Assembly: GCF_020731415.2 (NCBI RefSeq) | Contig: NZ_CP088276.1 | Coordinates: 62,001 to 126,000 of the forward strand | Reading direction: 5' to 3' | Length of the DNA stretch: 64,000 bases | Origin: Phyllobacterium sp. T1293 | GTDB taxonomy: Bacteria > Pseudomonadota > Alphaproteobacteria > Rhizobiales > Rhizobiaceae | Part shown: positions 1-64,000 of the stretch, piece after piece | Layout of the letters: each line of letters opens with the position of its first letter | How positions within the stretch are numbered: the stretch's first letter is position 1 | The notes under the pieces: generated by a model | Databases searched by the model: none | What the model was told of the DNA's origin: nothing | The model's input: only the letters and a program-made list of their open reading frames with translations | Made by a program: the position numbers and the translations under genes

Positions 1-28
1 GCAGTGAGGTCGGTCGCATACTACTCAA

Positions 29-58
29 GACGCCATCAATAATAATGGGGAAGGCGTC
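29..58. promoter_or_regulatory. Inverted repeat before the Pot-type operon
   Basis: GACGCC at 29-34 is matched by GGCGTC at 53-58, with one further A/T pair, around an 18-base loop. It sits 24 bases before the likely start of the ATPase gene. It could be an operator or the end of an upstream transcript; the window begins too close to decide. Confidence 0.3.
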
Positions 59-81
59 TACTTCGAGGAGGTATGTTCCTG

Positions 82-1263
82 ATGGTAATAGCCGCTTTCC
101 GTCGTAATACGGCGCTGGGGTCGGATGCACCGGTACGTGTAGAGCGAAGCAGCGGTGAGACCGCACCTGCAATTCAGATTGCAGCCGAGGTAACGGGCCT
201 TCAGAAAGTCTACAATCCGTCAACACCGCAAGCTTTTCAGGCACTGAAAGATATCAATCTGACAATTCGCTCCAATGAGTTCTTCACTCTGTTGGGGCCA
301 TCAGGGTGTGGGAAAACAACACTTCTGCGTATCCTTGGCGGCTTCGAAGCCATGACCGAGGGAACGTGCCGGATCTTTGGTCAGGATGTGAGTTTGTTAC
401 CGCCCGAGGCAAGGCCGGTGAATACCGTTTTCCAGCAATATGCCCTGTTCCCTCATATGACCGTGCGTCGCAATATTGCTTTTGGGTTGGAAATGCTTGG
501 TCGGCCAAAATCCGAGCTTAACAGCATCGTTGATAGGATGCTGGCCCTGGTAAGCATGACTGATTATGCGGATCGCAAGCCGGATCATCTCTCGGGTGGT
601 CAGCGTCAGCGCGTTGCATTGGCCCGCGCCTTGGCGCCACAACCTAAATTGCTGCTGCTCGACGAACCGCTTTCCGCGCTTGATTTGAAACTGCGGCAGA
701 AAATGCGGTTGGAGCTGAAAGCACTTCAGCGTGAAACCGGGATCACTTTCATTTTCGTGACGCACGATCAGGAAGAGGCCCTTGCAATGAGTGATCGCGT
801 AGCGGTGCTCAGTGATGGTCGCCTCCAACAGGTCGGTACACCGGAAGAAATCTACGAACAGCCGCAAAGCCGCTTTGTGGCTGATTTCATTGGTGAGTCC
901 AATTTGCTCTGCGCAACAGTCAATCGCATCGACGGTGCATCGATCGAGTTTGGACTTGCGGGCCTTGGCTCTGTGAATCTGAATTGCAGTGAGGCTCTGC
1001 AACCCGGACAAGAAGTGACGCTCTCCATACGCCCTGAGCGTATAGCGCTTTCAGCGGTGCGTGGGCAGTGTGGTCTTGGTCCGGCTGTTATTTTTGATCG
1101 CACCTATCTTGGCAATGCAGTCGAGTATCATCTGCGTGCAGGTGAGCAAACATTGACTGTGCGTTCGCCGCGCGGAGGGCTTCGTGGCCTTCAGGATTTT
1201 GCGCCGGGGGACAGCGTGTTTTTGGGATTCGAGCCAAATGCAGCAAAGGTGCTGACAACATGA
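82..1263 (+). CDS. Polyamine-type ABC transporter ATP-binding protein (PotA-like)
   Basis: ATPase subunit that would energise import of a polyamine (putrescine, spermidine or agmatine) from the inner face of the membrane. Walker A (GPSGCGKTT), the ABC signature (LSGGQRQRV) and Walker B ([12 protein letters not shown]) are intact, followed by the D-loop, the His switch (FVTHDQ) and a C-terminal TOBE-like regulatory domain over the last 100 or so residues. ATG 82 is preferred (393 aa) because GAGGAGG at 65-71 lies about 10 bases upstream; ATG 73 would sit directly on that ribosome site. It is first of four transporter genes and overlaps the next start by ATGA. The polyamine specificity is inferred from the downstream aguB and aminotransferase genes and from family resemblance. 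Confidence 0.9.
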
Positions 1264-2177
1264 CAGCACAAGCCGGGTTGCGATCCCCATTGCGTGTTTC
1301 GAAGCGACTGGCTTTTACTGGGCTTTTGCTGCCTGCAGTTGGCGTCATCACCATATTCATGATTGCTCCGGTCGCGATTGTGTTTGTCTATTCGTTTCTC
1401 GAGCCCGCCCGCTACGGCGGAGTGGTCTGGAATTTCTCCGTCGAGGGATATCTTCAGATCCTGTTCGAACGGGATTTCGTGGACGGAAGCCTTCAATTCT
1501 CGGCTGATTATCTGGTGATCCTGTGGCGGTCGGTGTTTCAGGCGGCAATCTGCACTGTCCTCTGCCTCATGATCAGCGTGCCAACAGCTTATTTCATTGC
1601 CACACGATCCGAGCGCACGAAGCCAATATGGATCTTTCTGATTACGGTGCCCTATTGGGTGAACCTTTTGATCCGGACGATCGCGCTGCTTTTCATTCTG
1701 CGGGACGACGGTCCGCTCAATAAGGTTATCATGATGACCGGGCTCACAAACAGTCCGTTGCCGCTAAGCTATAACAATTTTGCCATAGGCTTGGGACTGG
1801 TCTACAGCTTTTTGCCCTTTATGGTTCTGCCGCTCTATTCGGCATTTGAGCGGTTTGATTTCCGATTGCTGGAAGCAGCTTACGATCTTTATGCCTCGCG
1901 CCGAGTGGCCTTCTTTAAAATCGTTTTGCCAGTGATGCGCCCCGGTTTGATCGCCGGAAGTCTGCTCGTTTTCATTCCATCGATTGGCTCCTATCTCGCG
2001 CCCGATATTCTCGGGGGTGGCAAGACGCTGATGATCGGCAATCTGATCGGGACGCAGTTTCAGGGTGCTCACAATTGGCCGTTTGGCGCTGCACTTTCAA
2101 TGATCCTGCTTACAGTCACCTTGGTTGTACTGATCTGGATGGCGCGGCGATCCGCGCGCAAGAATACGGGGTACTAG
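1260..2177 (+). CDS. Polyamine-type ABC transporter permease (PotB-like)
   Basis: First of two membrane subunits of the importer, 305 aa with about six hydrophobic segments. The cytoplasmic coupling loop that docks on the ATPase is visible as an EAA-type motif around residues 205-225 ([10 protein letters not shown], then LPVMRPG). The N terminus before the first membrane segment is basic. The start ATG overlaps the ATPase stop codon (ATGA), so the two are probably translationally coupled, and the second permease begins three bases after its stop. Length and motif order are normal for PotB/PotH proteins. Confidence 0.9.
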
Positions 2178-2180
2178 GCG

Positions 2181-2981
2181 ATGGCTAACGCTCGTATGAA
2201 AGACATCCGCGCATTTTCCGGTTTTGGTTCAATTGCAGTTGCAGGCGTCCTGTTTCTCTATCTGCCGATCCTGTTTCTCTGTGTCTATTCCTTCAATGAT
2301 GGACGTTCGGTGAGCCAGTGGAGCGGTTTTTCATTCCGCTGGTACATCACCGTGTTTGGCAATAGCGGCATAAAGGCTGCGGCGATGAATTCCCTCACCA
2401 TCGCGACCATAGCCGCATCGGTTTCGACGGTGCTTGCGCTCGGCGCTGCAATGGCCACCGTCAACAGACGGTTCAAAGGTGAGACGCTTGCCTATGCCAC
2501 ACTGACATTTCCGCTGATGGTGCCGGAAATTGTAACAGCCGTCGCATCTCTTGTGTTCTTTGTATCGTTGGGCGTCCGCCTTGGGTTCAGTACAATTCTC
2601 ATTGCCCATATCGTCTTCTGTATTCCGTTTGCCTATCTGCCGATACGGGCTCGGTTGGAAGGAATGGATGCAACGCTCAACGCGGCTGCTGCCGATCTCT
2701 ATGCATCCCCAATCCGGGCATTCTGGCGCATAACATTGCCGCTATTGGCTCCCGGCCTCGTGTCTGGCTGGTTGCTGGCATTCATTATCTCGCTTGATGA
2801 TTTCATCATCACCGCGCTGGTCGCGGGACCTGGCTCGACGACGTTACCCCTGCATATTTACGGCATGTTGCGGTTGGGCATTACGCCTGAGGTGAACGCC
2901 ATTTCCACCATGATGCTTGTTGGTTCGATCGTGCTTTTGGCAATCGCGGGTGTCCTTGGGCGTACCAGCAAGAATTCATGA
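2181..2981 (+). CDS. Polyamine-type ABC transporter permease (PotC-like)
   Basis: Second membrane subunit, 266 aa, with about six transmembrane segments and an EAA loop near residues 173-193 (AAAADLYASP, then LPLLAPG). The membrane-proximal SLDDFIIT sequence just after the loop is typical of PotC/PotI proteins. It follows PotB with almost no gap and precedes the binding protein by 27 bases, so the four genes form one transcription unit. Substrate assignment rests on neighbours and family likeness only. Confidence 0.9.
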   Translation: MANARMKDIRAFSGFGSIAVAGVLFLYLPILFLCVYSFNDGRSVSQWSGFSFRWYITVFGNSGIKAAAMNSLTIATIAASVSTVLALGAAMATVNRRFKGETLAYATLTFPLMVPEIVTAVASLVFFVSLGVRLGFSTILIAHIVFCIPFAYLPIRARLEGMDATLNAAAADLYASPIRAFWRITLPLLAPGLVSGWLLAFIISLDDFIITALVAGPGSTTLPLHIYGMLRLGITPEVNAISTMMLVGSIVLLAIAGVLGRTSKNS

Positions 2982-3008
2982 GCTTCATAAAAAGGGAGAA
3001 CAAATGCC

Positions 3009-4034
3009 ATGAAATTGAATTCCATTTTACTCACAACGGCAGCAATCGCATGGGCCTCGCCAGCGTTCGCGGCCGGAGATTTGTTCATCTACACCTATGG
3101 TGAATACACACCGCCGGATCTGGTGGCCAAATTCGAAAAAGCATTCGACGTCAAGGTTCATGTCGACACGTTTGACTCCATGGAAACTATGCTGGCCAAG
3201 CTTCGCGCTGGGGCAGGTGGCTATGACATTGTTGTGGCTGGGGACCCAAACATACAGCTGATGATCAGCGAAAACATGCTCGAAAAGATCGATGTCAATA
3301 CGATGCCAAATTACGCCAACGTCGATGAACGCTGGCGCAATGTTTATTGGGATAGCGGGCGTCAATATTCTGCGCCATGGGCGTGGGGATCGACGAGCTT
3401 CATGGTCGACAGCGCGGTTGTCAAAGGCGATATCAACACTCTGGGCGTGCTGTTCAATCCTCCTGCTGAGGTGAAGGGCAGGATCAACATGATGCGCGAC
3501 GTCAATGAAGTGATCAACATTGCGCTGCGTTATCTGAACCTGCCGCGTTGCAACGAAAACCCTGAAGACATGAAGAAGGTGCTTGAGCTGCTTGAGACGC
3601 AAAAGCAGTGGGTGAAAAGCTATAATTCGGAGTTCAAGGAACCACTGGTTTCCGGTGAAGCCGTCGCTTCAATGGCGTGGAATGGTTACGCCATGCGTGC
3701 GAGGGATGAAAAGCCTTCGCTTGTCTATGTTTATCCCAAGGAGGGGTTCACAGGTTGGATGGATAATCTGGCCGTTCCCAAAGGCGCGCCGGATATTGAG
3801 AATGCAAAGACATTCATCAACTTCATGATGGACCCGGAAAATGCGGCGATGGTCAGTACCTATGCCCGCTATTCCAATGGCATCAAGGGTTCGGAAAAAT
3901 TTGTGGACCCGAAACTGGCAACTGCGCCGGAGTTGGCGCCTCCGGCGGGCACGCCAGCGCCTGAGTTCATTCCCAATTGCAGCCCGGCCTCGACCAAACT
4001 TTATGATCGCGTCTGGACCAAGCTGCTGAACTGA
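3009..4034 (+). CDS. Polyamine-type periplasmic substrate-binding protein (PotD/PotF-like)
   Basis: Periplasmic receptor of the importer, 341 aa. A Sec signal peptide is clear: basic MKLN, a hydrophobic run, then cleavage after about ASPAFAA near residue 22. The mature start (FIYTYGEYTPPDLVAKFE) is the usual opening of PotD/PotF-like proteins, which bind polyamines through acidic and aromatic residues between two lobes. ATG 3009 is preceded by AAGGGAGAAC at a suitable distance. Putrescine, spermidine and agmatine cannot be told apart by eye; linked aguB and aguA favour agmatine or putrescine. Confidence 0.88.
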   Translation: MKLNSILLTTAAIAWASPAFAAGDLFIYTYGEYTPPDLVAKFEKAFDVKVHVDTFDSMETMLAKLRAGAGGYDIVVAGDPNIQLMISENMLEKIDVNTMPNYANVDERWRNVYWDSGRQYSAPWAWGSTSFMVDSAVVKGDINTLGVLFNPPAEVKGRINMMRDVNEVINIALRYLNLPRCNENPEDMKKVLELLETQKQWVKSYNSEFKEPLVSGEAVASMAWNGYAMRARDEKPSLVYVYPKEGFTGWMDNLAVPKGAPDIENAKTFINFMMDPENAAMVSTYARYSNGIKGSEKFVDPKLATAPELAPPAGTPAPEFIPNCSPASTKLYDRVWTKLLN

Positions 4035-4048
4035 GCTGACCCACTCTC

Positions 4049-4067
4049 CGGGGTCATGTTGGCCCCG
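4049..4067 (+). other. Intergenic stem-loop in the polyamine operon
   Basis: CGGGGTC (4049-4055) pairs with GGCCCCG (4061-4067), one pair being G-U, around a five-base loop. It lies between the binding-protein stop and the aminotransferase start with no T-run after it. Such hairpins often protect the mRNA segment for the abundant binding protein or partly attenuate downstream genes; that role is inferred. Confidence 0.5.
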
Positions 4068-4083
4068 ACTTTTGGAGAAACAA

Positions 4084-5472
4084 ATGACTGCTGTATCAAA
4101 CCTTAGCCGCTCCAATGACAGAACGTCATGGGAGAAAGACCGGGATCACGTTTTGCATCCCTATACCGACTTTTCGACCTTTGCCGAAAGCGGTAGCCAG
4201 ATCATCGAAAAAGCTCAGGGAATGTATGTGACCGATACTCAAGGCCGCACGTTTCTTGATGGTATTGCCGGGCTCTGGTGCGTAAACATTGGCCACGGGC
4301 GGGTGGAAATGGCCGATGCCGTGTCGCGCCAGATCATCGATATGCAGTATTACAATCCCTTTGGTGCATCCTCAAACATACCGGCGGCTGAACTTGGAGC
4401 GCGGTTGGCAGAACTTGCTCCGGGCTCGCTCAATCACGTCTATTATTCCTGTGGCGGCTCGACGGCCAACGAGATGGCCGTGCGCATTGCGCAATACTAT
4501 TTTGCCATGAAAGGCATGCCCTTCAAGCGCAAGATCATTTCCCGCAACAATGGCTATCACGGCGGTACGTATATTGCGGCCAGTCTGACCGGTATTCACG
4601 GAACGAAGTATGGCTTCAATCAGGTTGGTGAGGATTTCATCCATCATGTTTCCGCCGCTGATCTTTATGCCAAACCATCAGGTATGACAGAGGAGGCCTA
4701 TTGCGACTTCCTCGTCAATGAGTTCGAAAACAGGGTTTTACAGCTCGGTCCCAACAATGTAGCCGCGTTTATCGCGGAGCCCATTATGGGGGCGGGCGGG
4801 GTACTTGTGGCGCCTGCGGGATATCATCTGCGGATGCGCGAGATCTGCAATCGCTATGACGTTCTCTACATTGCTGATGAGGTTGTAACGGCCTTTGGCC
4901 GTCTGGGCGAATGGTTTGCCTCAGCATCGGTCTATAATTATCAGCCTGACATCATCGTATGCGCCAAGGGGATCACCTCGGGTTACATCCCGCTTGGGGC
5001 CACGCTGATCTCCGATGAGATTTACGACGTGATCAGCCGCCCTCAATGTGCAGGCGGAGTGTTCTCCATGGGTTTGACCTATTTTGGCCATCCGGTTGCC
5101 TGTGCTGCGGCGTTGAAGAACATCGAGATCATGGAGCGCGAGGGGCTGCTTGCGAATGCAGCGAGCACGGGCGCTCATCTGCAGGAAGCTGCAAAGCAGC
5201 TTCTGGATTTGGACATTGTCGGGGACGTGCGCGGTCGCGGTCTGATGCTTGGGATCGATCTGGTCGCTGATAAGGCAACCAAAGCCCCACTTCCTGCATC
5301 TGAAAACGCAGCCGAGCGCATCTTCATGGGATGCATTGAACGCGGCGTCATTGTGCGCCCGGTCGGTAGTCGCATCATTGTATCACCGCCACTGATTATT
5401 GATCGCGCGCAGTGCGATACGATTGTTGCGGCGATAGCAGATGCGATCAAAGATTTCATGGCAGCGCGTTAA
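4084..5472 (+). CDS. Class III PLP-dependent aminotransferase (putrescine--pyruvate-like)
   Basis: Fold-type I omega-aminotransferase of 462 aa, likely taking the amino group of putrescine or a similar amine and passing it to pyruvate. The Schiff-base lysine lies in CAKGITSGYIPLGA; GLWCVNIGHGR near the N terminus, YHGGTY in the middle, and the cofactor Asp in YIADEVVTAFGR are all typical of this subgroup (SpuC and relatives). ATG 4084 is chosen because GGAG at 4074-4077 precedes it properly; a TTG 12 bases upstream would overlap that site. It lies 18 bases before aguB in the same direction. The product would be 4-aminobutyraldehyde if putrescine is the donor; GABA or beta-alanine as donor cannot be excluded. 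Confidence 0.85.
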   Translation: MTAVSNLSRSNDRTSWEKDRDHVLHPYTDFSTFAESGSQIIEKAQGMYVTDTQGRTFLDGIAGLWCVNIGHGRVEMADAVSRQIIDMQYYNPFGASSNIPAAELGARLAELAPGSLNHVYYSCGGSTANEMAVRIAQYYFAMKGMPFKRKIISRNNGYHGGTYIAASLTGIHGTKYGFNQVGEDFIHHVSAADLYAKPSGMTEEAYCDFLVNEFENRVLQLGPNNVAAFIAEPIMGAGGVLVAPAGYHLRMREICNRYDVLYIADEVVTAFGRLGEWFASASVYNYQPDIIVCAKGITSGYIPLGATLISDEIYDVISRPQCAGGVFSMGLTYFGHPVACAAALKNIEIMEREGLLANAASTGAHLQEAAKQLLDLDIVGDVRGRGLMLGIDLVADKATKAPLPASENAAERIFMGCIERGVIVRPVGSRIIVSPPLIIDRAQCDTIVAAIADAIKDFMAAR

Positions 5473-5490
5473 TCGCTAAAGGAGAGACAG

Positions 5491-6372
5491 ATGCGAAAAC
5501 TGACGGTTGCTGCGACCCAGATGGCATGCAGTGACGATATCGATGATAATATCCAACGGGCCGAAGATCTCGTTCGGCTGGCAGCCGAGGACGGGGCGCA
5601 GATCATCCTGCTTCAGGAGCTTTTTCAGACCCCGTATTTTTGCCTTGAGCAGCGGCTTGATCACTTCGATCTTGCGCGACCTTTGGCGGATAATCAGGGG
5701 GTTGCCCATTTTCGGGTTCTGGCGAAGCAGCTTGGGGTCGTACTGCCGATTTCCTATTTTGAACGGTCAGGGGCGGCTTATTATAATTCACTGGCAATCA
5801 TTGATGCTGACGGCGAGATATTGTGGAACTATCGCAAGACACATATTCCGCAGGCACTCGGATATCAGGAGAAGTTCTATTTCAGCCCCGGCGATACGGG
5901 TTTTCGCGCCATTAAGACCAAGTTTGCCCACATTGGATGCGGCATCTGCTGGGATCAGTGGTTTCCCGAGACTGCCCGATCGCTTGTTCTGAAAGGTGCC
6001 GAACTTCTGCTTTTTCCGACAGCCATCGGCAGCGAGCCGTTAAACACAACGCTTGATTCATCTGGCCATTGGCAGAGGACTATGCAGGGTCACGCAGCGG
6101 CGAATATCGTGCCACTGGTTGCATCCAACAGGATCGGGACGGAGGTAGAGGGGGAGACATCGACAACATTTTACGGCAGTTCATTTATCGCCGATCATAT
6201 TGGGGAAAAGATTGCCGAAACCAATAAAGTCGATGAGACTTACCTCACAGCCAAATTTGATCTGGATGAGATCGAGGCCTATCGCCGTGCCTGGGGCGTG
6301 TTTCGGGATCGCCGACCGGAGATGTACACCGCACTGCGGACGCTGGACGGGCAAAGTATCATCGAGCGCTAA
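5491..6372 (+). CDS. aguB: N-carbamoylputrescine amidase
   Basis: Nitrilase-superfamily enzyme that hydrolyses N-carbamoylputrescine to putrescine, CO2 and ammonia, the second step of agmatine breakdown. At 293 aa it has the expected length, and the Glu-Lys-Cys triad is visible: E43 (LQELF), K116 (YRKTHIP) and C153 (GICWDQWFPE). The start has GGAGAG upstream. It follows the aminotransferase that would consume its product, and agmatine deiminase (7390-8403) lies just beyond a single convergent gene, which strongly supports the assignment. Its stop codon overlaps that of the convergent LysR gene. Confidence 0.93.
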   Translation: MRKLTVAATQMACSDDIDDNIQRAEDLVRLAAEDGAQIILLQELFQTPYFCLEQRLDHFDLARPLADNQGVAHFRVLAKQLGVVLPISYFERSGAAYYNSLAIIDADGEILWNYRKTHIPQALGYQEKFYFSPGDTGFRAIKTKFAHIGCGICWDQWFPETARSLVLKGAELLLFPTAIGSEPLNTTLDSSGHWQRTMQGHAAANIVPLVASNRIGTEVEGETSTTFYGSSFIADHIGEKIAETNKVDETYLTAKFDLDEIEAYRRAWGVFRDRRPEMYTALRTLDGQSIIER

Positions 6373-7265
6373 AGGTCAGGGGCGTCTGCCTGCGCTATGA
6401 ACCAGTCCCACAGCTCGGTAACTCCGGGGCGTTTCAGGTTGCGCGGGTGTGCCAGGAGATAGTAGGAGCGGCTGGAAGGTACGCCATTGCCAAGCGTCAC
6501 CAGATCGCCGTTCTTAAGCCGCTCGGCTGCAAGACGCATGCTGCCGAGACAAATTCCAAGACCGCGGGCGGCGGCATCGAGCACCATGCCGGAATCTGAG
6601 AAATTAAGCCCTTTGACGAAACCGGGCCTTATAACGCCGGCGGCAACGAACCAGTTCTGCCAGTCTTCCTCCTCCTCGTGATGCAGCAATGGGAAGTCCT
6701 GCAAGGTGCGCGGGGTAACGATATCAGGCAACCGCCGCCGCAAGTCCGGCGAGCACATTGGCCTCAGCTCATCGCCGAATAGCCTGATAGCAACAAGCCC
6801 ATCCCAACTGCCACGTCCGCGCGCGATCGCAAAATCAATCTCGGAATGCGTGACATCGGGTTCGGAGTCCGAAGTCACCAGCCACGGCTCGATATTCGGC
6901 AAGTCGTGAATAAGGGTCGCAACGCGCGGCATGTACCAGCCGGTTGCAAAAGCATGAGGCATCATGATCACAATCGATCCGGGCTTGGTGTAGAAATCCA
7001 ATCGTCTGATGCCAAGGCGGAGTGTTTCCAATGCTGAAGCTGCAGTTCCTCGCAGATCCCGCCCGGCATCGGTTAGCTCCACCTTGCGGTTAATTCTGTG
7101 AAACAGCTGCTGTCCCAGCTGATTTTCGAGCGCTTTGATCTGATGGCTCACCGCAGACTGAGTCATATTCAATTCGATTGCCGCCAATGAAAAACTCTCC
7201 AGTCTGGCTGCCGCTTCAAAGCCGACCAAAGCGCCTAGAGGTAGATTTCGATAGGTGGAATGCAT
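6369..7265 (-). CDS. LysR-family transcriptional regulator (GcvA-like)
   Basis: DNA-binding regulator of 298 aa. The N-terminal winged helix (about residues 6-65) carries the LysR pattern: LESFSLAAIELNMTQSAVSHQIKALENQLGQQLF broken by few changes, with the recognition helix at TQSAVSHQIK. The remainder is the two-lobed effector domain. The start PLGALVGFEAAARLESFSLAA resembles GcvA-type members. It is transcribed away from aguA across a 124-base gap that contains a dyad, and toward aguB, so it probably controls agmatine use. Effector unknown; agmatine or a carbamoyl intermediate is a guess. Confidence 0.88.
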   Translation of the reverse strand: MHSTYRNLPLGALVGFEAAARLESFSLAAIELNMTQSAVSHQIKALENQLGQQLFHRINRKVELTDAGRDLRGTAASALETLRLGIRRLDFYTKPGSIVIMMPHAFATGWYMPRVATLIHDLPNIEPWLVTSDSEPDVTHSEIDFAIARGRGSWDGLVAIRLFGDELRPMCSPDLRRRLPDIVTPRTLQDFPLLHHEEEEDWQNWFVAAGVIRPGFVKGLNFSDSGMVLDAAARGLGICLGSMRLAAERLKNGDLVTLGNGVPSSRSYYLLAHPRNLKRPGVTELWDWFIAQADAPDL

Positions 7266-7272
7266 GAATATC

Positions 7273-7291
7273 TCTCATGGAATAGCTGAGA
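7273..7291. promoter_or_regulatory. Dyad in the lysR-aguA divergent promoter region
   Basis: TCTCA (7273-7277) and TGAGA (7287-7291) form a perfect inverted repeat around nine bases, eight bases from the LysR start codon. LysR proteins usually bind interrupted dyads of this size near their own promoter and activate the divergent gene, so this is the best operator candidate for aguA control. Confidence 0.4.
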
Positions 7292-7389
7292 ATTTCGCGT
7301 TTGAATAACAGAAAATCCTCGGATTAACTAGAGATAGAGCATCAAGACCAATTTAATTGATGAGAAATTTCTATTCAAAGGAAGCGCCA

Positions 7390-8403
7390 GTGACCAACCA
7401 GACGCCACGCCAGGCAGGCTTTAAAATGCCCCCCGAATGGGCCGAACACAAACGTACCTGGATGATGTGGCCATGCCGCACAGAGATATGGACTGATATT
7501 GATGCCACCAGACGCGACTATGCGGCAGTGGCCCATGCAATCCGCGAATTCGAGCCGGTGACAATGTCCGTTCGTCCCGAAGATTATGCCGGGGCGCGGG
7601 CTATGCTTGACGACAATATTGATATCATCAAGGCCGACATTAATGACAGTTGGGCGCGCGATGCTGGTCCGTGCTTTCTGCGCAATGCCAATGGCCAGCG
7701 GGCCGGCACGCAATTCCGCTTCAATGCCTGGGGCGGAAAATATCATCCCCATGATGGCGATGCGACATTCTCGGCCACCGTTTGCGATGTGGCTGACGTG
7801 AAGTCATTCACGTCAAACCTTGTCGCGGAAGGCGGCGGTGTCAGCGTTGACGGCGAGGGGACAATCATCACGACCGAGACTTGCTTTCCCAATATCAACC
7901 GCAATCCCGGTTGGACCAAAGAGGCAATCGAGAATGAGTTGATGGAGATGCTTGGCGGTGAGAAGGTAATCTGGTTGCCCGGCAATCCTCTGGAAAACGA
8001 AACTGATGGCCATGTTGATGGCATTGCCGTTTTCGTCGCTCCCGGTGTTGTTCTGATGGAAAGCCCCGGCACCGAACCGAGCGAATGGAATGACTATATC
8101 CAGAAGAACCTTGACGCAATGGAAGGTCAGACAGATGCCAAAGGACGACGGATCAGGATTGTAACGGTACCCGAAGCTGTCGAAGCGCCCTCCGACCATC
8201 CAAAGTTCTGCCGTTCCTATGTCAATTCATATCTGGTCAATGGCGGTGTGGTGATGCCCGTTTACGGTGTTGCCTCCGATACGCTCGTGCGGGGCATCTT
8301 CCGGTCACTCTTCCCGGAACGCCGTGTGCGCGAAGTGCGGATCGACTCCATTGCCATCGGCGGTGGCGGCATTCACTGTATTACGCAACAAGAACCCGCA
8401 TGA
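7390..8403 (+). CDS. aguA: Agmatine deiminase
   Basis: Guanidine-modifying enzyme (PPAD superfamily) converting agmatine to N-carbamoylputrescine and ammonia. Recognised by the N-terminal MPPEWAEHKRTWMMWPCR, the DSWARDAGPCF motif, EGGGVSVDGEGT, the NETDGHVDG stretch with the catalytic His, and the nucleophilic Cys near residue 330 in the C-terminal GGGGIHCITQQ. GTG 7390 is preferred (337 aa) since AAGGAAG lies six or so bases before it; TTG 7357 and ATG 7360 have no comparable site. Its product feeds aguB. The stop overlaps the next gene start (ATGA), so the LuxR-type regulator is likely co-expressed. Confidence 0.93.
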   Translation: MTNQTPRQAGFKMPPEWAEHKRTWMMWPCRTEIWTDIDATRRDYAAVAHAIREFEPVTMSVRPEDYAGARAMLDDNIDIIKADINDSWARDAGPCFLRNANGQRAGTQFRFNAWGGKYHPHDGDATFSATVCDVADVKSFTSNLVAEGGGVSVDGEGTIITTETCFPNINRNPGWTKEAIENELMEMLGGEKVIWLPGNPLENETDGHVDGIAVFVAPGVVLMESPGTEPSEWNDYIQKNLDAMEGQTDAKGRRIRIVTVPEAVEAPSDHPKFCRSYVNSYLVNGGVVMPVYGVASDTLVRGIFRSLFPERRVREVRIDSIAIGGGGIHCITQQEPA

Positions 8404-9257
8404 GTGCGCTTGCCGGGCAGGAAAGTATCAACTGGAGCAATCGAATGGACCATTCCACGACCAGCCAGATGACCTATATAGCCAATGCAGTGACAGCGGT
8501 TGGCAGCGCAGAATTTCCAGAGATGCTTGGCAATCTATGTCTGAGCGTGTTCAATTTTGACAGCATTTTTATTTCGGTATTCTCCCAAGATTTGCCGCCA
8601 CGTCAGCTCTATTCCAATCTGGATGCCGAAGCGACGCGGCGCACAGTTGGTCCTTATCTGAGCCACGCCTATTTGCTTGACCCGTTTTATGGACTCTTCA
8701 AGTCCGATATCGGCAATCGTGTCGTCAGCCTTGAGGAGTGTGCGCCGGATGATTTTAAAACAACCGAGTATTACAAAATCTTTTATTCAGAGATTGGCCT
8801 GCGTGATGAAGTGACCATTTTTGTTGGTGCCGGAAACGGCACCAGCATTGCTCTGTCCCTTGGGCAGCGCTACTCCGACGTGCATTGTCCTCCAGAGGCA
8901 ACTGCGCAACTGGATGCATTGTTGCCCGTCATCGCGGCACTGTGCCACAAACATTGGCCCAATCTCGATGTTCCTGGCAATCAGGCTTTTCCCGATATGG
9001 GACTGGTGTTTGACCGCTTTGGCACCACGAGGTTGAGTACCCGTGAAGCTGAGATCGTTCGATTGATGCTGAAAGGGCATTCAACAAAATCCATTGCCCG
9101 TTTGCTCGGCAACAGCCCGGAAACGATCAAGGTTCATCGCAAACGCATTTACGCCAAACTGAAAATCTCCTCACAGGGTGAGTTGTTCTGCAAGTTTATT
9201 GGCGCACAGGCAGCAGCGCCAACAGAGGCGGAAGCGGCTACAATGACGCTTTCATAA
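8400..9257 (+). CDS. LuxR-type transcriptional regulator, co-transcribed with aguA
   Basis: A 285-aa regulator whose C-terminal 65 residues form a GerE/LuxR helix-turn-helix (LSTREAEIVRLMLKGHSTKSIARLL, then SPETIKVHRKRIYAKL). The N-terminal 200 residues resemble no sensor I can name and lack the conserved Trp/Tyr pattern of homoserine-lactone receptors, so it looks like a LuxR solo for another signal. ATG 8400 overlaps the aguA stop (ATGA); an in-frame ATG at 8445 is an alternative. It ends two bases from a second, convergent LuxR-type gene. Coupling to aguA suggests control by polyamine or agmatine state. Confidence 0.82.
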   Translation: MSALAGQESINWSNRMDHSTTSQMTYIANAVTAVGSAEFPEMLGNLCLSVFNFDSIFISVFSQDLPPRQLYSNLDAEATRRTVGPYLSHAYLLDPFYGLFKSDIGNRVVSLEECAPDDFKTTEYYKIFYSEIGLRDEVTIFVGAGNGTSIALSLGQRYSDVHCPPEATAQLDALLPVIAALCHKHWPNLDVPGNQAFPDMGLVFDRFGTTRLSTREAEIVRLMLKGHSTKSIARLLGNSPETIKVHRKRIYAKLKISSQGELFCKFIGAQAAAPTEAEAATMTLS

Positions 9258-9259
9258 AT

Positions 9260-10408
9260 TTAGTCCGGCAACTCGGACCTGATAAGAGCAGGTGCGGTAT
9301 TCTTGAGTAGCGCAACCAATTGGCTTTGCTGATGCGTGCCGGTCTTGTGAAACAGCCGCTCCACATAAGCGCGCGCCGTGGAGTTCTTCAGATTTGTCAT
9401 TTTTGCTGCGTCTTTCAAAGAAAGACCTGACGCAATCAGACAGGCCAATCTGGCTTCGGATGGGGTCAGCTTGAAAACAGCCCGGATATGTTCGTTCAGA
9501 CCTTCCGAATTCCCCATATGTATCTTCTTCAGGACGACCGTCGCGCAGTATCCGTTAGTGCCTGCTGCGACTGATGCATCGAACGCTGGCGCAACTTCCA
9601 GAACACAATCGGCTCCCGCCCCGGTTTCTGAACGTCGTTCCAATACGATTCGTCCTGCTGAACCGGTCGTCCCGCCAACCACGCCGTATCCACAGGTTTC
9701 GGCAATCAGTTTTCGCAGTGGCCGAAGAATGTGGGGCTTGGCTGCAAGAAATCCATCTCGTAGCGTCAAGGCTGTCTCATCGGTTGTGAGCCATGCTTTG
9801 GCAATATCATTGATTTCAAGAATGCGCAGATCTGGAGTAACCAGCATCATGCCGAAAGACAGACGTGAAAATGTAGAACGCAATGCGTTTGCGATCTTTA
9901 TCTGCTTGTTGATCAGGCTTGCCCGCTCGAAATGCGGAACCAGCAACTCAAAAATTTCAACATCCTTGTAGTTGCATGTGTCAGGTTTGGCATTGCGCGT
10001 TATATCAATCAGCATCGCGTTGTCAGTCGTACGGTCATCATATGATCTAGCATGGGGATTGTGCGATTTTACCCGCGTCTTGCCAAAGTCGCGGCGGCTA
10101 TATTGGCTGATATCAAAGACGTTCGTGCCGGAGGAGAGGTTCTCGGGGCCCCTGTTGGAAGAAAAATTGCCGGCGATTTGAGACCGGTCGAGATCATTGC
10201 TGTAATTCGGGAAATAGCCGTGGCCCGGATTGGCTGAAAAGGCATTGCTTGCCAGCTTGTATATGGAGTGATTGGTGACGGGTATGCTGGGGCTGTCCAG
10301 AAATTCGCGTATCGTCTTGACCGCTGGGTTCCATTGTTCAGGATTGTGGGCAGCTTGATAAATCAGGCCAATCAGTTCAATAACCTGCGCAAGCGTCGGT
10401 TCTATCAT
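9260..10408 (-). CDS. LuxR-type transcriptional regulator
   Basis: A 382-aa protein with a C-terminal LuxR-type helix-turn-helix (LTPSEARLACLIASGLSLKDAAKMTNL, then STARAYVERLFHKTG). The central region (about residues 185-290) is plausibly a PAS-like sensor: LSFGMMLVTPDLRILEINDIAKAWL is a common PAS opening. The N-terminal part is polar and unassigned. It is convergent with the LuxR gene downstream of aguA and divergent from a LysR gene 167 bases upstream. No metabolic gene shares its strand, so its targets are unknown. Confidence 0.8.
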   Translation of the reverse strand: MIEPTLAQVIELIGLIYQAAHNPEQWNPAVKTIREFLDSPSIPVTNHSIYKLASNAFSANPGHGYFPNYSNDLDRSQIAGNFSSNRGPENLSSGTNVFDISQYSRRDFGKTRVKSHNPHARSYDDRTTDNAMLIDITRNAKPDTCNYKDVEIFELLVPHFERASLINKQIKIANALRSTFSRLSFGMMLVTPDLRILEINDIAKAWLTTDETALTLRDGFLAAKPHILRPLRKLIAETCGYGVVGGTTGSAGRIVLERRSETGAGADCVLEVAPAFDASVAAGTNGYCATVVLKKIHMGNSEGLNEHIRAVFKLTPSEARLACLIASGLSLKDAAKMTNLKNSTARAYVERLFHKTGTHQQSQLVALLKNTAPALIRSELPD

Positions 10409-10575
10409 GGCAAATCCTTCTGATGGCTAATTCCGTTTGGCGCGCTAGATCTGTCGGCCTCCGTCGGAAAGGCGCATCCAACTTTGATATCCAGAGCGAC
10501 CGGAATTTAAGCTGAAAATTGAGATCAAGAAAATTAATGTTGAAGGTATCTGGCATTATCGTTCATAATGCTGGG

Positions 10576-11430
10576 ATGTCGCGAAATCTGGATATTGACC
10601 TTCTCAGAACATTTATGGCGGTTGCCGATCACGGCAGCATGACGGCCGCCGCAAATGCACGTTACCTAACGCAGAGTGCTGTCAGTCAGCAGATCAAGCG
10701 GTTTGAGGACATGCTCGGATCGACCCTTTTTGAACGGAATCGCCGTGGTCTTCGACTGACACCCCCGGGTGAACGACTGCTTACCAAGGCACGGCGTATT
10801 CTGGCGCTCAATGATGATATCTGGTCGGAGATGACAGCGGATGCTCTGCAAGGCAAAGTCAGGCTTGGTTTGCCCTACGATCTTGTCAGCGTCATCACCG
10901 TGCCGGTTCTGAAAGCTTATGCCGAAGCTTATCCGCTCGTTGAAGTGTCTTTGATGTGCGCGTCTTCACCGGAGTTAACGACGGCGCTGGACAGGCGGGA
11001 GGTCGATCTTGTCCTGCTCGAAGAGGAAGTCGATTCAGATCAGGCTGAATACTCGCGTGTGGAGCAGCTTGTCTGGATCGGTGCCAGAAATGGCGGAGCG
11101 CATTTGAAGACGCCCCTGCCTGTATCGATGGTCGCTGAAACCTGTGCGTTCCGCCCCGCGGTTCTTTCTGCACTCGGGCATCAGGCGCGACCGTGGAGAA
11201 CAGTTTTCGAGAACGGCAATATTGAGGCCACCATGGCCATGGTGCGGGCTGACCTTGCTATCACGGCATTGTTGACCAGTACGGTTCCAGCTGATCTTCG
11301 CATATTGACAGCCGATGACGGCCTTCCTGATCTGCCGCAGTTTTCTATCGGTCTGCATATAGCGAAAGGCAGTGTAACGTCGCCCGTATCAGAAATGGCG
11401 AAGTATATTCGCGCTGGCTTGACGGGTTGA
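10576..11430 (+). CDS. LysR-family transcriptional regulator
   Basis: Regulator of 284 aa with the LysR winged helix at residues 5-64 (DLLRTFMAVADHGSMTAAA, TQSAVSQQIKRFE) and a shortened effector domain. ATG 10576 places the HTH at the usual distance from the N terminus; upstream in-frame starts would add an atypical tail of 13 or 19 residues. It lies 89 bases before the ProC-like gene on the same strand, so that reductase is the first candidate target. Confidence 0.85.
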   Translation: MSRNLDIDLLRTFMAVADHGSMTAAANARYLTQSAVSQQIKRFEDMLGSTLFERNRRGLRLTPPGERLLTKARRILALNDDIWSEMTADALQGKVRLGLPYDLVSVITVPVLKAYAEAYPLVEVSLMCASSPELTTALDRREVDLVLLEEEVDSDQAEYSRVEQLVWIGARNGGAHLKTPLPVSMVAETCAFRPAVLSALGHQARPWRTVFENGNIEATMAMVRADLAITALLTSTVPADLRILTADDGLPDLPQFSIGLHIAKGSVTSPVSEMAKYIRAGLTG

Positions 11431-11519
11431 GTTGGCATCTGCCCACCTGCTTCAAAGCGTTTGCAAAGCTCGGCGACTGGATTGCATTATGACATGTGGA
11501 TTCGTCAACACTGCGGGGA

Positions 11520-12293
11520 ATGATGAAGTTAGGTTTTGTAGGGTCTGGTGCGATCACCGAGGCAGTTATCACTGGCCTGATGAAATCAAGGTCGGATATC
11601 AGTGCTATCGTGGTTTCGCCGCGCAGTGCGCATATCGCATCCCGGCTGGCAGCCAAATTTCCCGTCGTACGCGTGGGAATGGATAATCAGGATGTGGTTG
11701 ACAGCGCCGAGATCGTGTTTCTTGCAGTACGACCGCAAATTGCTGAAGAAGTGATAGCCGAGCTTAGATTTCGCGAACACATGCAGGTCGTGAGCTTTAT
11801 TGCTGCTGTCCAAATCGAGGCACTTGCCAACTGGATCAAGGTACCAGTCACGATCACCCGGACAATCCCTCTGCCATTCGTGGCTGAGTTACAGGGCGCG
11901 ACAGCAATCTATCCGCCCAACGAGCTGATCGCGGACTTGTTTTCCCCGCTTGGGACCGCAGTTCAAGCAAGAGACCTCAAGCAGTACAATCTTTTTGGTG
12001 CAGCGAGTGCGCTGATGGCCACGTATTTTGGGTTGCTGGAAACAAGCGCCCGTTGGCTTGAAGCGGAAGGAATGTCCTATGATCAGGCGAGCAGCTATTT
12101 AAGACAGTTGTTTGGTGGGCTGTCCCATGTAACGGGCGCATCGCAGGCGCAATCATTCGAGGAAATGGCGTCTGAGTTTTCGACAAAGGGTGGGCTGAAC
12201 GAGCAGGTATTCACTGAATTTACCGGCAATGGTGGAACGAAGGCTCTGACACTCGCTCTTGAATCCGTACTCAGGCGTATTGAACAGGGGTGA
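11520..12293 (+). CDS. Pyrroline-5-carboxylate reductase-like NAD(P)-binding protein
   Basis: A 257-aa protein beginning with a Rossmann dinucleotide motif (LGFVGSGAITEAV) as in ProC, followed by the conserved FLAVRPQ strand and SFIAAV. The C-terminal dimerisation helices are present, but the ProC signature near the end (PGGTT) reads TKGGLNEQ here, so the substrate may not be pyrroline-5-carboxylate. Related paralogs are often found beside amino-acid catabolic regulators. The first ATG (11520) follows GGGGA. Its two same-strand LysR neighbours suggest an inducible degradative or detoxifying step. Family confidence is good, exact reaction unknown. Confidence 0.75.
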   Translation: MMKLGFVGSGAITEAVITGLMKSRSDISAIVVSPRSAHIASRLAAKFPVVRVGMDNQDVVDSAEIVFLAVRPQIAEEVIAELRFREHMQVVSFIAAVQIEALANWIKVPVTITRTIPLPFVAELQGATAIYPPNELIADLFSPLGTAVQARDLKQYNLFGAASALMATYFGLLETSARWLEAEGMSYDQASSYLRQLFGGLSHVTGASQAQSFEEMASEFSTKGGLNEQVFTEFTGNGGTKALTLALESVLRRIEQG

Positions 12294-12404
12294 TTGAGCG
12301 AAACCTGTCGGCAGTTCGTTGGTCGTCCACCTTTGCTGGCAGGAGGCGTACCGCGGCTTCTTCTGTTACCAGAGCTTAGAGACCCCAAACTGGAGACTAT
12401 CGGT

Positions 12405-13340
12405 ATGAACACGCGATTTCTGGAAGCATTCGTGTGGGTGGCGCGACTGGGCAGTTTCCGCAGTGCAGCTGACCGGCTCAATATGACACAAAGCGCCATT
12501 TCCAGCCGTATCGCCTCACTCGAAAGCGAGTTCGGGAAACGTCTGTTCGACCGTGAAGTGCGCGAAGTTCGTATTACAACCGCAGGGCGCATGTTGCTCG
12601 ACTATGCAGAGCGCATCTTGGATCTTTCCCGTGAGATGAATGGGGCATTGGCGCCCGGCGCCAAGCTAACCGGCACTGTTCGCATCGGTGCTGTCGAAAC
12701 CATTCTCTACACTTGGCTCATTCCGTTTCTGGAGCGTGTACGTCAGGCGCATGGGGAACTGGAAATCGAACTGACTGCGGAGCCGACGATCCGGCTGCAC
12801 GAACAGTTGCGGCGAGGGCAGCTCGATATCGCCTTGCAGACCAATGCCATTCTGGGTGACGGAATTCTCAACCAGCGGATGGGAACGATGCCGATGGCGT
12901 GGATCGGCAGGCCTGAAGATGATTGGGGCGACGGCAGTCCATTGCCGATTGCGCGATTTGTCCAGCGGCCAGCCATAACAATGTCGCGGGGATCGCAGCC
13001 TCACGACGCACTTTTGCAGGCTTGCCGGGATGCGGGGATTCAACCCAAACGCGTGCATTGCGTAAGCTCACTTGCCGCAATATCGCGTTTGGTGAGTGCA
13101 GGTTTTGGCGCGGCACTTGTGCCTTTGGCGCCTTTCCGTGACGAACTGTCTGCAGGTCGATTGGTTGTTATCCCATGTGCCACCCGGATGGTTCAGCTGC
13201 ATCTTATGGCCAGCCTTATGACAGACCCGAGTAGCCAGACAGTCGAGGTTATTGGGGCCATGGCGCGGCAAGAGGCTGCGCAGTATGCGCTCAGTGTAGG
13301 CCCTGACTTCGCTATCCCCGGACCCGAGGAGGCCAGATAA
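12405..13340 (+). CDS. LysR-family transcriptional regulator
   Basis: Regulator of 311 aa. Residues 1-60 hold the LysR helix-turn-helix (FLEAFVWVARLGSFRSAADRL, TQSAISSRIASLE). The effector domain continues to about residue 295 with an acidic-proline tail. ATG 12405 is chosen over an upstream TTG at 12294 because CTGGAG at 12391-12396 precedes it and the HTH then starts at the N terminus. It stands before the alpha/beta-barrel, MFS, DUF2848 and amidase genes and may activate them. Confidence 0.86.
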   Translation: MNTRFLEAFVWVARLGSFRSAADRLNMTQSAISSRIASLESEFGKRLFDREVREVRITTAGRMLLDYAERILDLSREMNGALAPGAKLTGTVRIGAVETILYTWLIPFLERVRQAHGELEIELTAEPTIRLHEQLRRGQLDIALQTNAILGDGILNQRMGTMPMAWIGRPEDDWGDGSPLPIARFVQRPAITMSRGSQPHDALLQACRDAGIQPKRVHCVSSLAAISRLVSAGFGAALVPLAPFRDELSAGRLVVIPCATRMVQLHLMASLMTDPSSQTVEVIGAMARQEAAQYALSVGPDFAIPGPEEAR

Positions 13341-13521
13341 AAGCATATGTAATTCATAGTCTTAGTCGTTTTATTCGATTTGAAAGATGGGTTGTGGGAG
13401 CCGAAAATTGATTGCCCGGCTTCAAACAGTTTTATCGATCGCTCGTGATCGGAAAAACGCGTTTGACCCAAACTCACTTGTTCGTTGTTCTTTACCTCAT
13501 CATTATGGAGGCATTGATCAA

Positions 13522-14241
13522 ATGACAGGACAGAACACTGCAACGCAGGAAGAGGCAGTTCCAGCACCGTCGGGTATGCTGTTTGTCTGGTCTGATGTCG
13601 ACCCTTCGGCCGAAGATGATTATAATCGATGGTATGACCGGGAGCATGTGGAAGAACGTGTGCGCATTCCCGGTTTCAGTTCCGGCACACGGTATCAGAT
13701 CATTGGTGCGGGTCGCCGTTACCTTGGTCTCTACAGAACAACCTCCCTCGATGTTTTCGCCAGTCCCACCTACGAGAAAGCCTTCACACGTCAGACCCCA
13801 TGGTCTGTAACCAATCTGGGCCGGATGATTGATCCGATGCGCCGCGTCTGTTCTGTGACTGCCGAGACAGGATTTGGAACCGGAGCATATCTGGCGGTTC
13901 TGCGGCTTGATCGATTGCCAAACGAAAAAGAAATGGCGGCGTTTCGTGGAGCAGGGGCATTGGTTCAGGAATTGCCGGGTGTTATTTCAACATCGCTCCT
14001 TATTCCGGACACGATCAAATCCACGCCATTGCCCAATGAAGTCAGAGATGGACGTGTTCTCGATCCCATACTGTTGATTGAGGCCAGCAGCGAAAAAGTG
14101 GCCCGCGAAGCTGCTTCCAAGGCGAGCAATTTCATCTCGCCCGATGCGTCCTTACAAACGGCATTCCTTGAGTTGCTGTGGCAACTGCAGGCATCTGACC
14201 TGTCGTCACATGTGAGCGACACGCAGACCGTCGCTGCCTAA
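13522..14241 (+). CDS. Two-repeat dimeric alpha/beta-barrel protein (EthD/DUF4286-like)
   Basis: Cytoplasmic protein of 239 aa. Residues 20-60 (DPSAEDDYNRWYDREHVEERVRIPGF with neighbours) show the WY...EH...PGF pattern of ferredoxin-fold dimeric alpha/beta barrels, and the second half (AYLAVLRLDRLP, then ELPGVISTSLL) looks like a degenerate second copy. Such proteins often act as small isomerases, lactonases or binding proteins in degradative clusters. ATG 13522 has GGAGG ten bases upstream, whereas the open frame continues back to 13387 without a ribosome site. It begins a run of four same-strand genes ending with the amidase. Exact function unknown. Confidence 0.65.
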   Translation: MTGQNTATQEEAVPAPSGMLFVWSDVDPSAEDDYNRWYDREHVEERVRIPGFSSGTRYQIIGAGRRYLGLYRTTSLDVFASPTYEKAFTRQTPWSVTNLGRMIDPMRRVCSVTAETGFGTGAYLAVLRLDRLPNEKEMAAFRGAGALVQELPGVISTSLLIPDTIKSTPLPNEVRDGRVLDPILLIEASSEKVAREAASKASNFISPDASLQTAFLELLWQLQASDLSSHVSDTQTVAA

Positions 14242-14366
14242 ACCGCTCACTTTGGTTCTGCATCAACCAAGAAGGATTGAATCTGAAATGTTTCGCACGG
14301 CCATCGCAAGGGCGTGTCATCCGAAGAACAATCTTACCTACAAGAAAAACAATAGAGGGGTTACTC

Positions 14367-15683
14367 ATGCAAACTGCAAGCACTGTCGACCACATCCAAG
14401 CACCCGGTCATTCACAAAATCAAACCAAACGGCTGGCCACAGCCAGTATGGTGGGTACCACGCTCGAGTGGTATGATTTCACCATTTATAATACTATGGC
14501 GGCGCTGGTATTCAGCCACCTGTTCTTTCCCAATTTTGACCCTTTGGCGGGAACCATCCTCGCCTTTTCAACCTATGCCGTTGGCTATGTGTCGAGGCCT
14601 TTGGGCGGCATTATATTTGGTCATCTTGGCGATAAGCTAGGCCGCCGTGCGGTGCTGGTGGCAACATTGATCGCAATGGGCCTGACAACCGCTTTGATGG
14701 GTCTGCTTCCAACCTATGCATCAATTGGAGCACTTGCGCCGCTACTTCTGGTCGCTCTCCGTTTCCTGCAGGGCGTCGCTCTCGGCGGCGAATGGGCAGG
14801 GGCTGTTCTGCTCTCGGTGGAGCATGGCAGGCAAGATCGACGGGGACTCAATGCATCATGGACTCAGGTAGGCCCGTCATTTGGGACATTGCTTGGTACA
14901 GGTTTGATTGCAGCGATTACCGCGACGATGTCTGACGAGGCATTTCTGGCTTGGGGTTGGCGCATTCCTTTCATCGTCAGTCTTGCTCTGGTCACGTTCG
15001 GCCTTTGGGTAAGGAGTGGGGTAGGTGAGTCTCCGATGTTCAAAAGCCTTGAGGAGTCGGCTGCCAAAGCAAAAGCACCCATCAAGGAAGTTCTGAGCCT
15101 TCACTGGCGTCGCCTGCTTCTTGCTGGCGGCTCGCGCATCGGATCTGATGTTCTGTATGGGTTGATCGTTGTTTTTACACTGACTTACGTGACGACCGTA
15201 TTGCATCTGCCGCGTTCCACGGCCCTTGTTGCCGTGCTCATCGGCACCGCCTGTAACGCTGTTGCCGTGCCGTTCTTTGGAGCCTTGTCGGACCGTTGGG
15301 GACGGCGCACGGTTTATGGTCTTGGTACAGCGGGTGCTATCGTTTGGGCATTTGTGTTCTTTATGCTTCTCGACACGGCACAGCCGCTGATGATCGTTTT
15401 AGCTGTTGTCGTCGGATTACTTCTGCATGCCGCCATGTATGGGCCACAGGCTTCCTTCGTGATTGAGCAATTTCCGACGCGGGTTCGCTACAGTGGTTCA
15501 TCCCTCGCCTATACATTTGCGGGGATTGTCGGCGGTGGTTTTGCGCCCTTGATCATCGCGGCGCTGTTCCAGAATTATAACCACACCGTCGCAATCTCTC
15601 TCTACGTGGCTGGCGCTTTGTGCGTGACGGGTCTGGCCCTGTTGTTTGCCCGTGAAACAGCACACAGGCCACTTGAAGACTAA
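14367..15683 (+). CDS. MFS transporter, metabolite:H+ symporter (MHS) type
   Basis: Inner-membrane secondary transporter of 438 aa with about 12 hydrophobic segments. It carries the MHS opening (ASMVGTTLEWYDFTIYNTMAALVF split over the first helix), the loop 2-3 motif GHLGDKLGRRAVLV and the related loop 8-9 motif GALSDRWGRRTVYG. Family members import shikimate, dicarboxylates, proline/betaine or aromatic acids with protons. AGAGGGG lies before ATG 14367; the open frame upstream has no such support. With the DUF2848 and amidase genes downstream it probably imports the amide or acid they process. Confidence 0.87.
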   Translation: MQTASTVDHIQAPGHSQNQTKRLATASMVGTTLEWYDFTIYNTMAALVFSHLFFPNFDPLAGTILAFSTYAVGYVSRPLGGIIFGHLGDKLGRRAVLVATLIAMGLTTALMGLLPTYASIGALAPLLLVALRFLQGVALGGEWAGAVLLSVEHGRQDRRGLNASWTQVGPSFGTLLGTGLIAAITATMSDEAFLAWGWRIPFIVSLALVTFGLWVRSGVGESPMFKSLEESAAKAKAPIKEVLSLHWRRLLLAGGSRIGSDVLYGLIVVFTLTYVTTVLHLPRSTALVAVLIGTACNAVAVPFFGALSDRWGRRTVYGLGTAGAIVWAFVFFMLLDTAQPLMIVLAVVVGLLLHAAMYGPQASFVIEQFPTRVRYSGSSLAYTFAGIVGGGFAPLIIAALFQNYNHTVAISLYVAGALCVTGLALLFARETAHRPLED

Positions 15684-15731
15684 TTGGCCTTCAACCGGAT
15701 GATCTCACAAACAGGAGTTAGGAGTTCTGTC

Positions 15732-16409
15732 ATGCATGTCCTTTCCTTTGTACTACCTGACGGCCAAGAGTTGCGTGCTCCGATCAACTCTCTCGTCATT
15801 GCGGGCTGGGCGGGACGCAATCTTGCGGCCGTCGAGCACCATATCGAAGAACTCGCAGTGCTGGGCGTTCCCCGGCCCAGCACTGTGCCGCTCTATTATC
15901 GTGTCGCGGCAGATCAGTTGACGACCTCCTCTGAAGTTGAGGTCCTCGGGCCTGAAAGTTCGGGGGAGGCCGAGATCATGATTTTATCGTTTGAGGGAGA
16001 ACTCTTCGTTGGTCTTGGATCAGACCATACGGATCGCAAGGTGGAAACTTATTCCGTCGCAGTCTCGAAACAACTTTGTACCAAGCCTGTGGCACGCGCG
16101 TTGTGGCGATTTGAAGAGGTGGAAAAGCACTGGGACGAATTGCAGCTTCGATCATGGATTACGGTTTCTGGTGAACGCGTTATCTATCAGGAAGGTAGCG
16201 TGGCATCGCTGTTAAATCCTCGGGAATTGATCCGCCGTCATACCGAGAACGCAGCTCTAGCATCCGGGACAGCGATGTTTTGCGGCACCTTGGCAGCGAT
16301 CGGGGGAATAAGGTCATCAGATCGGTTTGAAATGGAGCTGAATGACCCCGTGTTGAAGCGGACAATCAGGCATGCATACGATGCACAAGTCTTGCCTATG
16401 GTCGCTTGA
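15732..16409 (+). CDS. DUF2848-family protein
   Basis: A 225-aa protein recognised as DUF2848 by the block around GSDHTDRKVETYSVAVSKQ and the preceding VPRPSTVPLYYRV, patterns reminiscent of the fumarylacetoacetate hydrolase fold with acidic metal-binding residues. A hydrolase or decarboxylase role is inferred from that likeness only. The start ATG 15732 has GGAG-type sites just upstream (two copies in the preceding 20 bases). DUF2848 genes commonly sit beside amidases and transporters, as here. Confidence 0.75.
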   Translation: MHVLSFVLPDGQELRAPINSLVIAGWAGRNLAAVEHHIEELAVLGVPRPSTVPLYYRVAADQLTTSSEVEVLGPESSGEAEIMILSFEGELFVGLGSDHTDRKVETYSVAVSKQLCTKPVARALWRFEEVEKHWDELQLRSWITVSGERVIYQEGSVASLLNPRELIRRHTENAALASGTAMFCGTLAAIGGIRSSDRFEMELNDPVLKRTIRHAYDAQVLPMVA

Positions 16410-16512
16410 AGACGATATTGTAAGGGGCTCCTGTCTCTAGCTCTCTTCTTCTGTACCCAATAAGCTGAAGCGATCAGCCAAGCTATGCAATCACCACTCA
16501 CACGAGGGGCAT

Positions 16513-17985
16513 ATGATGGATAAAGAACGGCGCGCGATCCTTCAAGCAGGTGCTATTGGCGCAGCCATGGCTGGCGTCAATTCTTTCCTTCCCCATGCGT
16601 TTGCTTCTACATCAGGAAATTCCATGCACGATCGATCGATTACGGACCTTTCACGCAGCCTTTCAGAGGGCAAAACCACAAGCCGGCAATTGGTTGATGA
16701 TGCGTTGGCCGCGATCAATGACCCTAACGGTGAAGGCAAGCCTTCATTCATCAAGGTTCATGCTGAGAAAGCGAAGCTGGCGGCTGACGCAATCGATGCA
16801 AAGCGCAAGCAAGGTCACAAGCTGCCAGTTCTTGCCGGCATCCCTATATCCGTGAAGGACTTGTTTGACGAAGCTGGAGAAACGACACTTGGCGGATCAA
16901 CGGTGTTGATTGGTCAGCCCGCTGCGACGAAGGATTCCATTGTTGTCCAGCGTTTGAGAGAGGCGGGAGCCATTATAATTGGCCGCACCAATACGGTCGA
17001 ATTTGCCTACACAGGTCTTGGCATCAATCCACATTACGGCACTCCCAAAAATGTCTTCGATCGTGCGACGGGACGCATTCCCGGTGGTTCGACCTCAGGC
17101 GGTGCCATTTCCGTAGCGGACGGAATGGCGGCAGGTGCGATTGGTACGGATACAGGTGGATCACTGCGCATCCCCGCCGCTCTCAATGGCCTTGTCGGCT
17201 TCAAGCCGACACAGCGGCGGGTAACGCTCGATGGCGTCATGCCACTTTCAACGTCTTTTGACTCCGCCGGTCCAATTGGATGGACCGTGGAAGATTGCAT
17301 CCTGTTGGACAGCGTCATCGCGGATCAAAAACTGGCGGCCCCAAAAAGTCTGGCTTTGAAAGATTTGCGGTTTGCTGTGCCGAAGGTTTATTTTCAGAAT
17401 GACCTTTCGCCGGAAGTGGCAAATGCTTTTCATGCAGCGCTATCGAAATTGTCAGCCGCAGGCGCAGAAATCGTCGAGCTGCCGATGGCCGAATTTGAGA
17501 TGACACCCACAATCAATCCCAAGGGAATGATAACGGCCTCGGAAGCCTATGCCTGGCATCGCAAATTCCTGAAGGATGGAGCAGACAAGTACGACCCGCG
17601 CGTTCTTGCGCGGATCAAGACTGGTGAAACCATACTGGCCGCCGATTATGTTGATCTGCAGACACTCAGGCGCCAGTTCATACGCAATGTTAATGCGGCA
17701 GCGGCGGGTTATGACGCCATGCTGATGCCGACAACGCCTGATGTGGCGCCGCCCATCGCTGACGTCATCAAGGACGACGAGACCTATTACCGGATCAATG
17801 GGCGCATGCTGCGCAATCCATCCGCAGTTAACATCTTCGACGGTTGCGCCTTGTCGGTCCCATGTCATGAGGCTGGAAACGCACCGGTTGGACTTATGAT
17901 CGCTGGAGTTCAGAATCAGGACCAGCATATCTTGGCTGTCGGACGATCAATTGAATCCGTAGTCGGGCCTTCCCGTGGGCGGTAA
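16513..17985 (+). CDS. Amidase-signature hydrolase with Tat-like signal
   Basis: Amidase-signature enzyme of 490 aa. The Ser-cisSer-Lys triad is visible: K115 (PISVKDLFD), S195 (GGSTSGGAIS) and S217 (DTGGSLRIP). The N terminus (MDKERRAILQAGAIGAAMAG, cleavage after HAFA near residue 31) looks like a twin-arginine or Sec export signal, placing the enzyme in the periplasm, unlike most cytoplasmic family members. It closes the MFS/DUF2848 gene run, so it may release an acid from an external amide before uptake. Substrate unknown. Confidence 0.87.
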   Translation: MMDKERRAILQAGAIGAAMAGVNSFLPHAFASTSGNSMHDRSITDLSRSLSEGKTTSRQLVDDALAAINDPNGEGKPSFIKVHAEKAKLAADAIDAKRKQGHKLPVLAGIPISVKDLFDEAGETTLGGSTVLIGQPAATKDSIVVQRLREAGAIIIGRTNTVEFAYTGLGINPHYGTPKNVFDRATGRIPGGSTSGGAISVADGMAAGAIGTDTGGSLRIPAALNGLVGFKPTQRRVTLDGVMPLSTSFDSAGPIGWTVEDCILLDSVIADQKLAAPKSLALKDLRFAVPKVYFQNDLSPEVANAFHAALSKLSAAGAEIVELPMAEFEMTPTINPKGMITASEAYAWHRKFLKDGADKYDPRVLARIKTGETILAADYVDLQTLRRQFIRNVNAAAAGYDAMLMPTTPDVAPPIADVIKDDETYYRINGRMLRNPSAVNIFDGCALSVPCHEAGNAPVGLMIAGVQNQDQHILAVGRSIESVVGPSRGR

Positions 17986-18036
17986 TACAGTTCTGCAACG
18001 GCTCATGCCTGAGTTGCGACCAGTGCCAGATGCCGC

Positions 18037-18945
18037 TCACGGTTTTTGAGATGGTATTATCTGGTGAGCCGCTTGTTGTCGTCCAATCTGCAACATCGCG
18101 ATACCGGTGAGAATAAGGATAACAGCTGCCAATTCCAGCCAGCCCACTTTCTCACCGGCGATCCAGCCGATGAGCAACGCGACAACCGGTGTGATATAGG
18201 TCGAGCCTGACGACGCAATAGCACCGAGTTTTTCCAGCAAGAAATAATAAAGCAGAAAGGCAGTTCCGGTGCCCAAAACGCCAAGTCCAACCACTAGGCC
18301 GATGGCCGCATGAGAATTCTCTAGTATCCGCCCGATCCCGGAGAAATCAGTCAGCGGGAGTAGGACAATCAAGGCCAATCCCATTTGCCAGGTGACAAGC
18401 GCCAGAGGCTGCAAGCTGAGGGGTGACAGAAAGCGGCGGACGTAAACATACGACAGTCCAAGGACGATCGCACCTGACAGCATCCATATAACACCTACCA
18501 GATTGACGGGGTTGTTTTCTCCCTCCCAGGGTCTTGTAATCAGAACAATGCCGACAAAGCCTAAGACAACCCCTATCGCCATCAATCTGTTGAATTTCTC
18601 AGTTTGCAGAAACAGGAGCGAAGAGATCGAAGTGAACAAGGCTATCGACCCACCCAGCACGCCAGCGATGCCCGAGGGGAGCAACTGTGTACCTTTCACA
18701 ATTGCAAAGTAGTAAAAAGCGGTTGCCGCAACAGCCATGACGAAAAAATGCGGCAGATGACGCAACTGACTGCGATCGATCATACCTTTATGCCAAGCCG
18801 TGAATGCCAGTGGCAGAAAGCCGAAAAATACCCGCAAAAAGACGATCTGTTCAGGGCTGATAAGGACAGCCGCCCATTTCATATAGATGAAATTGGAACC
18901 CCAGATTAGTCCAAGCAATATGAACGCAGCATAGGTAAGTATCAT
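18037..18945 (-). CDS. EamA/DMT-family transporter
   Basis: Membrane protein of 302 aa with ten hydrophobic segments in two EamA halves, the drug/metabolite exporter fold. Typical short motifs such as GLIWGSNFIYMKWA near the N terminus and ITPVVALLIGW in the second half are present. It is convergent with the amidase gene and divergent from the GlxA-type regulator at 19082; a 12-base inverted repeat spans that divergent region and lies on this gene's ribosome site. It most likely exports an amino acid or related metabolite. Confidence 0.85.
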   Translation of the reverse strand: MILTYAAFILLGLIWGSNFIYMKWAAVLISPEQIVFLRVFFGFLPLAFTAWHKGMIDRSQLRHLPHFFVMAVAATAFYYFAIVKGTQLLPSGIAGVLGGSIALFTSISSLLFLQTEKFNRLMAIGVVLGFVGIVLITRPWEGENNPVNLVGVIWMLSGAIVLGLSYVYVRRFLSPLSLQPLALVTWQMGLALIVLLPLTDFSGIGRILENSHAAIGLVVGLGVLGTGTAFLLYYFLLEKLGAIASSGSTYITPVVALLIGWIAGEKVGWLELAAVILILTGIAMLQIGRQQAAHQIIPSQKP

Positions 18946-18948
18946 GGG

Positions 18949-19010
18949 GCAAATCCAGCAGTTCCGGGGGTGCCTGAAAATTGTTTCCTGAAATCTATTG
19001 CTGGATTTGC
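18949..19010. promoter_or_regulatory. 12-base inverted repeat between DMT exporter and GlxA regulator
   Basis: GCAAATCCAGCA at 18949-18960 is exactly complementary to TGCTGGATTTGC at 18999-19010, with 38 bases between. One arm ends three bases before the DMT start codon. It can be a pair of regulator half-sites in DNA, or a hairpin in the DMT mRNA leader that covers the ribosome site. Confidence 0.55.
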
Positions 19011-19081
19011 TGCGCTCGAACAGAATGGATGCGTCAATTACATGTTATGTATGCGACACTCGGCTTAAAGGAAGGGTATTC

Positions 19082-20101
19082 ATGCGTGAGCGCTGGATAA
19101 CAGGGCCGGGCCGCCCAAATGGGGAGGCTTTGCAACTGTCAGTTGGTTTCATTTTAGCGCGGCACTTCACGCTAAATGCTTTTGCCAATTTCATTGACGT
19201 TTTGCGACTGGCGGCCGACGAAGGCGATCGCAGCCGGCCAATTCGTTGCGCGTGGAGTGTGTTGTCCAATACGATGCACCCGGTGGCTTCGAGCAGTGGT
19301 GTGATGGTTGAACCGAATGAGCGGCTCGGCGATCCTGGCAAGTTTGACTATATCGCGGTGATAGGCGGACTGATTGACGAGATACCCAATCTAAATTCAG
19401 AATATTTGCGATATCTCCAACGGGCGGCTGCGGCAAAAATACCACTCATCGGTGTTTGTACCGGTGCCTTCGTTCTACATCATGCCGGGCTGATGGATGG
19501 TTATCGCTGTTGCGTCAGCTGGTTTCATCACGCCGATTTCCTGGAGCAATTTGACGGTCTCCGGCCGGTGTCCAATCAGATATTCATTGTCGACCGGGAC
19601 CGACTTACCTGCCCCGGTGGGGCAAGTGCCGCGCATTTGGCCGCATTCCTGGTGGAAAAGCATATCGGCAAGGCACCAGCAACCAAAAGCCTGCACATCA
19701 TGATGATCAACGAAGCTGAGGTGGAAGAATCGCCACAGCCAAGTCCTACGCTTGATTTCAACACCAGCGATCCCTTTGTAAGGAAAGCACTTTTGTTGCT
19801 ACAGCAAAGCTTGGATGCGCCGATCTCTGTTAGCCAGATTGCCACGCATCTGGGCATCAGCAAGCGCCGCCTCGAACGGCATTTTAAACGGGTACTCGGG
19901 ACATCTCCGCAGGCGGCCTTCATAGACATGCGATTGTCGCTGGCGCGTCAACTGATTGAAAATACCGATAAATCATTCACCACCATTGCGGTTGAATGCG
20001 GCTTCTCCGACTCGTCGCATTTCAGCCGGATGTTCCGCCGCCGCTTCGCGAGTACTCCGCGTGAGTGTCGCAAGTCGGCACTGAAACCGACAAACCCATA
20101 G
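19082..20101 (+). CDS. GlxA-family transcriptional regulator (DJ-1/PfpI plus AraC)
   Basis: Regulator of 339 aa with two parts: a DJ-1/PfpI-like domain (about residues 20-200) including the nucleophile-elbow sequence GVCTGAFVLHHAGL, and a C-terminal AraC/XylS pair of helix-turn-helices (about 225-330; ISVSQIATHLGISKRRLERHFKR, then FTTIAVECGFSDSSHFSRMFRRRF). GlxA relatives control use of choline, glycine betaine, carnitine or arginine. ATG 19082 is preceded by AAGGAAGG. It is divergent from the DMT exporter, its most likely target. Confidence 0.87.
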   Translation: MRERWITGPGRPNGEALQLSVGFILARHFTLNAFANFIDVLRLAADEGDRSRPIRCAWSVLSNTMHPVASSSGVMVEPNERLGDPGKFDYIAVIGGLIDEIPNLNSEYLRYLQRAAAAKIPLIGVCTGAFVLHHAGLMDGYRCCVSWFHHADFLEQFDGLRPVSNQIFIVDRDRLTCPGGASAAHLAAFLVEKHIGKAPATKSLHIMMINEAEVEESPQPSPTLDFNTSDPFVRKALLLLQQSLDAPISVSQIATHLGISKRRLERHFKRVLGTSPQAAFIDMRLSLARQLIENTDKSFTTIAVECGFSDSSHFSRMFRRRFASTPRECRKSALKPTNP

Positions 20102-20149
20102 AGTTGCAGTGTCAATCATAGGTGACAAAGGCAAGCGACAATCCGGGCT

Positions 20150-20923
20150 CTATTGTGCGCCTACCGGGCGGGGTGGATAGACCGCCTGCACGGGCCCCGA
20201 TTTGGGCGTGGCAAATATCGCGCCTGTTGCCATATTTGAAATGCCAGCGTGGGATTTTCCGGTAATCAGCATATCTTCATGCACCCAGCCGATCATATCG
20301 GTGGCCGGAACCACAATACGATGCCACTTGCCGGTTTTGCTATAAGAGCGCATTTCGCGTCCCTTCTCGACAGTGCCCGCAGGCGCAGACTTATCCCATG
20401 CCTTGCTCCGCAAGGTCAGCCTTTCGCGGGCATAAACGACTGATGGCATCATGTTGGGCATATTGATGCCGCGTGGTGTCTGGATGACTGCCTTTTCTAC
20501 AGGGCCGACGGAAAGATGCGGGCGTTGCTCCGGCTGTGGTGGCTGCAATTCTGCCCGCTGTACGGGCTTTATCGTTGCGGGTTGCGCGCCGACAGCAACG
20601 GAAGGCCGTGGCACAGGAGCAACCAAAGTGGCGGTACGACTTTTTTCTTGTTCCGGGTCGCTTTTCGCAGGCTGTCTTCCTGTTGCCTCAGGCTTTGCAA
20701 CTGTCGATTGTCCAGTACGTGTAGCTGTGCGCTCGAATAGGCTGGAGAATGTTGTTTGCGATTTTTTGGGCTGCGTTGCCACCCAGATGCTTAAAGCGCC
20801 AACGCCAACGATCACTGCCAGAGCCAATAATGAACCGGTGGAAGACGTCCGCGACGAAGATCGTGAGGATGACCGCTTCGGTGAACGTGACGATGAACGG
20901 GTGCTGCGCTTTCTCGTGGCCAT
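20150..20923 (-). CDS. Membrane-anchored bacterial SH3 domain protein
   Basis: A 257-aa protein with three parts: a cytoplasmic head of about 28 residues made almost only of Ser, Arg, Thr and Lys; one transmembrane segment (about residues 30-50); and a periplasmic Pro/Gln-rich linker leading to a bacterial SH3-like fold (about 165-235: RLTLRSKAWDKSAPAGTVEKG, then WHRIVV and GWVHEDML). Such SH3 folds often bind peptidoglycan, so a cell-envelope role is likely but not shown. No obvious partner lies next to it. Confidence 0.7.
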   Translation of the reverse strand: MATRKRSTRSSSRSPKRSSSRSSSRTSSTGSLLALAVIVGVGALSIWVATQPKKSQTTFSSLFERTATRTGQSTVAKPEATGRQPAKSDPEQEKSRTATLVAPVPRPSVAVGAQPATIKPVQRAELQPPQPEQRPHLSVGPVEKAVIQTPRGINMPNMMPSVVYARERLTLRSKAWDKSAPAGTVEKGREMRSYSKTGKWHRIVVPATDMIGWVHEDMLITGKSHAGISNMATGAIFATPKSGPVQAVYPPRPVGAQ

Positions 20924-21164
20924 ATAGATCCTGCCCTTTTGAGCCCGGTGGTGGTCGAGCTAGGTCAAAGTCGGTTTGATAATATTCGCGAGCGCCGAAT
21001 CGCGTTGTTATCAAACTGACAGGGCTTCCTTGGTATTTCGTTACCGGACCGCAAGCTCCGTGGAAAATCCGGACGGAAGTCTTTAAGGGATATAACCGGT
21101 ATAGGGGCGAAATTGTACGAAGAGACAGATGGAGGCGATGTGCGCCTCGTTTAAGGGAGTTTCA

Positions 21165-22793
21165 ATGGCACAGTTTATCAACAAGAGAGAAAATGTCGTC
21201 ACGGACGCAATAGATGGCATTTTGGCAACCTCGCAGGGTAAACTTACCCGCCTTGACGGCTTTCCGCATATTCGCGTTGTCATTCGCAGCGACTGGGACA
21301 AATCAAGGGTCGCCTTGGTTTCGGGTGGAGGTTCTGGTCACGAACCGGCTCACGTAGGCTTTGTCGGAGCTGGCATGTTAACGGCCGCAGTATGCGGTGA
21401 TGTATTTGCGTCCCCGAGTGCAGATGCGGTTCTGGCCGGTATATTGGCAGTGACTGGGCCTGCAGGCTGTCTTCTCATCGTGAAGAATTACACCGGCGAC
21501 CGGCTCAATTTCGGCCTTGCGGCGGAACGTGCGCGCAGCTTTGGGCTGAAAGTGAACATGGTGATCGTTGATGACGATATTGCGCTGCCAGACTTGCCGC
21601 AGCCGCGCGGAATAGCCGGTACGCTGTTTGTACACAAGATTGCCGGTGCGATGGCAGAAAGTGGTGCAACTTTGGAGACCATCACGCATGCGGCCAAGAG
21701 GGTCATTTCCGGTATAAAAAGCATAGGCATGTCGCTTGATACCTGCTCGGTTCCCGGATCACCCAAAGAGAACCGTATCCCTGCGGGAATGGTGGAACTC
21801 GGTTTGGGCATACATGGTGAAGCGGGCGTAGAGCAGATAGATTACACCGACGCCAAAACGGCGATGGGCGCAGTTGCCGGCAAGCTTGCAGCTCATATGG
21901 ATAACACACCACACGTTGCTCTCATCAATAATCTCGGTGGTACCTCTGTCCTTGAAATGTCGCTACTGGTTCATGAACTGGTCAATTCATCAATTGGCAA
22001 GAACATTTCACATGTTGTTGGCCCGGCAGCCATGATGACTTCTCTCGACATGCATGGTTTTTCTGTTTCCGTTTTTCCTGCGGATGGGTCAGATCTCGAG
22101 GCTTTGGCTGAACTGGTATCGATAACCGCATGGCCGGGCCTTTCGCTGGTTAAGCCGATAGTTATTGCGGCACTGCCGGATGGCCTGATGCCATTGGCCC
22201 CGCTTCCGTCCGATCATAAAGAGACGCGGGAATTGCTCATCAATTGCTGCAATGTGCTTATTTCCGCAGAGCATGATCTGAATGCCTTGGATGCCAAGTC
22301 TGGTGACGGAGATACCGGTTCTACGCTGGCGGGGGCGGCAAGGGCGCTGGTCAAAGCGGTTGATCGTTTACCACTATCGGACCATGCGCAATTGTTGCGC
22401 GCGATTGGTCTGGAACTCAGCCAGACGATGGGCGGCTCATCGGGTGTTCTTCTTGCCATTTTCTTCACTGCGACGGGCGATGCTGCAGCAAACGGTTTAA
22501 CCATGCATGATGCTCTGAAAGCCGGACTGGTGCGCATGCAGGAAATTGGTGGGGCTCACCTTGGCGACCGGACTATGGTGGATGCACTTGCTCCTGCGCT
22601 GGATGCCCTTGGAACAAGTTTGCAATCTGCCGCCCATGCGGCGCGGACAGGGGCTAACCTAACGGCGACACTCGTTCGTGCCAAAGCGGGGCGCGCGGTC
22701 TATATCAATGCCAAGCAACTCGAGGGACATATTGATCCGGGTGCTGAGGCCGTAGCTCGATTGTTCGAACATCTGGCGATCAGTCTAACCTGA
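21165..22793 (+). CDS. dhaK: Single-chain dihydroxyacetone kinase
   Basis: ATP-dependent kinase that phosphorylates dihydroxyacetone (and often glyceraldehyde), feeding glycolysis. At 542 aa it fuses DhaK (residues 1-330) and DhaL (about 355-540), as in the Citrobacter type and not the PTS-dependent three-protein type. Visible are the GGGSGHEPAH loop, H217 (GLGIHGEAG) that binds substrate covalently, and the DhaL metal/ADP loop SGDGDTGSTL. ATG 21165 follows AAGGGAG; an ATG at 21129 is less supported. No glycerol genes adjoin it. A small hairpin follows the stop. Confidence 0.92.
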   Translation: MAQFINKRENVVTDAIDGILATSQGKLTRLDGFPHIRVVIRSDWDKSRVALVSGGGSGHEPAHVGFVGAGMLTAAVCGDVFASPSADAVLAGILAVTGPAGCLLIVKNYTGDRLNFGLAAERARSFGLKVNMVIVDDDIALPDLPQPRGIAGTLFVHKIAGAMAESGATLETITHAAKRVISGIKSIGMSLDTCSVPGSPKENRIPAGMVELGLGIHGEAGVEQIDYTDAKTAMGAVAGKLAAHMDNTPHVALINNLGGTSVLEMSLLVHELVNSSIGKNISHVVGPAAMMTSLDMHGFSVSVFPADGSDLEALAELVSITAWPGLSLVKPIVIAALPDGLMPLAPLPSDHKETRELLINCCNVLISAEHDLNALDAKSGDGDTGSTLAGAARALVKAVDRLPLSDHAQLLRAIGLELSQTMGGSSGVLLAIFFTATGDAAANGLTMHDALKAGLVRMQEIGGAHLGDRTMVDALAPALDALGTSLQSAAHAARTGANLTATLVRAKAGRAVYINAKQLEGHIDPGAEAVARLFEHLAISLT

Positions 22794-22798
22794 AATGT

Positions 22799-22818
22799 CA
22801 GAAGCTGTTCTGCTTCTG
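22799..22818 (+). terminator. Hairpin after dihydroxyacetone kinase
   Basis: CAGAAGC (22799-22805) pairs perfectly with GCTTCTG (22812-22818) over a six-base loop, starting six bases after the dhaK stop. There is no T-run, so it is a weak or Rho-assisted terminator at best. Confidence 0.4.
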
Positions 22819-22880
22819 CATGGTTCACAAGCTGACGTGGTGATCTACAGGACCTTCGAATAGGATAAGTGGTCCATCAC

Positions 22881-22902
22881 TATATCGTGTATTCACGATA
22901 TA
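22881..22902. promoter_or_regulatory. Palindromic operator before the ArsR-type gene
   Basis: TATATCGTG (22881-22889) and CACGATATA (22894-22902) form a perfect nine-base inverted repeat around TATT, about 40 bases before the start codon of the ArsR-type gene. Size, AT-rich flanks and position are what is expected for an ArsR/SmtB repressor box, so autoregulation and control of the downstream ene-reductase are likely. Confidence 0.65.
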
Positions 22903-22940
22903 TATATTGCCTCATCGCGATTCATTCATATCTATCAGGA

Positions 22941-23234
22941 ATGAAAAACGATGAGATCCTCAAAGCTCTTGCCCATCCGGTCCGATTGCAGATTGTCCGC
23001 TGGTTGAAGAATCCTGAGCGTTATTTCTCCAGTCAGGAACACTCTCTCGATCTGGGAGTGTGTGCCAGCCAGTTCTCGCGCTGCGGTCTGTCCCAATCGG
23101 CAGTGTCAGCGCACCTTGCTGTCTTGCAGCGGGCGGAACTGGTTACAATCCGGCGCGTTGGACAATGGGTTTATTACAAACGCAACGAAGACACGATCGC
23201 GTCCTTCCTGCGGGATATGACCGAGATAATCTAG
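22941..23234 (+). CDS. ArsR-family repressor upstream of ene-reductase
   Basis: Winged-helix repressor of 97 aa. The HTH is clear (ILKALAHPVRLQIVRWL, then GLSQSAVSAHLAVLQRAELV and the wing RRVGQWVYYKR). Two cysteines (C41 and C48, in GVCASQFSRCGLSQ) lie just before the recognition helix, a place where modification could break DNA binding. It lacks the ELCVCDL metal motif of ArsR itself. ATG 22941 is preferred for homology, although AGGA lies directly against it, so spacing is poor. It probably senses electrophiles or quinones and controls the flavoprotein 90 bases downstream. Confidence 0.8.
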   Translation: MKNDEILKALAHPVRLQIVRWLKNPERYFSSQEHSLDLGVCASQFSRCGLSQSAVSAHLAVLQRAELVTIRRVGQWVYYKRNEDTIASFLRDMTEII

Positions 23235-23324
23235 CCACATGCCTCCATCTGATCTTGTTGCATCGGTCAGGGCGCCGGTGACAACGCTCCTCCCAAAAAT
23301 TTCGCCCTGAATGAAAGGTCTTCC

Positions 23325-24437
23325 ATGCCTACTCTTTTTGATCCTATCAAAGTTGGTGATATTGAACTCGCCAATCGTGTCGTTATGGCTCCGCTGACGC
23401 GTAACCGATCGCCCAATGCGGTGCCAACCCCGCTTGCTGCAACTTATTATTCCCAACGTGCAACAGCGGGGTTATTGATCACCGAGGCAACGGCAATCAG
23501 TCATCAGGGACAGGGTTACGCCGATGTTCCGGGACTTTATGCCCCTGATCAGCTGGCAGGCTGGAAAAAGGTAACGGATGCTGTGCATGCCGCTGGCGGT
23601 AAGATTGTCGTGCAGCTGTGGCATGTCGGGCGTATTTCCCACAACACGCTTCAACCCAATGGCGCGGCGCCTGTCGCACCTTCTGCAATTACTGCGAAAT
23701 CCAAGACATTTCTGATCAATGCGGATGGCAGCGGAACCTTTGCCGAGACTTCGCAGCCGCGCGCGCTAGATCTTGCCGAGCTTCCGGGGATCATCGAGGA
23801 TTATCGCAAAGCGGCCAGAGCAGCGGTTGATGCGGGCTTTGATGGCGTGGAACTTCATGCCGCTAACGGATATCTTCTTGATCAGTTCCTGCGATCCGGC
23901 AGCAATCACCGCACTGATACCTATGGTGGGTCCATCGAAAATCGCGCACGCTTCCTGTTCGAAGTGCTTGATGTCATCACAAAAGAAATTGGTGCGGGAC
24001 GTACGGGCATTCGGATATCACCGGTGACACCAGCCAATGATTCATCGGACCCGGAACCTCAGCCGCTCTTCACCTATGTGGTGGAAAAGCTTGCCGCCTA
24101 TAAACTTGCTTACGTCCACATCATCGAAGGTGCTACTGGCGGTCCACGGGATTTCCAGCAGGGCGATAAACCCTTCGATTATGTCGCTCTCCGTGCCGCG
24201 TACACGGACGCTGGAGGCCATGCAGCCTGGATGGTCAATAATGCCTACGACCCGGCTTTGGCTGAAACGGTAATTGCAAAGGGTGAGGCAGATCTTGTTG
24301 CTTTCGGAAAACTGCTTCTCGCCAACCCCGATCTTGTTAAACGCCTGCGTGAACGTGCGGATCTTAACAAGCCAGATAACGCAACCTTTTATGGCGGCGG
24401 TGCAAAAGGCTACACCGACTATCCAGCATTGCCTTAG
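23325..24437 (+). CDS. Alkene reductase, Old Yellow Enzyme family (NemA-like)
   Basis: FMN-dependent ene-reductase of 370 aa that uses NAD(P)H to reduce activated C=C bonds, nitrate esters or nitro compounds. The family's substrate-binding HxxN pair appears in LHAANGYLLDQFL, followed by RTDTYGGSIENRARF; PLTRNRSPNAVP and QLWHVGRIS are further typical segments. Length is standard. A detoxification role is supported by the electrophile-type repressor directly upstream. A strong hairpin follows the stop. Confidence 0.92.
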   Translation: MPTLFDPIKVGDIELANRVVMAPLTRNRSPNAVPTPLAATYYSQRATAGLLITEATAISHQGQGYADVPGLYAPDQLAGWKKVTDAVHAAGGKIVVQLWHVGRISHNTLQPNGAAPVAPSAITAKSKTFLINADGSGTFAETSQPRALDLAELPGIIEDYRKAARAAVDAGFDGVELHAANGYLLDQFLRSGSNHRTDTYGGSIENRARFLFEVLDVITKEIGAGRTGIRISPVTPANDSSDPEPQPLFTYVVEKLAAYKLAYVHIIEGATGGPRDFQQGDKPFDYVALRAAYTDAGGHAAWMVNNAYDPALAETVIAKGEADLVAFGKLLLANPDLVKRLRERADLNKPDNATFYGGGAKGYTDYPALP

Positions 24438-24448
24438 GACGCGTATGA

Positions 24449-24474
24449 AGAGCCCCGGCTTGCGCTGGGGCTCT
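24449..24474. terminator. Bidirectional hairpin between convergent genes
   Basis: AGAGCCCC (24449-24456) pairs with GGGGCTCT (24467-24474); the stem extends inward (GGC/GCT with one G-U pair) to 11 pairs with loop TTGC. It lies in the 46-base gap between the convergent ene-reductase and protease genes. No long T-run on either strand. Confidence 0.65.
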
Positions 24475-24483
24475 CCCATCTGC

Positions 24484-26295
24484 TTAGGCCGCGACGCGGA
24501 AATCCGCACTGGTCATGGCCAGCCCGCTGGATACATTGGCAAAGCGGATGGCCGCGGCACTGCCGGTACCGTCACTGTCATATGAGAGTGATCCGTTGCT
24601 GCTGTCATAGAGGATGCGGTCGGAGGCATCCAAGGCCGACGCACCGATGCGGAATGCATCTGCCGAGAGTGGCCCACCGGGAGAAAGCGCTGCAAATATT
24701 GCCGGGTCCAGCCATATTGTATCGTCGGCCACGGAGAAATCCGTGATGGTATCGACATTGAGAGCAGCGCTGAGCGGGTCCTTGAAGTAGAAATTGTCAG
24801 CACCTGCACCGCCAGTCAGGGTATTGCTGACGGCATTGCCGGCAATGCTGTCAGCTCCGCTGCCACCGATGGCATTTTCGATGGTCGCATTGAACGCAAT
24901 GGACACATTGCCCTTCAATCCACCAATATCAGAGAAGGTGCCGTCATGCAGGTTGATGACCTGATTTTGACTGTAACCGGAGGCATCGATCGTATCGTTG
25001 CCCCCGCCATCCCATATACTGAATGCAGGCGTGGTGTTACCGCTGAAATTATAGATCGCACCAGCATTTGTGTTGAACCCATAAACGGTGTCGCCCGAAC
25101 GGGTTGTCATGTTGGCACCGTAGAGCTGCTGCACAGCAAGGATATCATACAGCATCAATGTATCGGGATAGCTGTTGTATGAACTCGTGGTGTTCGATTC
25201 ATCAAAATAGCTCATCACCGAATATTGCTGATCATCCTGCGAGAACTGGGCATTGGCGTCGTAGGTCAGCGACTGCCCTGGCGCCGCATTGTAATCACCC
25301 GGATGAGCCAGACCTACCGCATGTCCGGTTTCATGCAGAATGGCAAAGGCGCTGTAGCTTCCGGTTGGGATGGATGTTGTCGACACGCTTGTGTTGTTGA
25401 GACTTACGTCGCCGGAAATGGCCGTTGTTCCCGGATAATTGGCATAAGCACCCGCCCCATCGCTGTCCGAACTGTAAGCGCCAAACAGCATGGTCGCATT
25501 GTTGGTCGTCCCACCCGGATTAACCTGCGTGAAGGTGATATTGCCAACTTCCGAATATTGCGCAAGCGCCGCCTTGACGGCTGCAATTTGCGCCGTTGTG
25601 AGGCCGATAAAGGGGGTTGCATTGCCGGAGGCGTCGGTCTGTCCGGAATTGCTTGTACGCACGCCCCACGTAACATTTGCGGCGGTGCCGGGTGTGCTCC
25701 ATGAAACGCCTGGTCTGATCAGAGCACCTGCGCCCATCAACTCATCATAGCTGGCCTTGTTCCCTGTTGTGGCCGACAAGCCGTATTGCCCGGTGCCGCG
25801 ATTATCATAGGAACCTGCATCGAGATAATAGGTGCCGGATGTGGTTGCGGTGAAGGTGATGGTTGAGTTCGTTCCTGGTCCTGCATCATCATCAGACGCG
25901 ATTTGTGTGCCGCCGCTGTTTCGCAAAGCGAGATAGGTGTCATCCAGACGGGTGGTGGTTACACCGGTTGCAACCATGGCAAATGTATAGGTCTGTCCGG
26001 CAACGAGATTGACCCTGAACCAGTCATGGTCGCCCTTTGTGCTAACCTGGCCTTGCGCTGTTTTGCCGATAGCGAGTGTGTAGGCCGTGGCCGTGCTTCC
26101 TGCGGCATCGGTTGTTTCAGTGAGACGTGACGGCGAGGCCGCTCCAATTGCCTGCGGGACAATAACAGCCGCCGGCTGGATTGACTGCCCCGACATCAGC
26201 CAGCCGCTTTGCTGCGTTGCTGACGTGTCGGATGCTTTGAAATGAGTGCTCAAATGTTTCTTTTTGTTATCTAGGTACGAACAATATTTACACAT
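24484..26295 (-). CDS. Serralysin-like secreted zinc metalloprotease (M10) with PPC domain
   Basis: Protease of 603 aa. The metzincin zinc motif HETGHAVGLAH gives ligands H321, H325 and H331 with catalytic E322, and the Met-turn is in YSVMSYFDE. Before it, about residues 55-165, is a bacterial pre-peptidase C-terminal (PPC) type domain (DHDWFRVNLVAGQTYTF, then GTYYLDAGSYD). After it come a serralysin C-terminal region with a few RTX-like calcium repeats (GGSGADSIAG, GGAGADNFYF) and a hydrophobic end, so export by type I secretion is expected; there is no Sec signal. ATG 26295 has AAAGGA ten bases upstream. No exporter genes are in the window. The small ORF at 26366 lies just upstream. Confidence 0.9.
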   Translation of the reverse strand: MCKYCSYLDNKKKHLSTHFKASDTSATQQSGWLMSGQSIQPAAVIVPQAIGAASPSRLTETTDAAGSTATAYTLAIGKTAQGQVSTKGDHDWFRVNLVAGQTYTFAMVATGVTTTRLDDTYLALRNSGGTQIASDDDAGPGTNSTITFTATTSGTYYLDAGSYDNRGTGQYGLSATTGNKASYDELMGAGALIRPGVSWSTPGTAANVTWGVRTSNSGQTDASGNATPFIGLTTAQIAAVKAALAQYSEVGNITFTQVNPGGTTNNATMLFGAYSSDSDGAGAYANYPGTTAISGDVSLNNTSVSTTSIPTGSYSAFAILHETGHAVGLAHPGDYNAAPGQSLTYDANAQFSQDDQQYSVMSYFDESNTTSSYNSYPDTLMLYDILAVQQLYGANMTTRSGDTVYGFNTNAGAIYNFSGNTTPAFSIWDGGGNDTIDASGYSQNQVINLHDGTFSDIGGLKGNVSIAFNATIENAIGGSGADSIAGNAVSNTLTGGAGADNFYFKDPLSAALNVDTITDFSVADDTIWLDPAIFAALSPGGPLSADAFRIGASALDASDRILYDSSNGSLSYDSDGTGSAAAIRFANVSSGLAMTSADFRVAA

Positions 26296-26365
26296 AGTGA
26301 TCCAGTCCTTTCTGAGGAACAAAGAGGATATCTAGTTGCGTTCATTGCTACCTTGGATGAGGGGC

Positions 26366-26599
26366 TTACTTACATAATTGTTCGGCTCTCTTGATGGCCT
26401 CATGCAGTACCCGTTTGTTCTCCTCAGGCGAGAGGAGTGGGCTGCCGTCCCTTGCTTCCCGAACCCGCTTCTGTGCCTCCTCGCAGGTGACAGGATTCAA
26501 CGGTCGCTCAGGGTTAACAGGCAATGTTGCCGCTATCTGAGTTGTTGCCAATTGAGTGATGATAAGCGCCCATGCAGCCGGATCATTTCCAAGGATCAT
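26366..26599 (-). CDS. Small protein of unknown function upstream of serralysin
   Basis: A 77-aa ORF, 70 bases upstream of the protease on the same strand. ATG 26599 has a good ribosome site (GGGGAG, eight bases away), while the open frame extends 16 codons upstream without one. The first 25 residues are mildly hydrophobic (WALIITQLATTQIAATL) and could be a membrane or export segment; the rest is charged and helical with two cysteines (VTCEEAQKRV and a C-terminal EQLCK). It does not resemble the beta-barrel serralysin inhibitors I know. An accessory or inhibitory role for the protease is only suggested by position. Confidence 0.55.
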   Translation of the reverse strand: MILGNDPAAWALIITQLATTQIAATLPVNPERPLNPVTCEEAQKRVREARDGSPLLSPEENKRVLHEAIKRAEQLCK

Positions 26600-27135
26600 T
26601 TTTAACACTCCCCAGTGCGTCCGTATTCGATGCGATTTTCGCGCCAAATTGTGTGAGGTTTTTTAAGAAGGCAAATGACATGAGATAACTATATAATACA
26701 TCAAGTTATTATCCATAATATCAGAATTACATTGAAATTAATTTTGAAATATATTCGTTTAGTGAAGAGTTTTAAGTTTTGATGCGTGACATATACTTTA
26801 AGTATACATTCGGTTGTAAGCGATTCCAGTTAAATTGGGTGATTCCAGTGTATAGCGTGGCCCATGTGTGAATTTGCAGTGTGTCGACGTGTTAAGTTTC
26901 AGCGGCTTTGAGCGGCAAGAACGATTTCTTTGGCCATTTGCGTTGACGCGCTTTTGAGGACTTGAATTGTTTTTGGATGGCGGTTAGGAAGCCTCCATAC
27001 AGGACGACCTGTATCGCAGTTTCGTTTGGGGACGGCCCCGTTATCTCAATTGAAGGAGATGATGGTGTCCTGCGACCAACCTCATACTTTCCCCAATACT
27101 GCCGTCGAATGCCCTTTCATCTGGAGGGCGTCATA
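26600..27135. other. AT-rich intergenic region before orphan atpB
   Basis: This 536-base stretch is clearly more AT-rich than its surroundings between about 26670 and 26850. It holds a near-perfect palindrome (26792-26806), a nine-base direct repeat (GATTCCAGT at 26821-26829 and 26840-26848, 19 bases apart) and an open frame running into atpB from 26962 without a ribosome site. No convincing gene seen. It could hold promoters for both flanking genes or a small RNA. Confidence 0.5.
26792..26806. promoter_or_regulatory. Palindrome in AT-rich region
   Basis: TATACTT and AAGTATA flank a single central T, a perfect seven-base dyad. It lies 193 bases before the protease-side small ORF and 330 bases before atpB. 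It may be a regulator site; no known binding motif is claimed. Confidence 0.35.
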
Positions 27136-27885
27136 ATGGCGGGCCCAATCGAACAATTCGAGATAAAGCCGCTTATACCTCTCGTGGATATTGCGGGTTA
27201 CGAGTTCAGCTTTACCAACTCGGCCGCCTATATGGTTTTGACCGTTACAATTTCCTGTGCATTTCTGATGATTTCAACGGTCAGGCGAAAGCTCGTACCG
27301 GGTCGTTGGCAGTCGGCAACCGAGCTGCTTTACGAATTTGTCTCAGGTCTGCTTCGACAGAATGCTGGTGAGCAGGGCATGCGCTTTTTCCCGTTCATTT
27401 TCTCTCTGTTCATGTTCATTCTCGTGGCAAATCTCATTGGGATGTTTCCCTATGCATTTACGGTGACCAGCCAGATCATCGTCACATTTGCATTGGCAGT
27501 TCTTGTTTTCCTGACGGTTACAATTTTCGGATTTTTACGCCATGGCCTGAAGTTCCTGCGTCTATTCATGCCGGATGGTGTGCCAATCGCACTCGCTCCA
27601 ATTATTATCCCTATTGAAATTATCTCTTACCTGTCGCGCCCACTCAGCCATTCTGTGCGCCTCTTTGCGGTGATGCTTGCGGGGCACATCACGTTGAAAG
27701 TGTTTTCGGGCTTTGTGGCGGAGCTTGTGGGGATGGGCGGACTGGGAATTCTCGCTGCCGTGTTGCCATTGGCAATGACCGTCGCTTTAACCGGCCTCGA
27801 ACTGCTGATGTCGTTCATTCAGGCTTACGTCTTTGCCATGCTCGCATGCATGTATTTGAACGATGCGCTTCATCCCGGCCATTGA
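27136..27885 (+). CDS. atpB: Orphan F0F1 ATP synthase subunit a paralog
   Basis: Membrane protein of 249 aa that matches subunit a of F-type ATP synthase, the proton half-channel facing the c-ring. It has the alphaproteobacterial length and ends in LNDALHPGH. The essential arginine is R175 ([10 protein letters not shown]), Q229 (FIQAYVF) is the expected helix-5 glutamine, and H184 replaces the E. coli Glu219 as in relatives. The usual Asn four residues after the Arg is V179 here. No atpE, atpF or other subunit gene flanks it, so it is probably a second copy. GGAGGG seven bases before ATG 27136 sets the start. Whether it assembles with the main enzyme is unknown. Confidence 0.88.
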
Positions 27886-27903
27886 GACTGCCGAATTGCG
27901 CTT

Positions 27904-28794
27904 TCACTCGACTTCATAACGGCTTGCGCCTTCGATGTGGCGGCGCAAGAGAGCTTCGGCAAAGACCACATCATTTTCAGAAAGAGCGTCGAGGATTGCA
28001 ATGTGCTCGATGCAGACTTGGCGAATGCGGTCGTAAGCCAGCCGTTCAAAATAGGCATATTCGGTAATCCGCCGGAGGCTGTTCTGCTGGCGAACAGCCT
28101 GTACAAGAAAGCGGTTGCCTGACCAGATTGCCAGTGCCTCATGAAACGATGCATTGACATTAAACCATTGATCCCGCTGAACCGATGCAGCGGGAATGCG
28201 CATGATTTCAGCTTGCGCAGCCCGTATCGACGCCAGTTGCTCCTTGTCCGCTTTAAATCCGGGATGCCGTAAAGCACCGCATTCCAGAATCATGCGAAAT
28301 TGATAGCTTTCTTCTTCGACCTGATCGGTATCGAGGCTCTCGGCAAAAGCCCAGCCATGCCCCCTTTGACGCTGCACAAGACCTTCTGCGGCAAATCGCA
28401 AAAGCACCTTGCGAATGGTTCCCCGCGTGGAGTTGTACCGCTCGGCAAGCAATGTTTCCGATACTTCAACGGGGATTGCGCCCGTTGCGCGATCGGCCAT
28501 GAGCCGTTTGTGAATATCTTCAAGTTCCGACGGTGGAGCAATACCGTCGATACCACCGTTTCCTTCCGGCAGCAGAGCCAGAATATATCCTCGGCCAACT
28601 GCATGGGCCAGAACCCCGCGGCTCGCCAGCAGCGCCAGAGCTGATCTTATCGGCGATCGCGAGACGCCCAACCTTTTGGCCAGCGCAAAATCGGATACGC
28701 GCTCTCCCACTGGCCAACGCTCCGACGAAGCCAAGGAAACGATCTGACGGGCGATTTCTATCTGCAGATCACTTGCTGTCAACATGGGCTCCAT
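27904..28794 (-). CDS. GntR-family regulator with two winged helices and FCD domain
   Basis: Regulator of 296 aa with unusual order: a GntR winged helix at residues 10-72 (FALAKRLGVSRSPIRSALALL), a second GntR-like winged helix at about 90-151 (LLAERYNSTRGTIRKVLLRFAAEGL), then an FCD ligand domain (about 160-290) with a metal- or acid-binding His-rich pattern (HEALA, HIAIL, RRHIEGA). Most FadR-type members have only one HTH. It is divergent from the C45 hydrolase gene across 99 bases holding repeated CTGTA half-sites. It probably represses that transporter-hydrolase operon. Confidence 0.85.
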   Translation of the reverse strand: MEPMLTASDLQIEIARQIVSLASSERWPVGERVSDFALAKRLGVSRSPIRSALALLASRGVLAHAVGRGYILALLPEGNGGIDGIAPPSELEDIHKRLMADRATGAIPVEVSETLLAERYNSTRGTIRKVLLRFAAEGLVQRQRGHGWAFAESLDTDQVEEESYQFRMILECGALRHPGFKADKEQLASIRAAQAEIMRIPAASVQRDQWFNVNASFHEALAIWSGNRFLVQAVRQQNSLRRITEYAYFERLAYDRIRQVCIEHIAILDALSENDVVFAEALLRRHIEGASRYEVE

Positions 28795-28827
28795 TTTATC
28801 ACGGGCTTATTTTTGCACAAAAGCCAA

Positions 28828-28855
28828 TTGACACGCAATCATCCTGTATTAAACT
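28828..28855 (+). promoter_or_regulatory. Candidate promoter of the C45-transporter operon
   Basis: TTGACA at 28828-28833 and TAAACT at 28850-28855 are 16 bases apart, close to the housekeeping sigma pattern, and lie 39 bases before the C45 start codon. The -10 element is imperfect. Confidence 0.45.
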
Positions 28856-28880
28856 GTACGTAATTAAACCAAAATACAGT
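28844..28880. promoter_or_regulatory. Repeated CTGTA half-sites, likely GntR operator
   Basis: CTGTATT (28844-28850) pairs with AATACAG (28873-28879), and ACTGTA (28853-28858) pairs with TACAGT (28875-28880). The nested half-sites overlap the candidate -10 element and end 13 bases before the C45 gene. Two half-sites on one side would suit a regulator with two DNA-binding modules per chain. Confidence 0.5.
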
Positions 28881-28893
28881 ACAAGGCTGAGTG

Positions 28894-30039
28894 ATGAGTT
28901 CTTACCCAACATCCTTTCCATTTGTAACCGTTTCCGGAACGCCGTTCGAGCGCGGTCGTCAGTATGGTGCTGCGGTGCCAGAACGCGTGAAAATCAGCGT
29001 TGCGCTATATGGCGATCAGCTTGCCAAACTGGGTTACAGCTCAGCCGAAAAGACGCGGCTTATTCAGGAGTTTGCCGGGGAGATTGCGAATTTCGGGGCG
29101 CATTACATCGAAGAGATGCGCGGTATAGCTGAAGGTGCCGGCGTGGATTTTGAGGACATTGTCATGATCAATGCCCGCACCGAAGTGATCGCGAAGGCAC
29201 GTCTGGAAAAGAATGCGCCACTCGATGAAGAAGATGAAATTGATGATGGCTGCACCGGTGCGGTCATTTTGCCCGAGCGAAGTGCGGACGGTACGCTTAT
29301 TCATGGCCAGAACTGGGACTGGAAGACCGAATGCGCCGAGACGGCCATTGTCCTTCGCGTGCTGCAGGATGACGGGCCAGATTTTCTGACATTCGTTGAA
29401 GCGGGCGGACTTGCCCGAAACGGAATGAACAGTTCAGGCGTCTGCATCACCGCAAACTATCTTGAATCGGATCGCGACTACAAACAGCAGGGTGTTCCTC
29501 TGGCGCTGATCCGCCGCAAGGCATTGGAACAGGAACATTTCGCGCTTGCGATGCGCGCGGTTGCAGGCACTCCAAAGGCCTGTTCCAACAATATGATCCT
29601 TTCTACAAGCGCAGGTTTTGCGATCGATCTGGAATGCGCACCCGATGAAGTGTTTCAGATATTGCCGACGGATGGTCTTGTCGTTCATGCAAACCATTGG
29701 ACCAGTCCCATTGCACTCTCGAAACTCAAGGACACAGGCTTGCCGCATGTGCCTGAGAGCCCCTACCGCGATTGGCGCGTGCGCAAGATTCTGGAGGAGG
29801 CCGGGCCGAAACTTGGCATCGCCGATATGAAGCGTGCATTTTTCGATGACTTCCTGACGCCCTACGCCGTGTGCAGGCCACCAAGATTGAACACCGAGGG
29901 TAATCTCTCCGCCACGGTGGCAATGGTCATCATGCACCCGTCAAGTGGCACGATGGAGGTCGCTTGCCTACCGGCTATCAACCGCAATTTCACGCGTTAC
30001 AGCCTCACCGTAGACCCGGTTCAAGTTGCCGCCGCGTAG
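28894..30039 (+). CDS. C45-family Ntn-hydrolase (acyl-CoA:6-APA acyltransferase-like)
   Basis: Protein of 381 aa of the C45 family, whose members cut themselves before a cysteine that becomes the N-terminal nucleophile and then hydrolyse or transfer acyl groups on amides. The cleavage site is visible as EIDDGCTGAVIL with C120 as predicted nucleophile; the opening PFERGRQYGAAVPERVK and the HGQNWDWK segment are typical. No signal peptide, so it acts in the cytoplasm. ATG 28894 is chosen over GTG 28891. It heads an operon with a peptide-type importer, suggesting it deacylates the imported compound. Substrate unknown. Confidence 0.85.
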   Translation: MSSYPTSFPFVTVSGTPFERGRQYGAAVPERVKISVALYGDQLAKLGYSSAEKTRLIQEFAGEIANFGAHYIEEMRGIAEGAGVDFEDIVMINARTEVIAKARLEKNAPLDEEDEIDDGCTGAVILPERSADGTLIHGQNWDWKTECAETAIVLRVLQDDGPDFLTFVEAGGLARNGMNSSGVCITANYLESDRDYKQQGVPLALIRRKALEQEHFALAMRAVAGTPKACSNNMILSTSAGFAIDLECAPDEVFQILPTDGLVVHANHWTSPIALSKLKDTGLPHVPESPYRDWRVRKILEEAGPKLGIADMKRAFFDDFLTPYAVCRPPRLNTEGNLSATVAMVIMHPSSGTMEVACLPAINRNFTRYSLTVDPVQVAAA

Positions 30040-30104
30040 TCGATCAAAGTTTTCCTTCTTCAACCACCGGGCACCAAGTCCGGATGAATAATGGGGTTCA
30101 GAAC

Positions 30105-31646
30105 ATGAAGAATGCTATTTTGGTTTCTCTGTTGTTGGGGCTGTCCGCAGCGCCTGCCGCCGCCCAATCAATCACAGCAGCAATTCCAGCTGATATTCGC
30201 AGCTCCAATCCCGGGGTAAACCGTGACGACTATACCGACGCTGTGGTCCTGCATTCGGTCGAAGGGTTGGTCGGATACAAGGAAGATGGAACCGTCGGCC
30301 CACTTCTCGCGCAGGATTACCAGCTGTCGCCTGATGGGCTGACCTATACGTTCAAACTGAGATCTGGCGTGACGTTCCATAATGGAGAAGCGCTCACCGC
30401 TGATGACGTGCTCTGGAGCTGGTCCCGTTACATGGACCCCAAAACAGAGTGGCGATGCTTGCCGGAGTTTGACGGACGCAACGGGCTCAAGGTCGAGTCC
30501 GTCACTGCGTCTGATCCGCAAACGGTTGTCATGAAAATCAATCACCCCAGCGCCATTTTCCTGGATACACTGGCACGCACTGATTGTGGAATGACAGCCA
30601 TTTTGCAGAAGGCTTCAGTGAAAGCTGATGGAAGCTGGGACAAACCAATCGGCACCGGACCGTATAAGTTTGGCGACTGGAAGCGCGGCGAATACATCAC
30701 CCTTGATGCGTTTGAAAACTACACCTCGCCTGCCGGAGAAAAGGCTGATGGCTATATCGGCGCAAAGCGACCTTTGATCAAGGAAATCAAATTCCTCGTC
30801 GTGCCTGACCCTGCAACGGTGAAAGCTGGCCTGTTGTCCGGCGCGCTGGATATCGCATCGGTTCTGAGTACGGACATTCCCGAATTCTCCGCCAACCCGA
30901 ACTTTGTGGTGACCGCAGGAGCAGAGGCCTCCAAGCACACATTTCTGATGCAGACCAAAGATCCGCTGCTTTCAAAAGTGGAATTGCGCCAGGCTATTGC
31001 TGCGGCACTGGATCTTCCGACATTGGTCGCACAGGCCACCAATGGAAGCGGTCAGCCTAATAATTCCGCGATCTTTCCGGGATCGCGATATTATAGCGAT
31101 ACCCAGAAAGAGGCTTTTACCCCTGATCCAACTAAGGTAGCAGAACTGCTTGCCAAGGCCGGATATAAGGGCGAAGAAATCACCATCATCGCCAATAAAC
31201 GCCCCACGGCACCAAGCTTTGATGCGGCGGTCGTTGCGCAAGCAATGCTTCAGGCCGTTGGCATCAATGTCCGAATTGAGGTTCTGGATTGGTCAACGCA
31301 GCTCGACCGGTACAATTCCGGCAAATACCAGATGATGTCTTTCTCATACTCGGCGCGTCTCGATCCCGCGCTGAGCTTTGAACAGTTCTCCGGCCCGAAA
31401 GACAAACAGCCACGAAAAGTCTGGGACAATCCGGAGGCTCTCGGGCTTATCGCCAAAGCCATGGAGATATCCGATCAAACGCAACGGCAAGGCATATTTG
31501 ACCTGCTTCACAAACAGCTTCTGCATGATGTCCCTTTGATCATCTACTGCAATGGAACCGGTGAAACCGTCAGCAGCAAGCGTTTGAAGGGCATACCCGC
31601 CTGGCAGGCGAAGCTTCGTCTCTGGGAACTCAGTGTCGAGCAATAG
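30105..31646 (+). CDS. Peptide/nickel-type ABC substrate-binding protein (family 5)
   Basis: Periplasmic binding protein of 513 aa with signal peptide (MKNAILVSLLLGLSAAPAAAQ, cleavage near residue 20). Family 5 features: DGTVGPLLAQDYQLSPDGLTYTF split by few residues, LRSGVTFHNGEALTADDVLWSW, and GTGPYKF. It receives a peptide or other organic ligand for the permeases that follow. ATG 30105 sits at the signal peptide; an in-frame ATG at 30084 gives a longer N terminus. It follows the C45 gene by 65 bases. Confidence 0.9.
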   Translation: MKNAILVSLLLGLSAAPAAAQSITAAIPADIRSSNPGVNRDDYTDAVVLHSVEGLVGYKEDGTVGPLLAQDYQLSPDGLTYTFKLRSGVTFHNGEALTADDVLWSWSRYMDPKTEWRCLPEFDGRNGLKVESVTASDPQTVVMKINHPSAIFLDTLARTDCGMTAILQKASVKADGSWDKPIGTGPYKFGDWKRGEYITLDAFENYTSPAGEKADGYIGAKRPLIKEIKFLVVPDPATVKAGLLSGALDIASVLSTDIPEFSANPNFVVTAGAEASKHTFLMQTKDPLLSKVELRQAIAAALDLPTLVAQATNGSGQPNNSAIFPGSRYYSDTQKEAFTPDPTKVAELLAKAGYKGEEITIIANKRPTAPSFDAAVVAQAMLQAVGINVRIEVLDWSTQLDRYNSGKYQMMSFSYSARLDPALSFEQFSGPKDKQPRKVWDNPEALGLIAKAMEISDQTQRQGIFDLLHKQLLHDVPLIIYCNGTGETVSSKRLKGIPAWQAKLRLWELSVEQ

Positions 31647-31678
31647 TCACTCTGGTTCGATACATCTGAGAGGCCAGC

Positions 31679-32623
31679 ATGTTGAAGTTCGCGCTCACCC
31701 GAGTTGGTACGGCTATCCCGACATTGTTTATTGTGGCGGTGTCCGTTTTCTTTCTCATTCGGCTTATTCCCGGCGACCCAGCTGCATTGATGCTGGGTGA
31801 TCTTGCCGACCCGGCCAGTCTTGCGGATTTGCGAGCGCGGTTGGGACTTGACCAGAGTATTCCGACCCAGTTTGCAATCTGGATCGGCAATATATTGCAT
31901 GGGGATTTTGGCCGGTCGATCACCAACCAGCAGGAGGTCTTGCCTCTCATACTGGCGCGATTGCGTATCAGCGCGGAGATCGTTCTGATTGCGGTATTTC
32001 TGGCAAGCATTGTTGCTGTTCCGGCAGGTATGATCGCCGCATGGCGACAGAACAGCATCACAGATGTGGCTTTGGTGGGCGGTGCGACCCTTCTGCTTTC
32101 CATCCCCGCATTCTGGATGGGTTTGCTTCTGCTGTTATTCTTCGGATTGAAACTGGGCTGGCTCCCCGTGCTCGGCTATGTCTCCATGTCCCAGAATCTT
32201 CCACAAGGATTGCTCTATATCATCCTACCCGTGGTGACACTCTTCCTGCATGAGATCGGCGTCATCCTGCGCATGGCACGCGCTTCGACACTTGAGGTCA
32301 TGCAGCTTGAATATATTACCCATGCCCGAGCCAAGGGCCTTTCGGAATCCGCTGTCCTCTGGCGTCACGCCTTCAAGAACGCTTTTGGCCCGACATGGAC
32401 CCTTATCGGCATTGTTCTGGGAAACCTGCTTGGCGGCATTGCCGTGGTTGAAACGGTATTCACGATCCCCGGTCTCGGGCGGTTGCTTGTCGATGCAATT
32501 TTTGCCCGGGACTATCCGGTGATCCAAGGCTGTCTCCTGCTCATCGCAACTGTTTACGTGCTGGTAAACCTCGTTGTCGATCTGCTCTATCCCATATTCG
32601 ATCCGAGGGTGACTGCAGAATGA
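31679..32623 (+). CDS. Peptide-type ABC transporter permease (DppB-like)
   Basis: Membrane subunit of 314 aa with six predicted helices. DppB/OppB marks are clear: SVFFLIRLIPGDPAALMLG near the N terminus, then the EAA loop ending in AKGLSESAVLWRHAFKNA and the ETVFTIPGLGRLLVDAI segment. It overlaps the next permease start by ATGA, so translation is coupled. Confidence 0.92.
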   Translation: MLKFALTRVGTAIPTLFIVAVSVFFLIRLIPGDPAALMLGDLADPASLADLRARLGLDQSIPTQFAIWIGNILHGDFGRSITNQQEVLPLILARLRISAEIVLIAVFLASIVAVPAGMIAAWRQNSITDVALVGGATLLLSIPAFWMGLLLLLFFGLKLGWLPVLGYVSMSQNLPQGLLYIILPVVTLFLHEIGVILRMARASTLEVMQLEYITHARAKGLSESAVLWRHAFKNAFGPTWTLIGIVLGNLLGGIAVVETVFTIPGLGRLLVDAIFARDYPVIQGCLLLIATVYVLVNLVVDLLYPIFDPRVTAE

Positions 32624-33432
32624 GAAATCTTGCTCCCAATGCGCTTTTAGGCAGCGCTCTTATCGGAACACTTCTGACCGGAGCATTCATGGGTGCGGTC
32701 TGGACGCCGTACGATCCGCTTGGTCTGAATTTCAAACTCAGACTTGCCGGGCCAAGTGCAGCCCATTGGTTGGGGACGGATGAGTTTGGCCGTGACGTGC
32801 TCAGCCGGTTGCTCGCCGGTGCTGCAACCAGCTTCTGGATAAGTCTGCTGACCGTTGTTCTGGCAGTGACCGCTGGCACGTTGATCGGAATGCTGACGGG
32901 CTATTTCCGTGGCTGGATCGATCGTATCATCATGACGTTCAACGATGCTTTGCTTGCTTTTCCCGGTATCCTGCTGGCGCTTGGATTGCTCGCGGTGGTG
33001 GGCGCCAATAAATACGGCATCATTCTGGCTCTTGGGCTAGCCTATACACCGACAGTTGTTCGTATTGTCCGTGGCAATGTCCTGTCATTGCGGGAACGGG
33101 AATTCATCGAAGCCTCCCGCGTGATGGGCAATTCGAATGCTTATACCATGTTCAGACATATTCTGCCCAACTGTATCGCGCCGCTTACGGTTCTTGCGAC
33201 GTCGATGTTCGGCTGGGTGCTGCTTGCTGAAAGCGCGTTGAGCTTTCTCGGTCTTGGTGTACCGCCTCCCGCGCCGACATGGGGCAATATGCTGGCCAGC
33301 GGGCGGCCATTCATTTCGCAGGCGATCTGGCTTGCCATTTTCCCCGGCCTTTGCATTTCGCTGACCCTGCTCGGGATTAATCTGCTTGGCGACGCACTTC
33401 GCGACAGACTCGATCCAAGGATGAGGGGATGA
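32620..33432 (+). CDS. Peptide-type ABC transporter permease (DppC-like)
   Basis: Second membrane subunit, 270 aa. Typical DppC sequences are HWLGTDEFGRDVLSRLLAGA, the EAA loop FIEASRVMGNSNAYTMFRHILPN and the C-terminal ALRDRLDPRMRG. It overlaps both neighbours by ATGA. The N-terminal cytoplasmic tail is short. Confidence 0.92.
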   Translation: MRNLAPNALLGSALIGTLLTGAFMGAVWTPYDPLGLNFKLRLAGPSAAHWLGTDEFGRDVLSRLLAGAATSFWISLLTVVLAVTAGTLIGMLTGYFRGWIDRIIMTFNDALLAFPGILLALGLLAVVGANKYGIILALGLAYTPTVVRIVRGNVLSLREREFIEASRVMGNSNAYTMFRHILPNCIAPLTVLATSMFGWVLLAESALSFLGLGVPPPAPTWGNMLASGRPFISQAIWLAIFPGLCISLTLLGINLLGDALRDRLDPRMRG

Positions 33433-35105
33433 CGATGCAGGAAAAGTCACCACTTCTTGACGTGCGCGGCCTTTCTTTGGAAGTAGCGCGAACAGGCATC
33501 AAAATCCTCAAAGCCATCAGCTTTAATGTGAAAGCGGGTGAGATTGTTGGGATAGTTGGAGAATCCGGGTCCGGAAAGTCCATGGCCGCCCGCGCCATCA
33601 TTGCCCTGAACCCGCCCGCGGTACACCGCACCGCCGGAACGATAAGTTTCGAAGGCCGGGATACGGGCTCCATGCACAAGCGCGATTTGCAGGCTTTGCG
33701 TGGTGCGCGGGTCGGCATGGTTTTCCAGGAGCCAATGACTTCGCTCAATCCCTCAATGACAATCGGCCGTCAGCTGGAAGAGGGGCTGCGGCTGCACCGG
33801 CGGTTGACAAGCCGCGAGCGCCATCGGCTGATTGTAGAGATGCTTGCCCGCGTTGGCCTGAATGATCCGCAAACTGCGCTTGCAGCCATGCCGCACCATT
33901 TCTCCGGTGGCATGCGCCAACGTATCATGCTGGCAGCGGTGATGCTGCTCAAGCCCGCATTACTCATTGCTGATGAGCCAACGACTGCACTGGATGCGGT
34001 GGTCCAGCGTGATGTACTCGAGTTGATGGTCGATCTGACGCGGGAGAACAACACGGCTGTCCTAATGATCAGCCATGACCTGGCAATGGTGGCCAAGTAC
34101 TCGGATCGTGTCGTGGTAATGTCGCAAGGCGAAATCGTCGAACAGGGCGATACGAAAGATCTGCTTCGCGCGCCGCAGCATCCCTATACCCGCAAATTGC
34201 TGTCTGCCTTGCCACACCGCATACCTGCGCGTTCCACGGAGGTTTCGCCTGTTGCACGAATAAATGTCGACAATCTCGTTGTGGATTTTGCGGCTCGCCG
34301 AAGCCTCCTGCGCAAAGGGCAACCGAAACGTGCGCTGAACGGGGTTAGTTTGAATGTCATGCCGGGAGAGGTCGTCGCTGTCGTTGGCGGATCGGGTTCT
34401 GGCAAGACGACATTGGGTCGGACAATTGCCGGGCTTATCAAGCCAAGTGGCGGCGAAATTCTGTTCAATGGGAAGTCGATCCAAACGTCGACGAGCGACT
34501 ATGCTGATTACAGGCTCAACTGCCAGATGGTGTTCCAGGACCCCTATTCGTCACTTGATCCGCGCATGACAATTGGCAGTCTGGTGGGAGAGGCATTGCG
34601 CCATTCGATTGATCTGACCAGCAGAGAGAGGAGCTTGCGCATTGCGGAGGTTCTCGATGAAGTTGGGTTGTCTGCGGAGTTTGCTTCCCGTTTCCCGCAC
34701 CAGCTCTCCGGTGGCCAGCGTCAGCGCGTTGCGATCGCCCGGGCGGTTGTAAGGCGGCCGCAATTCGTGATTGCCGATGAGCCGGTGTCTGCGCTGGATG
34801 TCACCGTTCGTGCGCAGGTGCTCAAGCTGTTTGCCGAGTTGCAACGAAAGCATGGGTTCTCGTGCCTGTTCATCAGCCATGATCTGGCGGTTGTCGAGCA
34901 GATCGCCGATCGGGTTATTGTCATGAACAATGGCGTGATCGTGGAGCAGGGGAGCCGCGATGCCATCTTTGACAATCCGCAGCATGATTACACCCGCAAA
35001 CTGCTTCAGGCTATTCCCGCTCTTTTTGGAACAGAAAATGGCGGTGTGGAACTGGGATGGCGTTTTGACGAAGTCGGCAGGAAATCAGTCCAAGGCAGGA
35101 ACTGA
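33429..35105 (+). CDS. Fused dual ATP-binding protein (DppD-DppF type)
   Basis: One chain of 558 aa carries both ATPase domains of a peptide importer. The first (about residues 1-265) has Walker A GESGSGKS, signature FSGGMRQRI and Walker [13 protein letters not shown]; the second (about 275-545) has [18 protein letters not shown] and FVIADEPVSALD. Both include the extra C-terminal segment (HPYTRKLL, HDYTRKLL) of oligopeptide ATPases. A single gene thus replaces the usual D and F pair. ATG 33429 overlaps the permease stop; ATG 33435 is an alternative. Confidence 0.92.
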   Translation: MTMQEKSPLLDVRGLSLEVARTGIKILKAISFNVKAGEIVGIVGESGSGKSMAARAIIALNPPAVHRTAGTISFEGRDTGSMHKRDLQALRGARVGMVFQEPMTSLNPSMTIGRQLEEGLRLHRRLTSRERHRLIVEMLARVGLNDPQTALAAMPHHFSGGMRQRIMLAAVMLLKPALLIADEPTTALDAVVQRDVLELMVDLTRENNTAVLMISHDLAMVAKYSDRVVVMSQGEIVEQGDTKDLLRAPQHPYTRKLLSALPHRIPARSTEVSPVARINVDNLVVDFAARRSLLRKGQPKRALNGVSLNVMPGEVVAVVGGSGSGKTTLGRTIAGLIKPSGGEILFNGKSIQTSTSDYADYRLNCQMVFQDPYSSLDPRMTIGSLVGEALRHSIDLTSRERSLRIAEVLDEVGLSAEFASRFPHQLSGGQRQRVAIARAVVRRPQFVIADEPVSALDVTVRAQVLKLFAELQRKHGFSCLFISHDLAVVEQIADRVIVMNNGVIVEQGSRDAIFDNPQHDYTRKLLQAIPALFGTENGGVELGWRFDEVGRKSVQGRN

Positions 35106-35134
35106 AACCATGTTTTGTTATAGCGAGGAATCTC

Positions 35135-35977
35135 ATGTCATTTTCATTTGAAGGCCGGGCTCAGACGATCTACGATCTTGGTCGTACGGCGATTTTTGCC
35201 CTCAAGTCCGACCCGCGCTTTCACTATTGCCTCTATGTTCCTCCCATTGTCGGCAACGGCGAGAAAGTCGATCTTCTGGTGGCTGTCCACGGCACTGGCC
35301 GAACGTCCTTTCTGGATTTCCGCGATGGTTTTGCCGAGTTCGGCCGGTGGAACAGCTGCGCCATCCTTTGTCCCATTTTCCCGATTGGGGTGAGGGGAGA
35401 TGATGCGCGAAGCGGATACAAATTCATGATTGAAGGCGATATCCGCTATGATCTGGTTCTGCTTGAAATGGTGGCGGAGGTTGCTGCCAAGTATCAACAG
35501 GACTGGGACACATTTGCCATGTTCGGATTTTCCGGTGGCGGTCACTTTACCCATCGTTTTGCGATATTGCATCCGCAACGGCTCTGGGCGGCTTCCATTG
35601 GAGCGCCAGGATCAGTTACCCTTCTTGACCCCTCGAAGGATTGGTGGGTGGGCATTCGCAATCTTGAGGATCGGTTTGGTGTTACCTTTGACCGGGAGAA
35701 ACTAGCTCGTATTCCCGTTCACATGGTCGTCGGCGATGCCGATCTGGAAACATGGGAAATCACCATCCCTGAAAACAGCGTGAACTGGATGCCGGGAGCC
35801 AACGATGCCGGGCGTAACCGCCCGGAACGATTGTCAGCCTTGCGGCGCTCCTTCGAAGATGCCGGTGTCTCGGTGCGGTTTGATCTCGTACCCGGTATCT
35901 CACATGATCGAATGCAGGTGCTTGATTATGTTCAAAACTTTCTCACGGACGTACTAAGCGAGCGGCGTTCAGTTTAA
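35135..35977 (+). CDS. Alpha/beta-hydrolase in the C45-transporter operon
   Basis: A 280-aa alpha/beta-hydrolase. The nucleophile elbow is GFSGGGHF with S133; HGTGRT near residue 52 would form the oxyanion hole; a later Asp (VVGDADLETWEI) and His (PGISHDRMQ) complete a catalytic triad. No signal peptide. It follows the ATPase gene by 29 bases with GCGAGGAA upstream, so it belongs to the operon and may hydrolyse an ester or amide of the imported molecule together with the C45 enzyme. Confidence 0.82.
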   Translation: MSFSFEGRAQTIYDLGRTAIFALKSDPRFHYCLYVPPIVGNGEKVDLLVAVHGTGRTSFLDFRDGFAEFGRWNSCAILCPIFPIGVRGDDARSGYKFMIEGDIRYDLVLLEMVAEVAAKYQQDWDTFAMFGFSGGGHFTHRFAILHPQRLWAASIGAPGSVTLLDPSKDWWVGIRNLEDRFGVTFDREKLARIPVHMVVGDADLETWEITIPENSVNWMPGANDAGRNRPERLSALRRSFEDAGVSVRFDLVPGISHDRMQVLDYVQNFLTDVLSERRSV

Positions 35978-36010
35978 CCGTCCGGTGAGATGATGGGGCG
36001 TCGTATTTTG

Positions 36011-37099
36011 CTATTGCAGTGCAAACACCGCACAAGGCGCAGCAATGCCTCGCAATGAATGCTCACCGAGCGGGATCAATGGTTGTCTGATTTGCGCGGC
36101 AAAACTACCTGATAGCAACGCCGAGTGACCAAGTGGCTTGCAAAGGCCCTCCAATCGGCTCACCAGATTGACGGCAGAGCCAATCGCCGTAAAATCCAGC
36201 CTGTCGGCGGTGCCGATATTGCCCCATAGCATCTCGCCAAGATGCAGCGCGGTGCCGAATGACAGTGGCGGCACATTCTGCGTGGCACGGGTGCGATTGA
36301 GATGATCCATTCCGGCACGGGCGGCGGCGACGGCGCGCAGTGCCGCCTCGCATGCAGCAGTAGCGTCTCGCTCTCCGATTGGAAAGATCGCCAGCACACC
36401 ATCGCCGATGAACTTCAGCACTTCACCGCCGAAGACATGAACAGCACCGGCAATGCGGTCGAACCAGGCATCAAGTGCCGTGATCACTTCCTTTGCCTCC
36501 GTTGATTCCGATAGCTCGGTAAAACCACGAAGGTCAGCAAAAAGCAGGGCGGCCCGAATGGTTTCACCGGGCTCGCGCCGGGAGCGACCGGCCAGTACCT
36601 GAGTGGCGCTGCGCCGACCGAGATAAGCTGTTAGCAGCGCTGACAATGTCGAGCGCGTGGCCAGCAAAGCAAGCGGTGCGGCGGCAAAGCGTGCGACCTC
36701 ACGCAGCAGTTCCGATTCAGCTGCGGTAAATGGGCGGCTCGCAGTCCAGCCAAGCATTGTACCATCAGATGCTCCCGCTCCTCCGGCAAAATCCTCCTGT
36801 ATGACACCGGTGCCAAGGCTCTCAAGCCAGTTGCGGGCGATTTGGTTTTGGTCAGTATTGGAAGATCTGGCCAAGCCCAGCGCCTCGATAACTGTCCCTG
36901 TGTCGGCTCGCCACAGCCAGGTGCGCTGCTCGATGACGGGGTGGGGCGCTGCTTGAGTGAGCGCACCACCGACCAGCGGCATATCCTCGGCCATGAGCCG
37001 CGCGGCGAGCGCCGTCAGAAAGGCGTCGCCGTCAGGCATATCAACCGCGTTATCAATCAGGAAGGAAAGAGCGGACGGCAGCTGCATGGCTGTCATCAT
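36011..37099 (-). CDS. Class III adenylate/guanylate cyclase
   Basis: Cyclase of about 362 aa. The C-terminal catalytic domain (about residues 165-360) shows metal-binding Asp in LLFADLRGFTEL and in FIGDGVLAIFP, a Lys in GGEVLKFIGDG as in adenylyl cyclases, and the transition-state Asn/Arg in AIGSAVNLVSRLEG. The N-terminal 150 residues are an unassigned sensor-like region. ATG 37099 is chosen; GTG 37123 would add eight residues and the ribosome site is poor either way. It probably makes cAMP for a local signal; no receptor is adjacent. Confidence 0.82.
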   Translation of the reverse strand: MMTAMQLPSALSFLIDNAVDMPDGDAFLTALAARLMAEDMPLVGGALTQAAPHPVIEQRTWLWRADTGTVIEALGLARSSNTDQNQIARNWLESLGTGVIQEDFAGGAGASDGTMLGWTASRPFTAAESELLREVARFAAAPLALLATRSTLSALLTAYLGRRSATQVLAGRSRREPGETIRAALLFADLRGFTELSESTEAKEVITALDAWFDRIAGAVHVFGGEVLKFIGDGVLAIFPIGERDATAACEAALRAVAAARAGMDHLNRTRATQNVPPLSFGTALHLGEMLWGNIGTADRLDFTAIGSAVNLVSRLEGLCKPLGHSALLSGSFAAQIRQPLIPLGEHSLRGIAAPCAVFALQ

Positions 37100-37211
37100 G
37101 CAGCGGTGACGGGCGCCTGTCACGAGGTTTTGTTTGTTGCGCTAAATCTCGATTGGCTTACATTGCACCAGTATTTGAATGGCATTGCGTCCTGTTGGGA
37201 GGAGATCGCCG

Positions 37212-37649
37212 ATGACCGAGCCGCTTCGCAATGAAATCGAAATTGCAGCCCCACAGGCAACAGTCTTTGCCTTCCTCACCGATCCCGACAAAATTCTGCG
37301 CTGGATGGGCACGAAAGCAACCGTTGAGCCACACCCTGGGGGCATCTATCTGCTCAGCATGCGTGACGCCATGACAGCGCGCGGTCAGTTCACCGAGGTA
37401 ATCCCGGTTCATCGCCTCGCCTATAGCTTCGGCTGGGAGGGAAGCCAGGACGTGCCGCCGGGTTCGAGCCTGGTCGAGATCGATCTTATCGAGAAAGACG
37501 GGGGAACTTTGGTGCGCTTCACCCATAGCGGACTGCCCAACGAGACGGAACGCGCAAACCATGAAAAGGGCTGGAACCATTATCTGGGCCGTCTGACGGT
37601 GGCTGCGGCTGGTGGCGACCCGGGGCCGGATAAGTCTGCGGGGGCGTAA
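37212..37649 (+). CDS. AHSA1/SRPBCC-family protein
   Basis: Protein of 145 aa with the START-like helix-grip fold of the AHSA1 group: EIAAPQATVFAFLTDPDKILRWMG opens the fold and GTLVRFTHSGLPNE with GWNHYLGRL closes it. Such proteins bind hydrophobic ligands or act in stress or resistance. GGGAGGAGAT precedes ATG 37212; the frame stays open 11 codons further upstream. It is divergent from the cyclase gene. Confidence 0.8.
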   Translation: MTEPLRNEIEIAAPQATVFAFLTDPDKILRWMGTKATVEPHPGGIYLLSMRDAMTARGQFTEVIPVHRLAYSFGWEGSQDVPPGSSLVEIDLIEKDGGTLVRFTHSGLPNETERANHEKGWNHYLGRLTVAAAGGDPGPDKSAGA

Positions 37650-37721
37650 GACCAAGGGTACATAACGATCAAGCCCGGCGTCGACCGTGGGGCCAAGGCG
37701 TCCTGCGTCAATGATTGTCCA

Positions 37722-38186
37722 TCATGCAGACAGGACCAGATCGGCAATCATTTCGCCGTCCTCGTCCAGCCCTTCTTCTACGAAGCCGGCGGCGCGATAG
37801 AGCTGCCGCGCGCCTTCATTCTCGGGAGCATAGCAAATCGAAACATGCCGCACATGACCGAGGCTTCGGATTTCTTCCAGCGCTTTTCCCAGCGCAGCTT
37901 TGCCATAGCCGCGGCCCTGATGCGCACGATCGATCATGAAACGATATATGCGTGCCTCATCATCGTCCTCGGGCGCTTCGTACATCAGGAAACCGATCAC
38001 GCGATTTTCCGTTATCACAACGCGTGGTCGTGCATCTTCGTCAAGCGCAGCTTCGTCCAGCGAATCCGAGTTAGTTGCAACAAAACTCAACTGGTCAGGA
38101 CCAAGCGTCAGAGACGTAACCAAGGCACGATTGGCCTCCGTCACAGGCTCTAGATGGACTTCCGCGGTTTTCTGCTGGTCTGCCAA
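37722..38186 (-). CDS. GNAT-family N-acetyltransferase downstream of the Pls-type synthetase
   Basis: Acetyltransferase of 154 aa. The acetyl-CoA binding loop is RAHQGRGYGKAAL (Q/R-x-x-G-x-G/A), followed by the expected YAPENEGARQLYRAAGF. The N terminus (EVHLEPVTEANRALVTSL) resembles diamine/spermidine acetyltransferases of the BltD type, so an amino group on a polyamine or lysine-like substrate is plausible. It is 61 bases after the synthetase gene on the same strand, so they may share a transcript. A self-protection or tailoring role for the cationic product is an inference. Confidence 0.82.
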   Translation of the reverse strand: MADQQKTAEVHLEPVTEANRALVTSLTLGPDQLSFVATNSDSLDEAALDEDARPRVVITENRVIGFLMYEAPEDDDEARIYRFMIDRAHQGRGYGKAALGKALEEIRSLGHVRHVSICYAPENEGARQLYRAAGFVEEGLDEDGEMIADLVLSA

Positions 38187-38247
38187 GGTGTAATCTCCGA
38201 TCCAATTTCTCGGTTCATTGATCTACATGACACGACCAGCTTTCCAG

Positions 38248-41200
38248 TCAAGCGGATGTCTTGGAGGCGCTATTGAAAACTGGAGTGACGAACCGATGCA
38301 GCTTGGCCGGGTTGCCCCGCCATATGGAGTTCGGTTCCAGCACTTCACCCTTCATCACGAATGAGTCGACGTCGACCATCGATCCGTCGCCCATCACGAC
38401 GCCGTAGTGAACAAAGGCAGCAGGCCCCAGCGTACAACCCTTGCCGATGCGGATGAAGTCGGACTTGAACGCACCTTCTTCCAGCGAATGGGCCTGAATG
38501 ACGCAACCTTCATTGAGGGTGGTGTCATCGCCAATTTCCACCAGTGAGCGTTCGGTCAGGTTGCTGCCGCCATCATAAACCCTCTTGCCGACCTTGACGC
38601 CCAGCAGGCGTAAGATCATTGGCCGGAATGGGGTGCCGCCAAACAGGCGGGTAATAGGCGAATCCGACAGCTTCCAATGGCGTTCATGATGCCAGAATGG
38701 AGCGTCATAGATCGTCGTCATCTGTGGTTTCAACTTGCCAAAACCAAGACTTGCCCGCTCGAGCAGAACATAGAAAGGAATGGTGATCGCCGATGTCAGG
38801 AGTACGGCGACGAAAAGCGCGACCTCTGCCCATTCGGTATAATAGTTCAGCGCACGATCCCAAATAACCAGTGTGGCAAATAGCATGACCCATTGAGCCG
38901 CCAGAAACAGAAGTGCCGTCACCGCATTGTAGCGGTTTTTGAGTATCAGGCGGCTGCGGCGTTCATCTTCACTGATGCCCGCTATAAGTTCCTTATCCCT
39001 GTTCACCATGCGCGGGATTTCGAAGGAAGGTGAGCCCAGAAGCCCCACATTTTCGCGGATTGGTCCGTCAATGGGGATCATCACCTTGGTGCCGAGCAGG
39101 CAGTTGTCGCCGGTTCGACCGTCTGACGGATAATAGATATTGTTGCCCAGATAGTTACGCTCGCCAATCTTCGTATGTTCAAGCCGGAATGCTGAGGCTG
39201 ATTTGTGCATGTTGATCATGAACAGGCCATCCGACACCATGGTTTGGCTGCCAATCTCGCACAGGAGAGGATTTTCGTGTTGTTGATTGCTGCCGAAATT
39301 CGATCCGGTCTGCACGACTTTGTTGAGATTCCAGCCGATGGCGCGGATGTAATGGACAATCGCGGAGCTATCGCCAAACAGGAGATTGAGGACGCGGGAA
39401 TTGCTGCTGAATTCAACGACAGTTTGCAGCCAGTAACGGAAACCATAAAGGGTATAGGCCCGTCCGGATTTCAAAACCAGACTGAACAGTCGAGGCACTA
39501 CAAGCGCTGAGAACAGAGCTATAGCAATATATCCGAACAGCGTGACGGTGGTTCCGATTGCAACAATACCGATTGTCTCCTGATAATCGTCGCTGACATT
39601 CTGCCAATAGCTGTGGAACAGGAGTGGTATAGGCGTAACAAAGGCGAACAGCCCCACAAGTTGCGCCGCTTCATAGAGAACGCGTCTGACATTGGAGGAG
39701 TTCACATTGCGGACTTTGCAATACTCCGCCGTCGTTGGCACGGCTGGTGATCCATGCCAGTGCGCGCCATCAGGAATGCTCTGCCCGCGCTGGAGTGAGG
39801 ATGCATGACCAAGCTGGGCGCGATCACCCATTTTGGTATTGATATCGAGTGTGGAGCCGACGCCTATGAAAGCATCATGGCCAATCGTCAGCGGCCCCGT
39901 ATGGATATAGCCGGACTGGGCACGATAGCCGAGGATCATCGATTCCTTGCGCAGGATCGTGTTGTCGCCAATGGATATGAGGTCCGTACACACAGGAACT
40001 GTGCGGCATTCAATGACAGTGTTTCGGCCAAGCTTGGCACCGAGAAGCCGCAGATAAATGCTGTAAAGCGGGCTGCCGCGGAAGAGAACGACAGGCGCCG
40101 TGCGGATCAATGTCTGAACGACCCAAAAGCGGTAGTAGCGCAAGCCCCAGATGGGGAACGCTTCCGGTTTCCACCGGCCCACCAGTGCCCATTTCGCGAT
40201 GATTGCAACGCCCGACATTCCGAAGAAAACGCCGCCCGAAAGCAGCACACAGCGCAGATACAGTTGCAGCGGTTCGTCGAGTTTGTCGTAGGTCCAGTTG
40301 AGCCCACGGTTGAATGCCCACAAACCCAGATAACTATAGAGCCCGTAGAATAGCAGTTGCGCCATTCCGCAGGTCCAATAGGCAATGTTCGACGCCCGGT
40401 GCGTAAGAACGCGCTCGTTCGTGGCAGTCGTCATCTCCTCCGGGATACGCAGATGTTGCGCGAGGCGTGCCACGGTCGGGTAGAGGTAGATATCCCGCAT
40501 GGACGCCGTCGCCCATTCTTTTCTGGTACGCACACGGGCGCAGAAGCGGGCCATGAGAAGAGAATTGGCACCAAGATCGTCGAAGAAGTTGTCCTCCATG
40601 GACACCTCATCGAATTTCAGCACCTCGGCCAGCGCGACACCCAGAAAACGTTCGTCATCATTGCTGGGTGGGACGATCGTTCGCTCGGCCGAAAGTCGAA
40701 CGCTTGTTGGTTTCGGAAGCTGGCGTGTATCTGTCTTGTTGGCAACTGTCATCGGTATTGCCGACAGTTCTTCCAGGTAGGAAGGCACCATATAATCTGG
40801 CAAGCGACGCTTCAGCTCCCGGGCAAGGTCGGCACGAGAGATTGTTGGCAATCCCGTCTTGGGTGCGTAATAAGCAACGAGTTCCACGCGACCCGGTTCA
40901 ATTTCCCAGGTTGTCACAGCGGCCTGTGCAATCTCGGGCTGATCCAGCAATACCGCTTCGATCTCTCCGAGTTCGATGCGGTATCCGCGAATTTTTACCT
41001 GTGTATCTATGCGACCGTGATATTCGATCTCCCGGCCATCATTGATCCGGCCAAGATCGCCCGTCCGATAAATGCGCTTTGACGGGTTATTCGGCAGGCC
41101 AATGAAATCGGGGATGAACTTCTGTTCGGTCAGATCAGGCCTGTTGAGATAGCCCACGGCAAGTCCGATACCTGCAATGCATATCTCACCCAATTCTCCG

Positions 41201-42387
41201 GGCTCGGTAAGTGCCGGTGTCGTAGGATCAAGAACGACAATAGAGTAGGTGGGCAGGGGAGCGCCGATGGTCACGGGCCTGTCCGGCGTGAGCATACCCA
41301 TTGTTGCCGTAACGGTGGCTTCAGTTGGGCCATAGGTGTTGAGGATTTGGCGGCCGGGCTTCGACCAGCGCACCACGAGGTTGTGGGAGCACGCCTCACC
41401 GCCCACCAGTAGCGCCCGCAAAGTCGGTACGTCGCTCTCTATGGACGAAAGCAGCGTTGGGCTGCAGGCCATGCAGGTAACGTCATTCGTCCGAAGAAAA
41501 TCGGCAAGCTCCTCGCCCACCAGTGTCAGCGGGCCCGGTGCAGGCACCACCGTTGCACCGGCGACAAACGGCACCCAGATTTCTTCCGCCGAGAAATCGA
41601 AGGCAATGGTCATGCCCTGATAAACGCGGTCTTCTGGCCGGTAGCCGTAGGATGCCGCAGCAACCCGCACAAAATTGCAAATACTCTGATGCGTGATGAC
41701 CACACCCTTGGGTCTGCCGGTGGTTCCTGACGTGTAGAGAATGTAGCAGACATCGTCGGATGGGGCGGTCGCAGCGGTTGATGGCAATGGTTTGTCAGAC
41801 ATCGCCGTGATTTCCGCGGCAACGCTGTCAATCAATACGTGGGGTACGGGCAGTTGTTCGACCCGGGACGAATAGGCCGCGATGGAAACAAGCAGCCCGA
41901 CACTGGCGTCTTCGATGATGAGCTTCATGCGCTCTTCAGGAAAAGCCGTAGCGAGCGGAACGAAGGCTGCTCCCGCCTTCATTACAGCGAGCAAGGTAAC
42001 GTAGGTCTCGGCGGACCGGTCGAGAAGAAGCCCCACCCGATCGCCCGGTCGCACACCCCGGTCAACCAGAACGCGGGCAAACTGATTGGCCCGCTTGTTC
42101 AGTTCACGATAAGTCCAGACACGGCCTTCGGAGATTACAGCCGGTGACAAATCATAAGCGACAGCGAGCTGTTCGAAGAACTTGTCAAGGCGCTCGCCTG
42201 GCCGTCCTTCATGCGCAAAATCGGCACCCGTCAGAATCTGAGGGTGGGCGGCAATTCCGGAAGCGGGGGTGTTTTTCACAGTCGCATCAGCACTTCCGAA
42301 ACCAGCCGTTGTTCCGGACTGATTACTTGCATTCTTCGCCGCGCCCTTATCGAGTCCGGCACCGTCAACCCCGTGTTCCATTTCCAT
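38248..42387 (-). CDS. Pls/PosA-type membrane nonribosomal peptide synthetase
   Basis: Single-module synthetase of 1379 aa with the layout of epsilon-poly-L-lysine synthetase. Adenylation domain at 65-560 (A3 YILYTSGTTGRPKG, A5 NTYGPTE, A7 YRTGDLG, A10 lysine K551); peptidyl carrier at about 580-650 with phosphopantetheine serine S609 (LGANSL). Then six membrane helices (about 670-695, 708-737, 903-927, 940-970, 1155-1178, 1188-1212) divide three soluble parts resembling left-handed beta-helices, the tandem C domains of this family. No condensation or thioesterase domain. By hand the specificity residues read D264, F265, E268, then A, L, G, T, V, T, K551, close to lysine-type codes I recall. 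A cationic homopoly(amino acid) product is inferred. The AraC gene is divergent. Confidence 0.85.
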   Translation of the reverse strand: MEMEHGVDGAGLDKGAAKNASNQSGTTAGFGSADATVKNTPASGIAAHPQILTGADFAHEGRPGERLDKFFEQLAVAYDLSPAVISEGRVWTYRELNKRANQFARVLVDRGVRPGDRVGLLLDRSAETYVTLLAVMKAGAAFVPLATAFPEERMKLIIEDASVGLLVSIAAYSSRVEQLPVPHVLIDSVAAEITAMSDKPLPSTAATAPSDDVCYILYTSGTTGRPKGVVITHQSICNFVRVAAASYGYRPEDRVYQGMTIAFDFSAEEIWVPFVAGATVVPAPGPLTLVGEELADFLRTNDVTCMACSPTLLSSIESDVPTLRALLVGGEACSHNLVVRWSKPGRQILNTYGPTEATVTATMGMLTPDRPVTIGAPLPTYSIVVLDPTTPALTEPGELGEICIAGIGLAVGYLNRPDLTEQKFIPDFIGLPNNPSKRIYRTGDLGRINDGREIEYHGRIDTQVKIRGYRIELGEIEAVLLDQPEIAQAAVTTWEIEPGRVELVAYYAPKTGLPTISRADLARELKRRLPDYMVPSYLEELSAIPMTVANKTDTRQLPKPTSVRLSAERTIVPPSNDDERFLGVALAEVLKFDEVSMEDNFFDDLGANSLLMARFCARVRTRKEWATASMRDIYLYPTVARLAQHLRIPEEMTTATNERVLTHRASNIAYWTCGMAQLLFYGLYSYLGLWAFNRGLNWTYDKLDEPLQLYLRCVLLSGGVFFGMSGVAIIAKWALVGRWKPEAFPIWGLRYYRFWVVQTLIRTAPVVLFRGSPLYSIYLRLLGAKLGRNTVIECRTVPVCTDLISIGDNTILRKESMILGYRAQSGYIHTGPLTIGHDAFIGVGSTLDINTKMGDRAQLGHASSLQRGQSIPDGAHWHGSPAVPTTAEYCKVRNVNSSNVRRVLYEAAQLVGLFAFVTPIPLLFHSYWQNVSDDYQETIGIVAIGTTVTLFGYIAIALFSALVVPRLFSLVLKSGRAYTLYGFRYWLQTVVEFSSNSRVLNLLFGDSSAIVHYIRAIGWNLNKVVQTGSNFGSNQQHENPLLCEIGSQTMVSDGLFMINMHKSASAFRLEHTKIGERNYLGNNIYYPSDGRTGDNCLLGTKVMIPIDGPIRENVGLLGSPSFEIPRMVNRDKELIAGISEDERRSRLILKNRYNAVTALLFLAAQWVMLFATLVIWDRALNYYTEWAEVALFVAVLLTSAITIPFYVLLERASLGFGKLKPQMTTIYDAPFWHHERHWKLSDSPITRLFGGTPFRPMILRLLGVKVGKRVYDGGSNLTERSLVEIGDDTTLNEGCVIQAHSLEEGAFKSDFIRIGKGCTLGPAAFVHYGVVMGDGSMVDVDSFVMKGEVLEPNSIWRGNPAKLHRFVTPVFNSASKTSA

Positions 42388-42784
42388 ACTTTCTAGTCAT
42401 AGCCCAAGCATTGCCGCGCATATGTTCGCGCAGGGCATCATGCAATCTCTTCACAAAGCATTGTCTATCGGCTGGCTGTGCGCCGTGGCTGAAATGACCT
42501 CTCCGTCATGGATGCGGAATACCCCAAGCTTCCATAAAAGAAAAGCCCGGAACTCCGGGTGGTCATTACTATAAACGCCAATCTCACTACATAAGGGCTG
42601 AATGATATTACATAATAACCATGATCCAGAACGCTGGGTGCTTAGCCTGTCGCCAATCATGCGATCAGGGATATCCACTGAGTGATGTCAGGTTAGCTCA
42701 TCTATGACGGAGAAGGTCTTTTGATTGGCGGCCTTATCGGGCAATATGCATTCGTCAATAGACTTCATATTGGGAGGAAGGTCG
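42388..42784. other. Divergent leader region between synthetase and AraC gene
   Basis: This 397-base region should hold promoters for both flanking genes. It includes a strong minus-strand hairpin with a T-rich tail at 42537-42559. A minus-strand frame from 42678 to 42451 (75 codons at most) passes through that hairpin; it lacks a ribosome site and resembles nothing known, so it is not called a gene. Confidence 0.5.
42537..42559 (-). terminator. Terminator-like hairpin in the synthetase leader
   Basis: On the minus strand CCCGG, AGTT, CCGGG (42559 to 42546) is followed by CTTTTCTTTT. That is a compact Rho-independent terminator, yet no minus-strand gene ends here: it lies about 150 bases before the synthetase start. 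It may be an attenuator in the synthetase mRNA leader or end a small RNA. Confidence 0.6.
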
Positions 42785-43672
42785 ATGCGGCCGGATCTTG
42801 AAGTCGTTCAGATCAATAGCGACGAAGCATTCAGGGCTTGGTCGCATGGCTACCCTCATCATATAGCCCGATGGCACTTCCATCCTGAATATGAAATCCA
42901 TCTGATAGCAGAGACAACGGGTTACTATTTCATCGGGGACTTTATCGGCGAATTTGAACCGGGCAATCTGGTGTTGACGGGACCAAACTTGCCGCACAAT
43001 TGGATAAGCAATATCCCAGACGACCAAATTATCGATATGCGTGATTTCGTCGTTCAATTTACCCAGAAGTTTATTGAGAACACGATTGAGGTGATACCGG
43101 AACTATCTGCTTTCAAGGTATTGTTGGATGAAAGTCCACGCGGTCTGTTCTTTGATGCTGAGACCGGAGCCGCTGTCCGGCCTATGCTTCTGGAACTGTT
43201 CGATGCAAGCGGAGCCCGCCGGATTGCGCAATTTATGAGCATTGTTGACAAATTGATCAATGCCAGAGAGCGAAGGCAATTGGCAAGCCATGGCTATATG
43301 CCAGATCCTTCGGGCTATATGTCCAGCTCCATAAACAAGGTGCTGTCCTATATCTCTGAAAACCTGACGACATTTGACAAAGACGTTAGCCTCGCGGCCA
43401 TTGCCGGGCAGAGTGCCAGCGCGTTCTCGATGTCATTTCGCCGGCACACAGGGATGACGCCGGTGCATTATGTAAACCGCTTGAGGATCAATCTGGCCTG
43501 CCAGCTATTGATGAGCGAGGAGAACATGACGGTAACGGACATTTGTTACGAAGTCGGCTTCAATAATCTTTCAAACTTCAATCGCCAGTTTCTGACGTTG
43601 AAGGGTATGCCGCCGTCCCGGTTCCGTTCGTTATATGCGACGCAATTTACAAGGAAAGCAGCTGACCAATAA
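42785..43672 (+). CDS. AraC-family regulator with cupin-type sensor
   Basis: Regulator of 295 aa. The N-terminal half (about residues 15-125) looks like a cupin sensor (ARWHFHPEYEIHLI, FEPGNLVLTGPNLPHNW). The C-terminal 100 residues are two AraC helix-turn-helices (DVSLAAIAGQSASAFSMSFRR, MTVTDICYEVGFNNLSNFNRQF). ATG 42785 has GGAGGAAGG just upstream, far better than TTG 42725 or ATG 42746. It is divergent from the Pls-type synthetase, making that gene the first candidate target. Confidence 0.85.
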   Translation: MRPDLEVVQINSDEAFRAWSHGYPHHIARWHFHPEYEIHLIAETTGYYFIGDFIGEFEPGNLVLTGPNLPHNWISNIPDDQIIDMRDFVVQFTQKFIENTIEVIPELSAFKVLLDESPRGLFFDAETGAAVRPMLLELFDASGARRIAQFMSIVDKLINARERRQLASHGYMPDPSGYMSSSINKVLSYISENLTTFDKDVSLAAIAGQSASAFSMSFRRHTGMTPVHYVNRLRINLACQLLMSEENMTVTDICYEVGFNNLSNFNRQFLTLKGMPPSRFRSLYATQFTRKAADQ

Positions 43673-43708
43673 GGCACGGTCTTGATCCAATCGACGCGTG
43701 TGCCGGGC

Positions 43709-45349
43709 TCATGCGGCTTTCGCCGTGGAGAGCGCTGACATGGGCGCGATATCCAATTTTGGCAATGCTACCGTGAAAACCGCTCCGTTCTTGTTTGACG
43801 CCGAGAGCGTTCCGTTGACGCGTTCCACGATTCTCTGCGACAGGGAAAGACCCAAGCCCATTCCACTGTCTTTGGTTGTGAAGAAGGGTTGGAATAGTTG
43901 CCCAAGTGTGTCCTCGCTCAAGCCGGAGCCGTTGTCGGATACACGGACGATGCTGTTATCCTGATCGACAAGGGTTTTGATTGTGATGCGCTTTCTTGTC
44001 TGGTGTGATGCGCTAAGCGCGTCAATTGCATTGCGTATGAGATTATGAATAACCTGCTCAAATTCTATTTTGTTGATACTTGCGACGGGTGATAGTTCGG
44101 CAAGATCAAGCGTCAATGAAACCCCTTGGCGCTTGATTTCCGGATTGAGTATTTCAACAATGTCCAAGATTGAACTGTTGAGTTCGGTGGCTTCCGGTGA
44201 GGCACTTTTGTAGACAATATAGTCTCGGATTCTTCCAAGTATCAGACTTGCCCTTTTCGCCTCACGAATATTAGCGGTCATTGTCCGGCGCAGAAAATCC
44301 GTCTGTACCATTTCGTCACCTTCCTCAAGAGACTTGAGGCTGGCCTGACTCTGATTGAGCAATGAGGAAAGCGGCTGGGCTAGCTCATGAATGATACCGG
44401 CGGCCAGCTCGCCCACTGCGTTAACACGGGCTGCGTGCTCCAACCGGGTTTCCTTTTCCAACCTCGCAGCACGCTTGAGTGCCTTGCCTTCGGATCGTTG
44501 CAACCGCCGCGAAAGCTTGTGCTGGTGCAGGGCATAGTAGCTGGCTACCACCGCAATTGTGGAGAGGCCGCAATATACAATGAAGCCTATCAGACTGAAG
44601 AGTTCATACAGCTTGACGATTTCACTCAGGTGAAAGACGGTCTTTTCTGAAAATCTTGTCGAGTCATCCGGCATAATATTGGGTGTGCTTGAAACGATTG
44701 TCCGGTCGAGTTGAAGCTCGAAAGAGAACGCGGAGTTCTGTCGATCATTCAGTTGAATGATGGGCATGTCGCCGATATCCCACTCTATCTTGGGAGAGCC
44801 ATCCTGAAGCAGCGGCTTGAGCATTTCCGCCACATCCACAACCATAACTATAGCATAGTGAAAATTGGCGTTCTCAGCATGTGCGGTCGTAATATATTGC
44901 CCGGGAAAATTGACATCTGCAAAGGCGCGAAGCGTGCCATGGGGCTGGTTGACAACTTTCGGCAGAATTGCCCGTATCGACATATCACTCTTGTCAGCGG
45001 GGAAATTTGCCATCCGTCTGGCATATAAAGGGTTATCATCCTTGGGAAGCTCATACAGGTTCACGATGCGGATACGTGGGTACTGTTCCATCGTATGTTG
45101 CACCAATGCGCCGAAGATTTTCATGGCTTCCAAGTCGGATAGTGTAGCGAAAATCTCGAAGGATTTGACGAAAGCAAAATTCTGGGTAATGCGGCGGTCC
45201 AGACAATCGGCGATTTCATTGGCTGTCGCGGAGAACGCGTGCGACTTGTCCTGAAAGGTCATGAACCCCGAAATTGAAACATACATCACCTGCGCCAAAA
45301 ACCAGATGGACGCCGCAATGATCAGTGATGGTTTCAGAGCCTTCCGCAA
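43709..45349 (-). CDS. Orphan membrane sensor histidine kinase
   Basis: Kinase of 546 aa. A first helix (about residues 8-29) and a second (about 250-272) enclose a periplasmic sensor of some 220 residues, possibly Cache-like. A short coiled coil leads to HisKA with phospho-acceptor H321 (GELAAGIIHELAQPLSS, DctB/FixL-like), then the N box (EQVIHNLIRNAIDAL), G1 (VRVSDNGSGL) and G2 (GMGLGLSLSQRIVE). The start appears to be TTG 45349, since the nearest upstream ATG leads to a stop. No response regulator lies next to it. Confidence 0.85.
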   Translation of the reverse strand: MRKALKPSLIIAASIWFLAQVMYVSISGFMTFQDKSHAFSATANEIADCLDRRITQNFAFVKSFEIFATLSDLEAMKIFGALVQHTMEQYPRIRIVNLYELPKDDNPLYARRMANFPADKSDMSIRAILPKVVNQPHGTLRAFADVNFPGQYITTAHAENANFHYAIVMVVDVAEMLKPLLQDGSPKIEWDIGDMPIIQLNDRQNSAFSFELQLDRTIVSSTPNIMPDDSTRFSEKTVFHLSEIVKLYELFSLIGFIVYCGLSTIAVVASYYALHQHKLSRRLQRSEGKALKRAARLEKETRLEHAARVNAVGELAAGIIHELAQPLSSLLNQSQASLKSLEEGDEMVQTDFLRRTMTANIREAKRASLILGRIRDYIVYKSASPEATELNSSILDIVEILNPEIKRQGVSLTLDLAELSPVASINKIEFEQVIHNLIRNAIDALSASHQTRKRITIKTLVDQDNSIVRVSDNGSGLSEDTLGQLFQPFFTTKDSGMGLGLSLSQRIVERVNGTLSASNKNGAVFTVALPKLDIAPMSALSTAKAA

Positions 45350-45844
45350 TTTTTCAATTCATCCAGTTGGGTTAAGTGACAAACAATCGCCAAGCGATTG
45401 TGTTCTTTGATTTGAGGGAAAGTCGCGCGCCGTTTGCACGTCATTGACGGGCGTTAACTTCGCGCAAAAAAATCCTCCCGATGCGAAGTTGCGAAACCAA
45501 GCACCGTCAAATTAAGTTCTTCAGCTGCGTAACGTTCTACCCAATTCGACTATGGGAGCCTATTCGACTATTGGAGTACCGACACTCCATCGACAGGGGT
45601 ACCTTGGCTCAAACACTGACATTGTAGTCATTCGTGGGTAACGTCTGTAATCTACCTTTATCTACAAAGGATGGTTGCAGATTAGTGTTCTATCGCAATG
45701 ATCGCTACATTGCGTTTAAAGCCAGACTGATACTTATTTTCAATAATTGGGCTTCTGGGGTGAGTTTTAGCGGCAATACTGGATAAATTTTCTATCCGCT
45801 AATATGAATGTCCTGACGATTCACGTCACCTGATCATCATTATG
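45350..45844. other. Intergenic region between kinase and Dpp-type operon
   Basis: No gene seen in these 495 bases. There is a near-perfect 15-base direct repeat (45544-45558 and 45562-45576, 14 of 15 bases equal) followed by GGAGT (45573-45577) and ACTCC (45584-45588) as a small dyad. These could be regulator sites for the kinase gene, whose start lies 195 bases away. The rest shows no clear structure. Confidence 0.4.
45544..45576. repeat. Short tandem direct repeat
   Basis: ATTCGACTATGGGAG and ATTCGACTATTGGAG repeat with an 18-base period, about two helical turns less three bases. It is upstream of the histidine kinase gene and may bind a regulator. Confidence 0.4.
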
Positions 45845-46816
45845 CTAGGCGAGGTGGCAGGCAACGTGATGGCCCTTGTCCAGCGTCCGTAGTTCCGGCA
45901 CTTCAATTCTGCAACGGTCGACTGCCAATGGACAGCGGGTATGAAAACGACACCCGGCTGGTGGCGAGGCGGGGCTTGGCAACTCACCTTGCAGTACAAC
46001 GCGGTTGTGCCGTACGTCCGGATCAGCCACAGGAATGGCTGATAAAAGGGCTTGTGTATAGGGATGACGTGGGTGGTCAAACAGCGCGTTGCGGCTCGCC
46101 GTCTCAACGATCACGCCGAGATACATGACGGCTATTTCATCGCAAAGATGCTCGACGACAGCCAGATCGTGCGAGATGAACAGGAAGGTCAGTCCCTGTT
46201 GCTCCTTGAGGTCGGAAAACAGATTGATGATCTGGGCCTGGATCGAAACGTCAAGCGCCGAGACGGGCTCGTCGGCTATGATCAATTCGGGCTTCAATGC
46301 CAATGCTCGGGCGATGCCTATACGCTGGCGTTGGCCGCCGGAGAATTCATGCGGGTAGCGTGCGTATTGGTATGGCGCAAGGCCGCAGATGCGCATCACT
46401 TCGAGCACCGTGTCGCGTAACTCGGCTTTCCTGACTAGCCCATGCGTCAGAAGCGCTTCGCCGATTGCATCGCCAGCCCGAACCCGTGGATTGAGCGAGC
46501 CGTAAGGGTCCTGAAACACCAGCTGCATTTTCGGCCGCAGCGCTGCCAGCGCCTTGCGGCCACCGGCTTGAATGTCTTTGCCATGAAAGCGAACAGTGCC
46601 GGTTGTTGGTTTGTAGAGCCCAAGCATGGCCCGTCCGAGTGTAGACTTGCCACTGCCGGATTCGCCGACCAGTCCGAAAGTGGTGCCACGCCGGATACGA
46701 ATGCTCACACCATCGACGGCCCTGACATGGCCTGAGACCTGACCGAACAGCCCGTCACGGATCGGGAAATGAACTTTGAGGTTTTCGACTTCAAGCAAAG
46801 CGGAAACGTCTGTCAT
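45845..46816 (-). CDS. Peptide-type ABC transporter ATP-binding protein (DppF/OppF-like)
   Basis: ATPase of 323 aa, last gene of a five-gene importer. Walker A GESGSGKST, signature FSGGQRQRI, Walker B LIIADEPVSALD, and the C-terminal oligopeptide-ATPase zinc-like region (GCRFHTRCPLAVDRCR) are present. The start ATG 46816 overlaps the preceding gene's stop (ATGA); the frame stays open upstream to 46936 but that lies inside the neighbour. Confidence 0.92.
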   Translation of the reverse strand: MTDVSALLEVENLKVHFPIRDGLFGQVSGHVRAVDGVSIRIRRGTTFGLVGESGSGKSTLGRAMLGLYKPTTGTVRFHGKDIQAGGRKALAALRPKMQLVFQDPYGSLNPRVRAGDAIGEALLTHGLVRKAELRDTVLEVMRICGLAPYQYARYPHEFSGGQRQRIGIARALALKPELIIADEPVSALDVSIQAQIINLFSDLKEQQGLTFLFISHDLAVVEHLCDEIAVMYLGVIVETASRNALFDHPRHPYTQALLSAIPVADPDVRHNRVVLQGELPSPASPPAGCRFHTRCPLAVDRCRIEVPELRTLDKGHHVACHLA

Positions 46817-47790
46817 ATCGCCCCCGACTGAGCCAGGAAACAGGCAGCACGATGTGGCGAGCTTGCCAGTCCCAGCGATGGAATGCCGGAGCGGCAGATA
46901 TCGACCGCAGCAAAGCAGCGTTCGGCAAAGGCACAATAGGCAGGGAGCCGGGCTGGACTGGGGACTTGACCCGGAATGGAAACCAGACGGCGTAACCGTT
47001 GCCCCGGAACCGGCCGCGAGGCGAGCAGGCCGCGCGTGTAGGGATGCTTGGGGTGCCGCAGCACGTCACGAACCGTACCGGTTTCAACCACTCGGCCAGC
47101 ATACATCACGATCACCCGGTCAGCCAGTTCCGCCACCAGTCCAAGGTCATGCGTGATGAGCATCAAAGCCGTACCTTCATCCTGTTTCAGCCAATTGAGC
47201 AGATCCAGGATTTGAGCCTGAATGGTTACATCAAGCGCTGTTGTTGGCTCGTCGGCGATCAGCAGTTTTGGTTTACAGCTGAGGGCGATGGCAATCATCA
47301 CGCGCTGCAACATGCCGCCGGAAAGTTGGTGCGGGTAGCCTTCGACAATCCGCTCGGGACGGGCAATACCGACGCGCGCCAGGAGAGCAATTGCCTCTGC
47401 CCATGCCGCTTTTGGTGGCATCTTGCGATGCTCGATCAACGGTTCGACAATCTGCTCGCCGATAGTCAGGACTGGATTGAGCGAACTCATTGGCTCCTGA
47501 AAAATCATGGCGATTTCGTTGCCGCGCATGGTCCGCATAGCTTCCGGCTTCAGGGTGAGAAGGTCTTGGCCGCGATACAAGATCTGACCGCCAGCGATGT
47601 ATCCGTTCGGGCGGGAGACCAGACCCATCAGCGACAGTGCTGTCACGCTCTTGCCACAGCCGGATTCACCAACCACACCAACAGTTTCGCCTTCGCCAAT
47701 GCTGAAGCTGACATCCTGAACGGCGCGGGCGACGCCCTCATCGGTTTTAAAATAAGTCGACAGGTTCTGGAATTCGACAAGCGGGGGCAT
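46813..47790 (-). CDS. Peptide-type ABC transporter ATP-binding protein (DppD/OppD-like)
   Basis: First ATPase of the importer, 325 aa. Walker [10 protein letters not shown], signature LSGGMLQRV (note Leu for the common Arg), Walker [13 protein letters not shown], and the C-terminal segment [15 protein letters not shown]. It begins seven bases after the permease stop and overlaps the next ATPase start. Separate D and F genes here contrast with the fused gene at 33429. Confidence 0.92.
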
Positions 47791-47797
47791 GTTCGGC

Positions 47798-48745
47798 TTA
47801 CCGTTTCATCTTTGGGTCGAGTGCATCGCGCAGCCCGTCGCCCACTATGTTGATGGCAACCACAGTCAGGAAGATTGCAACGCCCGGCGGCATCCACAAC
47901 CAGGGCCTGCGCTGGAAATCGACAAAGCTGTTGGCGGTATCCATCATGTTGCCCCAGGATGGCGTCGGAGGAACCACGCCAAGGCCGAGATAGCTGAGAT
48001 AGGCCTCATTCAGGATGGCACTGGCAACGCCTATGGTTGCCGCCACGATCAGGATTGGTACCGTATTGGGCAGCAGATGGTGGAACAGCCGCCGGTGCAA
48101 AGGCAGACCTAAAACCTCCGTCGCTATCATGAAGTCACGCTCACGCAGTGACAGGATCTGGGACCGCACAAGGCGCGCGACCGTTACCCAATTCGGCAGA
48201 CTAAGCATGAGAATGACGAGATAGATGCGCTGATCAGGTGGTACCTTCAACTCGGACAGCACGGCACCAATGATAATGAGAAGAGGTAGCGTCGGGATTG
48301 TCATCACGAGATCGGCCCCACGCATAATCACGGCGTCGGTCAGGCCTCCGAGATAACCGGCAATCGCGCCCGCAATGTAGCCGATGACCACCGACAGGAA
48401 TACCGACGCCAAGCCGACCGTCAGTGAGATACGACCGGCTGACATCAGTCTTGCCATGATATCGCGTCCGAGGAAATCCGTTCCAAGCCAGTGTTTCAGG
48501 CTTGGCGGGCGGTTGACACTGAGCGCATCGGTGGCGTTCAAATCCCAGCGGCTGACGAATGGTCCAACCACACAGATGAGAACGATCAACAGCAGCACAC
48601 CCAGTGCTGTCATGGCAGTGGCGTTGCGGCGCATCCGCCACAATGCGTCGCCAAGCGGTGAGCGCGTCGAGCCGAGATGCCCGGTCAGTGCGAGCAGTTC
48701 GACCTGACGTGTTCGGTTTCGGCGGAAAGGATTGAAGGAAACCAT
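47798..48745 (-). CDS. Peptide-type ABC transporter permease (DppC/OppC-like)
   Basis: Membrane subunit of 315 aa with six helices. Typical features: LKHWLGTDFLGRDIMARLMSAG, the EAA loop FMIATEVLGLPLHRRLFHHLLPN and C-terminal GDGLRDALDPKMKR. The N-terminal tail of about 45 residues is longer than in the DppC at 32620. ATG 48745 starts one base after the preceding permease stop, with GAGG upstream. Confidence 0.92.
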   Translation of the reverse strand: MVSFNPFRRNRTRQVELLALTGHLGSTRSPLGDALWRMRRNATAMTALGVLLLIVLICVVGPFVSRWDLNATDALSVNRPPSLKHWLGTDFLGRDIMARLMSAGRISLTVGLASVFLSVVIGYIAGAIAGYLGGLTDAVIMRGADLVMTIPTLPLLIIIGAVLSELKVPPDQRIYLVILMLSLPNWVTVARLVRSQILSLRERDFMIATEVLGLPLHRRLFHHLLPNTVPILIVAATIGVASAILNEAYLSYLGLGVVPPTPSWGNMMDTANSFVDFQRRPWLWMPPGVAIFLTVVAINIVGDGLRDALDPKMKR

Positions 48746-48746
48746 T

Positions 48747-49709
48747 CTAACCTCGCCGTAGCCGGATTCGAGGATCAGCGGCGGCATAGGCAATGTCAGC
48801 CAGCAAATTGCCAAGTATGGTCATTGCGGCCAGAACCATTGTGAAGCCCATAAGCACCGGATAGTCACGTGCTGCCAGTGTGTCGATCTGAATGTGCCCG
48901 GCGCCGGGCCAATTGAAAATCTTCTCGGTGACAATGGCCCCGGAGAACAGGCCGGGCAGTTCGAAGCCCAGAAGCGTGATCATGGGTAACATCGCATTGC
49001 GCAAGGCATGTTTGAAAATGACGGTTCGTTCTTTCAATCCCTTGGCCCGTGCGGTGCGCACAAAGTCCATCGAGAGTGCCTCAAGCATACTGGCGCGGAT
49101 GTAGCGCGTCAGGCTTCCGGCCTGCAATGCGGTCAGCACCAGAACCGGCAGCACCATATGAGCTGCCACCTCGATGACCCACGCGAAACCGGTTGTCTCG
49201 CTGCCGGTGCTTATCATCCCGCCAACCGGCAACCAGCGCAGGTCAACCGCGAACCATTTGATCAGGAGCAGACAAAGGAAGAAAACCGGAAATGACATGG
49301 CGCCAAAGATCGCCAGCGTCACAATGCGGTCGTACCAGGAATAGGGCCAGACAGCTGCGGTGATGCCAGCCAGCAGCGAGACAAACCAGTAGAGAAGCAG
49401 CGCCGTTCCGCCCAGAAGGAAGGAATTCCAGATGTATTGGTTGAGAAGACTGGCCACCGGAATCTGATACTGCATGGAATAACCGAGATCACCCGTCAGC
49501 AAGTGACCCAGCCAATCGAAATACCGGTCAAAAACAGGCCGGTCGAGGCCATAAAGTGCCTTCAGTTCCGCCGCCCGTTCAGCGGTCAGATTGATGTTGC
49601 CGTCAATGAAATCGCCCGGCGTCAGGGCGAAGATAAAGAAAATCAGTGCCGAGGCTCCAAGAAGCATCGGCACCGACAGCAACAATCTGCGAATAATGAA
49701 GTTTTTCAT
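48747..49709 (-). CDS. Peptide-type ABC transporter permease (DppB/OppB-like)
   Basis: Membrane subunit of 320 aa with six helices; MLLGASALIFFIFALTPGDF at the N terminus and the EAA loop ending AKGLKERTVIFKHALRNA are DppB-like. ATG 49709 is preferred; GTG 49721 would add four residues. Downstream genes follow with almost no gap. Confidence 0.9.
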   Translation of the reverse strand: MKNFIIRRLLLSVPMLLGASALIFFIFALTPGDFIDGNINLTAERAAELKALYGLDRPVFDRYFDWLGHLLTGDLGYSMQYQIPVASLLNQYIWNSFLLGGTALLLYWFVSLLAGITAAVWPYSWYDRIVTLAIFGAMSFPVFFLCLLLIKWFAVDLRWLPVGGMISTGSETTGFAWVIEVAAHMVLPVLVLTALQAGSLTRYIRASMLEALSMDFVRTARAKGLKERTVIFKHALRNAMLPMITLLGFELPGLFSGAIVTEKIFNWPGAGHIQIDTLAARDYPVLMGFTMVLAAMTILGNLLADIAYAAADPRIRLRRG

Positions 49710-49732
49710 GTTCGACAGCACGCCATGTGACG

Positions 49733-51436
49733 TTACTGCACGATCTTCAAGTTTGGCAGGCTGGAGATTATGCCGTTGTAGATATCAGGGTTGAAGCCGC
49801 TGACCCGACCATCCGCAGCAGACAGGATCTTGCGATAGGCCAGATAAATCACCGGCGGATCTTCGGCCAGAACCTTGTAAAGCTCATGGTAGATTGCCTT
49901 GCGCTTGTCGATATCCGTTGTGGCATTGCCCGCATCAACAAGCCGATCGACATCAGCATTATGATAGCCGCGCCGGCCAATTTCTCCAGTCGCAGATATA
50001 AAGTCTTCGACGCCATCATGCGGGTCATTGATGCCTGACGTGCGGTAGGTCGCCAGATCAAAATTGCCAGATTTCATCTTGGCCAGCATGGCATTGAAAT
50101 CGGATACTTCAGGCACCAGATCGACACCGATCGCTTTGAAGTTTTCTTTGGCGATCGGGATCAAGGCGTCGTTGATCAGCGATTTGGTTGCCAGCAATGT
50201 CAACGACAGGCGCTGGCCGTCCTTGGTGCGGATGCCGTCTGGTCCGGCTTTCCATCCCGCTTCATCGAGAAGGGCGGCAGCCTTGGCCGGGTCATAGGCA
50301 TAGGGTTCAATACCGGATGGGTCATAGGCCCATGAAATCGGAGCGACGGGTATAGTCGCGACCTGTCCGTAGCCCTGATAGACCACGCTGACCAGTGTTT
50401 GCCGATCAAGCCCATATGTCAGGGCGTGGCGCACTTTGGGGTCCTGCAGCGCCGGTTTTTTCTGGTTGAATTCGATCATGCTGTAGTCGCTGGAACCGTA
50501 CAGATTGATAGCAGCGAAGCCGAGGCTCTTCAGCGTATCAATATTGTCCTGATTGACCGAAAAGCCGTCATAATCAGTCTCACCCGTCTGGAACAGCTGC
50601 AGCTTGGTGGCATCCGAGGTGATCCGGTAGATGAAGTTTTCAACACCCGGCTTGCCGCGGAAATAATGGGGGTTGGCGTGAAACCGCACTTCTTGCCCCG
50701 GAATATACTTGTCGAAAACATACGAACCGGCACCAAGCGGATTATTACCCAAAGCGCGGATACCATCCAGCTTGCCACGGGCGAAACCATTGCCGTAATG
50801 CGCCTTGGAAAGCACGGGGCCGCCGATCAGATACGGCGTCTTGGCGCCCGGCTGTGTGGCGGTGACTTGCAGCGTCTGCGGGTCGATCACCTTGAGGCCA
50901 GAAATACTATCCGATTTTCCGGCTTTATATTCGGCTCCGCCAACTATGGCGGCGGGGGTTATATCGGTCTCTCCATCATAGGTTGGATCATGCAGCACGG
51001 TTAGTGTAAAAGCCACGTCCTCGGCGGTCAGCGGCGAACCATCACTGAAAACCAGATCGGGGCGAAGCTTCAGTGTGTACACCAGACCATCAGGACTGAT
51101 AGTCCAGGAGTCTGCCTGTTCCGCAACGAGTTTGCCGTGACTGTCATAATTGATCAGCCGACCGAAGATGACATCGGTGACGTTCTCATCCCAGCCATTG
51201 GTGAAGAAATAGGGGTTAAATATGCCCTGTGGCGAGCTGATCGCTCCGACTACGGTATCCTTGCGTGCTTTGGCGACGGCAGGGATCAGTGATAGCTCCG
51301 TGGCAGGAGTGGTGCCATCCGGGAGCACATCATCCGCCTGCGCGGACGGGCTGAAGGCAAGGGTGCCGATGATCAATGCGAGGGAAACAAGGCTGGTTTG
51401 GCGACGGCGGACCGGGATCAGATCATGGAAGCGCAT
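49733..51436 (-). CDS. Peptide-type ABC substrate-binding protein (family 5)
   Basis: Periplasmic binding protein of 567 aa, first gene of the operon. A Tat- or Sec-like signal (RFHDLIPVRRRQTSL, then a hydrophobic run to AFSPSAQA) is cleaved near residue 34. Family 5 marks: SPDGLVYTLKLRPDLVFSDG and PLTAEDVAFTL. ATG 51436 has AAGGA seven bases upstream; longer frames reach 51580. The substrate may be a peptide or glycoside; nothing in the sequence decides it. Confidence 0.9.
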   Translation of the reverse strand: MRFHDLIPVRRRQTSLVSLALIIGTLAFSPSAQADDVLPDGTTPATELSLIPAVAKARKDTVVGAISSPQGIFNPYFFTNGWDENVTDVIFGRLINYDSHGKLVAEQADSWTISPDGLVYTLKLRPDLVFSDGSPLTAEDVAFTLTVLHDPTYDGETDITPAAIVGGAEYKAGKSDSISGLKVIDPQTLQVTATQPGAKTPYLIGGPVLSKAHYGNGFARGKLDGIRALGNNPLGAGSYVFDKYIPGQEVRFHANPHYFRGKPGVENFIYRITSDATKLQLFQTGETDYDGFSVNQDNIDTLKSLGFAAINLYGSSDYSMIEFNQKKPALQDPKVRHALTYGLDRQTLVSVVYQGYGQVATIPVAPISWAYDPSGIEPYAYDPAKAAALLDEAGWKAGPDGIRTKDGQRLSLTLLATKSLINDALIPIAKENFKAIGVDLVPEVSDFNAMLAKMKSGNFDLATYRTSGINDPHDGVEDFISATGEIGRRGYHNADVDRLVDAGNATTDIDKRKAIYHELYKVLAEDPPVIYLAYRKILSAADGRVSGFNPDIYNGIISSLPNLKIVQ

Positions 51437-51943
51437 AGCGATATCCTTCATGACGGGAAGGTGGAACCTGCCCACCCGCGAAATGAAAGTCAACCGGAGG
51501 TGTTCATCAGTATGAACAGCTTCAACCGGTGCGGTAAATCCGAACTGGTGCGCGAATAGTCCCATTGTGGAGAATCTCATATGTCACCCTCAAATTGATC
51601 AGGGGAGCATAGGTCGCCAGATTATATGCACAAAGTGAACTGTGCCCATTTTGAGCCCGATTGAGCAAAATCTTCTCGCCGCAGTGCCTTTTCGGCAATG
51701 ACAGTTTCGCCTATGGCTCTCGTTTAACTCGGACCATATAAAGTTGGGGTTGAATAGATTCGATAAGACCGGGATAACTGGCGGCGAATGAATCATCTGG
51801 GGAAGAGGTCATCAACATCTGCGCTTCCGCCAAGGCAACGTCCGTTAAAGAGACGCAGTTCGACAAGCGAACGATGCTCCGGCGATATCCACTCCTTTAT
51901 CGGGAGTTTGGATCACTCCTTCTAACTGACCAAAGGAACGTCC
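51437..51943. other. Intergenic region between divergent transporter operon and periplasmic gene
   Basis: No convincing gene in these 507 bases. Just before the plus-strand gene, ATCC (51887-51890) and CTCC (51892-51895) are mirrored by GGAG (51903-51906) and GGAT (51910-51913), an interrupted dyad in the likely promoter. The transporter promoter should lie between 51450 and 51700 on the minus strand; no clear consensus seen. Confidence 0.35.
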
Positions 51944-52483
51944 ATGCGTAATTACACAATTCCGATTGCTGCCTCCCTCATGCTCATCTCGGGTATTACT
52001 CTGGCAACTGCCGCACAGAACACGCCGAGTGTATTAACCATTGAGAAGGAAGCGGGGAAGCCTATAGCCACTTTTACCGTTGAAGAGCTGGGTAAAGCAT
52101 TCCCATCCAAGACCCTTGAGACAGTTACTCCATGGACCAATGGCGAGAAACGCCGCTATCGTGGCGCTCCGTTGAAAGATATCCTTGCCAAGTATGGTTC
52201 AGCAGATGCCGCGACCGTCACAGGTGTCGCACTTGATGGCTTTGAAGCCAAGCTGGAGACAAAAGAAATCAAAGCCTTCGATCCTATCGTGGCGACAGAG
52301 GTCGATTGCGTGGATGCTGACAGGCTGGCTGCCACATGTACAAAAGATCAGGAATTCAGAGTGCTGACCGATGCGGATCGTGGCCCTTTCTATGTCGTTT
52401 GGCCCTACGAACAGCTGCCAAAATCAACCAACACAGATGAGAATTACCGCTGGATCTGGTTCCTGGCAGCTCTGCGACCCTAG
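51944..52483 (+). CDS. Periplasmic molybdopterin-oxidoreductase-domain-like protein
   Basis: Exported protein of 179 aa. Signal peptide: MRNYTIPIAASLMLISGITLATAA with cleavage near residue 24. The body (TFTVEELGKAFPSKTLETVTPW, then YRGAPLKDILAKYG and the C-terminal GPFYVVWPYEQLP ... YRWIWFLA) matches small proteins with a sulfite-oxidase-type molybdopterin-binding fold. The conserved cofactor Cys of true sulfite oxidases is not evident at the usual place, though two Cys (VDCVD, ATCTKD) occur. It may bind a ligand instead of catalysing oxidation. A strong hairpin follows. Confidence 0.65.
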   Translation: MRNYTIPIAASLMLISGITLATAAQNTPSVLTIEKEAGKPIATFTVEELGKAFPSKTLETVTPWTNGEKRRYRGAPLKDILAKYGSADAATVTGVALDGFEAKLETKEIKAFDPIVATEVDCVDADRLAATCTKDQEFRVLTDADRGPFYVVWPYEQLPKSTNTDENYRWIWFLAALRP

Positions 52484-52574
52484 TAAAAACGTATTCTCCA
52501 TCCGTTCGAAGCAAAGCTGACGGTGTTTAAGCAGGCTCTGTTCCACCGCGAGCTTTACGAACGAACCAGCATTG

Positions 52575-52606
52575 ATCAATCCCATCATGGTCCTGATGGG
52601 ATTGAT
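52575..52606. terminator. Strong bidirectional hairpin between convergent genes
   Basis: A 12-base perfect stem (TCAATCCCATCA at 52576-52587 with TGATGGGATTGA at 52594-52605) plus an outer A-T pair encloses a six-base loop. It sits between the ends of the plus-strand periplasmic gene and the minus-strand TPR gene. Short T-run (TTT) follows on the plus strand. Confidence 0.75.
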
Positions 52607-52651
52607 TTCCCGGCTCTCCGTCGAGCATCAGAGATTTTGTCCAAATGTCCC

Positions 52652-54985
52652 TTAGTTGTTCCTTGCACCCCAAAGGTGATCGCGCAAGGACAATGCGGGC
52701 TTGTATTCCGGTTTGATCTTGAGCGCCGCATCGAGATCAAACAGGGCTCCGTTGAGATTTCCCTTCACGCCTTGTAAAATTGCCCGCCTGAAATAGAGGG
52801 AAACATTCTGCGGGTCTGCTTCCAGCAATGCGTTTAATTCAGCGATATTGTGGTCGGGGTCGCCAGTCTTGATGCTTTCGGCAGCGAGCGAGAGTTCTGT
52901 GGGCGTGCTTCCAAGATTGAGTCTGACGACCTCAATCAGATCAGCGAATGCGTCGGGAAAAGAGCTTTTGCTCAGACGAGCATGAGCACGACCGCTGTAT
53001 GCCTCCACGTAATTTGGATCAAGTTTGATGGCATTGGTGAAATCCACTATTGCAGCGTCCACATCTCCTTTCTTGAAGAGAGCAAACCCACGGTTATTGT
53101 AAGCTGTCTGATAATCGGGGTGAAGTTTTATCACCTGATCGTAATCGGCAATCGCCCCGTCAAAATCGCGCAGGACAAGACGGGAATTGCCACGAAAGCC
53201 ATATGCATCTGCATTGTTCGCATCGAGATTGATCGCTTTGCTATAATCATCAATTGATCCATTGGCGTCGCCGCCTTTGAAACGGACCAACCCAAGGATA
53301 TTATAGGCATCGACCAGCCGAGGATCGAGTTTGATTGCCTGATCACAATCTCCTTTGGCTTCACCAAGCTCACCCTTTTGAGAACGGGCCCAGCAGCGAT
53401 AGTAATATGGTTTAGCGTCATCCGGGTTTTGCCGGGTTGCTTCGTTGAGGTCACTTATAGCTTCGTCGAAATCCCCCCGTCTCGCGCGAACATACCCTCT
53501 GTTTTTGTAAGCTGCAGTTGCCAGGGGATTGAGTTTGATCGCCTGATCAAGATCGGAAAGTGCCTTGTCCAAGTTGTTTGTCTCCCCGTAAGCTAACCCA
53601 CGTCCGACATACGCACTGGAATCAGTGGGATCGAGCCGGATTGCGCTGTCAAAATCAGGAATGGCACCGATAAAATCCCGCTTTTCCATGCGAGCCAATC
53701 CCCGGCGTTGATAAGATTCCGCATTTTTAGGATCAAGCCTGATCGCTTGATCGAAGTCTTGCATTGCCTTATCCCAATGGCCCTTGGCCTTGTGAGCATC
53801 GCCTCGATTGCCGTAAGGAGCCGGCGTTTCCGGATCGTATTTTATTGCAAGATCGAAATCTTTTATCGCCTCATCAATATTGCCGCGTTTGAGGTAGGTC
53901 AGCCCGCGTCCGTTATAGGCATCGGCCAATCTGGGATTAAGCTTGATCGCCTGATCGAAATCGCCCAATGCTTCATCAAACTTGCCTTGGCTGTAACGAG
54001 CCACCCCACGATAGTTGAATGACCACGGGTCATTTGGGCCGCCCTTGATCGCCTTATTGAGGTCACGTATCGAGCCATCAAGATCCCCCATCTTTGCACG
54101 GGCGTACCCTCTGTTCTTGTAAGCATTTATAGATTGCGGTTCGAGTTTGAGTGCTTCATTCAGATCAGGGACTGCCTGGGCGAATTCCCCGCGCGCGATA
54201 AAAACCACACCGCGACCAACATAGGCACCGGCAAGGTTTGGATTGAGTTTGAGGGCAGTTTCAAAGTCTTCCATTGCTCCCGAAAAGTCTTTTCGGTCGA
54301 TGCGCGCTTCGCCTCGATTGCCGTATGCATCGGCATTTTTGGGATCGAGTTTGATCGCCTCATCGTAATCTATGAGAGCCTTGTCCACTTCGCCGCTATT
54401 AAATCGGGCATATCCTCGATTGTTGTAGGCCGCAGAATATGACGGATCGAGTTCAATCGCATGGTCATAATCAGCAAGTGCTGTATCCACTTCACCTTTT
54501 CTGTATCGCGCCAACCCGCGATTGCTGTAGGCCATCACATATCTTGGGTCGAGCTTGATCGCCTGATTGAAGTCGGCAATTGCTTTATCAAAATTATTCA
54601 ACTTTAGATAAATCGCACCGCGGCTGTTATAACCAGCTGCATAACCGGGGTCTATGGCGATTGCCCGCTCGAAGTCCTTCAGCGCCGCATCCATATCATC
54701 TTTGCGAAAACTGGCATTCCCACGATTGTTGTAGGCCACAACAAATTTAGGGTTGAGTTTAATAGCCTGATCAAAATCAGCGATTGCCTTGTCATACTCC
54801 CCTATCTCCACATAAGCGTTACCGCGGCGGCCATAGGCCAGAGCATTTGAAGGATCAATACGGATAATCTGGTTTAACTCGCGAATAGCCTGCGTCGGAA
54901 CGCCCGGAAGCTTTTTCTCGTCCGCCAGAGCAATTGTGGACAAAAGTACGATTATTCCGAAACCAGCTGCACATACGCGTTTCAT
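52652..54985 (-). CDS. Exported protein made of 21 tandem TPR units
   Basis: A 777-aa protein. After a signal peptide (MKRVCAAGFGIIVLLSTIALADE, cleavage near residue 21) it is almost wholly TPR: I count 21 successive units of 34 residues with no insert, from the NALAYGRRGNAY unit to the NVSLYFRRAILQ unit, the last three degenerate. The AY-RG ... A-F--AI-L-P pattern is very regular. Such a superhelix binds proteins or peptides in the periplasm. ATG 54985 follows GGGGA; the frame is open to 55045. It is divergent from vgrG but no direct type VI link is shown. Confidence 0.85.
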   Translation of the reverse strand: MKRVCAAGFGIIVLLSTIALADEKKLPGVPTQAIRELNQIIRIDPSNALAYGRRGNAYVEIGEYDKAIADFDQAIKLNPKFVVAYNNRGNASFRKDDMDAALKDFERAIAIDPGYAAGYNSRGAIYLKLNNFDKAIADFNQAIKLDPRYVMAYSNRGLARYRKGEVDTALADYDHAIELDPSYSAAYNNRGYARFNSGEVDKALIDYDEAIKLDPKNADAYGNRGEARIDRKDFSGAMEDFETALKLNPNLAGAYVGRGVVFIARGEFAQAVPDLNEALKLEPQSINAYKNRGYARAKMGDLDGSIRDLNKAIKGGPNDPWSFNYRGVARYSQGKFDEALGDFDQAIKLNPRLADAYNGRGLTYLKRGNIDEAIKDFDLAIKYDPETPAPYGNRGDAHKAKGHWDKAMQDFDQAIRLDPKNAESYQRRGLARMEKRDFIGAIPDFDSAIRLDPTDSSAYVGRGLAYGETNNLDKALSDLDQAIKLNPLATAAYKNRGYVRARRGDFDEAISDLNEATRQNPDDAKPYYYRCWARSQKGELGEAKGDCDQAIKLDPRLVDAYNILGLVRFKGGDANGSIDDYSKAINLDANNADAYGFRGNSRLVLRDFDGAIADYDQVIKLHPDYQTAYNNRGFALFKKGDVDAAIVDFTNAIKLDPNYVEAYSGRAHARLSKSSFPDAFADLIEVVRLNLGSTPTELSLAAESIKTGDPDHNIAELNALLEADPQNVSLYFRRAILQGVKGNLNGALFDLDAALKIKPEYKPALSLRDHLWGARNN

Positions 54986-55056
54986 AGGATAATCCCCGCT
55001 GCAGGTCAGAACGCACATCATACCAACAGCTTTCCTCGACTTCAAAAGTGAGAGCT

Positions 55057-55074
55057 ATAGTGTAAACGCACTAT
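55057..55074. promoter_or_regulatory. Inverted repeat upstream of the TPR gene
   Basis: ATAGTG (55057-55062) and CACTAT (55069-55074) form a perfect dyad around TAAACG, 72 bases before the TPR start codon. Possible operator. Confidence 0.35.
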
Positions 55075-55290
55075 GCGGCGGCGTTTGGCTGGCCTGTATT
55101 GGACGCTGAGGGGTCATCAACCATTCGGTGAGCCCTATGGAACCCTTGTTTCGCTTATGAGGCCGGTGTTTAGGCCTGCCAAAGCTCGGTTTTCGTCGTG
55201 ATCATCAGAATGAAATTCGAGCGTCTATATCCGGGTTGCGGGCTACCGCCCGTTAAACTTTATTGGCATTTTCTTCACGGTTGATCGGTT

Positions 55291-55333
55291 TCAAAAAAGC
55301 GTCCTGGTGTTCCAGAACGAGCGTCTTTTTTGA
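55291..55333. terminator. A/T-tract hairpin at the left edge of the vgrG island
   Basis: TCAAAAAA (55291-55298) pairs with TTTTTTGA (55326-55333); inside, CGT (55300-55302) pairs with ACG (55317-55319) and CTGG (55304-55307) with CCAG (55312-55315) around TGTT. Both strands read as a terminator, yet the flanking genes are divergent and none ends here. Confidence 0.55.
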
Positions 55334-55431
55334 TCGCCAAGGGCGGCGGAAAGAAATGCAACCGCATGCTTGGCACAACGGGAAGATGCGGCTATGTTCC
55401 AGCCTGCCAGTTAAACGGGGGTAGCAATCCG

Positions 55432-57387
55432 ATGTCTGGAGAGGCATATCAGTTCGTAGAAGCAGAGTTGGAGCAGGCTGATCGACTCTTGCGGTTATCT
55501 ACGCCGTTGGGTGAGGACGTACTTCTTCCCGAAAAGTCGCAGATACAGGAAAAGATCAACGGCCTGTTCGAAATCGAAGTTGTCGTTAAGTCCAAACGAC
55601 TGGATGTAAAACCAGACGAGATCGTCGGCAAAACGGCTGATCTGTCGGTTGAAATTGCTTATGGGGAACGCCGGTACTGGAACGGTCTGGTGACCGGACT
55701 GATGGAGGGTCCTCCCGTGTCGCGCGGGCTTCGCGCATACAGGCTGACAATCCGTCCTGAACTATGGCTGCTCTCGCAGCGCTCCGATTGCCGCATCTGG
55801 TTGGACAAAACAACTTTGCAAGTCGCGGAAACCTTGCTTTCCGAACACGGAATCAAGGCACCGGTTACGGGTGGGGTGTTTGCTCCCCCGGCTCCGATCC
55901 ACTATTCGGTACAATGGAATGAAACCGATCTTGCCTATCTGACACGTCGGCTTGAACAGGACGGTCTTTTTTACTGGTTCGAGCATGAGCAAGGTCAGCA
56001 TACGCTGCACATTGCCAGCCACTCCTATGGATATACGGAAGGTCAGGACACGGACGTGCGGCTTGCGGCTGGCTCCAGTGACCGGAACCATATTACCCGC
56101 TTCGAAAAGCACTTCCAGTTCATTCCGGGTAAGAGAGCTGGTGGTGACTGGAACTTCGAAATGCCGAGTGACCCGCAAGGTGGCAAGACATCCTCGCTGG
56201 TCTCGCTGCCGAAGAATACCCAGTACGAATTGTATGAATATCCGGCCAAGGCGATGGATGGCGCTTCCAACGAAGCCGCAGTGAAGTTGCGCATGCAGGC
56301 AGCGGAATCTGATCATGAGCAGATTGAGGGTGAATCGACCGTCAGAACCCTTGCCGCCGGTCGCAAGTTCAAGCCTTACGAAGTCGCCCATGCTGACGAC
56401 CAGTTTGAAGAATATGTGGTGACGGCCATTATCCATCAAATGGTCGATCATTCCTATGAAACGGTTCAGGACGGGTCGCTGGATTATACTAATAGTTTCG
56501 CCGCACTTCCCGCGCGGCTTCCGGCAACACCGCACCGCACCACAGCGCGTCCGCGCATTGACGGTACTCAGGTCGCCATTATTGCAGGACCATCCGGCGA
56601 AGAGATTCATCCCGATGAATATGGACGGGTGAAAGTCTGGTTCCCATGGGACAGGCGTGCCAAAAGAGATGGGTCCGATACATGCTGGATGCGCGTCATG
56701 CAGAGCTGGGCCGGTGTTGGCTGGGGCGCGCAAACCATACCGCGTATCGGAATGGAAGCCATGGTCACCTATATTGATGGCGATCCGGATCGACCGGTGA
56801 TAGCAGGTCTGGTGCCAAACAAGCGGCAAAAAGTGCCCTATGGTCTTCCTGCCGCCAAAACCAAATCCGGGTTCAAGACACAGACCCATAAGGGGCAGGG
56901 CTTTAATGAGCTGTCGTTTGATGACGACAATGGAAATGAGAAGATTTTCGTCCATGCCCAGAAGGATCTGAGCCGGATTATCAAGGACAATGAATCGACC
57001 ACTGTCGAAAAAGGCAACAGGACAACCACCCTTCAGCAGGGTGATGAGCACAAAACACTGGACCAGGGCAACCGGACGGTCAGCGTCAAAACAGGTGACG
57101 AAACCAAGACCATCGGTCAGGGTAATCTTTCCGAGAAGATAGCTTTGGCCCGCAAGACCGAAGCCAACACCATCGGCGCCAATGCAATCGCTGGCAAGGC
57201 CGGACCGGGACTTATCACCTATACGGCCGATGATCAGATCACCCTTAAAGTGGGCGTCAGCGAAATAACCCTGACGAAAAATAACATCATCATCAAGCAC
57301 GCAGGCTCGGTCATCACGTTGGATGCACTCATCATTGACCAGATTGCCGGCAATATTCATCTGAACAAAGACAAGGGCGGAGCATAA
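55432..57387 (+). CDS. vgrG: Type VI secretion tip protein VgrG
   Basis: Trimeric spike tip of the type VI secretion system, 651 aa. N-terminal gp27-like domain (LLRLSTPLGEDVLLPEKSQ opening), then the gp5 OB-fold (EIHPDEYGRVKVWFPWDR, DTCWMRVMQSWAG, PRIGMEAMVTYIDGDPDRP) and the repetitive beta-helix needle rich in TTV/KGNRT-type steps up to ITLTKNNIIIKHAG. ATG 55432 places the first conserved residues at the N terminus; the open frame begins at 55330. It carries the downstream Rhs effector. No other T6SS structural gene is in the window, so the apparatus lies elsewhere. Confidence 0.93.
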   Translation: MSGEAYQFVEAELEQADRLLRLSTPLGEDVLLPEKSQIQEKINGLFEIEVVVKSKRLDVKPDEIVGKTADLSVEIAYGERRYWNGLVTGLMEGPPVSRGLRAYRLTIRPELWLLSQRSDCRIWLDKTTLQVAETLLSEHGIKAPVTGGVFAPPAPIHYSVQWNETDLAYLTRRLEQDGLFYWFEHEQGQHTLHIASHSYGYTEGQDTDVRLAAGSSDRNHITRFEKHFQFIPGKRAGGDWNFEMPSDPQGGKTSSLVSLPKNTQYELYEYPAKAMDGASNEAAVKLRMQAAESDHEQIEGESTVRTLAAGRKFKPYEVAHADDQFEEYVVTAIIHQMVDHSYETVQDGSLDYTNSFAALPARLPATPHRTTARPRIDGTQVAIIAGPSGEEIHPDEYGRVKVWFPWDRRAKRDGSDTCWMRVMQSWAGVGWGAQTIPRIGMEAMVTYIDGDPDRPVIAGLVPNKRQKVPYGLPAAKTKSGFKTQTHKGQGFNELSFDDDNGNEKIFVHAQKDLSRIIKDNESTTVEKGNRTTTLQQGDEHKTLDQGNRTVSVKTGDETKTIGQGNLSEKIALARKTEANTIGANAIAGKAGPGLITYTADDQITLKVGVSEITLTKNNIIIKHAGSVITLDALIIDQIAGNIHLNKDKGGA

Positions 57388-57392
57388 GCGGA

Positions 57393-57821
57393 ATGATGTT
57401 TCATTTCGACGAGGGATACATGGCGATCCCGGATGGCTGGAAAGACCAGACCATCAATATCATTTCAAGTACGGGCACTTCTGAGGCTGGTTTAACCTTC
57501 ACCATTACCCGCGAGGAAATGCCGTGGGGTATGCAGTTTGACGAGTATGTGGACGCTGAACTTGGCAAGGCCGCCAAGGCCCTGAATGAGTTCACCATCG
57601 TTGAAAAAGTTCCGGTGCAGATATCCGGCAATCCAGCCCATCAGGTCGAATGTACCTGGGTAGCCAAGCAGGGGCTGATGCATCAGATCATCACCACGAT
57701 ATCGCAGCGTAACAAGGCTATTGTTGTTACTGCGTCCAGCCCGGTGAAGATGTCCGAAACACAGAAAAAGCAGCTTGTTGCTACGGTGCATACATTTCGT
57801 TTTGTTGACCGCAAGGATTAA
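57393..57821 (+). CDS. Eag-type T6SS effector chaperone (DcrB/DUF1795 family)
   Basis: A 142-aa protein of the DcrB/DUF1795 family used as a chaperone (EagR/EagT) for effectors with N-terminal membrane helices. The opening FHFDEGYMAIPDGWKDQTIN and TITREEMPWGMQFDEYVD are recognisable. It lies between vgrG and the Rhs gene, five bases after the former and eight before the latter, exactly where such chaperones occur. It would shield the helices of the Rhs protein and help load it on VgrG. Confidence 0.88.
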   Translation: MMFHFDEGYMAIPDGWKDQTINIISSTGTSEAGLTFTITREEMPWGMQFDEYVDAELGKAAKALNEFTIVEKVPVQISGNPAHQVECTWVAKQGLMHQIITTISQRNKAIVVTASSPVKMSETQKKQLVATVHTFRFVDRKD

Positions 57822-57829
57822 GAGCCAAA

Positions 57830-60800
57830 GTGTCTCTCCTTAACAACATCGCTACGGGAGGAGCAGTCGCTGCCGGTCGCAGGCACGGTTCCTATACCAG
57901 TGTGTCGAACTCAAATACGCCGCAGGCTGGTACCCCCACTTATGACATGGGGCCACTCGACGATCCCACCGCACGATCGGATGCCGTTAAGGGGTGGGAC
58001 TCAACACTCGACTTCGTTGAGAGCGATGCCTTCAATTATGCCGTCACAGGGGGAATGGTTGGCTATGCCGGTGTGACCGGAGCAATGGCGACGGGAACAT
58101 TGGCTGGTGGCGCAACTGCGATGGGGACAGCACTTGTCCCGGTTGCAGCGGGTTTGGCCGGTGCGATGGTTGGCGCTTGGGCCGGTGAGAAACTCGGAAA
58201 CTGGGCGATGGATGCCATGGGCTATCAGAAAATAGCCCAGAATGGCGAGATGCCAGCTCATATATTGCATCCGATTGCTCATGAGAGCGGTTGGGGGCTG
58301 GGCGCACTTGTCCTCGGTGCAGTCGCCGGACTGGCAGCCGGTATATTCGTCGTTGCCACATTCGGTACAGGACTTGTTGTGCTCGCCGCTGCCGCTGCCG
58401 TTGGCGGAGCGTTGGCCGGATTGGGCGCCGGTTTCGCATCGGCTGCTGGACAATATGGGACCAATAAAGGGGTTATATCCAAAGGCTCACCCAATGTCTT
58501 TTTCGAGGGAAAACCTGTAGCGCGCATCACCGACGAAGTTGTGTGCGAAGATCACGGCATCCAGAAGATCGCGCAGGGCAACATGACAGTGTTTGCCAAT
58601 GGTCTTGCAATTGCCCATATCGGTCACAAGACAACTTGCGATGGTACTATCAATGATGGTTGCAAAACGATTGTAATCGACCTCGACACCAACCCGCAGC
58701 AGCTCGACATCGATGTCGGTTGGATGAAACGGATCACCCGGACGGGTTTGGCCATTCTCAACTTTCTGCCACTGCCAAGTAGCAAACGAAAGCCGGGTCA
58801 AAGCAGTGCGCATCCGGTCGAGAACAAACCAGCAGGTGTTTGCACCACCAGAGGCTGTCCGGCTGACGTGGCCTCCGGCCAGTTCTTTGATGTACGCACT
58901 GACCTTTATTTACCAGGTACAATTCCGGTCGTATTTCAGCGGGTATGTCAGCGCAATGCAGCAGGCCTGCTTGGCAAGGGCTGGATGTCCAACTGGACAC
59001 AACATCTGCACGTCAATGGAGGCGTCGTCCAGTTCCACGATCCCGAAGGGGTGGTTATCAGTTTTCATGCTCCCTATGAGCAGATCGACGCTGAAAATGT
59101 CCGTTTCCCGCACTTGCGGCTTTTTTCCGAGGACCGGCAGTCCTTTACAATCTGGAACAGCAGGCAGCAGCTCTACTACGTCTTCGCAGAAGCCAATCTC
59201 GGACGTGTGTGGCTGTCGCGCATCGAAGACCGCAATGGCAACACGGTGGAGTTCACTTACGATCCTGATGGCCTCGCCCGTGTCATACATTCGGATGGAT
59301 TTGAACTTACTGTTCATTCCGAGAACTGGCTGCTTAAATCGGTTTTCACCGGCGTTGCTGATGACAACAGGCAAATGGTCAAGTGGTCTTACACCACCCA
59401 CGGATGCCTCGAGGAAGTACGCTCTGCGCAGAGCGGATATATGCGCTATTACTATGATGAGCATGATCGCATCATCCGCTGGCATGACAGCAAGGCAAGC
59501 GATGTCAGCTATGTCTGGAACAAGGAAGACCGCGTCAGCAGCATTCTCAGCACATCCGGCTATATGTCTGGTGATTTCGCATATGATGCCAAAAACCGGA
59601 TAACCCGCTTCACTGACAGCCTCGGCGCAACCTCCGTCTATTTCTACGATGAAGATGGTCTTGTCTGGAAAGAAATCGATCCGCTTGGGAACGAATGGCT
59701 CACCGAATGGGGCGTATCGTTCAATATTATTTCCGCTACCACACCGCTGGGCCTGAAATCGACACTCCAATATGACGAGATCGGCAATGTGGTCACGTTG
59801 ACGGATGCCAGCGGCGCAACGTCTTCCTGGTCATATGGGCCAGATGGTTTGCTTGCATCCGCATCGGATGCAGAAGGTAACAGTCGAAACTACCACTATG
59901 ACAATCGCGGCAATATGATTGCGATGGTCAATGAGATGGGGGAGACCACATCGCTGCGCGTTGGTGAGCGCGGAGAAGTGCTGCGTATTGAACAGCCCAA
60001 TGGCGGGCAAACCCGTGTCTTTTATGATCATTACATGCGACCACGCGCGGTTACGGATGCCGCCGGTAACACGCGGACCATGCAGTATGATATTGAAGGC
60101 AGATTACTGTGGGCGACCGACGCACTTGGCAATCAAACCAGATTTGACTACGCGCGTGATGCACACAATCCGAAAGGCTTGTTGCGTGAGGTTTTGCTGG
60201 CGAACGGTAGCCGCGAACAATTTGAATATGACAGTGAAGGCAATCCAGCGCGCTTTATCGATGCCAACGGCAATATACGTGATTTCTCATTCGGGCCTTT
60301 TGATCTGCCGCTTGTGACAACGGACTCTTTTGGCAATCGCCTGCGTTACGAATATGACGGCGAAGGTCGCATGACCGCCTTGGTCAACGCAAAGTCGGAA
60401 CGTTACGAGCTTATTATTGATGCTGCTGGACGCATCGTCAGGGAAAAGGAGTTTGGCGGGATTGCGACAAGCTATGCGCGTGATGCGGATGGTCGAACCA
60501 TATCCCGGTTCACGGCGGATGGTGTAGAGACATTCTATGACTATAACGAGCGCAATGAGGTTTTGGCTGTAAGTGTTGCTCGGGATGACGAGAAGATCAG
60601 CACACATTACACCTATGATAAGCGTGGCTTGCTTACCTCTGCTGAGAACGCCGATTCCCTTGTTAAATTTGAATATGATGCACTGGGGCGGGCAACGCGT
60701 GAAGAACTGAATGGCCGCTCCGTCGTGTCAGGTTATGCAAAAGGCGAGTCGAGGCGTGTTACGCGCGAAGGTGACGCTGCAGCGCTCGAGCTATCATATG

Positions 60801-62494
60801 ATCCCGTCGGCACACTGCAATCCCTATCAATCGCCGGGCATGATGCCATGGCGTTTTCAAGAGATGCCCGTGGTCTCGAAGTTCTACGCCGTACCGAGGC
60901 TGGATTTGCTCAAGCCCAGTCTTATTCATCGATTGGGCTACTCGAAGCACAGGTCGCTGGATCATTCGGGGATGTGTCGAGCCAATTAACCGGCTTGCCC
61001 GGACGTGAACGGCTTCCCGGTCGGCATACGATTATGGGTGCGTTGAAGGTCAATCGCCATTATCAATGGGACCCTGCTGCCAATCTTGTTGGCATCACAG
61101 ATGGACGGTGGGGGGAAACGCGTTTCACCCACGATGATCGAAACCAGATCATTCAAACGACCCATCAAAGCCGTTTTGCAGGCGCGTCATTCATGGAGCG
61201 CTTCGGTTATGATGCCTGCAACAATCTTTCGTTGGCAGACTATACGAGCGGGAAAGACCCGGCGCGATCGGTCAAGGAAACGCTCCCCGGTCAGACGGTC
61301 GAACAGGACGCTGGTGGCCGCGTTCGTAAACGCGGACACTTCCGATATGCCTATGATCTACGCGGACGGGTCATCGAGAAACGCTACGAGGAAGATGGCT
61401 TTCGGCCTAAAATCTGGCGCTATGAATGGGAAAGCCAGAACAGGCTCGTTCAACTCGAGACACCGGACGGTGAAATCTGGCGCTATGGCTATGACGCACT
61501 TGGTCGTCGCATTAGGCGGCTACGTGTATTTGAGGGTGGCAACAATACCAAGAAGCGGTATCCCAAGTCTGGCGGATCGGGCAAACCTCATGATCTTGCT
61601 GTTGGCTCAGCGTTCCAATGGGACCGCAATCAGCTCATTGCCGAAGCACCCATCTATGCGGATGGAACGGTGGCATGGGATCAGGCCCGGAACTGGATCT
61701 ACGAACCCGGCACGTTCAAGCCCCTCGCGCAACTCGGCGCAAATGGCGGTCTGCACTATGTGGTGACAGATCAGGCGGGCACCCCGCGCGAACTCATTAG
61801 CGAAGATGGCAGTAAAGTCGTCTGGGCTGCCCAGTTCCAGACTTGGGGGCAAGTCGATAAACAACAGTTCTTGCCGGATGATCCCGCCGCCAACGACAAT
61901 GAGCCGATCGAAACTGTTGACTGTCCTCTCCGTTTTCAAGGCCAATGGGAAGATAGCGAAAGTGGTCTCTACTATAACCACCAGCGCTATTACGATCCTG
62001 ATTCTGCACAATATCTGTCACCCGATCCCATTGGGCTGATCGGCGGTTCGCGTCTGCAAGGATATGTGGCCAATCCTGCCACGCGAGTTGATCCGGTAGG
62101 CTTGACTGAGTGTGCCACTCATGTAGGTGAACAACCTCGAGATGCAAATGGTAAGTGGAGTGGTCCCGGCACAAAGCCTGGTGGAGTAGCCGAACTTGCT
62201 GTCAAAAATAAGTATACCAATGAAGGTTTTGACTACCATGACCAAGTCTATGCCCGAGTGCCAGGCTCCGACAAATACAGTGTTATAGACGGGGTTGCGG
62301 TGAAGGACGGTAGTTTTGTGGCTGTTGAATCCAAACCTGAAGGACGTTCTCTCACACCTCAACAAAGGGAAATTCAGCAAGCCATTCAACAAGGCAAGCC
62401 GGTCGAACTATATGGCAAAAATGCCGAACAAATAGCCGGTCTTCCAAAAGATGGTGTCGTCACCTTCGATCGTTACGAAGTTAACAGGTATTGA
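57830..62494 (+). CDS. PAAR-Rhs type VI effector with PD-(D/E)XK-like C-terminal toxin
   Basis: Effector of 1554 aa. Order: prePAAR-like segment (TARSDAVKGW, about residue 48), two hydrophobic regions (about 75-125 and 160-210) for the Eag chaperone, PAAR (about 220-290, GKPVARITDEVVCEDHG), then Rhs/YD repeats forming the cage to about 1425, closing with SPDPIGLIGG and the conserved cleavage sequence RVDPVGL. The last 129 residues are the variable toxin: E1455, D1487 (VIDGVAV), E1500 and K1502 (VESK), with Q1511, form a PD-(D/E)XK nuclease pattern, so DNA cutting is inferred. Start is GTG 57830. Base composition drops in the toxin and next gene, as expected for swapped cassettes. Confidence 0.9.
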   Translation: MSLLNNIATGGAVAAGRRHGSYTSVSNSNTPQAGTPTYDMGPLDDPTARSDAVKGWDSTLDFVESDAFNYAVTGGMVGYAGVTGAMATGTLAGGATAMGTALVPVAAGLAGAMVGAWAGEKLGNWAMDAMGYQKIAQNGEMPAHILHPIAHESGWGLGALVLGAVAGLAAGIFVVATFGTGLVVLAAAAAVGGALAGLGAGFASAAGQYGTNKGVISKGSPNVFFEGKPVARITDEVVCEDHGIQKIAQGNMTVFANGLAIAHIGHKTTCDGTINDGCKTIVIDLDTNPQQLDIDVGWMKRITRTGLAILNFLPLPSSKRKPGQSSAHPVENKPAGVCTTRGCPADVASGQFFDVRTDLYLPGTIPVVFQRVCQRNAAGLLGKGWMSNWTQHLHVNGGVVQFHDPEGVVISFHAPYEQIDAENVRFPHLRLFSEDRQSFTIWNSRQQLYYVFAEANLGRVWLSRIEDRNGNTVEFTYDPDGLARVIHSDGFELTVHSENWLLKSVFTGVADDNRQMVKWSYTTHGCLEEVRSAQSGYMRYYYDEHDRIIRWHDSKASDVSYVWNKEDRVSSILSTSGYMSGDFAYDAKNRITRFTDSLGATSVYFYDEDGLVWKEIDPLGNEWLTEWGVSFNIISATTPLGLKSTLQYDEIGNVVTLTDASGATSSWSYGPDGLLASASDAEGNSRNYHYDNRGNMIAMVNEMGETTSLRVGERGEVLRIEQPNGGQTRVFYDHYMRPRAVTDAAGNTRTMQYDIEGRLLWATDALGNQTRFDYARDAHNPKGLLREVLLANGSREQFEYDSEGNPARFIDANGNIRDFSFGPFDLPLVTTDSFGNRLRYEYDGEGRMTALVNAKSERYELIIDAAGRIVREKEFGGIATSYARDADGRTISRFTADGVETFYDYNERNEVLAVSVARDDEKISTHYTYDKRGLLTSAENADSLVKFEYDALGRATREELNGRSVVSGYAKGESRRVTREGDAAALELSYDPVGTLQSLSIAGHDAMAFSRDARGLEVLRRTEAGFAQAQSYSSIGLLEAQVAGSFGDVSSQLTGLPGRERLPGRHTIMGALKVNRHYQWDPAANLVGITDGRWGETRFTHDDRNQIIQTTHQSRFAGASFMERFGYDACNNLSLADYTSGKDPARSVKETLPGQTVEQDAGGRVRKRGHFRYAYDLRGRVIEKRYEEDGFRPKIWRYEWESQNRLVQLETPDGEIWRYGYDALGRRIRRLRVFEGGNNTKKRYPKSGGSGKPHDLAVGSAFQWDRNQLIAEAPIYADGTVAWDQARNWIYEPGTFKPLAQLGANGGLHYVVTDQAGTPRELISEDGSKVVWAAQFQTWGQVDKQQFLPDDPAANDNEPIETVDCPLRFQGQWEDSESGLYYNHQRYYDPDSAQYLSPDPIGLIGGSRLQGYVANPATRVDPVGLTECATHVGEQPRDANGKWSGPGTKPGGVAELAVKNKYTNEGFDYHDQVYARVPGSDKYSVIDGVAVKDGSFVAVESKPEGRSLTPQQREIQQAIQQGKPVELYGKNAEQIAGLPKDGVVTFDRYEVNRY

Positions 62495-62496
62495 TA

Positions 62497-63093
62497 ATGC
62501 TCACAGACCTAGACAGTTTCATGAAGGAAGCAGAGACCTTTGGCTTCACTGCTTCTAAGCCGAACGGGGGCATTTTTCGAAGCAAGGACGGCATAGAATA
62601 CGGAATAACGCTGGGTGGACGCGATCAGGTATCTGTGAATTCGGTTTATCTGTACAATTCAGAAATGCTCGATGCGGTTTTTGACATTATCGGTCTGAAA
62701 AAACCTAAATCAATTGTTCGCCGAGTGACGTTAGGAAACTCATCCTCGTTGTTTTTTCTTACCGGTGAATATTCCAACATAGTATGTCCGCCCGAGCCCG
62801 CTGCATTCAAAAGAACCATCGAAACCATTCACACTGAGCTTGCGGCAAAAGCATCTGACCTTGATGTTCTTTTCGATCTGGCCCTTAAGGAAAGAGACGC
62901 CGCCGTCAGGGAGAAAAAGAAGTTCCGGGCGGATATTTTTGAGATACTTGCCAATATTTCTGTGTGCCAGGGGCGTTTTAAGGACGCTGTTGATTTCTGT
63001 GAGGCGTATTACGAGTTTTGCGGCATCAGTAAATCACTTGGAAGCAGCATGGTCAGAGACTTGCTGGCCTACGCAAATGGCAAACTTGTTTGA
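62497..63093 (+). CDS. Putative immunity protein to the Rhs toxin
   Basis: A 198-aa cytoplasmic protein starting two bases after the Rhs stop, the place of a cognate immunity gene. It resembles no family I recognise. The N-terminal half is beta-rich (GGIFRSKDGIEYGITLGG), the C-terminal half is helical with a TPR-like sense (FRADIFEILANISVCQGRFKDAVDFCEAYYEFCG) and three nearby cysteines. It is more AT-rich than the vgrG and Rhs core. Role inferred from position only. Confidence 0.65.
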   Translation: MLTDLDSFMKEAETFGFTASKPNGGIFRSKDGIEYGITLGGRDQVSVNSVYLYNSEMLDAVFDIIGLKKPKSIVRRVTLGNSSSLFFLTGEYSNIVCPPEPAAFKRTIETIHTELAAKASDLDVLFDLALKERDAAVREKKKFRADIFEILANISVCQGRFKDAVDFCEAYYEFCGISKSLGSSMVRDLLAYANGKLV

Positions 63094-63112
63094 TCAACGC
63101 GCATAATTTTGT

Positions 63113-63574
63113 CTAGGCTTTTACTGCGCAAATGCCGTCAGACAGGTGAATTGCAGCAAATCGCTGATCAAAATCTGACGCCAGGTCGGCAATAGTGATT
63201 GCGGCGAGCCGATCTCGTAATAGCAGTTCGGCATTTCGCAAGGTGTCGTCAAGCGCCGCGTCAACCGCTTGCTCCACAAGGCATGTCGGGTGATCGGAAG
63301 AGGGGCCAATGGCAAATAGGGCTGGCGCTCCGATTGCCACATAAACGTCCAATAGCGAGATCTCGGCGAGACCCCGCGTTAACTCCCAGCCGCCGCCATG
63401 GCCGTTTTCCGAGCGGACATAACCCTGCTTTTTGAGGCCGGCCATCGTTCGACGAATGACGACGGCATTTGTTCCAAGCATCTGTGCTATGGTCTCGGAT
63501 GTCATGCGTTTCGTGTGACGATCCATGTGTATGAGCACATGAAGCATTCTCGATAGGCGGCTGTCGCGTCTCAA
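63113..63574 (-). CDS. Rrf2-family transcriptional regulator
   Basis: Winged-helix regulator of 153 aa. The Rrf2 pattern is clear: SRMLHVLIHMDRH, SETIAQMLGTNAVVIRRTMAGLKKQGYV, then the wing GHGGGWELTR. It has only two cysteines (HPTCLVEQ and a C-terminal GICAVKA), not the three-Cys cluster of IscR or NsrR, so iron-sulfur sensing is unlikely; thiol or other signals remain possible. TTG 63574 is preferred because AAGGAG lies eight bases upstream, while GTG 63583 would abut it. It is divergent from a flavoprotein gene, a common Rrf2 arrangement. Confidence 0.85.
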   Translation of the reverse strand: MRRDSRLSRMLHVLIHMDRHTKRMTSETIAQMLGTNAVVIRRTMAGLKKQGYVRSENGHGGGWELTRGLAEISLLDVYVAIGAPALFAIGPSSDHPTCLVEQAVDAALDDTLRNAELLLRDRLAAITIADLASDFDQRFAAIHLSDGICAVKA

Positions 63575-63631
63575 TCCCTGCACTCCTTATGTTCAGTCAC
63601 AGCATCCGAAACAAAAGAAGTTACGGGTCTT

Positions 63632-63646
63632 GATCTGAATTAGATC
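63632..63646. promoter_or_regulatory. Dyad between Rrf2 regulator and flavoprotein
   Basis: GATCT (63632-63636) and AGATC (63642-63646) surround GAATT in the divergent promoter region, a plausible Rrf2 operator controlling both genes. Confidence 0.4.
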
Positions 63647-63784
63647 GTAACATATAAAGTGACAAGAACCAAGAAATGCATGAGCTTGCTCATTCTAAAA
63701 GACACAGGAAATCTTGCGCCAGCATCGTTATGAAGCGAGCATTTTCCAGTGCGGCAGGCTCAGAGATACCAGCGGAGCAGATAA

Positions 63785-64000
63785 ATGAAGTTCGATGTTA
63801 TTGTCGTCGGAGGTAGTTTTGCCGGATTATCGGCAACCATGCAGTTGGCGCGGGCGCGGCGCCGCGTTGCGCTGATTGATGCAGCAGCGCCCCGTAACCG
63901 CTTCACGAAAGCGTCGCATGGATTTCTGGGGCAGGACGGCAAGAGCCCGCACGAAATCGTAGCCACTGGTCGCAGTGAACTTGGCCGCTATCCCACGGTA
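63785..64000 (+). CDS. Thioredoxin-reductase-like flavoprotein (3' truncated by window end)
   Basis: First 72 codons of an FAD-dependent pyridine-nucleotide oxidoreductase. FAD-binding GGSFAGLSATMQLARARRRV (a GxGxxG variant reading VGGSFAGL) is followed by the ribose-binding acidic strand ALIDAAAPRNRF and SHGFLGQDG, as in small thioredoxin-reductase-like proteins. ATG 63785 follows GCGGAG. The rest, including any CxxC, lies beyond the window. Likely under the divergent Rrf2 regulator. Confidence 0.8.
   Translation, partial: MKFDVIVVGGSFAGLSATMQLARARRRVALIDAAAPRNRFTKASHGFLGQDGKSPHEIVATGRSELGRYPTV

What the first reader, a model, noticed from the sequence alone, without database searches (positions are those of the whole stretch)
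38248..42387. Pls/PosA-type synthetase with a lysine-like specificity code in an alphaproteobacterium
The gene has the complete A-PCP-six helix-three soluble domain layout of membrane synthetases that make epsilon-poly-lysine and other cationic homopolymers, best studied in Streptomyces. Aligned by hand to the GrsA pocket, the code reads D-F-E-A-L-G-T-V-T-K; the acidic third position, Gly at the sixth and Val at the eighth resemble lysine-type codes as I recall them. No condensation or thioesterase domain exists, as in the family. A polycationic product from this group of bacteria would be notable.
Basis: partly seen in the sequence, partly recalled or inferred. Interest (0 to 1): 0.8.

Follow-up and report, generated by a model that had tools for sequence, protein, structure and literature searches.

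The report
Rhizobial cationic amino-acid polymer synthetase
This is an intact gene for an enzyme of a known family that strings one kind of diamino acid into a positively charged chain; such genes are already known in root bacteria, and its pocket points to a shorter building block than lysine, whose source in these genomes is not evident.

Summary
The gene is real and intact, on the MINUS strand (38248-42387, 1379 aa). It is a full Pls/PosA-family synthetase: adenylation domain, carrier domain with its serine, complete TIGR02353 terminal domain (894.7 bits, cut-off 423.1), no condensation or thioesterase match. 'Lysine-like' is not supported: in the PosA paper (PMC10522769) position 2 tracks chain length (Ala lysine, Met ornithine, Phe diaminopropionate/diaminobutyrate), and this one has Phe. 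Rhizobial members of the family are already in print. The clade is common in Hyphomicrobiales, keeps its code, is constrained (dN/dS 0.03-0.10) and usually sits in a synthetase-acetyltransferase-phosphopantetheinyl-transferase cluster (50 of 59 loci). It lies in a Phe-coded group where three relatives have a diaminobutyrate (Dab) transaminase next door. Rhizobial members lack that neighbour, and most carriers tested, this genome included, have no Dab transaminase or SbnB-type dehydrogenase over cut-off. Best reading: a working synthetase for a short diamino acid, most likely Dab, with an unexplained monomer supply.

The parts
38248..42387 (-). Pls/PosA-family synthetase gene, 1379 aa
   Evidence: dN/dS 0.033-0.101
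40702..42168 (-). adenylation (A) domain, about residues 74-562
   Evidence: TIGR01733 421 bits, PF00501 275 bits; PDB relatives include Pls 7WEW and PosA 8G95-8G98
41308..41598 (-). span of pocket codons 1-9 of the ten-letter code: D264 F265 E268 A307 L327 G329 T351 V359 T360
40735..40737 (-). codon of K551, tenth code residue
40438..40635 (-). carrier (PCP) domain, about residues 585-650, with the predicted phosphopantetheine serine S609 (codon 40561-40563)
   Evidence: PF00550 31.7 bits; S609 invariant in all 30 diverse rows
38305..40374 (-). C-terminal polymerisation domain (TIGR02353), residues 672-1361: three pairs of long helices, three left-handed beta-helix (hexapeptide acyltransferase-like) domains
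   Evidence: AlphaFold best model mean pLDDT 74, pTM 0.80; hexapeptide acyltransferase folds in PDB
38488..38490 (-). codon of H1300 in the third beta-helix domain, the only His among the 20 C-terminal residues invariant in all 30 diverse rows; candidate catalytic base (inference)
37722..38186 (-). GNAT acetyltransferase, 154 aa, starting 62 bases after the synthetase stop; probably same transcript (inference)
   Evidence: PF00583 55.7 bits; GNAT match in 54 of 59 clade loci with enough downstream sequence
42388..42724 (.). divergent intergenic region between the synthetase and the AraC gene, with a 15-nt inverted repeat (42500-42514 / 42699-42713, 93%)
   Evidence: function not tested
42725..43672 (+). 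divergent AraC-family regulator; candidate local regulator, not conserved across the clade (tblastn hit only in the window and L085 of 75 loci, E up to 1e-8)
   Evidence: PF12833 84.6 bits

Best explanation
A working membrane-bound homopolymer synthetase of the Pls/PosA family (CHPA synthetases; as I recall, antiSMASH calls such clusters NAPAA). The A domain activates one short-chain diamino acid with ATP, most likely 2,4-diaminobutyrate and less likely 2,3-diaminopropionate. The monomer is loaded on the phosphopantetheine of S609, after a transferase acting in trans in this genome has primed the carrier. [quoted passage not shown] The co-encoded GNAT probably acetylates the monomer or product (self-protection or end-capping). 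Shown: architecture, code, conservation, gene cluster. Inferred: monomer, isopeptide bond, priming in trans, GNAT role, use of the product.
For: Full TIGR02353 and A-PCP layout. Phe at position 2 with D1 and E3, the pattern the PosA paper gives for Dap/Dab enzymes. In the 44-row tree the window sits in a 25-row group (SH-aLRT 100) inside a 28-row group (98) with Skermanella, Paenarthrobacter, Pseudonocardia, Kocuria, Rhodococcus and Streptomyces rows; 27 of those 28 rows have Phe2, the exception being L101. Code-to-neighbour calibration: both Skermanella rows (DFECLSVVTK) have an annotated ectB directly upstream (the one scanned scores 596 bits to TIGR02407, cut-off 552). A Streptomyces row (DFECLSAVTK) has a Dat-family gene about 105 bases downstream (TIGR00709 439.7 bits, cut-off 401.6). 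A row with a beta-lysine-type code has a KamA-family gene nearby. Purifying selection, a kept synthetase-GNAT-PPTase cluster (50 of 59), 48 residues invariant in 30 diverse rows and a second PPTase elsewhere in this genome argue that it is used.
Against: No Dab transaminase in this genome over the TIGR00709 cut-off (best 180 of 401.6); over cut-off in only 2 of 11 synthetase-bearing relatives, this genome included, and 7 of 27 rhizobial carriers reached through loci (at least three genomes are in both sets). No SbnB-type gene over cut-off in any of those (0 of 11, 0 of 27). No Dat-family gene over cut-off was found beside a rhizobial member; the only EctB-like hits there (25-26% identity; L065, L066, L069, L071) are a class-III aminotransferase below the Dat cut-off in the copy scanned. 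The code differs from the Dab-linked codes at positions 4, 6 and 7 (A, G, T for C, S, V or A), and T7 and T9 resemble PosA's amine-binding Thr and Ser. I saw no assay of an enzyme with this code.
Confidence: 0.5

Rival explanations
1. A delta-poly-ornithine synthetase: T7 and T9 with E3 bind the delta-amine as in PosA, and ornithine is present in every cell, which would explain the missing Dab and Dap genes.
For: T7 and T/S9 as in PosA DMEHNGTVSK; no Dab/Dap pathway gene over cut-off in most carriers tested.
Against: Position 2 is Phe, not Met; positions 4 and 5 are A, L, not H, N (though these do not touch substrate in PosA); the ornithine-coded rows fall in another part of the tree.
Confidence: 0.2
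2. An epsilon-poly-lysine synthetase.
For: E3, G6, T7, V8 are shared with the Ala2 codes DAESIGTV[VI]K; lysine is always available.
Against: Phe in place of Ala at the chain-length position; in PosA a smaller residue there (M218A) raised efficiency with lysine nearly tenfold; the Ala2 rows fall outside the window's group in the tree (they are long rows whose exact place is unsure).
Confidence: 0.07
3. A polymer of another monomer not yet known for this family (a D-diamino acid, a modified or larger basic amino acid), with the altered pocket marking a change of substrate in the rhizobial lineage.
For: Pocket differs at positions 4, 6 and 7 from Dab-linked relatives and no Dat gene is found beside it; three Rhizobium loci have a class-III aminotransferase about 418 bases upstream (a fourth 6.7 kb upstream) whose best racemase and transaminase matches are below their cut-offs.
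Against: Phe2 leaves little room for a larger side chain; no dedicated gene shared by most of the clade was seen apart from GNAT and PPTase.
Confidence: 0.18
4. A decayed or unused gene in this genome, because the cluster's own PPTase is missing.
For: No PPTase match after the GNAT in the window, nor in L085, L076 or L047 (in L047 the GNAT itself is two short pieces).
Against: dN/dS 0.033 against L085, which also lacks it; frame, code, S609 and invariant C-terminal residues intact; a second PPTase-family protein is encoded beside an NRPS on another contig.
Confidence: 0.05

Closest known systems
Epsilon-poly-L-lysine synthetase Pls (Streptomyces; A domain PDB 7WEW)
   Same: Domain layout, terminal domain family, D1 and E3; A domain matched in the PDB search (259.7 bits).
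   Different: Lysine enzymes have Ala at position 2 (PMC10522769); this has Phe.
Delta-poly-L-ornithine synthetase PosA (Acinetobacter; PDB 8G95-8G98)
   Same: Layout; E3, G6, T7, V8 and a hydroxyl residue at 9.
   Different: Phe for Met at position 2, A/L for H/N at 4 and 5; rows with its code lie in a different part of the tree.
Gamma-poly-diaminobutyrate synthetases (pldA with dat and ask; pddA) and beta-poly-diaminopropionate synthetase (S. albulus PD-1); seen in passages of PMC8117764 and passages plus section 7 of PMC4668381
   Same: Phe at position 2 (per PMC10522769) and same architecture.
   Different: No dat beside the rhizobial gene and none over cut-off in this genome; no SbnB-type gene over cut-off in this genome. 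In S. albulus the Dap genes are also away from the synthetase, so lack of linkage alone proves nothing. Their full ten-letter codes were not available to me.
Skermanella ectB-linked homologues (L099, L100; 50 and 49% identity)
   Same: Nearest alphaproteobacterial relatives outside the rhizobial clade among those found, Phe2 code.
   Different: DFECLSVVTK with ectB directly upstream.
Alphaproteobacterial homologues with DLED[IL]G[ST]VVK (about 30% identity; Rhizobium tropici, Azospirillum and others)
   Same: Same family and partly the same genus (Rhizobium).
   Different: A separate lineage and code; close to the code the PosA paper reports for Rhizobia and Methylobacterium.

Membership tests
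Pls/PosA family (CHPA synthetases, TIGR02353) | Terminal domain above the curated cut-off over its whole length | tested here: met
   894.7 bits against 423.1, 1-695/695
Pls/PosA family (CHPA synthetases, TIGR02353) | Single A-PCP module, carrier serine, no condensation or thioesterase domain | tested here: met
Pls/PosA family (CHPA synthetases, TIGR02353) | Six membrane helices in three pairs around three soluble domains | tested here: met
   Model with three helix pairs and three beta-helix domains, middle part of low confidence; hydropathy alone found five of six
Pls/PosA family (CHPA synthetases, TIGR02353) | Asp1 and Glu3 in the pocket | tested here: met
   D264, E268
Pls/PosA family (CHPA synthetases, TIGR02353) | Makes an isopeptide-linked cationic homopolymer | not testable with these tools
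   needs enzyme assay
Epsilon-poly-lysine synthetase | Ala at code position 2 | tested here: not met
   F265; rule from PMC10522769
Delta-poly-ornithine synthetase | Met at code position 2 | tested here: not met
   F265
Poly-Dap / poly-Dab synthetase | Phe at code position 2 | tested here: met
   F265; rule from PMC10522769
Poly-Dap / poly-Dab synthetase | Dab transaminase or Dap dehydrogenase gene in the genome | tested here: not met
   TIGR00709 best 180 of 401.6 bits; TIGR03944 best 135.6 of 326.9 bits; genome 96.4% complete. A supporting feature, not a strictly defining one; SbnA and other Dap routes were not searched
Poly-Dap / poly-Dab synthetase | Adenylation of Dab or Dap | not testable with these tools
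   needs ATP-PPi exchange
Epsilon-poly-beta-lysine synthetase | DGESISVVNK code and a lysine 2,3-aminomutase | tested here: not met
   Code differs (published code); no match to a Mesorhizobium aminomutase-like protein in this genome at E 1e-30

The most novel reading that the evidence does not exclude
The rhizobial clade took over a Dab-polymer synthetase, left the Dab-making gene behind and changed its pocket (C4 to A, S6 to G, V7 to T), so that it now polymerises a different, universally available or not yet described monomer: a new natural cationic homopolymer spread through soil- and root-associated Hyphomicrobiales.
Probability: 0.25. Interest if true: 0.6.

Novelty: new member of a known kind. 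Interest (0 to 1): 0.35.

Why it matters
In the papers I saw (passages and some sections), no polymer of this family is reported from alphaproteobacteria, although the genes are common there. A conserved three-gene cluster in Mesorhizobium, Phyllobacterium, Aureimonas and relatives suggests a product worth keeping in soil or around roots (inference). The mismatch between a Dab/Dap-like second pocket residue and the missing monomer genes is a sharp, cheap test of how well the code predicts substrate in this family.

Tried and rejected
Lysine-like code: rejected on position 2. Beta-lysine: 30 loci, all Mesorhizobium by title, carry a lysine-2,3-aminomutase-like gene near the cluster, which looked like a supply gene. 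It scores below the aminomutase equivalog cut-offs but over the KamA subfamily one. It is not matched in this genome, is present in a genome of the same genus as the Mesorhizobium carriers but without the synthetase (G467), lies on another contig in G570, and is absent from the carrier G595. I take it as a local neighbour. In the two loci whose downstream frames I listed I recognised no EF-P modification gene, by eye only, so its own role is open.

Peptide ABC transporters as exporters: two peptide-type operons flank the region but their clusters recur in only 4-7 of the loci compared, so I do not count them as parts. The AraC gene was matched only in the window and L085 of 75 loci.

Pattern scan: 2 promoter-like sites against 4.1 expected, 11 terminator-like against 5.2 (sd 2.7); most lie inside genes and I draw nothing from them. 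Clustering of neighbours by longest frame was confused by antisense frames in GC-rich DNA; I replaced it by tblastn counts. In one search the longest frame of L094 is not the synthetase, so its distances are not meaningful. In one search three GNAT matches (L066, L069, L071) are only 27-30% identical and the one in L047 is two short pieces in different frames. labels its list 'at least 29 of 30'; its threshold in fact admits only 30 of 30.

The tree is a quick one, rooted at the midpoint for drawing; rows L105, L175, L177, L157 and L160 are long and their place is unsure.

Published full codes of the characterised Dap and Dab synthetases were not available (supplements not open to me; figures not held). 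Searches for papers on this clade or on the polymer in rhizobia (listings only, and only 20 rows of 2,298) showed no title on it; they cover open-licence PMC papers only.

Structure: the first 50-60 rows listed are hexapeptide-repeat proteins, mainly acyltransferases and gamma-carbonic anhydrases; no whole Pls terminal domain was among them, which does not exclude one. Four of the five AlphaFold models were poorer (mean pLDDT 52.8-67.0).
Full report
WHAT IS THERE. The window carries one uninterrupted 1379-codon gene at 38248-42387 on the minus strand. It matches TIGR02353 (Pls/PosA family terminal domain) at 894.7 bits, cut-off 423.1, over the full profile, and TIGR01733 (amino acid adenylation) at 421 bits, cut-off 317.4. 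Pfam shows AMP-binding, AMP-binding_C, PP-binding and hexapeptide repeats, and no condensation or thioesterase domain. It is the only match over the cut-off in this genome (5.07 Mb, 4 contigs, 96.4% complete). The nearest named relative is Phyllobacterium sp. OV277, 98% identical over the full length.

THE CODE. The same columns in other relatives return published codes: DMEHNGTVSK in four rows (the PosA code), DSECYGGVTK in one (the Bdellovibrionales code) and DLEDIGTVVK in one (a form of the code reported for Rhizobia and Methylobacterium), so the mapping is sound (published codes). Of 105 rows, 69 belong to the window's clade: 62 DFEALGTVTK, 5 DFEAMGTVTK, 2 DFEALGTITK. Some strains are in that set twice, from two collections (L036/L182, L035/L183, L076/L184, L085/L185 by equal contig lengths). 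Two rows gave no usable code (L154, masked; L176, whose frame has no readable A domain). Before the alignment I left out nine short or duplicate rows (L001, L006-L011, L095, L102).

WHY NOT LYSINE. In the PosA paper (PMC10522769; sections 4, 10, 11, 13 and 14 read, others in passages) Asp1 and Glu3 are conserved in the family, and position 2 tracks chain length: Ala in lysine enzymes, Met in PosA (ornithine), Phe in Dap/Dab enzymes. The M218A change in PosA raised efficiency with lysine nearly tenfold. The three Ala2 rows, lysine-type by the paper's rule, read DAESIGTVVK or DAESIGTVIK.

RELATIVES AND TREE. The search for related loci returned 60 loci, mostly Mesorhizobium, with Phyllobacterium, Rhizobium, Aureimonas, Brucella-named (former Ochrobactrum) and a few other Hyphomicrobiales, and two actinobacteria at 46-48%. 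Plasmid records add Shinella (74-76%), Aureimonas (73%), Rhizobium rhizoryzae (71%), Skermanella (49-50%) and Paenarthrobacter (47.5%). The family is over cut-off in 7 of 39 relatives, 10 of 385 genomes drawn from the class and 26 of 398 drawn from the phylum, this genome counted in each; a further genome, G020, has contig-edge pieces (126 and 45 bits) that may be an eighth. In the 44-row tree the window falls in a 25-row group (SH-aLRT 100) with Skermanella, Paenarthrobacter, Pseudonocardia and Kocuria rows; with L106 (Rhodococcus), L107 (Streptomyces) and L157 (unnamed) they make a 28-row group (98). Of these 28 rows 27 have Phe at position 2; L101 (Pseudonocardia alni) has Leu. The ornithine-, Ala2-, beta-lysine- and DLED-coded rows are outside it. 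The tree is quick, midpoint-rooted for drawing, and its long rows are unsure.

WHAT THE NEIGHBOURS SAY ABOUT MONOMERS. Both Skermanella rows (DFECLSVVTK) have an annotated ectB, Dab transaminase, directly upstream; the one scanned (L099) passes TIGR02407 and TIGR00709. A Streptomyces row (DFECLSAVTK) has a Dat-family gene just downstream, 439.7 bits against 401.6. A row with a beta-lysine-type code (DGESVSVVNK, L177) has a KamA-family gene over that subfamily's cut-off nearby, though below the lysine-2,3-aminomutase equivalog cut-off. PMC8117764 (passages) names dat and ask in the legend on such clusters. The other two DFECLSVVTK rows, L089 (Pseudonocardia) and L098 (Paenarthrobacter), show no EctB-like hit in the stretch held. 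So neighbours can report monomers in this family, though not always: in S. albulus the Dap genes lie away from the synthetase (PMC4668381 section 7).

THE SUPPLY GAP. In the rhizobial loci, with up to 8 kb held on each side and less in some, no Dat-family gene over cut-off was found beside the synthetase. In this genome the best TIGR00709 score is 180 of 401.6 and the best TIGR03944 (SbnB) score 135.6 of 326.9. Over cut-off, Dat occurs in 2 of 11 synthetase-bearing and 1 of 21 synthetase-free relatives, and in 7 of 27 rhizobial carriers reached through loci against 3 of 3 others (Kocuria; a Pseudonocardia MAG, whose match has one internal TGA; and the Skermanella plasmid record, which was already known to hold ectB). 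SbnB occurs in 0 of 11 and 1 of 21, 0 of 27 rhizobial carriers and 1 of 2 actinobacteria. The two carrier sets overlap in at least three genomes (equal contig lengths). The 27 were my choice among the 58 loci of that clade. SbnA was not searched. Three Rhizobium loci have a class-III aminotransferase about 418 bases upstream, and a fourth has it 6.7 kb upstream; the copy scanned scores 233 bits to the Dat family, below cut-off, and its best 25 models are all below theirs. The window has no close copy (best 29% identity, 32.8 kb away).

GENE CLUSTER. Of 65 clade loci examined, 59 have at least 1300 bases downstream; 50 have both a GNAT and a phosphopantetheinyl transferase match there, 4 GNAT only (the window, L085, L076, and L047 where it is two short pieces), 4 transferase only, 1 neither. 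The window's GNAT (37722-38186) is a plain GNAT-fold protein (PF00583, 55.7 bits) with weak similarity to RimI (34.2 bits, cut-off 86.4) and to the Dab acetyltransferase EctA (26.5 bits, cut-off 120.6). The missing transferase may be replaced by a second PPTase-family protein (252 aa; PF01648 over cut-off; best NCBIfam match HetI, 99 bits, below its cut-off of 370) next to an NRPS and a monooxygenase that I read as a siderophore locus, on another contig; whether it primes this carrier is untested.

CONSTRAINT. dN/dS against L085, L035, L076 and L043 is 0.033, 0.064, 0.070 and 0.101 (simple Nei-Gojobori counts, synonymous changes near saturation for the last three). The gene is under strong purifying selection.

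VERDICT. Observation confirmed; lysine reading not supported; presence in alphaproteobacteria ordinary. What remains of interest is a conserved clade with a pocket for which I saw no assay, a Dab/Dap-like second residue, and no evident source of Dab or Dap in most carriers tested.

Noticed in passing
window 55330-63093 (+): VgrG-like, DcrB-domain, PAAR/RHS-repeat protein of 1554 aa and a small gene without Pfam match in a row: looks like a type VI secretion effector cluster.
   Followed up: partly
window 29964-35105 (+) and 45845-51580 (-): Two peptide-type (Opp/Dpp-like) ABC transporter operons flank the region; the first follows a C45-family acyltransferase/hydrolase at 28891-30039 (291 bits, cut-off 85).
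   Followed up: no
window 24484-26322 (-): Serralysin-like metalloprotease (299 bits to NF035945, below its cut-off of 500).
   Followed up: no
window 52652-55045 (-): Protein of 797 aa made largely of tetratricopeptide repeats.
   Followed up: no
L037:14613-15749 and 29 other Mesorhizobium loci: A lysine-2,3-aminomutase-like (KamA-family) gene lies near the synthetase cluster, below the equivalog cut-offs; its role is open.
   Followed up: partly
L065, L066, L069 (about 418 bases upstream of the synthetase): A class-III aminotransferase not over the cut-off of any of its best 25 NCBIfam models (copy of L065 scanned); possible monomer-forming or racemising enzyme in Rhizobium.
   Followed up: partly
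L089: Pseudonocardia MAG with two synthetase-like frames of about 1600 aa, 1.8 kb apart, on the same strand; possibly a tandem pair.
   Followed up: no
(39 genomes and 14 controls): TIGR02353 gives weak matches in 39 of 39 genomes and 13 of 14 controls at E 0.001, mostly through generic hexapeptide repeats; only 7 of 39 are over the 423-bit cut-off, so only those should be counted as members.
   Followed up: yes
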